From NCBI RefSeq assembly GCF_964355755.1, contig NC_092676.1, positions 15,914,288 to 15,978,287 on the forward strand: a DNA stretch of 64,000 nucleotides, read 5' to 3'. The notes beneath the pieces were generated by a model, which was given only the letters and a program-made list of their open reading frames with translations, ran no database searches and was not told the DNA's origin. Origin of the DNA: Antedon mediterranea (Eukaryota > Echinodermata > Crinoidea > Comatulida > Antedonidae). Below, piece by piece: positions 1 through 64,000 of the stretch. A program made the position numbers and the translations under genes. Within the stretch, counting starts at the first letter, position 1; the number at the start of each line of letters is the position of its first letter.

Positions 1-2702
1 CATTCTTCATCATGAGTTCAAGGAAAGCTATTTCATTAAAACCAAAGATGCAAAAAATCTCACTAATTAACCAAAGGATTAGAGATGGACGAACAAACTG
101 TCATTACTGACAGACAAAATCAAATAATCTCCCCCATTTACAAATCAAACCTCTATTTCATTTATTTTGAGCTTTAAAAAATATAGATTTGTGAGGAAAT
201 TGATATTTCACATTCAATAAACCAAAGTGTCAAAGTTTATTTTTGTCTACCACTTCAAAAATCCTTTGTACACTTTCTATAGAAAATTCGGCTTAAGTAT
301 AATGTTAGAGTCACGTTCATTATTCATTGACGTCCAGCTACTCGAAATGTACTTAAACAGGATAATAAAAAAAAGACAAAAGACTGAAAAAATACCTATG
401 ATAGTATCATAATCCTGCGACACCTTGACCTGAAAAACTCATGTTTCACACTTATTTTCATTCATTATTCTTGCTTATTAATTGTTGGATTATGTATTTA
501 AACTTTCAATGACTATAACTTATATTTTGTGGTTTAATTTTGTCAGTAATGTTTGACGTCATTAATATTGTTTTATTAAAGCACATCTAAACAGTAAATT
601 GAGAACTGTAACGGTATTCAGTTTACTCAAACTAAACTGAAAACTTGTTTCAATGGATTTCGACTCTGTAACCTTATGTAATTCTGTATATCTTGCTTTT
701 GTATTTTACCCTTGGTGTCAAACTGTTTGTATTTTACCCAATTTATCATATTTGTAATGTTTTATATACGCGAGAAGCAAGATAATTTTCGAGCCAGAGG
801 AACTTTATATAATGAAGGAATTATATTTCATGTAATGTTGTTACTATAGTTTGTAACACAATGGTGGTACAGTATTTACCATTTGAATCGTTGAAAACAA
901 TTACACACTAATTCTGTATGGGCGTATTTGGTTTATAATTGTTAATTATGCCAACAATGGTGGGTGTGGGCAGGTGTCGCTGCCATCAGGTAACCACCTT
1001 CCCTAACCACCAAGGACTGACACTATCTACAGTATGCAAAATATTTTAATGTTTATCACATTGTTAATTCTCACAGTTAATCATAGGGTTTAACTATGCA
1101 GTAGATATGAGTAGAATAATGATGAAATATGAATAAAATCATAAAAACAATCTTCGATTGTACATGTGGTACATAAAATAGGCTAATTCACCTCTTGAGA
1201 CCCACAACTTATGCCACATACAGTAGCCAGAATGGTATGAAAGTCCTTGAAGTACATGGTACATACAATACCATGACAAATAAAATCGCTAATTTTTTTT
1301 TTCTTTCAAAACTTTCATTTTTAATTATGAATTCTTACAGAAAATTTAAGGTAAACATGTTTAAAATATAGCCCTGCACAGGCATTAGAATCTCCATAGA
1401 GTGTCTCCATATATGGCCCACTTCATTCATTTATTCAAGGACCACAGTAATTTAATTTCAGGCAGCCTTCCAAATGCATTTACTTAGAACTCTATACAGT
1501 ATTTCATGTATTTATATTTTGAATTGAGAAATATGTTATGTTGTTAAAAGAAATACTTGCTTGTAATTACAAATAGTAATCCGAATATGTTCTAATTTTG
1601 ATGTAGCCCCCCCAAAAAACACATGTTAATCTTGTTGGTTTAGGTTCTATAGTAAACATCCTTGTCTTTTAAATGTCTGTGAGACATAAATTAAATAATG
1701 TCTCTCCTACAGTAGTAAACTTACTTTGGTTGATTAATTATACTAATCATACATAAATTTACTATATTATTAATACTAAATAGATGTTTTTTTTTTGCTC
1801 AAATTTGACAGATAGGTTTTGTTAAAAACTAATGTTGTACAAATTCACAGTGACAATACAATGTCACTAAAAACATGAAGCTGAATCCTACCTCTTTTGA
1901 CTTCAATTCGCTCAATCTTCTCACCTCATTCAGGGCAACAAATTTACGCATAAGATCCCAAGATACGTCTTGCATCGTGATACAGTTCAAAGTTCAAATT
2001 TCAAAAGAAAATACTAAAAAAGGTATATGCCTACCCATTGGGTTACTACTGCAGCAAAAAACAGGTTTAGCTGTTAGAATAACTATAGAATAAGTATAAT
2101 GATAGTTGCATTAACTGACTTCTTTGGGTTATGGTACAATGAACAAGTTTCCATGCATTGTGGATTGTAAAGTCTTTTATCTCAACAAAAGGTAGACTCT
2201 TCCATTATATTTAAAGGGGTTTAAAAATACAAAGTATCAGTCAATATTGACAGAAATAGGATACCTATCTTGTTTGTAATACAAACAATTTATTATATAC
2301 AAATATATATTTAATGATTGAATTTTTAGATAACAGGGCACATTACATAATTGTTTGTAAATTTCTAAACAATTTTGTGTCATGGTACTTTCCTTGGATG
2401 TATCTCATACACTACAACAGACCCGTGCATTTATTCATTTAATATACTGTGTATATAGCTTGGGTTTTGTGCCATGGTAACCTTTACAGAATATTAACAA
2501 AAACTTAAACTAGAGAAGATTACGATCACAACTATATACATAATACACTATTGTAAAATAAAAGTATGTTTTCCATTAATAAATGATTTTTACGGTAATG
2601 CATTTGCTAAACTCCTATCTGTCCTAGATTTAATTCAGTCACAGGTACACGTCAGTACAGTCATTTTTAAAAAGTGATGAAAAAGAGGGTTAAATGGAAA
2701 TA
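1..2702. other. AT-rich stretch without recognisable gene
   Basis: No exon with plausible splice sites and no protein that I recognise. Short open frames here (for example 227-412 and 1875-2093) have low-complexity translations and no domain signal. Homopolymer runs and AT-rich sequence dominate. It may be intron or intergenic DNA. Confidence 0.5.
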
Positions 2703-3368
2703 TACTTAAAGACCCCTTCCCTGCAATTTTGGACGTTTTTTGGAAAATAATACATATATATCACTTTAAAAACATTAAACCATGTCATTCCTTGTCTTAA
2801 ATGTACGTTTTATGGTAAATTATGATAAAAAGTGAGAAACAATGCACTACCTAAGTAGCTCGCGGCGATCGACCTCTCGTGGACGGTCTTAGGCCTAGCC
2901 TAGCTAGGCTTAGTTTTGTAGGCCTAGCTGGTAAACATCGATAACGTACGAACATCGTACGCTAGCTATATACCTAGCCTGACGTTGTATAGTTGCTGCA
3001 TTACGGTAATTGTCTTTCTATTTTTGCCAGACTCCAGATACAAATTGGGGAAAACCCGGTATTTTCGCTGAAAAGTTAGGAGTCTTCCATTTTTTTTGGC
3101 TTCACGATCGATCGAAAAGTGGGCGAATTACAGGTGAAAAACAAAAATATCAATCCGGGCGCAATGCATTTTGGGATTTATAGCGGGCCGCTATAATTAT
3201 TAGAATCGATTTATTTTTCACATTTTTAACCGTTTAAAGACGAAAAAAGTTATTGCAATAGTATTATTAGTATTATTAGTATTAATAGTATAGTATTATT
3301 TTTACATTAAATATAGTTTGTGATCTTAAATTAGATCTAAAAAACGTAGGCAATGGGGCTTTAAAGTA
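2703..3368. mobile_element. MITE-like inverted-repeat element, family A, full length
   Basis: The left end reads TACTTAAAGACCCC and the right end, reverse-complemented, reads TACTTTAAAGCCCC, giving an imperfect terminal inverted repeat around a 666-bp non-coding body. Two related pieces occur in the window, at about 20070-20398 and 48772-48905. They share the internal words CTTTAAAAACATTA and TTATTTTTCACATTTTTAAC, so this is a dispersed family and not a chance palindrome. No open frame of note lies inside. The superfamily is not assigned. Confidence 0.6.
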
Positions 3369-6300
3369 AAGACAGCATGCAAATCTATGAAACACAAAAC
3401 ATCTGAAGTTTTACATTCCGTAAGGAAAATTTGTTTTTAGAAACATTTTTCCCTAAACTTGAACAAAAAAAAAACAGCTGATTAAAAATATTGTGTAGAT
3501 AGGGTTAAGTGTGACTTGATTGACTAGCCTCACCCTGAACTATAATTGTTAAACAGCTAAGCAAGTCAAAAGTAAACATGACTTAATTAAGTTAAGGGTA
3601 ATGTTTAACAATCATGCCGAGATAATGTTGAAAAAAAAAAATAAAAATTGTTAGAGAATCATAAGTAGATTTATTAAATCAAAATAAATGTGACAAACCC
3701 ATTTGCAACTGTACTCAAACAAGGTTTTGCACACTATTTAGCTGATGATGAATCTATTCAAATTGACATGCTTACTGCATAATAATCTTAGTTTTAATAT
3801 TAAAATCTTCTTTACATAACCTTCCTCGACCTCCTCCTTCTCCTCCTCCTATCTTTCACTATTATTAATAATATATCAAAAATAAAAAACCAATTCCTCA
3901 TCCTATGGGTTGTGGCGGAGATCTGAACCTGTGAGTTCTCTCTGTGGATGGCACCAGTGACATCATAATGACCATTAGAATTTTATTTTGGCTGCAATGC
4001 TTTCTTTATTTACAATCAAACTGTAAAATCTGGTTTCAAAGAATATTCAAAGTTTTTTTATGGAAATCGTTGTTAATTGCATAAAGTGTGTATTGTGGTA
4101 ACACAGAAACAAGATTTATTGGAATATCTTGAATAGAAATAATATTGTACTGGTGGTTCCAAAGCAAGTAGTCAGAAACAACTACAGTTGTGTAGTAAGT
4201 ACTGTATGAACTGATTTAATCATTAAAATACAATTAAAAAACTCAAAGGTGTTTTGTAGTGGTTAAATCTGATACAACACTGTTGTATTTGAAACAGTAA
4301 TATTATAATAGAAAACAATGCCATTGTGGCTTTTAAAGTTTGCGTCATTCACAAAAGAATGGCAATGACAGTTTAGAGAAAAAATGAACGCTATCATTAA
4401 AGTCAACAAATTATAAGAAAACGTCGTAACTGATTTATTTAATTTTCCTTGGAATATTGTTGATGTTAAATGTAAACCATCATAAAAAAATACTTGGAAC
4501 AAATGAAAAACCAGAGAAAAATTATACTAATGCTATATGGATGGGTTAAACATTAAGGTATTATAGATTAGTGAAAGGCATTGTAAACATTCATTAATAA
4601 AATTACAATATTCAACATTTTGTACAACACATTTCTATTAAAAAATCGCTGAAACCTGACATAGCACTATAAGGAGGATATTAAAGAAGAACTGAATAAA
4701 GTTCATGAATCATAGTTTAATGCATTACTTTAATCTGTAATACATACTTTTTCCTTTTTTTACTCATTTTATTATTAAACTTAAATACCTCAATAAGATC
4801 AATACCTGGCTTAATCCAGTTCACACAGAAAACTATTATATACTCTGGACCATAAGCTTAATGTCTAATCAGAAGAGGCTTTACCAAGGACACAAGTGTT
4901 AAGTTAGAGGATTAGCCAAGTCCCTCTCTTTTAAGTTAATAATCTACAAATGACGTGCATACCTTTCTTATTTAATGCCATAGTATTATTTTGAATGATA
5001 GATCAATGGTAAATAATATTGATCATTACTTCTTTTAGATGGTAATTCACGCCTTACCTTACTTTCAACCCATCATCGATTAACTTCAATAACATTGAAA
5101 AAAAGTCCTATATGGTGGGTGTTGTCCTAAGTTTTTTTTTCCTTAATTAAAGGTTATATGAAAAAAAATAGTTTTTTTGTTGTTGAATATATCAATTTAA
5201 TATCACATATTAATAGTTGTTTACTTTGACTATAAATTGGATTGAATTGAAGACAAAATTATTTATCTGAAAAAAAATTAATTTAAAGAAAAAAACAGTC
5301 TACCGTACCAAAAGGATAGTCAGACAACAGGAGGTTCCTAGTTAAATCACCATTTATTTTGTCTTTTTAAAGTGAATCATCGTTATTATAGTTCGTTTAA
5401 AGTAAATAACTTCTAAATGCCTATTAAAAAATTGATTTTATTCATCTTTATTTTTTCGTGTTTTGGGGGGACAACACATGTTAAGCAATCTCAACAACAC
5501 ATGTAAATGCTATGGTATTTCATTATAGTACCGTATTTATAGATTTACTATAAAAGTAGCAATGATTAAACAAGAAATATGTCTGAAAAATATGTTGCTT
5601 AACTTTAATTATCAATCCTATAAAAAATGTATGATTACTTACAATATAACATACATTAAAAAAAACAATTTACTTCATATTATTGTACTGTATAAACTGT
5701 ACTTCATTTTTTTCTTTGATTTCTTAACTACAGTATCTAAGCTTTCAACTTTTTTTAAAATTCCAATTTCTAAAATAGGGTCATTGAACTGACATGAATG
5801 TACAGTAGATTATTTGCACAGTATTCTCAAGGGTTTAATATTCTATTGTAGATGATACAATACAATGGTGAGCTACATCACATACCTTCAGTACAGACTG
5901 CTAAAATAAACTGAAACAGAGGGCAGTAATAATAATCATTTATTTGGAAGCTACACTTTTGAAACAGTGGCACACTTCTTGAATGAAGGTGCATCCAGAG
6001 TAAGTAAAATAAAAGTTAGAGAAAAAAAAAAAATTTAACAATGGAAAACTTAAACTAAATTATAAAGGCCTACAAGTATTATAAATAACATTCTAAAAAT
6101 ACAATTCAAATCTTTTGGACAAAAGTCTATAAAAAAAATGTAATAACAAGAAAAGAATGTATTGAACACTATATATACTTCGCTACAATAAAATATTAAT
6201 ACTACATTTTAAGTAAAATTATCCTTGACAGAAATATACACCAAATGAAATGAATATTTATGGGTTATATAGACATAATGTTATAAATCTGTCATAGTAT

Positions 6301-8748
6301 GTTAGACAAGGATCCTATGGTTCTAACTAACAAGGCTTCTATGATTTTACAGGAGAGGTCAATGACCGCTACTCTTAATATTAATGTACATCTTGCACTG
6401 AATATTAGTGTATGATTAATTCAAGTTTAACATTTTTAATGATTTATATTGTTGTATGAAATTTTAGACTGTGACGGATGATAAGAAACAAAGAAATTAG
6501 ACAGAAAGCAGTCTTCAAAATCGATACTCAAGGTCAACAAAATGTATTCATCCTACAAACAAGAGGAGCATTGCGTGTACTTTACACGGGACTTCACAAA
6601 ATATAAATTATGATAAAAATGATGTTAAAAAAAGAGAAGATGGTGGTGCTCTCAAACGTCCGAACTATGTGCCTATCTTGCACTGCACGATGCATTGGGT
6701 AGCTTTCATCCTCCAAAATGCAATCAAAAAATTGCTGCAAGTAGATTGATTCCACCGCAATTTGGTACACGCCCAACATCCTCTCTACCTTCCTAACCAC
6801 CCTATCAGTTACTTTGTCAATGTAGCATCCACACCCTGTGATACACTACGACCTAACCTCATCTGTGTCTGTATTGTATTGTTTTAATTTTTTTTTAAAG
6901 AAGCTTTTGACACAAGTCAACTTTATGAATGCTTGCTGAACTCGTTTACTGAGAATAGTCGAAAGGCATAGCAAAGGGGTTGAATGGGATCAAAGAAAAG
7001 AGAAAATAGGGGGAGTTTATATTGTTGACTCTGGAAAAATCCCCTCTAGGTGTTTGAGATTGTTCAATAATTACAATGCTTGACTTGTGAGTCAAAGTCA
7101 CATTTTCCGACTTTGATATTTGAGCATTGAATAAAATTCACACAGATTCAGTCCATGCACAGAAATTATGTTTTTGTTGTAATTTTATTACCTAACTTAC
7201 ATTTTCCGCTAGGAACGAATCAAATACTTTCAATATCATTATTATTTCGTCAATAGAATAGTGCTACAATTTTCATGTAGGATTATGTGTCTATTAAGTT
7301 GTTTGATTTCCATAAGCAATGTAAATTGATGTACTGACAACATGTCTAAATGATGTGCTACATGTTGACCTAGCATGGGATATAATAGATGAGTATAAAC
7401 TATACAGTAAAGTGAAACGATGTTACATTATTACACATTTTGATTTGGCGGAGGCCTATCAAGAAAAATTGACTGAGCTAAATGTCACATACATAGAAAA
7501 ATTATTTGGAATGTAACCTTTCTGTTTAAAGGTTCAAAACGGTGAAATATTATGTAATAATCCAAACCTCTGTTACATGTTATTATTGTTTATACATAAC
7601 CACTGGGCCATCCTAATCAGCTTTCTCTATCCTAACAATGGATTCAAATCCAGTGAAATTCCAAAAGAAATTTGAAACCCCAAAAAACAAGTATACCCCC
7701 TGGCAAGTGACTCAATTCTATGGATTTAAAAAGAAGTTAAGAATACCTAGGATAATATCTATTGTTATAATACACCCCGACTTTTATTTCAATAGGTTAT
7801 GGAAAAGGACTATAATTTTCAAAGTAGGATTACCCTTGATGTTGGAATAGAGAACATTCACGGGGCTTAGGTTTTCTCTTTACATATCTTTTGGTTCATT
7901 TAATTAATCATTTGATTGTTTTAGCTGTCAAACCAGAAAAAAAGCCTTTGTTTTCATTATTTTAAACCAAATATTTTGTGTTCTCATCGCATTTTATATA
8001 CATGGTTATGTCAGCGTAATGTTCTAACAATTTTTCCTTCACCAAACTAGAGTACTTGGAAATTGATTTTTTTCCAAAATCATTATAAAAATTGTCAATA
8101 TTACTGTATACACGAAAGATTCCTTGTATTAAAGAGAATGACGCCTGAAAATGTAAAAAAAGTCCTACCTACGTCATCTACTAATTGCCTGCACCTACAA
8201 TGTTATAGTAATGTTCCCACTAGGATATACACCCTACTTAATAAGAACACAAATTATTCAGAACTGATATCAAATGTTGCCAAGTTTGACATTCTCATTT
8301 TAATTTCCATAAATTTGTCAACACAGTTATTGAAAATAGGTCAACCTTATCAACACTTCTGGGATGATGTACAGTAATGTAAATTAAACAAAAAACTTAA
8401 TTGGAAAGCAGAAATTCTGTGACAGATAGCACAGTTGTCAAAGGGTGAAAACTGATATTCAAACACCTTTTTCATTTGGATATACCAAGAGAAATTATTA
8501 ATGACGTGAAAAAATTAACGAGACCTTTGGGTGTAATAAAATATTTTACCCTAACACCTAGTTCAAGTTGCTTTATAGGCACACTGTGTGATCTTTACAT
8601 AGTCAGCAGGATTATCGTCATCATTGATGAATTCTTATATCATTAGCAGCAAAACATAATACTTTCTTATTTTGCTGCCAAGTCTTTCTGTGAGCATACT
8701 AAAAATAATTCTTTTTCATCTTTCCTAGGCATTTCTGTCTGCCTTTGA
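3369..8748. other. Gene-poor stretch
   Basis: I see no supported gene. A short CCT/CTT-rich microsatellite lies near 3826-3852. A minus-strand open frame at 6594-6800 and the plus-strand frames 5562-5792, 7638-7850 and 8063-8377 have no recognisable domain and no convincing splice context. Confidence 0.45.
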
Positions 8749-8890
8749 TTGGTTCCCACTAGAGAACGTAGATGCAACACAAGTGAGTTGACCAATGACA
8801 ATTACGATAGTTAGAATAATCCATCGCATGTGATTGGTTAAATCACTTATGTTGAGCTTACGTCCTTGCATTGCGTCTAGTGGGAACCAA
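8749..8890. mobile_element. Short MITE with 15-bp terminal inverted repeat
   Basis: TTGGTTCCCACTAGA at the left end is matched exactly by its reverse complement at the right end, enclosing 142 bp without coding capacity. The flanks CCTTTGA and GCTTTAGT are only loosely alike, so no target duplication is claimed. The structure is typical of a non-autonomous DNA transposon. Confidence 0.65.
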
Positions 8891-10966
8891 GCTTTAGTGT
8901 TGATCTAGGATTTAACAAGGGAAGGGCATTTCACAAAAGTGGTAATCAAGGTGTGTAACGCTGAGAGGAGGTGGGTTTGTGAGCGGGTGTCTCTTTCCTC
9001 CCAAACGTTAGATAATTTAATTTATAAATCAAATACTTTCGATATACAGTCAGTTTAGTCACTCTCCTATATTTCCTAAATGGTCCAACATTTCTTTTTT
9101 AACTAAAATGCATTCTGAAAGTTAAACTTTCTGGAAAACCAAAAAGTTTGGCGGTTTGGGTTGACTTTTTACAGTACTGAGAAAGTATAACCATTTTTTG
9201 GCCATTATTCTTTTCTTTTGTAAAAAATAATATGACCAATGACACGGATTATAGTCAATTCTGTAGTAAATTGTCTAATCATGGTAGTAGGATAAACAGA
9301 ACCATTTAAAGTGAAATCCTTTTATTGTAGTATTCTGTTTTTTCATCATAGCACAGCGGGGTGATGGGAAAGTTCCATAAAAACCTTACAAAAACATTTA
9401 TAAATAGGAAAACGGATTCAATAGATAGCAAAGTCTACATAATACATTTAATTTGATAAAAAACACCTTTGCTATTCTACAAACGCCATTAGTCAATTTT
9501 TCTACAAAGTTTCTTGTCATGAATTTGTTAGACAGGTACTTAGCCCACCAGGTGTTCTTTACACCTGAGTACACAGATACAAATTGATCTTAAGTTCTGA
9601 CATGGTTCAATGATTTTTTAAGTAACAATAATCAATCACAGCTTCTACTACTATTCTTGAATAATATATTGAATCAAAAGATTCAATACTATATAATAGT
9701 CAATTTCTCCATGGTCAATCATAGAATGGTAACTCCCTTGACAAATAGTTTTAAACTAATTAATGGTTGATGAGTGTGAAATGTCATTCATAAGCATTGC
9801 AAACAATTAGTAAATCGAAACTTAACTACTGTACAAAAATGCTTATTTATGTTGTAAATAACAAGTACAAAATGTTTATTTTTAAAAACATTTCTATTTG
9901 AAAGTCTTTTTCCAATATTTCCAATTTGGCAGTTAATTTTCAAATTAAATATTATTCAAATTGTTGGTTCTTGCAGAATTGAAACTGTTTTTGAAAAACA
10001 GCTTTCAACCCAGTTATGTTCTACTTTTGACCAATTTGAAGACTGACACATAGGCCTATAACAAATGTAAAAATACCAAAATTTACAGTAAAACTAATTA
10101 ATGTTAAAACACAATTTATTTATGTTCTGTAACTATTGTACATTGAATTGAATAAAAAAATGAATTACTATATGACCAAGTAATAGGGGTCTAATTTGGA
10201 GCGATAGATTTACCAAAGTTGTATGTTTAAATTTAGCCTACAGTAAATTAGGGGGTGAGATTACACTTATCATCATATTATGACGGTAATAATATTGGAG
10301 AATAAGACTAAGCTTATTGTATTAAATCGTAATTTTGAAAATTACAATTATTAATAATAAAATTTCAGCAACTTTACAAATCACCACAATTTGTTTAACC
10401 AACAGTAAAATTTAAATTAATATTGTATATCCATGAAATGTCTATTTACGAAAATATCTACATGTTTTACTTATTATGAATTGTTAGAATTTCTTGATAC
10501 AGTATCTTCAATGAAAAATTTAATACAGTACTGCAATGCATTATGCACTATTATATGGCCCTGTTTCTGCTGTATATTTTTATAATGTAATAATATACTG
10601 TATATATATAATTCTGCTGAAGCTAGTTTGTTGGAGAACTGTTAAAAAGTTTACTTTTAATACCCAAAAGTGACCCTTCTACTACACAATTTAGAGGCAT
10701 TTGACTGTGTAGGCTTAAATTTAACTAAAAATGAACTGTATTCTGTAATCTACTGATTACATATCAAAAGTGAAATGGAGATTCAATTGCCATTATTTAT
10801 AACATACAATAATCATAATAACTTTATGACGTTAACTTTGTGATGTAGAACTTCCAAGCGTTTTAAATCTGGCTAAACAAAACAGGTCCCTGGATAGCAT
10901 TTTTAGTAGGCAAGATAATAATACCATGCTCAGTAGGGGATGTCTAAATGTGTATGATAAACTTAC
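8891..10966. other. AT-rich stretch, no gene seen
   Basis: Nothing recognisable apart from AT-rich simple sequence. If the minus-strand exon to its right is spliced leftward, this would be intron. Confidence 0.4.
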
Positions 10967-11281
10967 CGCTTTCGGGGTCAACAAATGTCTCTGACTAAAA
11001 CCGCCAGTATCATCCTCATCTTCAGCCTCTTCCAAGATGCTGTTTGACTCAGAATTAGAACGCATATATTTAATCCTCATTGACATTGTATTCCTAGTTA
11101 GAGGGTAAGGAAGACTAGAACTTCTCTCTTGCAGTTTAGGCCTAGCTCTACTCCTCCTCGTTCCACTCAGGGAACGTCGCAATCTACCATCCACAACTGA
11201 ACCCATAAGTTTTGAGGCAACATCAACGATAATTCCCGCGTCAAATGCTTGATAATTAAAGGCTTGCATGTGGTACATCAT
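10967..11281 (-). CDS. Coding exon of unknown gene (105 codons)
   Basis: An open frame on the minus strand runs from a double Met at 11281 to a strong donor (AAAGCG followed by GTAAGT), ending in phase 0 at 10967. The product is basic and serine-rich in the middle (RRSLSGTRRSRARPK) and ends in an acidic stretch (LEEAEDEDD). Codon use looks coding, unlike nearby random frames. Just upstream of the Met pair is CTCCAG followed by GTTCAAATG, so this could be an internal exon starting after that acceptor and not the first coding exon; an in-frame TGA lies shortly before. No family is recognised. Partner exons were not found to the left. It could belong to a gene reaching into other parts of the contig. 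Confidence 0.45.
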
Positions 11282-14200
11282 TTGAACCTGGAGACATCAC
11301 AACACTCGTCCTCTAAGCAAGCGTTCCTTCAATTGCTACTAATGAATACATAGCAGGGAGCCCTGTAGTTCACTGCTGCTTTAGATAACAAATTTTTTCC
11401 AGGGTTTGAGGTGTGTTTGTGACCTACTCTTCTCAATAATCTATCCTGTCAGTGGACAAGTACACTTAATTCTTACTGCTGTACTTTGTCTGTTGTGCAA
11501 TTTAGTGCAAATCTCAATCTCTCTAATAAAGTTATTAAAAGATTAAAATGCACTATAGAGGACTATTCAAGTTAAAGGGGTGTAAACAAATAACAAAACT
11601 TTTATTCTTGACTGACTTTGCACAAATTACACAACAAAAGATATTCTAAAACTGAATTTCAGTGCGCTGTCAATTTTTATTGAAGCGTAATCATTTATTA
11701 AAATCATTCAAGCAAATCATAATTACTAAACTTAATATGAATATTTATTAACTTAATAATATTTTTGATCTGTAAAATAGTTTACAAAATAAATAAATCA
11801 AGATATTTTTATGATACAGTTAATTGCTGATTGCATGATTATTTTTTTATTTCATCAAAGCAAATCATAACTAATTATAAAAGACAATTTATTAAAATAT
11901 GAATATTTAATACCTTACCTATCTTTATAAAGAAATAATAAAAAAAAATAAAAGCAAAATGAAAGATAATTCCTAAAAAGGTGTGTTCCAAATGATGGAA
12001 AAAATATGCGGATTTGGAATATTTGTTAATTTTAAATAGACTATATGATATGAACCATCAACATTTGGAATCATTTGTGCATTTAACACAACAATATACA
12101 ATTGTTGAAAATTATAAAAGTCTGAAGCCTAGTATAATTATAATTGTTTTCTTTAGAATAAAATCCAATTAAAAATTGAAAGTTTTTAAGCATTTTATTA
12201 ATTCTTCTTATCAATAAAGTACTATATTATTTCTTCAAGGTAACAATTCTAATATAATACGGTATACAGACATATGAAACATGTTCTAATCTATACTAGA
12301 GAATTTTATTTATTTTACACCTTAAATGGGTCAAAGACCTATAAAGTGTGGAGTGAATAAACAAAGTAAACAGTCTTATTTATTTTATATAAATAACTGT
12401 ATTGATCCAAAATCATAAGACTCAAGTAAGATACGCTACCAGGTTTATTATCCTTTTATAACATGGTGTCCGGATAACTTGATTTGTATAGTGACCAAAC
12501 CAAGTTATAAAGTATTATATATGGTGAATGGGTCCAGGAATGTTGGCACTGCACCAATATACACACACAAAAAGTTAATATATTATGAGTAGCTTTAAAA
12601 CAAATTTTTGTGGTGATCAAAGATGAGTTTCATAAATTCTAAGTAAAGGATTTAGATCCAAGTTTAAGGAAACTGCTATAGTGTGCCAAGGTGAACTTTA
12701 ATGATGGTTTCAATTGAATTCTAATGTTTCCATGAACATTTCAGAAATACAATTTTATAATGTAGTATGATTTATGGTAATGATGAAACAAAATTGTTCT
12801 ACTCTAAATATTTCTGCTACTAAATTGATTGATTAATAGGAAGGAGGCATAAGAAGATGGCAACTGTCACACCAAGCTGAGAAATGAAACACTGATGTTT
12901 CTAAATAGTGCTCCAACCTCTTAACAAAACAAAAGATCTTGACAACATTGTTCTTTTTATGTCATGATTATCTTGGTTATAATTGGTCATCCTCTCATCC
13001 AAAAAAAATATTAAGGTTTTTTGTTTATATTTTCAAAAGATAGAACCTATTATAAAATTATTATTAATATGCTTCATGATAATTATTAGATTCCCATCAA
13101 ATCAACATTGTGGTTCGTTCACAATTCGTAAAACAACATGAAAAATATTTCAACAAAAATAACGAAAAAAGTTATTAAAGTACTGAAAGTTTTTTACCTC
13201 CATTCATTATTTTAGATTGCGACAGCTAAAAGTTGCCTCAAGGTTAAATGATATTAGAGGATGTTAATTGAATCGGCGTTTTACCAGTGAAATTTGTCCC
13301 TTTTCAATAGACTTTCTATAAGTATCTAGTTGTTTTTATGAAGCATCATTTTAAAAATCAAAACTAGACTACTAAGAATGGAGAGTTAATTCATTAGCAC
13401 TCTAAAAAGTGTCAGTCCTTTGTAAAATGTAATGTACATGTGTTATGTATGACCATTGAACCTTATGACAGTCAATCTATCACCAAAACCATATGCATTT
13501 GATGAATTAATATGTAGCCTTCATGACTTTGCAGTTAATAATATTGCGAATTAATTAAATGTAAAACTGATGACATTATTATATGGCACATCTTATAATT
13601 GATTTCACTTATTCAGGGTTTTAGGTACCCTCCTCGGCGACAGATCTTTAGCTACTAAACTTTGGGTTAACAAAAAAAATTCAATATTAAAATAAAAATA
13701 TATAATTTAAATCATAAAGTTCAAAATTAACATCTAATAACAGATAGTCATTCAAAAACCTGTTCATACCAGTGCAATTAGTACTTCTTTTAACTTAAGC
13801 AGCCGCACCTTATAATCAAATGAGAAAGGTCTTTATTTTTGGTCATAATTAATAATAATAATTTACTGTACCTTTCAGAATCAGCTACCAAAAATCAATG
13901 AATAAACAAAATGGTAATGTATTACAGAAAACGATTCATAAATTGCAGTGCCTGAAAAATTGTGACACATAGCATTGAGAATGCAGTGAATATAATAACG
14001 ATAAAATATAATGGTCAGCTCAGCAGGTCCAAAATAAAATTCATTCATATTTTTTTTAATAATTTTCTCTCCATTTAAACTTTCAATCACTTCCATCTTC
14101 ATCAATTCCAGACTGTTAACTGTTCGCAGCCCTGACCAGCTAAATATTGGTCATGCCCTTGACTAGAAAAGTTTGAAATTTGCTTTAAAACAGGGAATGA

Positions 14201-16321
14201 CACTGTAGTATTCTATCAATTAAAGAAGTCACACTTTTAACTGTGGACTGGTTCTACCAATCATCACCTCACTTTCACCACCTTGGGTCACTTACAAATG
14301 ACCATGAATAAATAATTGATTGTAAATAACATACAATGTTAAGTAATGAATACAATGTTAAGTAAATAACATTATTTTGTTCATCTGAGGTGAAACTGCC
14401 ACCTTGACCATTGGTAGAACTGTTTACCTCCTCAATTTAAAACAACAGAGTAGTTTATCTTTGGGTTTAATGACAGATACATATATAAACAATTTCTATT
14501 TCCCCTAATATCAAACAATTACAAGGTACCTTACTGATATTCATTTTTCAAAAAGACAACTTTGAAATGATGATGAGTGCAGAAGCAGCCTATTGGATCA
14601 ACTATACTACTGAATAAGAAGACTACTCTACTCATAACAAATTGATGGTAAACTAATAAAGTACAAAAAAAAAGTGATGTGCCATGGCATATGGACACGA
14701 TGATGTCCCACCATTACCATATTTGGGAACATCACACTTTTTTTTGTCAATCTAATGTAGACACTATTATCATACCTTGTGAAAGGTAAATTTATTTTTA
14801 ATTTAATTTTTTTATTAAGAATTTTAAATAGTTGAGCAAGTATATTTATTTTTATATAAACGATATTTATTAACGAAATGAATTTTAGTGCTAGCTAGAA
14901 AATCCATGTTAAAAGGAAAGTCAATAAGAATGTGTAATATAATACAGATTTCTTTTACCATTCTAACAAAATGATATGCCTTGATGGAGAAAAAAATATT
15001 GTAAACAATGAAAGCAACAAACAAACACACATTTTTGTCGCCAGATTTGGAATTGTATACTAACGCTTTTTATTACTTCTTACCGCATTGAACAGGATTA
15101 AACAAAAAAAAAACCAAAAAACAATAGCAAAAGAAAAACAAGCTTAAATTATGATGGAATCTACTCAACTATAATCACCTATTATATAACAATATTCATT
15201 TCTCATGAGACAAAAACAAGTGCTCTGGAAACTGTAGCAGCGCTCTCTTAACACGTGCACGAATCAAGAACGGAAATCATAAACAAGGCAGCAAAACAAT
15301 GAGTCTACGTGCACATTTGTCTTGTCCTAATAACCGTGAAGCATGCCTTTATCGGCAATGAAACAGTCAGGTATGCTTGCTCATTTACACGACCAATGTT
15401 ACGCATGACACGATTTATTAGTGTGTACAGTTTCTACTTCATTAGGAAATGGTAAATGATCAAAGGAGTAAGTTTTCTTAATGCATATTTTTTAATTTAA
15501 TATTTCAAGATATGTCCACACCTCCCATGAATAGTAAAATTGAAACCATTTGCAAAACAACTGTACTGAGCTATAAACAAACCTATATATGCCTACAGTG
15601 CAAAACAACCAGAAATAGAACTTGTTAATGAATTAATTAACTTTGATGTAATTAACAATCTGGTTTCTCAAATCTGTTGTTGTTATGTCTTTCGTATGCT
15701 AAAAAAAAAAATTTTATTATTCATTTTTACATTTCTTAATTTTCTGTGTATAGAGAATTCTGTTTTTATTAGAATTATGTTAGTAGGTATATTACAACAT
15801 GGAAGTTTGACGTGCATGTATAACAACAAACATGTATATATATCTCAGATTAATCTGTTAAGAAAGAAACAATGTAATCAATTAGATCAATAAACTTTTT
15901 ATAACTCTTTTCCATTTTAATCGTCTTGATCTGCACCTTAATCCTAATCACATTTCAACAACTCACTGTTCTAAAATAATCTTAAACTTGACCTTAATGC
16001 TTTTTTAAACAATTTTTGCAAAAGCACTGTGTTGAATTGACTGAAGGCAAAAAAACCCATTATGAATAATAGGATTAGTGTGTCTGGTGATAAAACAGAA
16101 ATGTTTTACTATCGAAAGAACTAGATTTTAGATAGAAATGAGTGGTACTGCACAGCTCCTTTCCCAATATAAAAATATATTACAATATTTAAATTTAATT
16201 AATAAACATATTTTTTCTAAACAATAAAATGTTTAATAATAATATGATTGATATGATTGAAATTATTAAATAGTTTATCCATCCCGTAATTGGCGAGTTA
16301 CTCGCTGTTGGATGAGTATGA
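11282..16321. other. Gene-poor AT-rich stretch
   Basis: No exon or RNA gene recognised on either strand. Small open frames (13881-14105, 14824-15030, 15696-15893) are AT-driven and unsupported. Around 14670-14740 a short inverted pair, AAAAAAAGTGATG and CATCACACTTTTTTTT, forms a fold-back of about 70 bp, possibly a small MITE remnant. Confidence 0.4.
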
Positions 16322-16352
16322 ATAAAAAAAAAAAAAAAAAAAAAAAAAAAGT
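16322..16352. repeat. Poly(A) tract
   Basis: A near-pure run of about 28 adenines, following GGATGAGTATGAATAAA. It could be the tail of a degraded plus-strand retroelement or a simple homopolymer. I see no element body. Confidence 0.6.
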
Positions 16353-16547
16353 GAAATTGTAAAATATTATTAATATGTGAGTATTTAAAAAAGTATATCC
16401 TCTCTAAATTTATTGGTTTTTATTTTGCTAATACAAAATTAACTAGCTCCCTCACAAATTTTTCCCTCACATGATACAAACTTCACCACAATATGCGAAT
16501 CAAATGCATCGGGTATAAAAATGCATCGTACGTAAAACTATTGGCGG

Positions 16548-17029
16548 CATATGTCATGCCCCCACCCCTACAACATTACTCACTCCTTGGGCATATGTCA
16601 TGCCCCCACCCCTACAACATTACTCACTCCTTGGGCATATGTCATGCCCCCACCCCTACAACATTACTCACTCCTTGGGCATATGTCATGCCCCCACCCC
16701 TACAACATTACTCACTCCTTGGGCATATGTCATGCCCCCACCCCTACAACATTACTCACTCCTTGGGCATATGTCATGCCCCCACCCCTACAACATTACT
16801 CACTCTTTGGGCATATGTCATGCCCCCACCCCTACAACATTACTCACTCCTTGGGCATATGTCATGCCCCCACCCCTACAACATTACTCACTCCTTGGGC
16901 ATATGTCATGCCCCCACCCCTACAACATTACTCACTCCTTGGGCATATGTCATTCCCCCACCCCTACAACATTACTCACTCCTTGGGCATATGTCATGCC
17001 CCCACCCCTACAACATTACTCACTCCTTG
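16548..17029. repeat. 44-bp minisatellite, about 11 copies
   Basis: A unit beginning CATATGTCATGCCCCCACCC repeats every 44 bp with almost no divergence; single substitutions are seen near 16806 and 16953. Because 44 is not a multiple of three and the unit has no stop, all three plus-strand frames stay open. That explains overlapping 160-194-codon open frames, which I regard as non-coding. The high identity suggests recent expansion or homogenisation, so copy number is probably polymorphic. Confidence 0.93.
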
Positions 17030-18456
17030 TTTGTAGGGTCATTCATATATTTAGTACTAGAAATTGTTTTAAACTAACTATATCGTATAGTGTAAGAATA
17101 AAAACCTAAAACAACATTCCTACTTAAATATATTATGGAAACATAAACAAACTGTTTAGATTTATTGTTAGTAAGTTCATTATCCTACTACAACTGTTTA
17201 TGTATCTCAACATGCAACTTTCTCTACCTTGAATCTTGACCTATTAATTAATGTGTGGTAAACAATGTCCAATGTTAAGTAATGGTCACACTTCTTACAT
17301 GTGCCAGGGAAGGTACCTTGACACACACTATAGTGATATGTTTATACCACCTGCAGTTAAAACTACATTTAGGATCAAGGTTAGCAAATGTGGTGTTGAC
17401 ATACAAAATACAATTACCAAAATTTGAACAAAATTATAAATTAATATAGAATAAAAATATAGTTTATGAGTTGAATGAGGATAGAACATTTTCATAAGTT
17501 GACTGTCACGGCTGTCATTGAATGAATTCTCCCTCTTAAACAAATATGTACAAAACATTAAATCTTTTTGTTTATAACATTATTTTTAACACCTATTATT
17601 TATTCCAGAGTAAACTATATTCAATTAATACAATGCTTTCATTTTTTTTTTCCATGAATCAATGTCAAATCGAAGGACATTGAAATGGGAGGCAATATTA
17701 TGTATGGCACATGATACAAAATTAAACCAATCAAATGGCAAGGATACACTTAATCTACAGTACCATAAAATAAATACTGCATTTTTGCATTATTAACTCT
17801 ATTAGAAATGATAAACTTTTAAAAATATAAAAAAATAGTTGAGGTATAGAAATAGACCATGAATGGAGGCATCTGAGACAGTTTAATGGAAGCAAACATT
17901 TTAAAAGGTATCTTTTGCTAAAAGTAAACAAAGTCTGGACTTAACAGTAAGTTCAAGTGCAAGTCATAGAGAAATGAATTAGAATGCAACAATAAGATCA
18001 CTGTGCTCTAAAACCTGACTGAAGCTTATGTGGATTTGTACTCAGACCAACTTACAAATTCAACCAGAAGAATTCAACCTTGTGTTATTTTATTTTTATA
18101 CATCTTTATCATTAGATCTAACACATATTTTTACCACAGGTCATTGAGGTTTAAATACTATAAAATAAGCTTTATTTATTTATTTCAACAATAGATTATA
18201 GCAGATGCAGAATCAAAATGGAAGGGGGCACATATTTTCCATAATTATGCTCTCCCTGGAAATCTTCCACTCCTCTCTGGAATTTCAACATTACATTATA
18301 GTTATACACAGTTTATTCAATTCTGAGTTGTTAAATGTTCCTTAGGCCAATACACAGACGAGCGGTAATGGTAAACGATAACACAAAACAAAATATAGAA
18401 TCTATATAAAATGTTTTTTTGAAACAAACTTACAGCACGTTTCTCATAAGATTCCT
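17030..18456. other. No gene recognised
   Basis: AT-rich unique-looking sequence. A minus-strand open frame at 17328-17558 has no domain signal. Confidence 0.4.
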
Positions 18457-18512
18457 CTGATGAAGACATGTGAAACATGTCGAAAATTCAAGGTACAGGT
18501 ATGTTGAATTTT
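18457..18512 (+). ncRNA. Hammerhead-ribozyme-like motif
   Basis: The conserved box CTGATGA (18457-18463) is followed by a perfect 7-bp hairpin (GACATGT, loop GAA, ACATGTC; 18465-18481), then GAAA (18482-18485). After that, AAATTCAA (18484-18491) pairs with TTGAATTT (18504-18511). This matches the order of box 1, stem II, box 2 and stem III of the hammerhead fold. Hammerheads of this kind are known from Penelope-like retroelements. Stem I is weak: AGCAC near 18434 could pair with GTGCT at 18513, but 18 nt intervene before the first box. Activity is therefore uncertain, and it may be a decayed copy. Confidence 0.4.
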
Positions 18513-19000
18513 GTGCTATATAATATTTAATAAGTTCGTTTAAAAAACATTACATATTTTTACCAGCACGTATGAACTTTCATTCAAATAGAATCTATAT
18601 GTTACTTTTTATGACCATTTACACAAAACATGAAGCAGACAGGCCTTCTATGTAGGACAAGGAACAAAGTTTGCTGCTTAACGTTACCACTATTAGGTAA
18701 ATTGGCCTTATTTTATTTTATCCAATTTATTTATATTATTACTTATGGATTTCTTTATTACTAATACATACTAATATCACTTTTACTATTATTATTTATA
18801 TCTCACAGATTTCCTCATCTTATCATTTCAAATTAATTTATACATACATAAATCAATTGTGTTGCGTAGCACTGTGTAAATGATATATAAATTACACTGT
18901 CAAATTATTGACAGTGCTCATATTCAGAACATGATTTCATAATCACGTCGAGCATAGCTCATTGGCGAAAGTTCTATATTTATTAGTTGTATGAAAAAAA

Positions 19001-19071
19001 GTCTCTTGCAGGATTCGAACCTGCGACCTCTCGCTTACAGGGTGAGTATCATACCACTAGACCACAGAGCC
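19001..19071 (-). tRNA. tRNA-like sequence, probably a tRNA pseudogene or SINE head
   Basis: The minus strand shows a good A box (TGGTCTAGTGG), a perfect B box (GGTTCGAATCC) with a 5-bp T stem (GCAGG/CCTGC), and a run of seven T directly after the acceptor stem that could stop RNA polymerase III. The acceptor stem has mismatches (GGCTCTG against AAGAGAC), the anticodon stem has an A-C pair, and U33 is missing in the most natural loop. The isotype cannot be called. It is most likely a degenerate tRNA or the start of a SINE. Confidence 0.5.
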
Positions 19072-19670
19072 ATAATGGTATTATCACATATTTTCACAAT
19101 CAGTTAAAGTTTGTTATATTGATGCTTTCCGGTGGTTGTTGGGACAACCCAGTGAAGGCTTAACTAGTCAGAATGTAGTTCGAGCATTTTGTAGCTACTA
19201 CATCAATTCACAAATCTATCTGTATCATCAATTCCTCTCAGGACAACTTGCTAATTCTAAACTAAAGAGGGCTCCTGAATATCAACTGGTCGAGCTGGTA
19301 TAGTATTGATTGAAAGCCTATCAAGTATCAAGTATAAACAGTCATTCACAATTATAGAGGGTGCTATTTATATTATTGGCTAAATGACAATAACAACTAA
19401 AATGATTTTATTTTTCATTGTTTTAATTTGTTTTTTCTTTCTTTTTCCTTCAAATATGCTTGACTAACAACGTCATGCCACAGCATTTTTTGTAAATATT
19501 ATCTTTTCTTTTTATTTACTGTATACTTGTTACCCATCTCCTTGAGATTGTGCCTCTGATATAAAAGATAGGCCTACAAAAAATTCAGTTTAGTTCAGAC
19601 AAAAGTAGTTGTATTGTATTTAAAACTATTAGGTTCCATGTGATTTGTTTTTCTGTTCCTTTTTATTTAT

Positions 19671-19860
19671 TGGTCGGCCCAGGTACCTTGTTATTTTTAT
19701 CTATTGTTTGTTCATGTCTTGTATACTGTTATTTTGAGAAAATGTATAAGGAAGTTTTTAAATGAATATGTAAATGTAATGGCATATGATTGGACGATCA
19801 AGACAAATCCACATTATTAGTGTAACTATCAGACATGCGCATTTAGCAAAGAATTTCCAG
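19671..19860 (+). promoter_or_regulatory. Duplicated 5' block of TPR gene copy 1 (decayed kappaB site)
   Basis: This shares GGTCGGCCCAGGTACC, then TATCTATTGTTTGTTCATG, with the block ahead of copy 2 (34797 onward) and a shorter match ahead of copy 3 (48451 onward). The element that is GGGAATTTCC in the other two copies is AAGAATTTCC here (19849-19858), so the kappaB match is lost. It lies 2.3 kb from the copy 1 start codon, because two inverted-repeat elements sit in between. Confidence 0.45.
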
Positions 19861-20069
19861 AATAATCAAACATTACAAACGAATATGAACTGGTGAGAGA
19901 GGATGGTAATGGAAACATTAGGCTTTTGGTGATGTATAATTGACACAATCTAATGTAAGTTGTATTTATTATATTTGTTATATAGTATAGGAATACTAAA
20001 TGTCTCTTTGTGTACAGTACAAACATATTTTTTTTACAGAAGTTGATTACAGTATTTGTCATTTACCAT

Positions 20070-20398
20070 TACTTAAAGACACTTTTGTCTTGTTGAGTTT
20101 GTAAATATATACTTTAAAAACATTACGCTGAAAAGTTTATCTTTAATCTTCCCAATATCGCACCAAAAGTGGGTTCATCAAAGATAAGCAAAATGAAAAC
20201 ATCAATCCATGCATGGTGCATTTATAGCAAGCCGCTTAAATTATTAGAATCTACTTATTTTTCACATTTTTAACTGTTTAAAGACGAAAAAAATATAATA
20301 ATATCATATCGGGGCCCATATAGTATTTAATTTGACATAAAATGCAGTTTGTGACCTTAAATTAAATGAAAAACCCATAGGAAACATGTTTTTAAATA
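20070..20398. mobile_element. Truncated family A MITE copy
   Basis: It begins TACTTAAAGACAC and shares the family A words CTTTAAAAACATTACG, TATTAGAATC and TTATTTTTCACATTTTTAAC with the element at 2703-3368. The internal part is shorter and the right end (TTTTTAAATA) is degraded. Confidence 0.5.
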
Positions 20399-20925
20399 AA
20401 TCCAAAAGGCAAAAAGTACTATTCTATTTGAAATTATTTAGTGGATACAAAATATCCATATATTTGGAAGGTAAACTAATTTGCATATGAGAATAAGGTG
20501 TTTTTGTTATTAATGTAACCCTCTATAATGAATGTGACTTGGACCTTAGGTCATGTGAATATCAGAGACAAGACACAGAGAAAGGAACACAAGGAACATG
20601 GAGGAGATTTAGACTATAAAAGGGAGTAGAGAGAAATAAAATCTAGCTACCATAATAATTGTTATTCAGAGTAAATAACATCAATAATACCATATGTTAT
20701 ATCGTAAATGAAATTGATTAAATTCAAGAATTTGCTATCTAAACATTGATTCATACAAATAAATTGAATAGAAACATGTTACAAAGTGAGAGAAATATAC
20801 AGGTATATGAAAATCAATTATATGCATAAATTAAAGTTAAATATGCAAATAAACAGCCACCACTACAATAATTCTAATTATAGAGGTCTCAACAATTGGA
20901 AAAGGGTGTTATTAGAGTTATAGAG

Positions 20926-21724
20926 TCTGTTTCTGCTGAAAAAAAAAAAATAATCGATTTTTCCTAAGTACCACAAACCACATAATCGGTTATCTGGTAA
21001 CCGCTTTTTAAAAATCACGTCATCCATACCCACCATGCAGTTCAAGTTATAGAAGGCCGATGAGAGTTGGTTTGTTAACATCCTTTCGCTGCCTAAAACT
21101 CTCACATGTAGGATTAAAAATTAAAAATTGAACTCTTACGTAAAGCTATATTATTTGTAAAATAAACATCTACCGTACCACATACAACAGAATAATGATG
21201 TATTAATAATGGCATGTCAGCGAGAAAGTTCTTTTCGTCGTTGGTTCTACTCTGCTTAGCCTAGCCCAGTAGCTGGGCTATAATTTCTACCGAAAACAAC
21301 AGGCCTAAAAAGGGACATGCAAAACATCGTTAGCCTGGACTGGGAGGGATGTAACGGTGTACTTGTAATGCAGAATCCTGGAGTCTCTCGGTATAATTTG
21401 CCCCCACAAAATAATAACAATCAAATGTTATTTAATTGCTCCACATCTTTGTTTTGCCGATTGTCGTCGATCGCGCAAATAAACAGCATGCTCTATGGGT
21501 CAAAGTGTGGTCAATAATCGCTATTTGTGTTGCAGCTCAAAACTGCTCCGCAATAATCGGTTAAAACAAGAAATAATCGTATAAAACATGCAATGGATTG
21601 AGTTTTTTAATTGGTTATTTTTAATCGGTTATTTCATTTTTCGCCGTTTCTGCTGCCCAAAAATAATCGATTAAAAAAACAATCGGTTAATAATCGATTA
21701 TTTCTGCTCAGCAGAAACAGGCCC
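20926..21724. mobile_element. Inverted-repeat element ending CTGTTTCTGCTG, with 6-bp direct flanks
   Basis: Termini are TCTGTTTCTGCTG on the left and, reverse-complemented, GGGCCTGTTTCTGCTG on the right. The direct repeat ATAGAG flanks both sides (20920-20925 and 21725-21730). The interior holds many copies of AATCGATTA and AATCGGTTA, mostly near the ends. Termini are shared with the elements at 60457-61280 and near 63754, but the internal motif differs in each. No transposase frame was found, so it is non-autonomous. Confidence 0.65.
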
Positions 21725-22209
21725 ATAGAGTATTCTTACATTATTTGTTGATTCATAATATTATATGGTTATTTTTATTATTTTAAATATGCAAATGAGT
21801 TTATCTCATAAAAAAATAAGGAACAAACCAGCTTTAGAGGTTTAGCTAAGAAGACAGCATATCAGTAATATTGTAAATATCTCGTATTGTTGAAATCTCG
21901 TAATGCTTACAATACATCTGGATATTTAACCATTATTTTTAATTGATTTACAAATATATAATGATATTTTATGTGTCTACACAATTCATTGTTATAAATT
22001 AATATTTAGTTACCATTCAAACTAATAACTACTGGACTAGAACCAGCAATAAAATGAACATTTGATATTTGTTTGACTGAAATACATATAATGAAATATG
22101 CAAGTTTATGACAATTAAAACAAAAATAAATGTTTATTGTTTAATTTGATTTTTAATGTTTCCAGTCATGTCACCTAATATTTGTTTAATTTTTGTTGAC
22201 AGTAGTAAA

Positions 22210-24783
22210 ATGGAACACAACATTTATGCCTACAACAATTTACTGCAATCGGTTGAATTTCATGCAAATTGGAATCTTGAAAATACATCTAAATCATTTA
22301 AATCAGTCAAACAATCAATTGCAGAGCACAGAGAAGACAGAGGATCATTCACCATTGAGATTCTTCTATTTGAAAGTTACTTACATGTATCAAAGTTTAA
22401 AGGAAATATGATAAATATAGAAGAAGCTAAGAAAAAAAATGAAGAAGCTCTTGAGGAGATATCAAACTTACCTGATGGACCAATCAAAGATGGTTATAAA
22501 TCGATATACTGGGCATTCAAATATAAGTTTGCAACCGATTTTAAGCAGAAGAAAGAAAGTTACGAGAAACTCAAGGCACTTCTTACACAATATCAAAGTG
22601 ACAAAAAAACAGAATTTGATGCGAGTGTTTGTACAACCAAAGGGTTTGCACTTTCAATGTTATCAACATCAAGGTGCAAAGAAAGTGAAGACGAGCTGAA
22701 ACATGCAATTGAAATATGTCCACACAATGTTGAGTGGATGTTTCTGATTGGACACATAAAATGGCGAAGACGAACAAAAAATTTAACAAAGTACGAATGT
22801 TTTGGATTGAATGATGTTAAATCAATCATGGATGAAGTTTTGAAACTAGACGCTGATCATGCCTATGCAAAGGTGATCTTAGCTGATATATACAGAAGAG
22901 AATATGAAACAGAGTCTATAAATGCAGCAACCAACCAAGATATCAACCATCAACTTGTGTTTAAAAATGAGGAAGATCCTGCTGTAGTCAAAATAATGAC
23001 TTTACTCAAAGAAGCACAAGAACATGCTTCCACACCAAGAGTATTGAGTATTGTTGCTCAATGTTATATCCGGATGGGCAGTTGTACATGTAGAAGAATA
23101 AAAAACAACTGGAAATGTAGGCAGCCCAAATGTGATTCCAGATACTTCAAAGAAGCTCATAATGTTATAGAACATGCTAAAGAAACTTATGGTGAAGCAG
23201 CCTATATCTATGTTAAAGAGGCAGTTCTTTATCGGGAAAAGAATGAAAAAGGGAACAATTAGAATGTCTTGAGAGTGCCATCAAACTTAAACCATCTGAC
23301 ATTGGAGCCAGATTTCAACAAGTAAATGCCTTACGTTCAATTAGAGAACACAGCGAAATATGTGATATGTATGATAATTTACTACTTGAGTTTGATGATG
23401 ATCCATTTGAAAAGTTTGACATCAACCAGCAGTATGCATATTATTTGATATTAATAAAGCAATACGAAGAGGCAGTTTCAAGAAAACAAGTCTGTTTAGA
23501 TATTGCTCTTGAATCATTTGTGAAGACCATTTCTGGGAATGGACCTATTGAATTTATAGAGGAGTACCAAAGCTATGTTGAAAAACTAAATCAAATATTT
23601 ACAAAAATATTTTGATATCAAAATTGCAAAGTCAAATGGCCAAGGAAAAGTTGTACCAAACTTTAAAAATGCAAAGTTACATGAAAAGATAGGCGACGTT
23701 GAGAATGCTTTTACATATTATCAGGGAGCTTTAAAAGCATTTCACTCTGAACGCTTACCAAATCCAAATCAAGACCAAAAAAGAGAACTTCTCTTTAGTT
23801 TCGCCAGAGTGAATTTGAAGTTTGGTAGTCTTGATGTTTGCAGTAGCTATTATCAGAGGTGTGGATAAAATGAGAGATCAAGACAATGTCCATCAACTTA
23901 TCATGGACTTATTTCTAGCAAAAGGAGAGAAAGCAGCTAGAGATAGCATTAAAGCAATAAGAATGTTTACATGTACAACAGAAATGGGAAGTTTAGAAGG
24001 TGCAAAGCGACTATTAAAAGAAACAAACCAGATGAAAGACCTTGATGAAAGCGTGCTTTGACAAGTATTGCATCTGTTGCCAATGGAAATTGGTGTAAAC
24101 AGCTTAATCTGAAAGAGGAACTAGCAGCAATCTTGCCTTCTTGTGATGATGGATCTTTGATAGGGAAAGAATTAAAGACAGAGATTGCCAACTTGAAATG
24201 GAATTCAGCATTCTAATGGGTGATGATAATTTAGTGGCTAATTTATCGAATGTGCTACTAAAGGCTGTAATATACTCAACCATGCTATGGAGTTTTTTGA
24301 GAAAAAACATTATCCAAAATCTAAATCTGTGGATTTTATTATTGTTCAGAAATCCAAAAAACCTGTTGACCAAACAATCCAAGAAATACTGGTAAAAAAA
24401 GGATGGAATGATTTTGAAAATAGATTTACACATCTGTTAATGTATCTTTCATCGGTAAGTTTATTTTTGCATTCCACGTTTAGTTAAGAATAAAAGTTAA
24501 AATGCTTTAACTTTTCTCAACTGAAAAAAAAAACATGAGCCAGGTGGTGCATAGAGGTAGATCCAGGTGGGGCTATGGGCGGATCCAGGTGGGCACAAGG
24601 GCGCATCCAGGTGGGGCATAGGGGCCACAAAAAAAATTAGACTTTACAATCATTCATTTTATTTTTAGATTCAACCTGAAACTAATCCTAAGTTTCAATG
24701 GATGAAAGACTTTAGACATCTCAACAACAATGACAAACATCGACAACCACTACAAAACTCAAGAAAAACCATCTCAGTTGCAA
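22210..24783 (+). pseudogene. IFIT-like TPR gene copy 1, broken by frameshifts and a transposon
   Basis: The main coding exon follows a canonical acceptor (TTTTTGTTGACAG at 22202) and starts at ATG 22210. The first 351 residues are open and nearly identical to copy 2, with the IFIT-like N-terminal pattern (LLxSVExHxNWNLE) and helical TPR pairs. A one-base loss near 23245 then stops the frame at 23262. Further indels occur near 23590, 23830-23850, 24050 and 24170. The exon would end at 24454 (TCATCG, then GTAAGT) and a final short exon begins at 24669. In copy 3 this last exon reads on to a stop after VAIVF; here it is cut at about 24787 by the 6.2-kb transposon, and the rest of the exon resumes at 30960. 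A truncated TPR protein might still be made. Confidence 0.82.
24541..24630. repeat. Short GC-rich tandem repeat in the copy 1 last intron
   Basis: About four diverged copies of a 25-28-bp unit containing ATCCAGGTGGGGC. It is notable only because its base composition differs from the AT-rich surroundings. Confidence 0.6.
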
Positions 24784-26061
24784 GAGATATCTGCCCCTTT
24801 CTGATAAAAGGAAGTAATCAACAAAAACATGGTTTTGAGTAATTGACCAAAACATGTTCCTTCAATTCCTGTTAAAACTGCACATGATACTGAATAGCCA
24901 ATTGTGTAATATAATTGATAAATTTATAAATTAAACTTTAGTAAAAAAAAAAAAGAAAAAAAAAGTGAGATTGCAGAATATTTTTGATTATTTCTTTTTG
25001 TCAGAAAATTGTATTCAATAAATACAAAAAAGGTGAATGTTTGATTTCTGACAAATGGAAGTATGATCCTGTGCTTCCTTTTGTCAGGAAAAACAATGCC
25101 TTTAAATGTGGACTTTGTCTGTATAATAAAAAAACTAAAACCTCATCAACATCATTGGATAAGAAGAAAATGAATCTCATTGGAAATTTTGATCAGCTAC
25201 TGTATATTAATTTTATTCAGGCGAAGATTTTTATTTTAGTAATGTTTCTTCTTTGGTATTAAAACACATACACCAATAAAAATAATATAAATTTGTTTGT
25301 AATTGATTTATTTCGAATTAATTTAAGAAATGATAAACAATATACAACAAATTGTGTTATTATTCATCATTTCAACAAATAATTATTAATAGTAATAACT
25401 ACAAATTCAATTGTTATAAAAGACAATTTCATAAACATGAGTTTTCAAAGTTAATTACATTGCGGTTTTCAATCACTGTTATTTTATTAAGTTTCTCACA
25501 AATTTATTTATTGTAAAACAACAACTTTCAAAAGCGACAACACAACAAATTACTGCCATTATACAGTTTAAAGCGTTAATAGTAAAACATATGGTATAAA
25601 TTGAAAGTATTGTTACATTTTTTTTGTTGGATTTGTCATACAGTATTGTTTATCGTTCTCAAATTCATTAAAATGATGTAACAATAATTTCGACCTCATA
25701 TTATAGACAATTTCATAAATATGCGCCTTCAAAAGGTTTCTCACAAATTCATTTAGCATACCACAAAAATGTCCAAACAATTTTACCAATGACAGCACAA
25801 ACAAAAACTGCCATTATACAATTTAAAGAGTTTTATAGTATAACATAATATAAGTTGAAAGAATTGTTAAATTGTTAGTTGAAGCCGATAACAATTTGTC
25901 GTATTTGTTTCTCCTTTTTAAATTCATTAATATAATTTTTAATAGCTAGACAGCAATAATTATAAAAGACATTTTTATTAGCATGAGCTTTTAATAATCG
26001 GGGTAGATTCTAATTTTCCTTTATTTGATTCGTATCGGTCATTCACAGTGCCTAGAAATTG

Positions 26062-29000
26062 TTAGCGTGTGGCCAGCAAATCAGCAAGATTATCATCGCA
26101 GGGTAACCCCTTGTAAAATTTCAATCTGGAAGGGGGCATCAATGGTCCTAACTGAGAAATGATGTGTTGTTTTTTTGTACTGTTTATTCCACGAGCAGTT
26201 GTCTTTGCTGGAAATACTAGTGAACCCTCTTCTATTTTACTGATTAACTTTTTCTTTAAAAATATGGCTGCATTGAACTGTCCATGATGGTCTGTTTTAT
26301 AATGTAAAGATGTTGAACCCTTTCTAAATTCTGCAACACTAACATTTTCTAGGAGTGGCCTAGTTTCCTTTGATTTCCTACTTTGGCTTAGGCCGCTTTC
26401 ATAACAAATAAAATCTTCAACTTTCATTTCATAGACTTTGCCAGCATTCTGGACACACATCACAAAATCATTCCAGTCTCCGACTTCCTTCATTTCATTC
26501 ATTTCTTTTTCCACCTGGCGGTGGAAACTGTCAGCAGACATAAATGTGTGCCCTACAGTGAAGTATTTTAGCGCAATTTTGTTTGGCCCATGAGGTGTAT
26601 TTACTAAATGAACTAAAGCAGTATATAATGTCCAATTCTTGTTCTGACCAGCACAATTATCCATCCAAATGACAAAGTTAAAGTGGTTCCTAAAGTTGAC
26701 ATTATCAATGGCTTTCACAAAAGCACTTGTCACATCTTCATCATTCCTGCCTGATAGACCTTCGTGCCATAGGATGCCTAGTGCTTCTTTTTTATGAACA
26801 GAGTGTTTGTTGATTGGGGCAAAAGTTTGATTAATCACAACTAAACGCCTTGTGAAAAGGCATACCTTATAACCAGGCAACCGTGGAATGAGAATCACTT
26901 TCTGCATGTCGGTTGATAAGTATAATGTATTTTTGTCTTCTTGAACTGAACTTTTATCAATTTTGTAAGCTTCCCTTGTTTTATCATAATTTTGTTTATG
27001 TTTTAACCAAAATGAACACTTCGCACACTGATTATCAGAACATACTTTAATGTCCTCATTGAATTTCTGTTTCTTCTGCCTTCTTACATCATCATTTTCT
27101 TTAGAACTACTTACATGGAGTTTATGTTCCCCACATATCTCACAGTCTTCAGTGCCAAGCTTTGCAAAACTGATATTGAGTGAAGTAATTGCTCTTGTAT
27201 ACGATACATAGCTTAGACATCTTTGTTCCTGTTTCCTGCATTCCTCCTGATAATCAGCATACATTATATTAATTGTCAATTCACTTGGTAAATATAAGCG
27301 ATTTGGGGCATGTTCACGACGGTAATGAGAGATATGTGGATGAAATGACATTATGTGGTTAACCATGAATTTGTTTTGATCTTCTGATATTTTGTGCTTA
27401 GGATTATGTTTGCCTCTCTTATCTTTGAGAGTTAAACCCATGGCTGATGTTGTTTTTAGTGCAGTAGTTACCACTTTATCACTTCTATGACCAATAGTGT
27501 GCAGAAACATGCATTTACAAACAAACACCTTTTCAGGAGGTACTATACCGGGTAACCAAAAATGTCTGGTTACATTTTTGGTCTGATGTTTCAATGGCCG
27601 TTTTGGTTTAATTTGTTCAATGTGGTTAAAAATCCATGATTTACGTTCATTGTAGGAGAGCTGCCAAAATGCAATGTGAATTTGTTTCCGATTTTCAAGA
27701 TCTAATTTTGTATAGCATTTCTTTTGCGAACATTGACAAGGAGGTAATAATGGATGCTTTGAAAGGGCCTCATCCATGTCAGACGCAGTATGATCCAAAT
27801 CTGTACTTCCACCAGCTTCACTATTGACAGATTCATCAGTGTCAATGTTACGAATAGATTCATCTACTTCAATATTTGGAATACCAGTTTCGGTATTCAG
27901 AATAGATTCATTGCCGTCAACATTTAAAGTATTTGGATCAATTTCAATCAGAATAGATTCAGTGGCTTCAATATTTGACATAAAATCAAGAATACTTGCA
28001 TTAATTTCAATATTGAAAATAGATTCATTCGCGCCAATATTCAGAGACTCATCTAATTCGGTATTCGGAATAGATTCACCGACTTCAGTATTCGGAATAG
28101 ATTCACCGACTTCAGTATTCACACTAGATTCACTGACTTCAATATTCACACTAGATTCACTGACTTCAGTATTCGCAACAAATTCACTGACTTCAGTATT
28201 CGGAATAGATTCACTGACTTCAGTATTCGGAATAGATTCACTGACTTCAGTATTCGCAACAGATTCACTGACTTCAGTATTCGCAACAGATTCACTGACT
28301 TCAGTATTCGGAATAGATTCACTGACTTCAGTATTCGCAACAGATTCACTGACTTCAGTATTCGCAACAGATTCACTGACTTCAGTATTCACACTAGATT
28401 CACTGACTTCAGTATTCACACTAGATTCATTGACTTCAGTATTCGGAATAGATTCACTGACTTCAGTATTCGGAATAGATTCATTGACTTCAGTATTCGG
28501 AATAGATTCACTGACTTCAGTATTCAGAATAGATTCACTGACTTCAGTATTCGGAATAGATTCATTGACTTCAGTATTCGGAATAGATTCACTGACTTCA
28601 GTATTCACACTAGATTCACTGACTTCAGTATTCGGAATAGATTCACTGACTTCAATATTCGAAATAGATTCACTGACTTCAGTATTCGCAACAGAATCAC
28701 TGACTTCAGTATTTGGAATAGATTCACTGACTTCAGTATTTGGAATAGATTCACTGACTTCAGTATTCGGAATAGATTCACTGACTTCAGTATTTGGAAT
28801 AGATTCACTGACTTCAGTATTCGGAATAGATTCACTGACTTCAGTATTCGGAATAGATTCACTGACTTCAATATTCGGAATAGATTCACTGACTTCAGTA
28901 TTCGCAACAGAATCACTGACTTCAGTATTTGGAATAGATTCACTGACTTCAGTATTTGGAATAGATTCACTGACTTCAGTATTTGGAATAGATTCACTGA

Positions 29001-29395
29001 CTTCAGTATTTGGAATAGATTCACTGACTTCAGTATTTGGAATAGCTGTAAAATAAAAAAATAAAAGTTGTTTATTTATCATTAGTCAAGGCAAGTAGTG
29101 CTGTAATGCATTCTCATTCTTTCCACACATTACCTTTAATAGGAATATCTTGAAATGGAGTATCTGGTGATTCATAAAGTAAATGATCTGAGTCAAATGG
29201 AAGTTCTTCACCGTCAACATCAAATGTGACAATCCATTTACTTCCATTTTTTCTTTTTACTGTCCCAAACAAACGTGCATCTCTCCATTTGTTCCCAAAT
29301 AAATTGTAAGACCAACGGGAAGTATCAGCAACATTTGGTTGGTCACACCTCCATGCCTCTGTGGACACTCTAGAATTAATTCTTATCCTCTGCAT
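26062..29395 (-). CDS. Transposase-like protein with long 9-residue repeat tract (1081 aa)
   Basis: Two exons, 29395-29134 and 29045-26062. The donor is ATTAAAG then GTAATG, the acceptor TTTTACAG then CTATTCC, and the split codon joins in frame. Residues 1-87 include a small beta-rich, Tudor-like segment (FGTVKRKNGSKWIVTFDVDGE). Residues 88 to about 430 are mostly repeats of IPNTEVSES. The C-terminal 550 residues hold Cys-rich pairs (CQCSQKKC, CEIC, CAKC) and a likely RNase-H/DDE-type core: LSTDMQK, then WMDNCAGQNKN, then HTFMSADSFHRQVEKEM. This pattern resembles the invertebrate family usually labelled DUF7869, from memory and unverified. ATG at 29395 lies just after a possible acceptor (TATTTCAG), so a 5' non-coding exon is possible. 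Role, inferred: mobilises the surrounding element. The frame is complete, so the element may be recently active. Confidence 0.8.
28060..29045 (-). repeat. 27-bp coding tandem repeat (about 36 units of IPNTEVSES)
   Basis: The 27-bp unit read on the plus strand, such as ACTTCAGTATTCGGAATAGA followed by TTCACTG, encodes IPNTEVSES on the minus strand. Variant units read SVNTEVSES, VANTEVSES or carry GES or NES. All units keep the frame because 27 is a multiple of three. The plus strand is also open across the tract (27824-29056), which I take as a by-product of the repeat. The peptide is acidic and rich in Ser/Thr next to Glu. Confidence 0.93.
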
Positions 29396-30059
29396 TTCTG
29401 AAATAATAAAAATAAATCCACTAAATTGTAGGAATATTTAGAGTAATTATAATTACAGTGGCTTTTTTGCTACTAATAATACAAAAAAGATAGGTTCCTG
29501 ATTCTAAGCCGCTATAAAAATCACATTTTAAGCTTCTGGAAACACTGTATAAAATGAACGTTTTCCTCAATAATTTTGTATCTGAAGTTCCTAGGTGTTC
29601 ATGTAAGGCACTACATAATACACTAATACTATAAGCCTAGCCTAGGCCTACAACTAATATAATAGGCCTAGCAGTATGATAGAATATTGCAGTTGCAATG
29701 ATAAAAAAAATAAAAAGGTAAAGGTACTTACCTATTAATATTTTTGTTTAGAATATTAATATTGTTGAACAAAAAGAGTTCTGCACATGGAGAAACTAAC
29801 ATGTGCTGATTGCTTGAAAAGTTTTCAGCCTTTTCCCAGAACAATCAAGATTTGATTAATATTAGTGATTATTAAAATATTTATCAACAATTGTATGGTT
29901 ATTCAAAAATATCATGACATGTTTTCAAATTTGAAGGATTTAAAAAACCACCAAAAATAAATACCAATTTGATTTTTTCTGTTTATAAGAAAAAGTTTTC
30001 TTGAACTTTTATATTATACTATCTGACATAATGAAGTAAAATCCATTGCTTCTTTTCAA

Positions 30060-30760
30060 TCCCAATTTAAAATATAGTACACCACTCAGAGTTTCTGATA
30101 AAAGGAAGTAAAAGGCATTGCTTCCTTTTGTAAGAATTATAAATATAGTACACTACTTACAGTTTCTGATAAAAGGAAGTAAAATGCATTGCTTCTTTTT
30201 GTAAGAATTATAAATATAGTACACTACTTACAGTTTCTGATAAAAGGAAGTAAAAGGCATTGCTTCTTTTTGTCAGAATTATAAATATAGTACACTACTT
30301 ACAGTTTCTGATAAAAGGAAGTAAAATGCATTGCTTCTTTTTGTCAGAATTATAAATATAGTACACTACTTACAGTTTCTGATAAAAGGAAGTAAAATGC
30401 ATTGCTTCTTTTTGTCAGAATTATAAATATAGTACACTACTTACAGTTTCTGATAAAAGGAAGTAAAAGGCATTGCTTCTTTTTGTAAGAATTATAAATA
30501 TAGTACACTACTTACAGTTTCTGATAAAAGGAAGTAAAATGCATTGCTTCTTTTTGTCAGAATTATAAATATAGTACACTACTTACAGTTTCTGATAAAA
30601 GGAAGTAAAAGGCATTGCTTCTTTTTGTAAGAATTATAAATATAGTACACTACTTACAGTTTCTGATAAAAGGAAGTAAAAGGCATTGCTTCTTTTTGTC
30701 AGAATAACAATATAGTTACACTGTACTTACCAGTTCTGACATAAGAAGTAAAAGCCATTG
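30060..30760. repeat. 71-bp subterminal repeat array, nine copies
   Basis: TTTCTGATAAAAGGAAGTAA recurs at 30092, 30163, 30234 and so on every 71 bp to 30660, with a tenth degenerate copy near 30731. Each unit also contains an inverted partner (CTTCTTTTTGTCAGAA), so every unit is a small imperfect palindrome. The core is the inner half of the element's terminal repeat. Subterminal arrays of this kind are usually transposase-binding sites; here that is inferred from position and sequence identity with the TIR. Confidence 0.88.
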
Positions 30761-30959
30761 ATTCTTTTTGTGATAAAGAAAATTACAAGATCATGTAGTT
30801 TACTTCTTTTTAAAGATATGTATCTCTGTAACAAATGACTGTTGAACTTTTTTTTTTATCAGAAATATTAGGTCTTGCTTTAAAAAAAAAAAAATATGAA
30901 AAAAAAAAAAAATATTTGAAATTGTGGGTTACTTCCTTCTGTCAGAAAGGGGCAGATAT

Positions 30960-31910
30960 GTGTTCTAACATTGAAGAAATAGTGGAAGAAATATACAAGT
31001 GGTGCTGGATGACTGCTAAGGAATGCTAACTTCCGGTTATAGTTTACAAGGTGAACATTTATGTGATTTTCTGATCAATTTTCCATTGCAAGGCCTGAAT
31101 AAGATTACATTAGATCATTATGTTAGAAATCATGTTGGAATTAAATGTGTCTTACCTAGTTTAGTAGTTAGATATAACCGAGATTAAAAATGTTTATCTG
31201 GTTTTGGATATTCATGAATTTTAAATTCTTTTCGAAAAAACAAAAATTTGCGAAACTAAACCTGCTTGACAGCTCGGACAGCTTCTTCAGAAGAATGATC
31301 GTTATATGATGTTGATAATGATGTTATATAGTAGTAATTATTTTAAATAGGCTTAAAAAAAGATTAGAAATTATTTACAAATCAGTTAATTTCAAATTCT
31401 ACTGATTTAATGAGGTTGTTCGTGCAACTGTTGGAAAAACGAGTTGTGCACAGCTTCTTGTCATGGCGCAAAATTAGAGAATGTTTTTCGATATGCACCT
31501 GTATGTTTAAAAGTGTAATATTAAGAAAATTAAGTGTTTACCTTCAAAACATTGAAAAGATGGTTTATTGGAATTTTATTTTCATTCTAAAATATTTTAG
31601 TGATTAGAGAACTTACTAACATTTAGTGACTTTGAACTTTGAATAGATAATGTTCAATGGTACAGTAGTTACTATTGAGATTTACATTACATTTTGTGCA
31701 ATGCTATACTGACAATATTAATGGTTATTGGTATTAATAAAGCTGTAGATATAAATGCAACTCATATTGTTTATTGCTTATTTTTATTTTGAATCCATGA
31801 AACATCTAAGTACAACTAGAAAGCCACTCCGAGAGTACATACCTCCGCATACTGTAAAATTCTCCTACATAAGATTTCTCCGGAAATATATATATATATT
31901 CTTTTTCCAG
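30960..31910. other. Rest of TPR copy 1 3' region, then unassigned DNA
   Basis: 30960-31030 (GTGTTCTAACATTGAAGAAA and onward) matches the sequence after the last exon of copy 3 at 53751-53815, so it is the displaced 3' end of copy 1. The remainder to 31910 has no gene. The stretch around 31255-31300 (GCGAAACTAAACC, CAGCTTCTTCAG) resembles retroelement flank sequence but is not classifiable. Confidence 0.55.
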
Positions 31911-32361
31911 GAGAACAACCTCAAGCTAACAATTGATGCTAACAAGAAATTAGTCAATTATTTGGATGTAACGTTCGATCTAAGAGCAGGGATCTTCCGA
32001 CCTTTTACTAAGCCTAATAACAAACCGACCTACGTGCACCACGATAGCAACCATCCTCCATCTATTATCCGCAACATCCCACTTGCTATAAATAGATGCC
32101 TTTCTGACATTTCATCAGACAAGGATACATTTCATGCATCTGTACCCCTATACCAAGAAGCCCTCAAAGAAAGCGGATATAACCATCAACTTGAGTTCAA
32201 TGCTGAACAGCAGAAGCCCACAAAATCGCGCACCAGAAACATAATTTGGTTTAACTCACCATTCAGCAAAAGTTTTTAGCTATAGTAAAAGATTGTTTTC
32301 CTGCCGGCAACAAGCTTAGAAAAATATTCAACAGAAATACTTTGAAGCTAAGCTACAGTTG
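31911..32361 (+). pseudogene. Penelope-like retroelement reverse-transcriptase fragment
   Basis: The open frame contains KLVNYLDVTFDLRAGIF, then KPNNKPTYVHHDSNHPPSII, RNIIWFNSPFSK and, after a frameshift near 32275, FLAIVKDCFPAGNKLRKIF and KLSYS. This is the late palm/thumb part of a reverse transcriptase with the LD-containing motif and HP-containing segment that I associate with Penelope-like elements carrying a GIY-YIG domain. No GIY-YIG domain, start or other RT motifs are present, so this is a 5'- and 3'-truncated relic. The family call is from memory of the motif set. Confidence 0.62.
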
Positions 32362-32833
32362 AAATAGGTTACAGAAATAGGTTTTTTAAAACTACTCGCA
32401 TCAAAAAACCTGTACAAGACCTGTTTAAGACTGCTCGCCGGCTTTTGAAAATTTTGTCCTATCACTAGCAGACCACATATCTATCTGTATTTTCATTTTG
32501 GTAAAGATCTTGCAATAACTTTTTGAGTAATCCTGCTAACAAACAGACAGACAGACACACGCGATTGATTACATATACATCCTTGGTGGAGGTAAATAAA
32601 CATAATAGATTCTGGAAGCCCCAATTCTTTAAACAAAGAATTAGTTTTAATTGTGGCACTGAAGTTAATATTTTCATTTTGTTCAAATGTTCTGACCATC
32701 ATTAATGAAGAACACAAGCATTACTGAATTTACTTGTATTTTTGCATGTATATCTTTTTCTTTTTTTCTGATGCTCTAGTTAATTATTATACTGTACAAA
32801 AATACACTCTTGATGATGGTTCAATTTATTGAA

Positions 32834-32870
32834 CTAGATGGTACGCTCGCTTCGCTCGCGTACCATCTAG
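32834..32870. repeat. 37-bp perfect stem-loop with CTAG ends
   Basis: CTAGATGGTACGC at the left is matched by GCGTACCATCTAG at the right around a TCGCTTCGCTC loop. A second 37-bp hairpin of the same design and loop (GCGAGCGAAGCGAGC) is at 44262-44298. Read on the minus strand, the hairpin ends in CTAG followed by T, as at Helitron 3' ends. Confidence 0.7.
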
Positions 32871-34790
32871 GTCGTGCCCACAGATGGTTATCGAATACAT
32901 AATAATTTCAGCGTTAAAGAACTGGCGATTTCAAATGTACGTACCGCAGGACAATAATACATGTCGTTTACAGGAACGAATAAATAGACACTGTGATTTA
33001 TGTACTCAACTAAAATTAGCACCCTGGGAATTACTTCCGAAAGAGAAACTTGTCACAAAATGAGACACATTGTTTAAGTCAAATTTAAACAAACTTAATT
33101 TGTGTTTTGTATGTAACATTAGGGTTGAGGGATGGGGAAGAGGATGGGTGCAAAGAAGAACAATTTTTAAATATATTCTTTATCCATTTAGTAACGAAAT
33201 ATTAATTGTTTTCATGTTTTACAAATAATATACCACTATACACAGTAAAACATTGCGATTTAATACTTTGTTGAAACTATCACCGTCGATTGAAATAGTA
33301 TAGTACATGTAACGATACATCACTACGACGTGTATATGTTTATATAATTTAAAACAATTTGTGAAAACCACCTCTATTCGGGCAAAATCATAAATTCGAT
33401 TTAATGGTCAATAAATATTAAGTTATCTAACTCAACTTAATTAGTAGGCATAATGGTTTTCAATTGTTTCTTAGAGCCAATTCATACTTAAGTTGGTTCC
33501 TACCCTACCCTCCAAAGTTGTTCTGCGTTTAGTTAGGGCATGTGATGTACCGTAGGCCCATCCTCTACTGGTTTTACAACGCTACTCATGCCAGTGAGGG
33601 AAGTGTGGTGATGTGGGTGGTTTAACTGCAATAATAAAGATGTGTACATAATATACGGCGAGTGAAAGCGCTAGCTCATTATCTGTTTAAAAAAATGTAT
33701 ATCCAACCTCTGCAGCACAGATTGAAATGGTTGGGTTGGTTGGAAAAAAAATGGATCGAATTTCTGTTATGAGTATACAGTACTTGCCTTTACGACGCCT
33801 GAGGGAATAGACACTTGTGGAACAGAGATTGGAATGTTCCATTCATCGCAAATCAATACATTTGTATAAACGTATATTAAATCTATCAAAATAGTATTTT
33901 TTTTTTTAAATCGGCCTGTCTTCAACATTATGATGCTGTACTCGAGCTGTTCAACCGGTTTTCAGCCATTAAAAACAATTATCGTAGGAGGAGATAGGAA
34001 AATGCGAAGCATCCTCGTATTATTGTGTGCGGGTATTTTTCAAGACGGACATCCATTAGACAGTGTATACCGCGATCGAAAAACACCCCTATTTGGGGCA
34101 AATCGTTGAACCTAAATTCGTTTTAATCGTCAATAACTAATTATCGAACTCAATTTAATTAGTAAACAGGGTTACATCTGGTGGTTAAAATCAGTACCAA
34201 AAGTACGAACCAACTTTATATACCATCGAGTAAACATTCTAGAAATAACGCGCGATTTACCGAATTTTGCCCTTACGTAAATTTATATATAGATACCATG
34301 TGATCCACAATCCTCCAAAAAATGACAAGGATCTAATTATATATGTTAAATAAATAATTAATGTTTTGTATTCGTTGAATGGAGAGAATATTTCATCTGT
34401 TGATTGACTGCTCTATTTAATATTCCTGTTTATCTATGGAGTCATTTCATACCTCTTTTGGTTTTAAAATGAACAAAGCAGCCTTTTTCATGGTCGAACT
34501 CGCTCCTTCCAACCAAAAATTTGATGATTTATTTACTTCAATTATAATTTTCATAATCACAAAACTGGGAGAGCTAACCAAATACATATTCCTTTTTACA
34601 AAACTACTTCCTTTAAACATAGTTTTCAGTCTACATGGTCTAAAACTCTAGGATAACTAGTTTTTGTCCTGTTTTGTTTATCCAACTCATACATGATATG
34701 GCTTGTACTATACTTCCCTCTATTCATAAGCCATTTCTATCGATAGAGCTTTGCTTTCTATTGATTTGTTGTCTTTTGTCATATTTCTTT
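32871..34790. other. Repeat-rich non-coding stretch upstream of copy 2
   Basis: No gene seen. Two diverged copies of a segment with a TAAATTCG...TCAATAA...CTCAATTTAATTAGTA pattern lie near 33390-33450 and 34105-34165. The piece 34348-34425 (TGTTTTGTATTCGTTGAATG) recurs at 63121 onward. These are unclassified dispersed repeats. Confidence 0.45.
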
Positions 34791-34796
34791 ATTCAC

Positions 34797-35008
34797 TGGT
34801 CGGGCCAGGTACCTCAATTGATATTATCTATTGTTGTTCATGCCTGTTATACTGCTATTTTGAATAACAGAAAGAAAACAGTGTAAACTGTCACGCATTC
34901 AGAAATAATGCAGGGAATTTCCAGATCATTCCCAAATTATAAATGAGTATGAACTGATGACATTTGCTGGTAAAGATATTTCGAAAGAAAGTAGAATCTA
35001 TAATTGAG
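34797..35008 (+). promoter_or_regulatory. Predicted promoter and 5' non-coding exon of the TPR-caspase gene
   Basis: A duplicated 5' block (CGGGCCAGGTACC) leads to a perfect NF-kappaB-type decamer GGGAATTTCC at 34913-34922 and, 14 bp later, a TATA-like TTATAAAT at 34937-34944. A transcript starting about 30 bp downstream would give a short leader ending at 35008 before a strong donor (GAG then GTGAGT). The coding exon then begins after the acceptor at 35606. The same decamer, spacing and TATA-like box precede copy 3. A small non-coding first exon before one long TPR exon resembles vertebrate IFIT gene layout. The promoter call is inference. Confidence 0.5.
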
Positions 35009-35253
35009 GTGAGTTATCATTGTTATACTGTTTTACAACAAAGTATGTATCTCATCTAAGTATTATAAATTGTGATACTATAAAGTAGAATATTATGCCA
35101 ATCAATTGAGATAATTTATTTTTTGACATGATCAAATTGACTACAGTACTCATTGGTGTAATATATTTATAAATCCAAAGTCAAATTACTGGAGAAACAT
35201 GCTCTGGATCTCAAAAGTCAAATTAGTTAAAAATATCAATATTAAAATATTTG

Positions 35254-35483
35254 AGTGTAGTTGTGTCTTGGTGGTTATGATGCTTGGCTACCACTCCAAG
35301 GGTCCTGGGTTCGAGTCCTGTCACATGTCAGAATTTTTTCTAAGGACAAAATTACAACTCTACTCCCAAAGACTTGTAATAAGACTTAGTTTATGTAGAG
35401 CATCTTGTGTATATGTTTGTCTCTGAGGGTCCCTAAGCAATTGCTGGATGGATCACCCTCATTAAACATGGTAAAAAAAAAAA
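35254..35483 (+). mobile_element. tRNA-derived SINE
   Basis: The head has an A-box-like stretch (TCTTGGTGGTTATGATGC) and a B box (GGGTTCGAGTCCTG). A body of about 140 bp follows, ending in TGGATGGATCACCCTCATTA and a poly(A) tail. It lies in the predicted first intron of the TPR-caspase gene. No clear target duplication was found. Confidence 0.6.
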
Positions 35484-35613
35484 TATATAAAAATAAATAA
35501 GTAATACATAAATATACATATCCAAAGGTAAATTACTAATAACAATAATAAAATAGGTAACTATAATAATATGCAAAACACTATTATTAAATATTTCTGT
35601 TGACAGTAGTACA

Positions 35614-37539
35614 ATGGAACACAACATTTTTGAATACGACAATTTACTGAAATCGGTTGAATATCATGTCAATTGGAATCTTGAAAATTCATCTAAATCA
35701 TTTAAATCAGTCAAACAATCAATTGCAGAGCACAGAGAAGACAGAGGATCATTCACCATTGAGACTCTTCTTTTTGAAAGTTACTTACATGTATCAAAGT
35801 TTAAAGGAAATACGAAGAATATAGAAGAAGCTAAAAAAAAGAATGAAGAATCTCTGAAGGAGATATCAAACTTACCTGATGGACCAATCAAAGATGGTTA
35901 TAAATCGATATACTGGGCATTAAAATGCAAGTTTGCAACCAATCTCAAACATAAGAAAGACAGTTACGAGAAACTGAAGGCACTTCTTACAGCATACAAG
36001 GGTGACAACAAAACAGAATTTGATGCGAGTGTTTGTACAACTAAAGGGTTTGCACTTTCAATGTTACCATTATCAAGGTGCAAAGAAAGTGAAGATGAGC
36101 TGAAACATGCAACTGAAATATGTCCACATAATGTTGAGTGGATGTTTCTGCTTGGACACATAAAATGGCGAAGGCGCACACACAATTTAACAAAGTATGA
36201 ATGTTTTGAATTGAATGATGTTAAATCAATCATGGATGAAGTTTTGAAACTAGACGCTGATCATACCTATGCGAAGGTGATCTTATCTGACATATACAGA
36301 AGAGAATATGAAACAAAGTCTTTAAGAAATGCAGCAACCGAACAAGGTCACAACCATCAACTTGTGTTTAAAAATGAGGAAGATCCTGCTGTAGTCAAAA
36401 TAATGACTCTACTCAAAGAAGCACAAGAACATGCGTCCACACCAAGAGTATTGAGTATTATTGCTCAATGTTATATCCGGATGGGTGGTTGCACATGTAG
36501 AAGAATAAAAAAGAACCTTACGTGTAGTCAGCCTAAATGTGATTCCAGATACTTTAAAGAAGCTCATAATGTTATAGAACATGCTAAAAAAACATGCGGT
36601 GAAGCAGCCTGTATCTATGTTCAAGAGGCAGTTCTTTATCGGGAAAAGAAGGCCACAAGAGAACAATTAGAATGTCTTGAGAGAGCCATCACACTCAAAC
36701 CATCGGACGTTGGAGCCAGATTACAACAAGCTGTCACCTTTGGTTCTTTTACGAAACAAAAGGAAATGTGTGACCTGTATGATAATCTACTCCTTGAGTT
36801 TGATGACGATCCATTTGAAAAGTTTGACATCAACCAGCAGTATGCACATTATTTGATATCAATAAAACTATTTGAAGAGGCAACTTTCAGAAAACAAGTT
36901 TGTCTAGATATTGCTCTTGAATCATTTGTGAAGTACACTTCTGAGAATGGACTTATCAAATTTATAGATGAGTATAACAGGTATGTTGATAAAATAATCA
37001 AATTTTTACAAAAACATTTTGATATGAGAATCAAAAAGTCAAATGGCCGAGGAAAATTTGTACCAAACTTAGAAAATGCAAAGCTTCATGAAAAGGTTGG
37101 TAACTTTGAGATTGCTTATAGTTATTATCAGGGAGCCTTGACAGCATTTCACTATGAATGCTCACCAAATCCAAACGAAGAGCAAAAAAGAGAACTTCTC
37201 TTTAGTTTCGCCAAAGTGAATTTGAAGATTGGTAATCTTGAGGTTTGCAGTAACATGTTAGCCATTATCAGAGGTGAGGATAAAATGAGAGATCAAGAAA
37301 ATGTCCGTCAACTTATCATGGACTTATTTGTAGCAAAAGGAGAGAAAGCAGCTAGAAATAGCATTAAAGCAATAAGAATGTTTACATGTGCAACAGAAAT
37401 GGGAAGTTTAGAAGGTGCAAAGCGACTATTACAAGAAACAAAACAGATGAAAGACATTGCCTTAAGAAAGCGTGCTTTGACAAGTATTGCTTCTGTTGCC
37501 AATGGAAACTGGTGTATACAAAGTGCAGCTTTTGCCAAG
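35614..37539 (+). CDS. Exon with TPR (IFIT-like) region of the fusion
   Basis: It starts at ATG 35614, seven bases after the acceptor TTGACAG, and ends at GCCAAG before GTACTT (phase 0). Without splicing it would stop at 37560 after six more residues. Homology with copies 1 and 3 is strong to codon 634 (NWC) and then ends abruptly inside the exon. Residues 293-309 form a Cys cluster (C-x-C-x8-C-x4-C) between two TPR helices, conserved in all three copies. This is the only copy whose TPR frame is unbroken. Confidence 0.9.
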
Positions 37540-40500
37540 GTACTTATACTTTTTTTTTAAAGTCCTTTCCTTAATAATTGTTTAATTAGTCTTGGTTCTA
37601 TGTTGCGACCCACATACTTTATAAGTTAAATCACACTGTAATATTATTTTGAATCACTTTATTATCATCTTTCATTCCTGTAGATCCAATATCACATTTT
37701 GCATCACACATTGAAAGTCTTTATAATAAATTTAGGAAAGTCTATCTTTACTTTTGTTCTTACACCATGGTCTTTGTACATTTAACCTTTTTTCGCAAAA
37801 TTATCAGCATACATTTTAATTACATTTTTAAAGCTACTTGTAGAAAATTCAGAAGTTCATTTGAATGATGACACCAAAACAGAGAGGTTTTTAGGTGAAA
37901 CACCTGCTTCACTTGAAGATACCATTCCAGTTACAACTCCAAATGCTTTTGTAAAAGCATGTAAAGGTAAATAACTTGAATTTAATCATATTTTAAATTG
38001 TACTAGTTTGTATTTTAATGTACGGATAATGTATGGCATTTCAACATTAAATGCTTCTAAGTTTACACTATTTACATTGTAGATGATTTGAATTGCATTT
38101 TAAAATGATGATTCCAAAATTGACTCCATTGTTGCATTTACTGTATTAAACAATGATAAATGTACAGTATAAGCTTCAGTTAAAATGTAGTAATGTGATT
38201 CTCTGTTGGTAGATATCTTAATAATGACTTACCTAATTTAACTATTTAAAAAAAAATTGTATACAGTAATTTGTTTTTGTAAGCTTAAATAAATCTTTTA
38301 AATTTAATAATACTGTAGAAATATCATACCTGTTTTCAGGCCGATTATTTTTTGTAGTGGTATACAGTACTTTTATCATAACATTATACTCGAGTAGCTA
38401 GATCAACTTTCGTGTGCACTTTGAGGTCCAGAGAATTTAACTTCAGAAATTGGTTTTGGGTGGTCAAAAAATCAATTTTGGCTTGGTTACACATTTTGAA
38501 AATGTGGCGAAAGGTCAAAAGGTCAGGGTGAAAGGTTATAATACCAAACACCAATAAGTCCTTAAATCTCGACAACCACTGGTCACATCAAGGTAATTTT
38601 GGTCTCAAATTGATCAGAAGGTATACATTTATATTCAGTCTAATGGGACATTTTATTAAAAAATGACCGGAAATGCCATTTATAACCTTTGACCCACAAC
38701 CCAGGGCATATATGTATCTTTCATTAGGCGCAGGAGCCCTGGATAGCGTTACGAAGTCGTTAACTCTGTCAGCCCATGGTCAACCCAACTAATGTGTTTT
38801 TCCCAAGGACAATTTATCAATAACTAAACTTTGTCACCACCCATAAGTGTGCTGTTCATTTCCTATTGACCAATGAACACCAATGTAACTGGACCTGAGT
38901 TTCTTGCTATTCGACCTTGGGTGCAAATTATACAATTAATTGATGTTAAGGCCATGCACTGACTACTCTTTTCTGTATAGAAACACTGAATTGACTGAAT
39001 AATAAGAAAACCCTACAATAATTTCTACTACTACTTGATATGGTGTTATACAAGAACTATATTAAAAGAATTGAATGCATGGAGAATGAAAAGTTAAACG
39101 TTATAACTTATATGTAAAACATCACTTAGATGATATCTATCAGATATATCATTTTCTAAAAATTGTTTCATTAGTTAGAATAGATCACGGAAAACCAATA
39201 CCAATACTGATCTGGACTCGGAAATTCAAAATGTAGCAGGCAACGTTTCACCAATGAAAACTTTCAAGACAAACAAAGTATCATAATTATCATGATATCC
39301 ATTTTTATTTAATAACGATAAATGGATATAAATATTTCGTTTTTTTTGTTATTTTGTGATGGAAAATATATTGAGTGAACATTGGCACTGAGCTTAAATG
39401 TTCCCCGTCCCCTTAATGTCCGCTTTATAGGAGTGTCCCCTCAGTAAGGATTTGCTGTTTTTCCCCTTAATAATAAATTATGATGTCCATCTTATCCTCT
39501 CAATTTTAATGTGCTACACCCGATAATAGAATACACATCTAGCTCGTGTGTACTTTAAAGAACCTAGTACATCTTTCGAGACGAGTGGGGGGTTACCCCG
39601 GTGTATTAGTACATCACAGCCACTGATCACCAACTGGGCCCTCTGGGAGACCAGTCTTTGACTGAAGAGGTTATTTCAATTCAATTCAATAGAATAACTG
39701 TACAGTAGGCTCCCATTTGATGCAATGTGTTACCCAATGTGCTCAATTTGATTGTGCTACCCAAATCCATGCTATCCATTTGAAATAATTTGCTATCCAT
39801 TTGAAAGAATGTGCTACCCGATAATCCGTATAGAATAATGTACAGTACAATTATATCCATTTGATTGTGCTACCTAATGTGCTATCCATTTGAAATAATG
39901 TGCTATCCATTTGAAAGAATGTGCTACCCGATAATCCGTATAGAATAATGTACAGTACACGTACTATATCCATTTGATTGTGCTACCCAATGTGCTATCC
40001 ATTTGAAAGAATGTGCTATCCATTTGAAAGAATGTGCTACCCGATAATCCGTATAGAATAATGTACAGTACTATATCCATTTGATTGTGCTACCTAATGT
40101 GCTATCCATTTGAAAGAATGTGCTACCCGATAATCCTTATAGAATAATGTACAGTACTATATCCATTTGATTGTGCTACCCAATGTGCTATCCATTTGAA
40201 ATAATGTGCTATCCATTTGAAATAATGTGCTATCCATTTGAAAGAATGTGCTATCCATTTGAAATAGGCCTAATGTGCTATCCATTTGAAAGAATGTGCT
40301 ACCCGATAATCATAGAATAATGTACAGTACTACTGTATATCCATTTGATTGTGCTACCTAATGTGCTATCCATTTGAAATAATGTGCTATCCATTTGAAA
40401 GAATGTGCTATCCATTTGAAAGAATGTGCTATCCATTTGAAAGAATGTGCTACCCGATAATCCGTATAGAATGCACAGTACAGTTATATCATAGTTATAT

Positions 40501-43500
40501 CCATTTGATTGAGCTATCTATTGTGCTATCCGTTTGAACTAATGTGCTGTCTGTTTGAAATAATTCAGGTTTTTTTTTTTAATATGTTTTGCTATCCATT
40601 TTAAACGTGCTAAACAAGTTACATATTTGTTGATATAAATTTGCGGTACACCACGTAGGCCTATATAATAATATATAATATAATATATATATATATAATA
40701 ATATAATATTAGTTCTGAAAAGAACTGTTGAGTTGCTTGACGTTTCGATTTAGGCCTACTCCAAAGTCAAAGTTTCCAAAGCTATTCCATCATGTCGTAT
40801 TCGGGGAATCGCCCACAAGTGTTTTCTCAGAGAAGGGTATGTTCTGTATGGGGTTCTGTATGCTATTTGTTAATAATGTACAAAAAATGAAATGAAAAAT
40901 CATATTAATTATCGGTTGTACGGAGGAAGCTCGAACAAGACGAAGCGCGAAACAAATAAAAGCGCAGCGCGAAACATCTGAAATGATATACAATTTCTCA
41001 AAACATGAAAACACAGAATATATTATATTAATATAACTTTTTAATATTTCCAAAGGCTCGGACAAGGAAGAAGGGCCTTAAAAAACTGAATTGCTAAATG
41101 TTAGACCACATTTCCATAACTTTTCAAAACTCATCAAACCCTCTGCTAGTAGGCCTAATTAATATAGGAGCGTATCGCCAAATCATTAGAAAAAAAAAAC
41201 ATGGCATGAAGATGTAATTAATCAAACAACGGCCAAAGAATACCAACAATTTTAATTTAGGTTTCGATTCGTAATTACTAATGTGGTGGACTAAGCCTAG
41301 TTTGAAACTATAGTGACCATTTATTTTAGAAAGAAAGATAGACAAATTTGTTTCCATCTCCATGTTATTGTTAATACCAAGGCACTTTTCAATTAAAAAT
41401 TCTGGCCTAGTATTCTTGCAAGGTCGTCACAGCTCCAGTTACAAAGGTCGTCACAGCTCCAGTTACAAACGGTGATACAAAGTGTCAATCATTTGACCAG
41501 TGAACAACCCACTGGTAGGATAGTCCTTGAAACCGTCCGTAAAACACATTAATCACTCACATCAGTCATGCCGCTAATGGTTGAAAACCTCACTTTTTGG
41601 GGTTTTCAAACGTAACGCTATCCGGGGCTCCTGCGCCTAATGTGTAACTGGTCGTAGACACTTGAATTTGGTCTTAAATTGTTCGAAATATACATTTTGT
41701 TATTTGTTACACATTTTTAAAAATTTTACAAAAGGTCAAAGGGTCAGGGTCAATGGTTATATGAACAAATATAAATAAGTACTTGTATCTCGGCAACCAC
41801 TGGTCGCAGTAAGCAATTTTGGTTTCAAGATGTTCAGAAGGCATGCATTCATATTCAGTCTAATGGGGCATTTTAGTCAAAAATTATCAGAAATGCCATT
41901 TTTGACCTTTGACCCACATACAAGGGCATTTTCCTGTCTCTGTAAGTACTGGTCGTAGAAACTAAATTTTGTATCAAATTGTTCGAAATATACATGATAT
42001 TTACATTCATTCTAATATAAAATTTGGTTAAAAGATGACCATAAATACTATACATTACTAACGTGATTGTTTCAAACAAAAAACATATCTACACAACTTG
42101 TCCTTGGACAGTAATGTTATGCAATAACGTATGCTTTAAATTGTTTCATTATAGGATTTAAAACAAATCCTTTTACTGTTTGTAATTGTATTTTTGCTTA
42201 TATGCTAGAAAGTATTGTTGACCACATTTTGATAGAAATGTCGAGCTCAACAGTTTTTTTCAGAATTCTAGATGTAACTTACCGAATTCATCCTAATATT
42301 AACGCCCCGGGCATTTATTATTCAGAAGGGTTTTTAGGGGAGCGTTTATTTTTTTTGGGTAGTATGATGACATGCATAATCAAATAAATACTACCTAGAT
42401 ATAAAAAAAATACATAATAATTTTATTCAAATTCATTGAAGCTGCATAGGATTAATTTAATTTATTATTTTTACTATAATAGGATTGCAGATTCAGGAAT
42501 ACAGTATGACCCACGCTACACGTGGAATATGCCTCATTATAAACAATATGCAGTTTACTAAAGAGAGTCAACTAAAAGAAAGAAAAGGTTCAGAGGTTGA
42601 CGAAGGTATATTACTTTCAATTTTAGGAGACTTTAAATGTAATATTGGAATTTCACTTCACTCTTCCCTGGTAGCATAGCTAGCTCTTCCCTGGTATCAT
42701 AGCTAGCTACAGTTAGCCCATGGTATTTAATTAAATTACAATCAAAGACTGAAATAGATCACTTTTTAAGACTAGCTGGTTTTATATCAACACTTTCTGA
42801 TTTAGCAGGTGCCTTTAACTTCACTTTTCTTTTTCACATTTATTTTTACTTGATCAATTCTCATGTCATCATCTTTCTTATCTTCCTTGACATCTATTAG
42901 ATATTACATAGTAAAAAATATAGCACACAAAAGAACAGTAAAATGAATAAAAAGATTCTTAGAATTTAGTCCAAGTATTAGATCCTACAAGGATAGACTC
43001 AGGCGTGTTATAATAGCGACTACTGTAATGCCTTCATGTTCATCTATATATAAATTATGGTTAATTCTGACATAGGCGAGCACAATGGAAAAACTTCATA
43101 CAAATCTCTGCCTTGGATACTTACCTTATCTATCTCAGATGTACCGCGAAACGTAGATTTGATAACGTTAGTTTCCACTATTACGATATTTCTATCATAG
43201 GAAGATATTATAAAGGGTTTTATAAGAAATTTTCTGATTTCAATCGGTAAATTTTAACTCTACGCGAGGTAGAAGTAATTTCCGGGTTCACGGTAAGGTG
43301 TGTCAATCATTGGTTTCAACCCGGGAGTTGTAAAACAACTCCCTGTTTCAACTAAGTTGGTGCTTGGTAGCCATTTTATTAATTTGTTTATTTTCGGACC
43401 GCGCGTGTGAAGGTATAGTAGTACATAAAGATCAAATTAAATATATTCATAAAACATTCATAAAACATAGGAGTAAATTGTGGGAAATAATTATATAAAA

Positions 43501-45009
43501 ATTACATCGAGAGAATTGATAAGATAAGATAAGTCAATGTCATGAACACAACAAGGCGAACATGAAATTGGTTTTTCCTTCATGCTTAAAAACACAATAT
43601 ATAAAACATTAAAAAATCAATACAATACATTAAAACTATATTAGTAAACAAGTTATATTTACAGAAGGAATAAAAAAACAACTATCTTTGAAATGTTGAG
43701 TTGGAAACATGAATGAATTTGTGGACAAATGATTTCCTACATCGAGTGGTATTGCACATTGATGAGATGATAAGAGCTTTTGTTTGAAATCGAATGAAAA
43801 CCCAATAGCCGGGTTGTTGAGTTAGCTGCCAGGACTTTATGTATACTGTGCACTATCTGTGTCCCGTCAGGACCCTGGGATACTTCTGCCCATGTTGAGA
43901 GCCGTCTAAAACGTCTTCCTTCTTAGGCCAAAACAGCTCACTGTGTCGCGGAATAATGTATTAATTATACCAATTAGGATGGTATTTATTAGAATAAACG
44001 CCCGGAACACCTCCCCAATAAAACATCAATGAAAATAATTATCGCCACTTTTTTTACCACTTTTCATCTACAATAAACACTATACGTAAAACGCTATTAA
44101 TCATCTAAGACACTGTGAAACAGGTTAGTGAGTAGGTTTAGTTTCACGAATATCAAAAGCATTTAAATAATGGTAACCGACCGAAATCGTCCAGGCCAGA
44201 ATGTCCTTCTAAAACCTTTTACCCGAGTCATTATCATTCCGAGAACCATCGTCTACACTTCCTAGAGGGGGAGCGAGCGAAGCGAGCTCACCCTCTAGTT
44301 TTAATAATAATGTTTAGTTTGTTTTTTAGTTTGTACTGAATTAACGGACTGGTAACATTTAAATTAATTTAATTCCTCAACAGCAAATCTGAAGCATGTT
44401 TTCAACTACTTGGGATTTGATGTTGAGGTGATACGCAATGCAACTGGCGAACAGATGATGAATAAAATAATTGATGTTCGTAAAATGGATCATTCCAAGT
44501 ACGATTGTTTCGTGTGCTGTATATTGTCCCATGGTGACCTTGGAAAAGTTTATGGCATTGACAGTGTCCCTTGTAAAATAATAGATATGACTAGTGCATT
44601 TCGTACAGGGTTTTGTAAGACACTAGCAAACAAACCAAAGTTATTCTTTCTACAAGCCTGCCAAGGAACTAGACGGGCTGAGCAACACGTGCAAAATATG
44701 GAAACAGACGATGCTCCACCTACTGCTAGGCCTACAGAGAATATCCCGGATGATGCTGATTTCCTGCTTGGATATGCCACAGCACCTGGCAACGTGTCAT
44801 ACAGGAGCAAGACCTATGGATCATGGTACATTACAAAGCTGACACAAAATTTGAAAAAATTCCACCATACCAATCACATACTAGATATCCTAACACAAGT
44901 GAATAATGAAGTAAGCCAGGCTATTGCTAATGAGTCTAATGGCTGTTATAAGCAGGTTCCAGCTCCCCAGTATACACTAAGAAAGAACCTATACTTTCCA
45001 AAATTATAA
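35614..45009 (+). CDS. IFIT-like TPR protein fused to caspase-8-like protease (935 aa, 4 coding exons)
   Basis: Coding exons 35614-37539, 37834-37966, 42483-42605 and 44384-45009 join with GT-AG junctions of phase 0, 1 and 1 and give one frame of 936 codons with the stop. Residues 1-642 are helical TPR repeats with the IFIT-like N-terminal pattern (residues 11-24, NWNLE). About 45 linker residues follow, then a caspase domain (about 690-935). Catalytic residues are His777 (LSHG) and Cys820 (QACQG). The two S1-pocket arginines are Arg720 (ERKGSEVDE) and Arg868 (VSYRS). IPDDADFLLG and the C-terminal TLRKNLYFP resemble caspase-8/10. Asp residues at 836-837 and 850-853 lie in the large/small subunit linker, where initiator caspases are cut. 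No DED or CARD is present: the TPR part takes that place. Inferred role: RNA- or pathogen-sensing trigger of caspase activation. The exon chain needs transcript proof; a separate caspase gene is the alternative. Confidence 0.78.
37834..37966 (+). CDS. Linker exon of the TPR-caspase fusion
   Basis: Acceptor ATTTTTAAAG at 37833, donor GTAAAG then GTAAAT; 44 codons plus one base, no stop. It enters in phase 0, matching the TPR exon, and leaves in phase 1, matching the next exon. It encodes a hydrophilic linker rich in Asp, Glu and Thr (ENSEVHLNDDTKTERF). A rival acceptor nine bases downstream (CTTGTAG) keeps the frame within the exon but skips three codons. It has no match in copies 1 and 3. Confidence 0.65.
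38395..38720. repeat. Degenerate tandem repeats, left block
   Basis: Units contain AACCACTGGTCNCA, TATTCAGTCTAATGGG and CCTTTGACCCACA. The same units continue after the inverted-repeat element at 41640-42060, so the element at 38727-41637 split an older array. The stretch near 38512-38526 holds AGGTCA-AA-AGGTCA, a direct repeat of the nuclear-receptor half-site. Confidence 0.65.
38727..41637. mobile_element. 2.9-kb terminal-inverted-repeat element in the fusion gene intron
   Basis: The left TIR 38727-38753 begins GGCGCAGGAGCCC; the right TIR 41611-41637 matches it inverted at 26 of 27 positions. TA flanks both ends (38725-38726, 41638-41639). The surrounding repeat unit is interrupted cleanly: its two halves on either side align with an uninterrupted unit at 41880-41960. 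No transposase was found, so the element is non-autonomous. Most of its middle is a minisatellite. Confidence 0.8.
39715..40565. repeat. Minisatellite of AATGTGCTATCCATTTGAA units
   Basis: About 21-bp units (GTGCTATCCATTTGAAAGAA) alternate with a higher-order spacer, ACCCGATAATCCGTATAGAA followed by TAATGTACAGTA, giving a nested period of about 110-140 bp. It lies inside the 2.9-kb inverted-repeat element. Plus-strand frames such as 40349-40537 are by-products. Confidence 0.88.
41640..42060. repeat. Degenerate tandem repeats, right block
   Basis: Continuation of the block at 38395-38720: units with ACTGGTCGTAGA, AAATTGTTCGAAATATACAT and CCTTTGACCCACAT, roughly 230-330 bp apart. AGGTCA-AA-GGGTCA occurs near 41741. 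Non-coding, within the intron between the linker and first caspase exons. Confidence 0.65.
42483..42605 (+). CDS. Caspase N-terminal exon (beta-1 strand and S1 Arg)
   Basis: Acceptor ATAATAG at 42482, donor GACGAAG then GTATAT, phase 1 at both ends. It encodes the typical caspase opening: EYSMTHATRG, CLIINNMQF, then ERKGSEVDE, which contains the S1-pocket Arg720. It lies 4.5 kb from the previous exon and 1.8 kb from the next. Confidence 0.85.
43053..43336 (+). repeat. Dispersed repeat B, copy 1
   Basis: About 285 bp, nearly identical to 45863-46174 (shared words AATTATGGTTAAT, TAGGCGAGCACAATGGAAAA, CGCGAAACGTAGATTTGATA, GGGTTCACGGTAAGGTGTGT). It lacks about 25 bp near its right end that copy 2 has. 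It lies in the intron between the two caspase exons, in the same orientation as copy 2. Confidence 0.85.
44262..44298. repeat. 37-bp stem-loop just before the caspase catalytic exon
   Basis: CTAGAGGGGGAGC pairs with GCTCACCCTCTAG (one mismatch) around GAGCGAAGCGA, followed by T. Same length, end sequence and loop type as 32834-32870. It sits 86 bp before the catalytic exon. The CTAG-T end after a GC-rich hairpin fits a Helitron 3' end on the plus strand, but a TC-type 5' end was not located. Confidence 0.65.
44384..45009 (+). CDS. Caspase catalytic exon (p20 remainder and p10)
   Basis: Acceptor CCTCAACAG at 44383; open to TAA at 45007-45009. It encodes LGFDVEVIRN, the His motif CCILSHGDLGKVYG, the Cys motif KLFFLQACQG, an Asp-rich intersubunit linker, IPDDADFLLGYAT, VSYRSKTYGSWYI and the C-terminal TLRKNLYFPKL. 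All residues required for caspase catalysis are present. Together with the previous exon this is the full length of a caspase-8-type catalytic domain. Confidence 0.93.
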
Positions 45010-45862
45010 ATCAAGATTTTCGATTACGTACAGAATTATTTGTCAAAATTATTACATAAGCTAATTAATACAAATAATGTAACTAGAATAGAATAACATA
45101 TATATAACTGTTAAAGATGTATTGTCCCCCAAAAAAAATGAAAAATGAAGATTAATAAAATCAGACTTTGAATAGGCCATTTTGTTGTTTTATATTAACA
45201 AAGTTAATTACTTCCGTAGAAAAAAAACACGAAAGAAATAATGTTATTACTTAATAAATGACAAAATAAATGGTTAATTTCAACCAAAAACACATTGGCT
45301 GGCAGGCAGCCAATTTGTCTTAAATTACAATTTTTCAGGTAAATAATTTGTTTTCTGGTTCAATATTTGTTCAAAGTGAACAACTATTATGTGACATTAA
45401 AATGGCATATTCAACAAAAACATTATTTTTTCAGGGGAACAATACTGTACATCTTTAATGAACGTTGTCAAATTTGTTTGGCGCTTTTTCATAATTAGTG
45501 TTCAAATTCATAATTATTGTGACTACATTTATATAGCACAGAGTACTGTAGGTAGTAAATTACATTCACTGGCGCTCTACACAAAAATAATGAAGAAAAA
45601 ATATCTGTTCAAACATGCCAGAAAAAAATATAAGTGTACATACAGTACATTTCAGTTAATGTAATAATATTACAACCATTTTGAACATTGCAGTGTTTAC
45701 ATAGCACTGTAATATTGTATTTGCGCTTGTGTTTCAGTAAAATATTGTAGATAAGATATTATTTATAATAAAACACAAGCAATGCTATTCCTCTCTGAGC
45801 AAGTTTAATAAGTGCAGTTTCTTATGGTTGACCTGGGCACTTGTCAATATCAATAATCTATA
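45010..45862 (+). other. 3' region of the TPR-caspase gene
   Basis: AT-rich; a canonical AATAAA polyadenylation signal lies at 45154-45159, 145 bp after the stop, a plausible 3' end for the transcript. No further coding sequence is seen. A short open frame at 45458-45664 has no domain. Confidence 0.5.
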
Positions 45863-46174
45863 ATTATGGTTAATCTGACATAGGCGAGCACAATGGAAAA
45901 ACTTCGGTACTAATCTCCGCCTTGGATACCTACCTTATCTATCTCAGATGTACCGCGAAACGTAGATTTGATAACATTAGTTTCCACTATTACGATATTG
46001 TTCCATATTTCTATCTTAGGAAGATATTATAAAGGGTTTTATAAGAAATTTTCTGATTTCAATCGGTAAATATTAACTCTACGCGCGGTAAGTAATTTCC
46101 GGGTTCACGGTAAGGTGTGTCAATCACCTTGCAAGTTCCCTGCATGGTGGGTTTCAACCAGGGAGTTGTAAAAC
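45863..46174 (+). repeat. Dispersed repeat B, copy 2
   Basis: About 312 bp, paired with 43053-43336. The two direct copies bracket the caspase catalytic exon and are 2.8 kb apart. The right end reads GGTTTCAACCAGGGAGTTGT; in copy 1 the end forms a small hairpin (GGGAGTTGTAAAACAACTCCC-like). The element type is unknown. Confidence 0.85.
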
Positions 46175-47275
46175 GTTTTTTTTTTTAAACATTATATGGA
46201 GGTATATTTTTGCGCTATGGACGTTTCGGCCTACTTCGCGAGAAACATGATGTTGGTGTTTGGTAATAATAATAAATAGTGGGCTGATTAATAGTTTGAA
46301 AACAGCTTACGGCATTTCTTAAGTGAATTTTTATTCAACGTATCCTTCCTTAATGAAACATTTGCCCATTGCTGTGTAAATCAGTAATTAAAGTTGTGAT
46401 GCGAAAAGTGTGTGTAATTATTCCACAGGTAAACCTAGGCATAAGAAACCCAGGAGGGAACAATACGTACATAACAGTAAGCCAACGAGTTAACAACCAA
46501 ACACTACAAGTAGCAATAGATATATGACTTGTCCTTGTAGTATCGTGAGCGTGCGCAGCAAATAACAAATATCGTCTTGAACTATTACGTACTTTAAACA
46601 AACAAGTTAATAATGAAATATCGCACGCACGAGCAGCAAAATAGTAATAATCCAACGCCTTAACGACGACCCTAACAGACGTATCGTGAACACACAAGTA
46701 TTGAAACAACTCAATATAATCATGATATATTAACTTGATCAAAATTGTTTGAGTCTAGCACTAAATTTGATTTGATTTTTTTTTACATTTATGGGCGAAA
46801 AAGTATCTTTTCTTTTTTACATTTGTGGGCGTTATCACATTTGTGGGTAATGCGTTTTTACATTTGTGGTTGTTTTCACATTTGTGGTCGTTTTCACATT
46901 TGTGGGTTCAACAGCTCTCCCTAAACAGAAAAGAAATCTTGTACAAATACAACTCTTAAGGTTTTTGTGGATGTTGATAATGAAAAGTAAATGAAGTCAG
47001 AGTACTGTAGTAATAATACTGTAATAGTTTTTGTAAATAACTACAGTAGTAGGTTTGATTTGTCTATAACTTTAAATTAATTTGTCATTTAAATATAAAT
47101 TGTATGTTTATTAATAGGATTTTTGTTATGCTATTAATATTACATTGCTTGGTTTTAATGGTGGTGTTTTTAATAAGGTTAAAGATATACTCTTATAATA
47201 AAGAAATAGTTACACATTAAATTACAGTGATAAATCAGAATATATCTGTAATAATATATATCTAGTGAAGATGTA
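46175..47275. other. No gene; short tandem repeat
   Basis: A minus-strand frame at 46350-46742 (130 codons) has no domain and is probably chance. At 46785-46915 about five degenerate copies of TTTTCACATTTGTGGGCG occur in tandem. Confidence 0.5.
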
Positions 47276-48123
47276 CCGTATATTTCGGTGTATAAGTCGC
47301 ACCTGTGTATAAGACGCACCCCCAACTGAGAGTAAAATATCGGTATTTTTTATATCGTCGATGTATAAGACGCACCTTATATTTCATCAAAACAATGTTT
47401 TTTTAAATTGTAATCAATATTATTGTAATAATATATTTTGTTATATCTACAACGGCGTCCTTTATTTAGGTTTTTTCTTACCTAGGCTCGACCGCGCCCA
47501 GCCTCAACAAGTTCTTTCTAACTTGTTATTCATGAGTTTCGCCGCAACATCGAGTGCATGACCGTGTGTGTAACACGCACGTGTGTGGGCTAGCCTCGCT
47601 CGATCATTTCGAGAGGGCGCACGTTTTCATGGACAATCGTATTCGATTAGTATCTATGTATCCGAGAAGTGTGTACGCTAGGTCCATGCTATAATCACCT
47701 GGAGAATATACTAGTCGAATACCGTACACCATGTGCCACCAAAAGAAGGGCTTGCGCTTGGGGTACGGCGATCGTGCGTATAACTACTGTATAAATAAAT
47801 ACTATTCCAATCGTACGACGTAAACGTTTACAAATGAAATTTTATCGGAGCGCCATAATGAACAAATCTTTTCATCATATTTAGTATAACATCATGCTAA
47901 AATGACTTGAAAACTAGGCCTAGGCAGAAGCAGGTTGCCATTACGTTAGTTAGTTACTGTAGCTAGGCCTAGCCTACTCAGGCCTAGCAAACGAGGTGAC
48001 GATAGCCTAGGCCTATGTACAATCTGTGTGGTGAGGCATTTATGTTCGGTGTATAAGACGCACCCTTAATTTAGAGGTCAAATTTGCGTGTCAAAAGTGC
48101 GACTTATACACCGAAATATACGG
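47276..48123. mobile_element. 848-bp inverted-repeat element (TATAAGTCGCAC type) with TA flanks
   Basis: The left end CCGTATATTTCGGTGTATAA and the right end inverted are the same over about 27 bp, continuing into GTCGCAC. TA flanks both sides (47274-47275, 48124-48125). Inner sub-repeats TGTATAAGACGCACC recur near both ends. The interior is locally GC-rich, unlike the flanks. No transposase frame. TA duplication fits the Tc1/mariner/pogo group, stated as a possibility only. Confidence 0.75.
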
Positions 48124-48450
48124 TAATAATGTTCCCTCATTTTATGAATATTGGGGGAATTCCAATCATAGTTTTAAAAACAGAGTTCATGACAGTTGAA
48201 AATTGATTTAATTAAAACCATATCCAATGTATTTCCACAATCTAAAATAACAAGTTTTGTTAAAGAAGACCCAAAAGTCAAATTTGTGTGTACCAATTTA
48301 CATGTAGGTTGCAACATCCCAAAAACCTTGCAAGTGGGATAGATGAATACCAAAGTAAAAATTACAATTTTGATGATATAATAAAGAATAACAAATGTAC
48401 TAATAGTAATGAAGAAAGTTTTGAATTTTTTTTCTGTTTTTGTTTACTCA

Positions 48451-48645
48451 TCAGTCGACCCAGGTACCTAAATTCTTTTTATCTATTATTGTGTAATATT
48501 GCAAAGATATGATAGAATGTAGTTTTAGAAGAATGAACTTTGTTGGATTATGAGATCTAGATCATAGTCCAACAACACACCCTAGAGTGTAATATTTGAA
48601 TACATCAGGATGGGGAATTTCCAGATCAATTGCACATTATAGGCG
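48451..48645 (+). promoter_or_regulatory. Duplicated 5' block of TPR gene copy 3 with kappaB site
   Basis: The shared block (CCCAGGTACCTAAATTC, TTTTATCTATTATTGTG) precedes GGGAATTTCC at 48613-48622 and, 14 bp on, a TATA-like TTATAG at 48637-48642. Decamer and spacing equal those before copy 2, although the gene here is dead. The start codon lies about 470 bp downstream. Confidence 0.5.
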
Positions 48646-48771
48646 ACGAAGAACATTTTCATTTTCTAATAGATACATTACATTAAAATATGAAAACAAA
48701 TTATCACTCTCAGACTCTTCCTAAAGCGAGGCAGGAGCCGTATACTACCATTATCATTGATTGGCTTCCTA

Positions 48772-48905
48772 CTTAAAGACCCATTTACTACAATTTGTGA
48801 CGTTTTGTAAAAATAATGCATATATATTATTACTTTAAAAACATTAAACCAGGTCTTAAATGTACGTTTTATGGTAATTACGATAAAAAAAGAGAAACAA
48901 TGCAC
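48772..48905. mobile_element. Family A MITE fragment
   Basis: It begins TACTTAAAGACCC and shares CTTTAAAAACATTAAACCA and TTAAATGTACGTTTTATGG with the left part of the element at 2703-3368. The right half is missing. Confidence 0.6.
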
Positions 48906-49736
48906 TAGTTACCATACAAACTATTAAGCAGAACCAGCAATAAAATAAACATTTATATTTGTTTGACTGAAAGACATACTGTATAGGGAAATATGTTTAT
49001 TAACAATTAAAACAAAAATAAATGTTTATTATTGAATTAGATTTTAACAGTCATGTCACCTAATATTTGTTTAATTTTTGTTGACAGTAATAAAATGGAA
49101 ATCAACATTTCTGACTACAACAATTTACTGAAATTGGTTGAATTTCATGCAAATTGGAATCTTGAAAATTCATCTAAATCATTTAAATCAGTCAAACAAT
49201 CAATTGCAGAGCACAGAGAAGACAGAGGATCATTCACCATTGAGACTCTTCTATTTGAAAGTTACTTACATGTATCAAAGTTTAAAGGAAATACAATAAA
49301 TAGAAGAAGCTAAGAAAAAGAATGAAGATGCTCTTCAGGAGATATCAAACTTACCTGATGGACCAATCAAAGATGGTTATAAATCAATATACTGGGCATT
49401 AAAATGCAAGTTTGCAACCAATCTCAAGCAGAAGAAAGAGAGTTACAAGAAACTCAAGGCACTTCTTACAGCATACGAGGGTGACAAAAAAACATAATTT
49501 GATGCGAGTATTTGTACAACCAAAGGGTTTGCACTTTCAATGTTATCAACATCAAGGTGCAAAGAAAGTGAAGATGAGCTGAAACATGCAACTGAAATAT
49601 GTCCACAAAATGTTGAGTGGATGTTTCTGCTTGGGCATATAAAATGGCGAAGATTCACAAAAAATTTAGCAAAGTATCAATGTTTTGGATTAAGTGATGT
49701 TAAATCAATCATGAATAAAATTTTGAAACTAGACGC

Positions 49737-51589
49737 CAGGGGTGGCGCCAGGATCTTACCGACGCGGGGGCTACATTCCCCGACGAGGGGGGCTATGCGA
49801 GCGAAGCAAGCATCACAAGGCTGGGGGACAGGAAGCAACGCGTTCTAGCATCATTTGAGGTCATTTTAATCAGATTTAGGGTAGCCATTTTTTTCCATTT
49901 TTTATAATGCATAAATAAAATACTGCGTGCAAAAAAACGGTGCGCGACGACTGTTTCAATCCATATTTTTCAATTTAAAAAATAAAAGTTCAAAGAAAAT
50001 TTAGAAAAATAGAGTTGGAGGTCCTGGAAATTGGACTTATTATACTTCAAAACATGAAACAAAATATATAAGTCCCTATCATGGTTGTGACTGAGCTAAG
50101 AAATGTTTGAAAAATAGAGATGTTAGGTCCCGGAAAATGCACTTCTTGTACTTCGAAATATGACCAGCTTTATTGTTGGGGCTGAGCTAAGAAAATGTTT
50201 AAAACTAGAGCTGCATTTTATACTTTGGAAACATCAGGCCCAGAGGCTTAAAAAACGCAAGCGTAGACCTTTTCAGTCGGGGAAATAAGTTTATTCCTCC
50301 CAAGTGTATGCCTGCGTACCATCTGGACTTCCGAGTGGTGAGAAATTCATGACATACAGGACATTGAAAATTTAATAACTTAGCTATAATAAGATGTTGG
50401 CTAAGCGAAAATGGCATGTTTTTTTGTTTAGTAATGGATGAAATATTTATTTTAGGTGCCCCACGGTACAGAAGGTTACTTGTAAATTAAAAAATTGGTG
50501 AACCTACGAACAATTAACATAATTCGTTTTTGCTGTAGTGTAGCGTCGTCGACACAGTACACGACGTAACCGTCGGTAAACTTCGCCTGGAAAATAACTA
50601 CAGTACACATTTTGGTCCCTGGACGGAACATGATATCACGACCCAACGTTGAACGATTCGTACAAAGGGATACCGCCAGACAAGTGCGTACCTATAGCTA
50701 TTGTTTAGTAGTAAGTTAGATCGCTGGCGATAATGAATGCATATAAAGTGCATAATATCACTCTGACGTACTCTCACGGTCAATGAAACATCGAGGTTTT
50801 CTAGGGGCTGAAGCTACGAAGTGAACGCGAACGAATTATATTCCCCGACAAAAAGTACCCGAACCGTCGGTAAACTTCGCCTGGAAAATAACTACATTAC
50901 ACATTTTGGTCCCTGGATGGAACTTGATATCACCCGTCTCGACCCAACGTTGAACGATTCGTACAAAGGGATACCGCCAGACAAGTGCGTACCTAGCTAA
51001 TGTTTAGTAGTAAGTTAGATTGCTGGCAATAATGAATGCATATAAATTGCATAATAGCACTCTGACGTACTCTCACGGTCGGTCAATGAGACGTCGCGGT
51101 TTTCTAGGCGCTGAAGCTACCAAGTGAACGCGAACGTTTTTTACTGTATACAGTATTATATTCCCCGACAAAAAGTACCCGTGTTCCCTTCGGTAACCGT
51201 CGGTAAACTTCGCCTGGAAAATAACTACATTACACATTTTGGTCCCTGGATGGAACATGATATCACGCGTCTCGACCCAACGGTGAACGATTCGTACAAA
51301 GGGATACCGCCAAACAAGTGCGTACTAGCTATTGTTTAGTAGTTAGATCTCTGGCAATAATGAATGCATAAAAGTGCATAATAGCCCTCCTGACGTACTC
51401 TCACGGTCAATGGAACGTCGTGGTTTTCTAGGCGCTGAAGCTATATGAAGTGAACGCGAACGTTTTTTACTGTATATTATATTCCCCGACAAAAAGTACC
51501 CGTGTTCCCCGACGGGGGGTCTAGGCTCCCCGACGAGGGGGCTAGAGCCCCCGTAGCCCCCCCCCCCCCCCCCGCTGGCGCCACCACTG
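49737..51589. mobile_element. hAT-like non-autonomous transposon with 8-bp target duplication
   Basis: Termini are CAGGGGTGGCGCCAG and, inverted, CAGTGGTGGCGCCAG. The 8-bp duplication CTAGACGC is exact on both sides (49729-49736 and 51590-51597). Removing the insert and one duplication restores the paralogous TPR sequence (AAACTAGACGCTGATCATGC). Length 1853 bp. An 8-bp duplication and CAG-starting termini fit the hAT superfamily. No transposase; the interior holds about three long direct repeats and a C-homopolymer near the right end. Confidence 0.92.
50569..51510. repeat. Three roughly 300-bp tandem repeats inside the hAT-like element
   Basis: Copies start at ACCGTCGGTAAACTTCGCCT at 50569, 50863 and 51196 (periods of 294 and 333 bp). 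Shared words include GATACCGCCA, CAAGTGCGTAC and TATATTCCCCGACAAAAAGT. Differences are small indels. Confidence 0.9.
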
Positions 51590-53758
51590 CTAGACGCTGA
51601 TCATGCCTATGCAAAGGTGATCTTAGCTGACATATACAGAAGAGAATATGAAACAGAGTCTACAAGAAATGCATCAACAAACCAAGATGACGACCATCAA
51701 CTTGTGTTTAAAGAGGAAGATCCTGCTGTAGTCAAAATAATGACTCTACTCAAAGAAGCACAAGAACATGCTTCCACACCAAGAGTATTGAGTATTGTTG
51801 CTCAATGTTATATCCGGATGGGCAGTTGTACATGTAGAAGAAAAAAAAAACAACTGGAAATGTAGTCAGCCTAAATGTGACTCCAGATACTTTAAAGAAG
51901 CTCATAATGTTATAGAACATGCTAAAGAAACATGTGGTGAAGCAGCCTGTATCTATGTTCAAGAGGCAGTTATTTACCGGGAAAAGAATGAAACAAGAAA
52001 ACAATTACAATGTCTTGAGAGTGCCATCAGACTCAAACCATCTGACATTGGAGCCAGAATACAAGTAAATGCCCTCCATTTAATTAGAGAACACAGCGAA
52101 ATATGTGATATGTATGATAATCTCCTCCTTGAGTTTGATGACGATCCATTTGAAAAGTTTGACATCAACCAGCAGTATGCACATTATTTGATATCAATAA
52201 AACTATATGAAGAGGCAACTTTGAGAAAACAAGTTTGTTTAGATATTGCTCTTGAATCATTTGTCAAGAACACTTCTGGTATTATGGACCTATTGAATTC
52301 ATAGATGAGTACCAAAATTATGTTGATAAACTAATCAAATATTTACAAAAACCTTTTGATATCAAAATCCTAAAGTTAAATGGCCAAGGAAAATTTGTAC
52401 CAAACTTAGAAAATGCAAAGCTTCATGAAAAGGTTGGTAACTTTGAGATTGCTTATAGTTATTATTAGGGAGCCTTGAGAGCATTTCACTATGGACGCTT
52501 ACCAAATCCAAACCAAGAGCAAAAAAGAGAACTTCTCTTTAGTTTCGCCAGAGTGAATTTGAAGATTGTTAATCTTGATGTTTGCAGTAACATGTTAGCC
52601 ATTATCAGAGGTGAGGATAAAGATCAAGAAAATGTCCGTCAACTTACCATGGACTTATTTGTAGCAAAAGGAGAGAAAGCAGCTGGAGATAGCATTAAGC
52701 AATAAGAATGTTTACATGTGCAACAGAAATGGGAAGTTTAGAAGGTGCAAAGCGACTATTACAAGAAACAAAACAGATGAAAGACCTTGCCTTAAGAAAG
52801 CGTGCTTTAAAAAGTATTGCATCTGCTGCCAATGGAAACTGGTGTCAACAGTTTAATCTGAAAGAGGAACTAGCAGCAATCTTGCCTTCTTGTGATGATG
52901 GATCTTTGATAGGAAAGGAATTAAAGACACTAAGAGATTGCCAACTTGAAATGGAATTCAGCATTCTAATGGGTGATGATAATTTAGTGACTAATTTATC
53001 AAATTGCTCCATGCTATGGAGTTTTTTGGGAAAAAACATTATCCAAAATCTAAATCTGTGGATTTTATTATTGTTCAGAAATCCAAAAAACCTGTTGACC
53101 AAACAATCCCAAGAGATACTGGCAAAAAGAGGATGGAAAGATTTTTAAAGTAGATTTACACACCTGTTAACATATCTTGCTTCGGTAAGTTAACATTTGT
53201 GATCAGAATTTTTTTGTTCAAATCACATTTTAATTGTTTGAAGGAAATGGCAAGTGTGTGCAAACTAAGACTATGACACTGACAGCATGGAGGTGCTGAC
53301 AGCATGTATGTATAAGCTGTTACATTGGGATGGTATACGAAAGGAGACGGTAAATTAACAGAGTGTGATGGTTAAATTAATCAAATACAGTCGCTATGAT
53401 GAACAGAACAGAGTGTACTGGGCTTATATGCATTATACGCAGTTTTAGTCCTTTGTATTTAAAGTTACTGTCTCCTTCGTTTACCGTGCCAATGTGAAAG
53501 TTCAATAGTATGATTTCAAGTACAGTATAACCTATTTATCCTTTAGTTGATAAAATTTGATATATTTTTCTACTCATCATTACTAAATGAATACTACTCT
53601 ACTTAAAACAGTTCATTTTATTTTCTTATAAGATTCAACCTGAAACTAAGTCCAAGTTTGAATGGATGAAAGACTTTACTTGTCTCAACAACAATGACAA
53701 ACATCGACACTCACTACAAAACTCAAGAAAAACCATTGCTGTTGCAATTGTGTTCTAA

Positions 53759-56011
53759 CATTGAAGAAATAGTGGAAGAAATATTTATACAAGTGGTGCT
53801 GGATCACTGATCAGGAACACTCTGGTTTTATGGGCGCAGACTCGCGAGAAAAGGGAGGTCATATATAGTGAGGATAATTACTTTTTGATGGCTACACTTT
53901 ACGGTTAGAAATAAGTTGTTAATATTACACAAGTCTGGTTGTCATGTAGACACACTAGATGTTCCCCTTCTCTCTTAAATAAATTCATCTGGTTCCGAAT
54001 ATAATTAACTGGAACATTATTACTTTTTGTTGAACCAAAACACGACAACGACGCGCTACACAAGGTCTCTAAGACTGTACAGACCATCCAAACAGTTATT
54101 TAAAGAAGTTGACAGCATGTCAACGAAACATCACTAAGGACGTATTTATACCAATTGTGTATGTATTTTTTGCATCAAAAAAGTAATAATTTTTCAGTTC
54201 CTCTTCTCCCTTCCCCTCTCCCATTTCCAAAAGTTCTTAATTAATCTACTTTGGCCAGGAGACTCCCATATTTTAAAAGTCTTCTGGCCTAACATCGTGC
54301 TCCTGGTTTTTCACATTTTCTCCCGGATTACTAAATGTGTTGTTTTCTACATTCAAATATAACAAAACACCTTTATAGTATACACACAAATAAATTTACA
54401 ATATTTAAGCCATTAACGATAATTTTTTATTTTTTTCTGAACGGAAAGGAAATTCCCCACACATAGATACCGCTTGCTCGTCACACAGAACTCCTTATGT
54501 CTCCCTGGTCTTGATAATAAAGGGCGCTGTTGACCTTAACAAAATACCACCTCCCGTTTTTAAAACTTCAGATGTGGTGTGTATCCATTTTTTCAAGAGA
54601 TTGGAGCTGTACTGAAAGAATTGACAACCCACTACTGTATTACAGCATAGCGATATTATACTTAGTGAACTACTCTATGATTACAGTAATTATAGTTTTA
54701 TAATCCTTTCATGAATAACAAAGAAAATAGTGTTGATTTACATGAGCGTAATAAATAAAAATTAAAAAGATGAAGGTGGCATTGACTGCCTACAACCCCT
54801 AAAAAAGACAAACTAATTTACAGCAGGGTAACATAATAGCTGTAAACATACTTTACTACAGCCTTATCATTACTCTCTACTTGGGTGTAGTATTGCCCTA
54901 ATTAGTGAATAACAAGCAAGTAACTCATTTTAATGATGTTATCTTAATATAAATTGTGCTAATAATAGCATCATCATGAGCAATGATGACATCATCCTCT
55001 TCAGTGATCAATTGAACTCTATCATCTATCAGGTGATTTATTCTTATTTTAGAGTATCTGCTTTGTTTTATTTTGTGTTTCTTTCTCTCTCATAGAACTG
55101 TGTGCTGGGAATATATACGGGGAATATAATGCCGTTAAGGTTTTTTTGTTAAAAGAGGTCGATGGCATTAACCAAACCTGCTCAAAACCTACTGTAACTT
55201 AATAAATACCCGCAATGTGATATGGGCATTCCGTTATAAACACATAGGTAGTCTTGCATTACTTTTCATTTAAATTGATAAAGGGATAAATATGTACGTA
55301 GTTTATTTTCAATTACAGTACAACCTCCCATTATAAAGAGGATTATATTCTCAATAAAACGAACAGGGAAAATGCACTAGGGTCAACCTCTATAAAGGAG
55401 ACAAGTAAGAGGGGTTGGATTTTGAAAGTTTCTCCTTATTAAGGGTTCTGCTGTATCTGCATGCTGCGTATAGTTTAATATTCAATTGCAATACAGAAAT
55501 TAAAGTTGCTTGTATCAGTGTATTTTTATGAAATCCTCTCTTGAACTTAAAAACTCAAGGACTGAAAGAATAACTACTGAAAAACCTGTACACACCATTT
55601 TATAGTCAACATCATTATTATAATCACATTAATCAAATAATACAACATGCAACATGAACAGTAGATCCTGTAGCCAAACTAAAAGTAGTATGGTAGGAGA
55701 TTTGTGAAGCATGGGTTCCAGGCCCATCTAGTGTATACCATAATTATTGTATCCTTTAGGCAAGATTCTTTACTCTCAATGCCTCTTCCTTTGATTGGGA
55801 TGTAAATCTGTTGGTCCTGTTGATCATGGTAGGCCTCCTTGAGCCAGTAGAGGCCTAATCTTAATTTTCATAATAAATTTACATTGGGAGAAGTTTAAGA
55901 CGATATGGACCACCAGTCCAACATGAAATTTGTGTATATTCTGCATTAAGAATCTCATTCTACAATTTAAGTAACTTCCTATATTTTATGAACAACATCA
56001 AATGCACTTAC
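53759..56011. other. 3' region of copy 3, then non-coding DNA
   Basis: 53759-53815 matches 30960-31010 after copy 1. Beyond that I see no gene. A minus-strand open segment at about 54515-54625 with an acceptor-like CTTTCAG was examined as a possible next RhoGEF exon but lacks the expected residues. The expected downstream exons of the RhoGEF were not found here. Confidence 0.45.
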
Positions 56012-56114
56012 CGGTAGAAGAAGCAAAGACTCTACAGAATGCCTGATAGCACCGCGTTGAGATTTACAAAAGGAGACAAATTCCCGACTTGTGGCCACCT
56101 TTTGATGCAGAAGA
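56012..56114 (-). CDS. RhoGEF DH exon, last one seen
   Basis: Acceptor TTATCTTAAG, donor CTACCG then GTAAGT. It encodes REFVSFCKSQRGAIRHSVES and LLLLP, the lead-in to the conserved PVQR helix. Phase 2 in, phase 0 out. Confidence 0.75.
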
Positions 56115-59100
56115 CTTAAGATAAGAAAAGAGGTGTGTATACAATAAGAAATCACAACAACCAATAATTATATTACAATAATAATTAATACAATAGGACT
56201 ACAATTGTTTAATTAAATTTCTAAAAGCATATAATATAATCATTTTTAAAAATTCGAAAGCATTTACAATATGCAACTTGTTTGTTGAAATGATAACAAG
56301 TAAATTTAACTAAATTGATGTTTTCATTTTTTTTCTTTGTTGCATCCTCTCTTTGGAATGAACTCCCATCAAACATTTAACAACTTTTGATTCAGTTAAA
56401 ATAATTTAAAAACTCATTAAAAATATGTTTGATTATTGACAAATATCATATAAATCTGTCATTTTGTTAATAAATGCAGTATCCACCTCAGAGTATGATT
56501 GTGTGAACAATAAATCTGAATTAAATTTAGAAATGTAACACTAAACAAGATGATATGAGGAGCCGAGCAAAGTTAGACTCATAATATTAGCCCTGTGCTG
56601 ACTAAGACCCCATTTACACTTACGTTTGGGTCCAGGGCCGGTCCTGGGCCGGTTGCAAATATTTACCTTTTAGGCCGGCCCCAGAGCGTTTACACTAGCG
56701 ACGCAGATTACTGGTCGTAAATAATTTTATCGGAAGTACCATTGCATGCTGGGATACGAAGTACAGTTTGTTTACATTTTTCTCTCTCGATCGTCAATTC
56801 AACTCTCCGCGCGAACCGACCGTTTTATATTTATACTGTATTGTTGTTTTTTGTCCCATTAAAAACAAAATGAACTCCACTGTTTTATATATAATATGGC
56901 TATATTTTATGTATATGCGAAACAAGCGGAGGAATACTTTATTGAAAGAAGATGTCGGAAAATAAATTTAACTATATAATGAAGAAAACAAATTGTCGCC
57001 CGAAAAGGAGGAAGGTACGGTATGTACTGAGAATGTCGGATCGTCATAACAACAACCTCATAAAAAGGTCAAACGTTGTTCACGGTTCACTGCGTAAGCC
57101 GGCCCAAACGTAAAAGCCGCTCCTGAACCTACCTGGAGAGGTGGCCCAGATCTGCGTCCGGCCCAGGGCCGGCCTAACTTTTTGGAGTATTTACACTTAT
57201 CAATTGCCGACCCAGGGCCGGCCTAAATCGTAAGTGTAAATGGGGTCTAATAGGTGCAAATAGGCACTATTTTAAATAACAACTACAAGGAGCCAAAAGT
57301 CTATACAGCTCTTAATTTGTGGTTTTACAGTAATAAAATTCTGGATATTTGAATCTCACATACACATTGGCAATAACTTATACCCTTCTTGACTTGCCAC
57401 ATGATTTATTAACCAAAAACTGCACACAATACAAATCATTATTTAGCATACAAGTTGGTAATCTGAAGTAAACTTAACCAATTGAACTCGTTAGTGCGAC
57501 ACAATCAAGGAGTATCAATTATTTCATAGGTTGTGTTTGTACTAAAATCAATTAAACATGTAACTCTTTGGACTCAATTAGAAGAACCGTTCGTTTGGAA
57601 TACAAAAGTTTACTCAGGTAAACTCAACAAAATATTTCATACTTGGGTGACAAAATTGTACTGTGATGTCCCATGTGCGGCGCCAAGGCTAGGAACCTGT
57701 TGTCGATGAAATACAGTAGGCATAGCCTGTTTTATATGTTTTCCTTTCTTAAGCCACTTTTTAAAGATTTTAATATTACAGTAAATGTCAATGACCTATT
57801 GTGTCAGCTGCTGCATCTATTATTTATAAATTCTTCCATAATAATCTATCTACTGATACTTATTATTTTATAGTTTTTTCTCACATAGGCCTAACACCTC
57901 AGAACTATAATTTACGGTTCCTCTTATAAAGTTTGCTACCATTTTTTAGATCAAGAATTCTACGAACATGGGATAAGGATGACAGTTAAAAAATGCTTAA
58001 TCCACTAACTAATCAACTAAATTTTTTAATAACACTTTAAAATAAGTTGTAAGCAGTTTTTTTTTTATGTTGATTTGTTATTGTTATCTTTTTTTTCCTG
58101 TAGTGTATGCGACAAGAAATTTAGTTTTCTTCTAATACAGGATACCCAATAATGGTCTACAAAATGATTATATAATAATATATGTATTATTTTGCCATTA
58201 TTGATATTAATAAATGTCCTTGAAATGAAATGAAACTTGTCGCTCAGATTCTTATTTTCATGTGATTAATAGGCTTGCGTTTAAGGTGCAAATGAAAAAT
58301 CCAGTAATGCTGGAACGTTTTAGAAACAGCTGATTTATCGCAAGTTTTGTATCCAGGGGTACAGTATAGGCCTATATTTATTAATTTAACAGATAAACAA
58401 ATATGTATGAAATGTATGTAACATACCTGCTAAGCTGCTTATAATTTGTATAATAATCCACATATATTTTCCAAAAATCTTCACCAAAAAGACATCCTGT
58501 TTAAACAAAAATTGTTAAAAAAGCTTTAAATTTGTATTAAATAAAATAATAATAGTAGTGCATAATTGTTTCACATTTCAGTACAATAGACTAAAAAACA
58601 CTGCAATGACGAAATAAATAATAATTTGTTCCAGTGTTAGCATCAGAATTGGACAGCAAGATTAAGAGACATATTTTAAGAACATCTTAATAATATTAGA
58701 ATGTTATATTATGCATACATTTATCAAAATGAACATTATTTCAATTAAAAACATACCTAATGTTGTATCCTCTTCTTTCCAGTCATCAGTTATTTTCTTT
58801 AACTAGAGGTAGGTAAAAGAATAAACTATTACATAATGTATGTATTTTCAAAATTGACTGATATGAACCAGAAAAAAAAGTATAACACTGCCCTCTATAA
58901 AAAGCAAACTTTTTGCTGAATAATATTATATTGAACTTGAATTACCTTAGATAACAGTGTTGAACTAGCATTTAAAACAGATTCTAGCTTTCCAAAGACT
59001 ACTTGATACTCATCCTCTGTCAAAAATGGTTCATCTCTAAAATATAATATTAACATTACTTCAGTTAATACTAAAATGTTTTCTATTGTGAAAATCAAAG

Positions 59101-62100
59101 TACTGATCCACAACCAGCCGTACATGTGAACACCTTGGTATCTCAATCAATGGATTATATTACCGCGTGCATAAGCCATGTTATTCTTATGCTGTATGTG
59201 TAACACCAATATGTAACAAAACATTACAAAAATATTTTTTTGATGTAAAAAATGTTAAATTGAGTAATACGATATAAAATATACATTTATAATAAACCTT
59301 ATTTTGTTTACTTACTTTATTGGATTTGCATATGTAGTTTGTAAACACTTTAAAAGATCTAAGTAACTTTCTTCAGTATAGGCCAAAGCTTTCAGATGAT
59401 ACAACACCTTATCATCACCTTAATTAACAATCTTTATACAGTTTAGTACATCAGAGTAATAATGGAGTTGGAGTTATCAATTCAATGTTGAACTCTTTGT
59501 AAAAGGACAAGAAAGTGTCTGCTTACAGGAGGTGACCATCAGAGGTTTACAGTGGCGTAATGCAGGGGCCTGAGGCTCCCCAAGTTCCCCCCCCCCCCGC
59601 CTCCAACGCTGGAGGCCTCGGCTTTTTTAGTCTTTATCAACATATTTTAATGCCTGAATTTCTATCTGGGCTCTGGAGCTTAGCCAGTGAGCGCTCATAG
59701 CTGTTAAGCTACTAGAGGTTTGTTAGCTAGAAAGAAGACCAAACTTTTAGCTTGTGTATGGCAATGATGATATTTTGTGTTGCTCAATACTCCAGGTATT
59801 TGAATTTATTTATTTCATTATTGGTTGGTCAAAAAGTGTATGTCATCTTATGGAGAGTAATAAACTTACTGTACAAGATGTACCCTATGCACTGATTAGA
59901 TAGTAACATAGGGGTTTTTAATGCGAGAGTTTTCTAAAAAGGGAAGTTTAGTAAATATTTAAAAATTAATTCAAATTTCAAAACGAAAAAAATGCAGTAT
60001 GGAAAAGTTAAGAAACCCATTATGATTTATACAAGTAGGAAATATAAGCAAAGTAAGTAATTCCTGAGTAAATACTTTTTGTACCCAATATATAGCACTG
60101 TAAAAACAGGCATCATTTTTAGTAGTAGAAAGAACTGATAGTTTCTCTAGATTTAAAAACAAAATGTTTACCTGTTCCGAAATCATCATCTTTTGGAAAC
60201 TCTATTAAAATGTCTTTGTCATTGAGTAAAACTGCGTCAGCATCCTCATTAACAACTGCACGACTTGTAGCCAACTTGACGCGAAAATGTGGTAACTTGT
60301 GTTGAAATATCACATCAGCTATCAGATCACGAACACGCATTCCATGTTCACCAAAAAGCTGACAATTAAGAAACAAAATCAAAGAGTGTTAACATTCCTT
60401 CAAAAGTACAGTTAACATGAGGTCAATAGATAAAAAGCTGAAGCACCTCCAACTAAGGGCCTGTTTCTGCTGCAACTGCTCAAAATACGGTATAAAAATA
60501 CGGTATAAAATACGGTATTTTTTATACCGTATTTTTTAGTACCCCGTTTCTGCTAACAATACTTCTTGGGTGGTCGTGTTAAATTTCATCTTTTTTACCC
60601 AAATTGCCATTCATTTATTTGATCGATAATTAAAAGTCGCAATAAAGGAAGTTTTACGTCTCACTTTCAACAGCCTAGCCCTATTGATAGAGATGTTGTG
60701 AGAGCACAGAAAACATCGTAATGGGGACAATTAATTCGTTCCCTCCCCGAGTTATTGTATTTTGCAATGTTGTACTGCTTTCGCAGGCTCTTCAGCTTTG
60801 AGTTTACTTGCTTTGGAGACAAGTTTATTCCATACTCCTGCTTTATTTTTTTAGAAATGTGTTTATAAATGTGGTTGTCCCTTTTATTACCTTTTAGTTG
60901 GTCAGACATTTTAGCTTCCCCACACACATTTATTTAGTAAAACTGTAACGTATTCGCTCCACATTTTCGCCGAATATATATATATACATGTGTGTAAAGC
61001 AGCTAACAGCGACAGAAAATAAAAACACGAATGGTGACCTTTTGTCATGTAAAAAAAAATACGGTATTTTTTATTGGCAGCAGAAACGGGTACAAAAAAT
61101 ACGGTATAAATTTGTAAATACCGTATTTTATCCACAAATTTTGTGGAGAAAATACCGTATACAAAATACGGTATATTTTTTATGAGCGCAGTTTCTGCTG
61201 CCAAAAATATACCGTATATATACGGTATTCAAAAAATACCGTATAATATACGGTATTTAGTTGGCAGCAGAAACAGGGCCTAAAATATTATATCAATGTA
61301 TGTCTCATTTGAGGAGTTGGATAGCTGAGTGGTTAGGACACTTCACTGTCGTATAGATAGACCCGGGTTCAATGCCCGACAACTCCCACTCCACTCAGCT
61401 GTAAAATGAGTACCTGGTTGAAAATACTAGGGAGAAAAAAGGCGGTGTGGGAAGGAACTGGCCACCCTACCACATAATGCCGAGGCTTAGTACAATGAGC
61501 TCCTAACAGCTCATTCCCCTACGTTCAGAGAACACGGGACTCACCCTTTACCCTTTACCTTTATGTCTCATTTAGTAGTACTACAGTAGGCAGCCAGGAG
61601 GTTCCAAATGAGATAGGGAGAGGCATGTGTGTAAGAATCTATTGGTTGGGCCTGTCAAAATTTCCTGGGGAAGCTCCCGGAAGCACTTTACACTTTAGGT
61701 ATTATTATGCCGCAACCGGCTCAGAGCCAACATCATAAAAAAAAGAAGCTTAAAATCTAAGAAATCATTGTACAGCTAACAAACAAAAAAAGAGTTGCGG
61801 TTGTACATGATAAAAGACAAATATATATAAAAAAGTCAATCCATTCCACTGTATGCATTTTTATTAATACCACCCTGGCCTAAAAGTAATTAAATGAAAT
61901 GTAGGTGTATAGAGCAATACTGTAACAATAGTAATATTTTTCCAACAAATTATTATTTAAATACATATACAGTGAGTGTGACTGTCAAATTGGTTTTTGT
62001 TTTGTTTCTTTTTCATATCCAAATGAATAAAGCGAATTTATGAAAAATGAAAAATTACAAAATAATACAACCTCTGTCCATTTTGGTATTTTTATATATT

Positions 62101-64000
62101 AATAAAATTACTTCTTCTTGTTTATTTTTTTAAAGTTAATGGTAGGGTACAGTATTATTTATTTTTTTTAATGCCAAAAACAACATTTTGGTTTCTTGGT
62201 AAAATCCAGTAGCGATTTTTAAAGGAGGGTACTTTTTTCCAAAAAAAGAGGGCAAAAGTCATCATTATCTAGGCTAGCTACGACTATTTACCATCCTTTT
62301 ACTAGTGGTCTTATGTCTCTTAAAAAGGGCACTTAATAATACAAGAAAGTGCAGGCTTGTTGTAAAGTTGTGAAGAAAGGCTTTCAAACGATGCAAATAG
62401 AATAAAACTAAATGTGAAAAGATAGATATTTATTTCACTTTAAAAGGGTTAAAAGTTAGTCAGCCTTTTAAACAGAACAATAACTAAATCGAAGCCGCAT
62501 TCACTATAAACTGAATAACTAGGTGACTATGCTATATAAAAATAGCAATACCATTTGTATTTAACAGTAAATCCTCATAATAAATAGGAATTACAAATAT
62601 TCCTTGATAAATGAATACCATAACTTTGTATTCACTCAATTTCACTAAATTGTAAAACCAACATATTTTCTATCCTACTACTATTACTATTAGAGCGTGA
62701 ACTAGGTCACAGTGAAATGAGATGTATAACATATACCTGATTGTATTCTTGCAATTTGATTAGTCAATTCTGCATTAATGTGTCAATTGGAATTAGCCCT
62801 ATCTAATGAGAATTCAGTTTGATTGACTTGTTGTGCATGTCATCTATAAAGCCTGGTTTCTATAAAATCGCTACACCGTCGCTACAGCGTTTTCATTGAA
62901 ACCGCTACACGCGCAGATGTCGCCGACGCAATCGGCTTTTAGAATTCCATAGAATCGCTACGCTTGGTCATGTAGCGATTTTATGGAAACCAGGCTTTAC
63001 AGTAAGTTCTACTCCGTATCTAAAGTTGGAGTACTGCCCTTTTTTTAATTGCTTAGCTTCCCGTCCTAGCATTTATCAATGATTTACAATGAATAAAGTA
63101 GATGTGTTATAAAATAAATAATGTTTTGTATTCGTTGAATGGGGAGAATGGCATTTGTTGAAAAATAAAGCAGTCAATTTTTCAACTGGAAGTATGGGAG
63201 GTAGTATGGGAGATAGAAAGAAGAATGAGAAACATTTCCTAAAAGCCTTAGAAGGTACGTCGCACCCTCCAATATTGTCAAGTTGAACTTGTCTTTCACA
63301 CACTTTAATATTCTTATAAACATGCAAGTCTTTCTTCCGACTCCCGTCTAGCCTCTCCCTCATCTTTTCTTCTCCCCACATATTTAATACGAACCTCGTA
63401 ATTGCATCGGTCTACATTTTTTAGTTAAATAAAATACTCACTATCTAGAGAAATAAAAATGACTAGGCCTAGGTCTCATCGCGCGGTTTTGACTGCGAGT
63501 TGACCGCAATCGTCAGTGCAGCAGAGTTAAGTTTTTTGGGTCAAATTGAGACCGAAATTGTGTTGCAGCTAAAAATTGCTCCACGGAAACCAGTTTCAGA
63601 ACGGTTCTTTGCGATCGACCAGAATTAGTTGGGGTATTTGAAACCGTTTTTAAGATCGGTTCTATTTTGTGGAGACCCATTTCTCCTGGCAAGACAAAAC
63701 CGTTGAAAAGAACGGTATTAAAAACGGTATTTTCTGCTCAATAGAAAAAGGCCCTTATATAGTATCACAGCTCTGTGTGAAAGCGGATTTACTGATTTAC
63801 TGTACAACTTAACTACAATTTAATTTATTAACTAGAATACACTAAATGAGAACTTTTAACTGTTTTCTACATTCAAATTCCACTGCTTTCAAAGTTCATT
63901 ACTAACCTTTTTATCATTGGTATTTAGGCTATCTAGCGAATTTCTCTTACTATCATAATCCTTATCAGAGGACGTCTGGTTAACCAGCAGCTCACCAGGC
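56012..64000 (-). CDS. Dbl-family RhoGEF gene, partial (seven exons, DH domain)
   Basis: Minus-strand exons in order: 64000-63907 (continues past the edge), 60358-60172, 59418-59316, 59036-58946, 58802-58757, 58496-58427, 56114-56012. All join in frame with GT-AG sites. The second exon (MRVRDLIADVIFQHKLPHF, NDKDILIEFPKD) looks like the end of a ubiquitin-like Ras-binding fold. From exon 3 the chain is a DH domain: ALAYTEESYLDLLK, EPFLTEDEYQVVFGKLE, CLFGEDFWKIYVDYYTNYK, then REFVSFCKSQRG and ESLLLLP, where the usual PVQR-type helix should follow. DH domains catalyse GDP release from Rho GTPases. The next exon (rest of DH, PH domain) was not found. The orthologue is not named. Introns are full of transposons. 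Confidence 0.75.
56606..57247. mobile_element. 642-bp Harbinger-like MITE with TAA duplication
   Basis: GACCCCATTTACACTTACG is present at both ends in inverted orientation, flanked by TAA on both sides (56603-56605, 57248-57250). Several copies of GGGCCGG/CCGGCCC lie just inside each end. A 3-bp T-A-A duplication is typical of PIF/Harbinger elements. It sits in the long intron between the last two visible RhoGEF exons. Confidence 0.82.
57251..58426. other. RhoGEF intron sequence
   Basis: AT-rich, no other gene. A plus-strand frame at 57673-57873 is hydrophobic but unsupported. Confidence 0.5.
58427..58496 (-). CDS. RhoGEF DH exon
   Basis: Acceptor TGTTTAAACAG, donor AGCAG then GTATGT; 70 nt. 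It encodes CLFGEDFWKIYVDYYTNYKQ, matching the DH Y-x-x-Y-x-x-N-Y-type helix. Confidence 0.75.
58757..58802 (-). CDS. RhoGEF DH mini-exon
   Basis: Only 46 nt: acceptor TACCTCTAG, donor CATTAG then GTATGT. It encodes LKKITDDWKEEDTTL, joining the H2 and H4 regions. It is supported mainly by the frame continuity on both sides. Confidence 0.68.
58946..59036 (-). CDS. RhoGEF DH exon
   Basis: Acceptor TATATTTTAG, donor CTAAG then GTAATT. It encodes EPFLTEDEYQVVFGKLESVL, the DH segment that normally reads I-F-x-N-I-E-x-I. Confidence 0.78.
59316..59418 (-). CDS. RhoGEF exon, start of DH domain
   Basis: Acceptor GTTAATTAAG, donor AATAAA then GTAAGT. KALAYTEESYLDLLKCLQ is the conserved first DH helix (E-x-x-Y-x-x-x-L). 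Phase 1 in, phase 2 out. Confidence 0.78.
59551..59625. mobile_element. Possible hAT terminus
   Basis: CAGTGGCGTAATGCAGGGGC followed by a C-run and GCCTCCAACGCTGGAGGC, a GC-rich island in AT-rich intron. It resembles the CAGTGGCGTA start of many hAT elements. No opposite end was found, so it is a weak call. Confidence 0.35.
60172..60358 (-). CDS. RhoGEF exon with ubiquitin-like segment
   Basis: Acceptor TTAATTGTCAG, donor GGAACAG then GTAAAC; enters in phase 0, leaves in phase 1 and fits the next exon. VRDLIADVIFQHKLP followed by LLNDKDILIEFP is the pattern of a Ras-binding/ubiquitin-like fold; family membership is inferred. Confidence 0.75.
60457..61280. mobile_element. 824-bp Harbinger-like element with TAA duplication
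   Basis: Ends GGGCCTGTTTCTGCTGC and, inverted, GGCCCTGTTTCTGCTGCC, with TAA flanking both sides (60454-60456, 61281-61283). Inside both ends are many copies of ATACGGTAT/ATACCGTAT. The core holds a Myb/SANT-like remnant on the minus strand. Harbinger elements normally carry both a transposase and a Myb-like gene; only the latter survives here. Located in the first visible RhoGEF intron. Confidence 0.82.
60667..60927 (-). pseudogene. Myb/SANT-like (MADF-type) remnant inside the Harbinger-like element
   Basis: The open frame includes DNHIYKHISKKIKQEYGINL, then SPKQVNSKLKSLRKQYN and CPHYDVF. This spacing (helix, hydrophobic turn, K/R-x-K-W-K-like helix, C-P-x-Y-D) is that of Myb/SANT-like DNA-binding proteins encoded by PIF/Harbinger elements. 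About 60 residues of domain remain, without the C-terminal part. Expected function in an intact element: DNA binding and nuclear import of the transposase. Confidence 0.6.
61311..61561 (+). mobile_element. tRNA-derived SINE with perfect 12-bp target duplication
   Basis: TATGTCTCATTT flanks the element on both sides (61299-61310 and 61562-61573). The head (61311-61387) folds like a tRNA, with A box TAGCTGAGTGG and B box GGTTCAATGCC; its acceptor stem GGAGTTG pairs with CAACTCC. The body contains GTAAAATGAGTACCTGG and ends in CCCTTTACCCTTTACC. The perfect duplication suggests fairly recent insertion. Confidence 0.92.
61574..62848. other. RhoGEF intron sequence
   Basis: No gene or RNA recognised. 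AT-rich with scattered short homopolymers. Confidence 0.5.
62849..62997. mobile_element. 149-bp MITE with TA flanks
   Basis: AAGCCTGGTTTCTATAAAAT at the left is matched by the inverted right end with one mismatch (over 26 bp, into CGCTACA). TA lies on both sides. The core is nearly palindromic, with internal CGCTACA/TGTAGCG words. Confidence 0.8.
63108..63754. mobile_element. Decayed relative of the CTGTTTCTGCTG-end elements
   Basis: The right end TTTTCTGCTCAATAGAAAAAG then GCCC (63731-63754) parallels the right end at 21701-21724. GTGTTGCAGCTAAAAATTGC near 63562 matches GTGTTGCAGCTCAAAACTGC near 21527. AACGGT/ACCGTT words replace the internal motifs of the other two. A minus-strand piece (63270-63381) resembles the start of the Myb-like protein of the 60457 element. 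The left boundary is unclear. Confidence 0.4.
63907..64000 (-). CDS. RhoGEF exon at the window edge (partial)
   Basis: 31 codons plus one leading base, donor AAAAAG then GTTAGT, phase 0. It encodes a polar Ser/Asp-rich segment (SSDKDYDSKRNSLDSLN) and joins in frame to 60358. Confidence 0.6.

Follow-up and report, generated by a model that had tools for sequence, protein, structure and literature searches.

Known Fusions of Caspases and TPR Proteins

Initiator caspases are normally recruited via death-fold domains. The protein of the feather star Antedon mediterranea described here shares the complete catalytic domain with caspase-8/10, and its nearest homologue, the caspase-8-like P0003 from the same feather star, contains a DED (two stretches), a Death domain, and a C14 domain, whereas the protein itself lacks DED and Death and has a TPR solenoid at its N-terminus. 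Oyster caspases (Cg3C-like) with two DSRM dsRNA-binding domains resemble it in that, according to the available part of their description, a putative RNA-binding module lies directly N-terminal of the caspase, although this module is a dsRBD and not a TPR array, and these caspases group with the caspase-3 type and not with caspase-8 (PMC7836458). The dsrm family is absent among the five Pfam matches of the feather star protein at E ≤ 1. The bacterial TPR-CHAT (Csx29) of Craspase, a type III-E CRISPR system, also combines a TPR part with a caspase-like protease, which resembles separase and is activated by non-self RNA (accessible part of PMC9729208). However, TPR-CHAT is bacterial, possesses a CHAT/separase protease and no C14A domain, and leaves the recognition of RNA to its gRAMP partner; in the feather star protein no CHAT or separase domain was found, Peptidase_C14 being the only protease family at E ≤ 1. 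In the coral Orbicella faveolata, the predicted isoform X6 of LOC110055858 (P0012) is a single protein in which TPR repeats precede a caspase domain, but the repeats are of the TPR_12 type, the N-terminal regions are otherwise different, and the identity of 39% does not extend beyond the caspase; for isoform X7 (P0011), no TPR domain is precomputed.

An initial reading of the locus from its letters only (the sequence-only reading) held that no IFIT-caspase fusion had been described. For the exact pair this agrees with our literature search, in which no TPR-caspase or IFIT-caspase fusion of this kind is described among the matches listed; the available portions of PMC8195603 and PMC2246300 contain nothing on this architecture, and word-based, length-limited protein searches found it in no second species. 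Related fusions are nevertheless known from the oyster, the coral, and Craspase, and the claim has to be narrowed to this particular combination.

The Gene Model

Within the window (i.e., the whole 64-kb stretch of A. mediterranea DNA that was analyzed), four exons, all on the forward strand, form a coding sequence of 2808 nt, which translates into 935 amino acids plus a stop. Exon 1 (35614..37539) encodes residues 1-642 with a predicted IFIT-like TPR fold, and exon 2 (37834..37966) is a linker of 133 bp. After the repeat-rich intron 2 (37967..42482), the caspase domain begins in exon 3 (42483..42605), and, beyond intron 3 (42606..44383), exon 4 (44384..45009) encodes the remainder, including H777, C820, the METD836 linker motif, R868, and the stop. 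All three introns have GT 3' of the donor and AG 5' of the acceptor, with compatible phases, which reproduces the exons and the single frame initially proposed. A protein in the public databases (P0001) is identical to the 935-aa model (100% identity over 100%) and, therefore, a separate annotation arrived at the same predicted four-exon model. On this evidence the TPR-caspase gene model is sound, and we infer that the four exons are joined by splicing in vivo. An AATAAA motif occurs at 37725; such motifs are frequent in the local AT-rich DNA.

The frame depends on exon 2, since splicing from the donor at 37539 directly to exon 3 would break it. A usable exon would, however, be available there by chance, as, of the 1164 segments in 37540-42482 that measure 100-200 bp and are bounded by AG and GT (a count that took in the place of exon 2 itself), 13 are open in the required frame and also have the exit phase needed. 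No relatives of exon 2 were found among 5.8 billion proteins (13 candidates in a length-limited search), and its scores against the P0003 gene, the sister caspase copy discussed below, P0002, and P0004 were no better than those of shuffles. Base composition (0.353) does not distinguish exon 2 either, 37% of the intron windows being equally high.

The Caspase Half and Its Ancestry

The Pfam domain Peptidase_C14 covers residues 700-931 over its full length (profile 1-233 of 233; E 1.7e-60), two TPR matches fall below the Pfam cut-offs, and an NCBIfam search gave no informative match. The catalytic dyad consists of H777 within SHGD and C820 within QACQG. Both R720 and R868 occupy columns common to the other caspase rows of the alignment, and we take them to be the S1-type arginines of the S1 pocket; the complete caspase domain, as originally reported, is thus in place. 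Its assignment to the caspase-8 type was also borne out: among the best 60 of 223 matching PDB chains, caspase-8 scored highest (157 bits, against 132 bits for caspase-7), the six top solved structural relatives are all caspase-8, and the nearest proteins in public databases are DED caspases. These comparisons support a caspase-8-type protease with a complete catalytic domain, which may cleave after Asp.

In a tree of 12 rows, P0001 and P0003 are sisters (support 100/99), with the deeper forks open. Their caspase domains are 86% identical, and the homology starts at most one residue from the 5' border of exon 3. The pieces of intron 2 from 38387 on are collinear with a sister caspase copy on contig C2 and, therefore, the caspase block was probably duplicated along with intron sequence, while a stretch of intron 3 (43044-44298) is without counterpart in the sister copy. 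Polarized codon changes number 9 silent and 5 replacement on the fusion branch (p 0.0005 against neutral) and 19 and 17 in the parent P0003 (p 2.5e-5), but 4 and 13 in the sister copy (p 0.49), so that fusion and sister copy differ (Fisher p 0.03). None of the fusion-side changes falls on the 95 of 235 caspase columns that are invariant in four outgroup caspases. Judged from these codons, the caspase part of the fusion is under purifying selection and the sister copy, at a dS of 0.105 from it, is evolving as if neutral.

No DED was detected by Pfam in the 935-aa model, i.e., the tandem DED of caspase-8/10 is missing. The sequence-only reading had allowed for a hidden DED or CARD exon; the former was looked for with residues 1-372 of P0003 (DED, Death, and linker), which found only chance-level matches in the window (nothing better than E 8) and none at E 0.01 in the 40 kb on either side. 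These residues also have no match near the sister copy, the surroundings of which contain no TPR nearby. The usual adaptor domains have apparently been lost, and the gene model reads into the N-terminal TPR scaffold instead, in line with the proposed replacement of the death-fold prodomain.

The TPR Half

The nearest folds to the predicted structure of exon 1 (pLDDT 80.6) are IFIT5 and IFIT1, and the predicted fold is of the IFIT type throughout. At the sequence level, a phmmer search of PDB chains gave no match at E ≤ 10, and a profile search gave 58 matches, none of which is named IFIT; the feather star TPR half also has approximately 100 residues more than IFIT1/IFIT5. The IFIT family has been placed in jawed vertebrates, with none identifiable in sea urchin (PMC3688568, available part). 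The original description of the TPRs as IFIT-like is, thus, supported for the predicted fold but not for membership of the IFIT family. The structural prediction suggests that an IFIT-like fold is present in echinoderms without sequence similarity to IFIT, which would bear on the age of the IFIT architecture.

The segment homologous to neighboring TPR copies (35593..37515, forward strand) starts at an acceptor-like site just 5' of the ATG and ends abruptly within exon 1 after Cys634; the final eight codons (IQSAAFAK) are not recognizable as TPR-family sequence. The TPR-family C-terminus that was lost might be an effector domain, but the predicted model of P0016 is weak (pLDDT 64.5). Two neighboring copies on the same strand, copy A (22210..24481, with extra 3' pieces at 24669-24797 and 30949-31023) and copy C (49095..53187, with an extra piece at 53606-53746), retain the normal 3' part but have broken frames, with four frameshifts and one stop relative to exon 1 in copy A (counted from the alignment) and four frameshifts, two stops, and an insertion of 1853 bp (49737-51589) in copy C. 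The fusion, at a dS of 0.112 from copy C, has no frameshift and no stop over 633 codons (rough Poisson probability of this contrast 0.0006).

We do not, however, regard the TPR half as strongly constrained. The codon changes unique to the fusion copy (49 replacement to 17 silent) have a ratio that does not fall below that of the dead copies (41:23 and 24:10). In columns where at least three family members agree, the fusion copy departs in 33 of 200, compared to 33 of 198 and 27 of 197 in the dead copies. Selection on the TPR half is, therefore, weak or partly relaxed as far as these comparisons indicate. Its unique amino-acid changes do avoid conserved columns (8 seen, 17.1 expected; P 0.003), but those of dead copy A do so too (5 seen, 14.2 expected) and, consequently, this test does not distinguish live from dead copies.

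Probable Origin and Potential Function of the Fusion

We consider it probable that this is a recent chimeric gene, with a caspase-8-like exon pair downstream of a tandem-duplicated IFIT-shaped TPR gene. The two 3'-terminal exons of a caspase-8-like gene would have been duplicated without the DED and Death domains and placed 3' of a tandem duplicate of the TPR gene, the exon of which, cut after codon 634, would provide the start codon and N-terminus, with the short exon 2 connecting it to the protease. Caspase-8 would, thus, apparently have exchanged its death-fold module for an IFIT-shaped scaffold, and the TPR solenoid may stand in for the DEDs as a recruitment and oligomerizing module. Its ligand, either a protein partner or RNA, would on binding promote dimerization of the caspase domains, either with each other or with the parent caspase-8, followed by self-processing at METD836 and cleavage of downstream death or inflammatory substrates. 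The protein is, in this view, a candidate for a compact caspase that is activated without adaptors.

It is rather unlikely, although several observations would fit, that gene prediction has merged two adjacent units, i.e., a short, prodomain-less caspase (exons 3-4) with its own promoter and a start such as the in-frame Met of MTHATRG (exon 3), and a separate, 3'-truncated TPR copy. The TPR reading frame stays open for just six codons beyond donor 37539, to a stop at 37558-37560, the AATAAA at 37725 follows (a common motif here), and exon 2 could have arisen by chance. The selection signal requires the caspase alone, the sister caspase copy likewise stands apart from any TPR, and 24 out of 46 bivalve caspases are without a specific prodomain in the available part of PMC7836458. 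Against this, the public model P0001 joins both halves, the phases are compatible across three introns, and the TPR frame is intact where both neighbors are broken.

Unlikely as well, and somewhat more so, is that the same fusion, in a variant that overlaps with the chimeric gene preferred here, serves as a regulator. The 86% identity of the caspase domains makes heterodimers with the parental caspase-8 plausible, which the fusion would either tune, presumably by analogy with c-FLIP, or tie to a TPR partner. Retention of the catalytic dyad, the S1-type arginines, and the METD linker motif, together with the purifying selection, tells against this and fits an active enzyme. We are doubtful about the direct coupling of foreign-RNA sensing to proteolysis that the sequence-only reading envisaged, and about a one-protein RNA sensor-protease in which the IFIT-shaped solenoid would bind non-self RNA ends and RNA-driven assembly would activate its own caspase-8 domain without death-fold adaptors; if true, it would be an animal parallel to Craspase, built by exon shuffling. 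Least probable is a functionless neutral chimera or pseudogene, which would suit the youth of the copies on both sides, the single species, and the weak TPR constraint, but not the selection on the caspase codons, the frames that are intact throughout, and the unchanged invariant caspase columns. Since relatives of both halves, including the neutral-like sister caspase and two dead TPR paralogues, persist, the steps of the presumed exon shuffling are datable and testable.

Gene model and ancestry of the caspase half

Spliced together, the four exons of the fusion gene model (the TPR exon 1, 35614-37539; the linker exon 2, 37834-37966; the caspase exons 3 and 4, 42483-42605 and 44384-45009) encode 935 aa that match the uncharacterized Antedon mediterranea protein P0001 at every residue. 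The exons, splice dinucleotides, phases and catalytic residues of the sequence-only reading were all as stated on re-check. Residues 700-931 form a full caspase domain (Pfam), with S1-type arginines at residues 720 and 868; the TPR matches in Pfam are faint and below the cut-off.

Among the best 60 of 223 matches, the closest solved relatives of the fusion caspase are caspase-8 structures (157 bits); caspase-7 scores 132 bits and caspase-3 129. The genome surveyed comprises 354 Mb in 18 contigs, of which C7 (30.5 Mb) carries the window at 15,914,288-15,978,287. The nearest protein is the Antedon caspase-8-like P0003 (617 aa; DED in two stretches, Death domain, C14), encoded on contig C2 at 9.12 Mb; its homology starts at most one residue from the exon 3 border and extends to the C-terminus (214/250 identical), and P0001 and P0003 are sisters with support 100/99 in a 12-row tree whose deeper forks are open. 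Contig C2 has a second copy of exons 3 and 4, copy D, at 37.524-37.525 Mb, to which the fusion is more closely related than to P0003 (silent distance 0.105 vs 0.292). Across the exons and the introns next to them, fusion and D agree at about 89-90%, and further collinear intron pieces, from window position 38387 on, agree at 91-94%; these outer pieces are repeats with other copies and hence weaker evidence. Duplication of the caspase block apparently left the prodomain behind, since the 59.9 kb around D contains no match at E 0.01 to the TPR-family protein P0002 or to the DED/Death part of P0003. Directly upstream of D lies a 443-aa ORF (L012 3660-4991, minus strand) with a retroelement-like reading.

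Caspase codon changes were polarised with P0003 as outgroup and tested against a neutral share of 0.79. The fusion has 9 silent and 5 replacement changes of its own (p 0.0005), D has 4 and 13 (p 0.49), and P0003 has 19 and 17 (p 2.5e-5); the split differs between fusion and D (Fisher p 0.03). The fusion and its parent differ in 29 of 235 comparable columns, and the 95 columns invariant across four outgroup caspases hold no fusion-side and one parent-side difference. Small as the counts are, this split and the sparing of invariant columns mean that the caspase at the fusion locus has probably been kept working since its separation from D, whatever its transcript.

Shape and constraint of the TPR half

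The description of the TPR half as IFIT-like is supported for its predicted shape, nearest IFIT5 and IFIT1, but not for descent: exon 1 has no sequence match to an IFIT among PDB chains at E up to 10, and none of the 58 PDB chains matched by the TPR-family profile is an IFIT. The fold predicted from six sequences (pLDDT 80.6, pTM 0.73) has IFIT5 as its top four Foldseek matches (best E 2.4e-9, TM to target 0.68-0.73), followed by a Ctr9 complex (E 4.6e-8, low TM). With VIA-align the top thirteen rows are all IFIT entries (IFIT5 26.8-25.7; IFIT1 and IFIT1-IFIT3 24.4-23.7; IFIT2/ISG54 20.1; an N-terminal IFIT1 fragment 19.9), and model residues 1-540 take in the entire length of IFIT5. The first non-IFIT chains, Tom70 and LGN (19.6), are level with the last two IFIT rows, and the mouse IFIT2-IFIT3 heterodimer follows later (17.9) amid non-IFIT chains. 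These rankings support an IFIT-like shape of the modelled exon 1 for IFIT5 and IFIT1; an IFIT-like fold in common is by itself no demonstration of RNA binding.

A family search scoring the 7998 candidates with most shared words listed six proteins, i.e., P0001, P0002 (829 aa), P0016 and P0017 in Antedon, P0018 in Anneissia japonica and the remote P0019. Within the window, exon 1 is related to two other copies, A (22210-24481) and C (49095-53187), at 89-93% identity. Both are broken and both still have the usual 3' part of the family, which is missing from exon 1; their homology to the fusion ends after codon 634. No P0002 match at E 0.01 occurs in the 40 kb on either side of the window. The fusion's TPR frame is intact over 633 codons, and its unique amino-acid changes avoid family-conserved columns (8 vs 17.1 expected, P 0.003); dead copy A shows the same avoidance (5 vs 14.2, P 0.0009) and copy C does not (8 vs 9.4). 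The replacement:silent ratio of the fusion (49:17) does not fall below those of the dead copies (41:23 and 24:10), and departures at columns identical in at least three family members are equally frequent (33/200; 33/198 and 27/197). We interpret the TPR half as a frame that is being maintained while the constraint on its sequence is relaxed or changing; of the two halves it makes the weaker case.

Exon 1 also contains a cysteine cluster, CxCx(8)Cx(4)C (36484-36548, near residue 295-310), a possible metal knuckle; P0002 has CxCx(6)Cx(4)C, P0016 and P0017 miss the fourth Cys, and the cluster is absent from P0018. The acceptor-like TTGACAG directly before the start codon of all three TPR copies (22210, 35614, 49095) suggests an unseen 5'UTR exon.

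Junction and timing

The chimera requires exon 2 or an equivalent, because the phase-0 end of exon 1 does not fit the phase-1 start of exon 3. For exon 2 and the final eight codons of exon 1 no source was found in either parent. Exon 2 is the weakest link of the fusion, since 13 of the 1164 AG..GT segments of 100-200 bp between exons 1 and 3 are open and phase-compatible. Silent distances of the TPR copies are 0.112 (fusion-C) and 0.178 (fusion-A); the similarity of the former to the fusion-D caspase value (0.105) is consistent with one period of rearrangement.

Known systems and proposed mode of action

Sensor- or TPR-caspase fusions are an already known kind, since published work describes oyster caspases bearing a pair of dsRNA-binding domains (PMC7836458) and the bacterial TPR-CHAT, switched on by non-self RNA (PMC9729208), and the domain record of a predicted coral protein (P0012, Orbicella faveolata) joins TPR to caspase. 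In the oyster proteins the module is a putative RNA-binding one. In the Antedon gene model a solenoid of predicted IFIT shape sits on a caspase-8. The claim that no IFIT-caspase fusion had been described thus stands for the exact pair, for which neither the literature nor word-based, length-limited protein searches gave a precedent, but not for related fusions. The combination is new as far as these searches reach; other cases may exist.

Induced proximity is what activates caspase-8, and in the absence of the DEDs the TPR solenoid would be the obvious recruiter in their place. METD836|D in the fusion linker lies at the position of caspase-8's own VETD processing site, and P0003 shares the METD. 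The 86% identity to the parent caspase would allow heterodimers with it.

Neighbouring repeats and possible transposons

Copy C is interrupted (49729-51597) by a 1853-bp insertion at 49737-51589, with an 8-bp direct repeat, CTAGACGC, on both flanks and inverted ends CAGGGGTGGCGCCAG / CTGGCGCCACCACTG, presumably a DNA transposon of hAT type. Between the 3' pieces of copy A lies a 71-bp tandem array (30022-30771), the unit of which holds TCTGATAAAAGGAAG, also found near 24800 in copy A. A 1007-aa ORF (26062-29085, minus strand; DUF7869, Pfam E 2.1e-6) is perhaps transposon-associated; a 9-residue repeat, recurring about 36 times, makes up its N-terminal third (27-bp array, 28057-29045). Elsewhere in the genome, eight caspase-domain exons run on a single strand of contig C5 (22.03-22.14 Mb), a local caspase expansion in Antedon.
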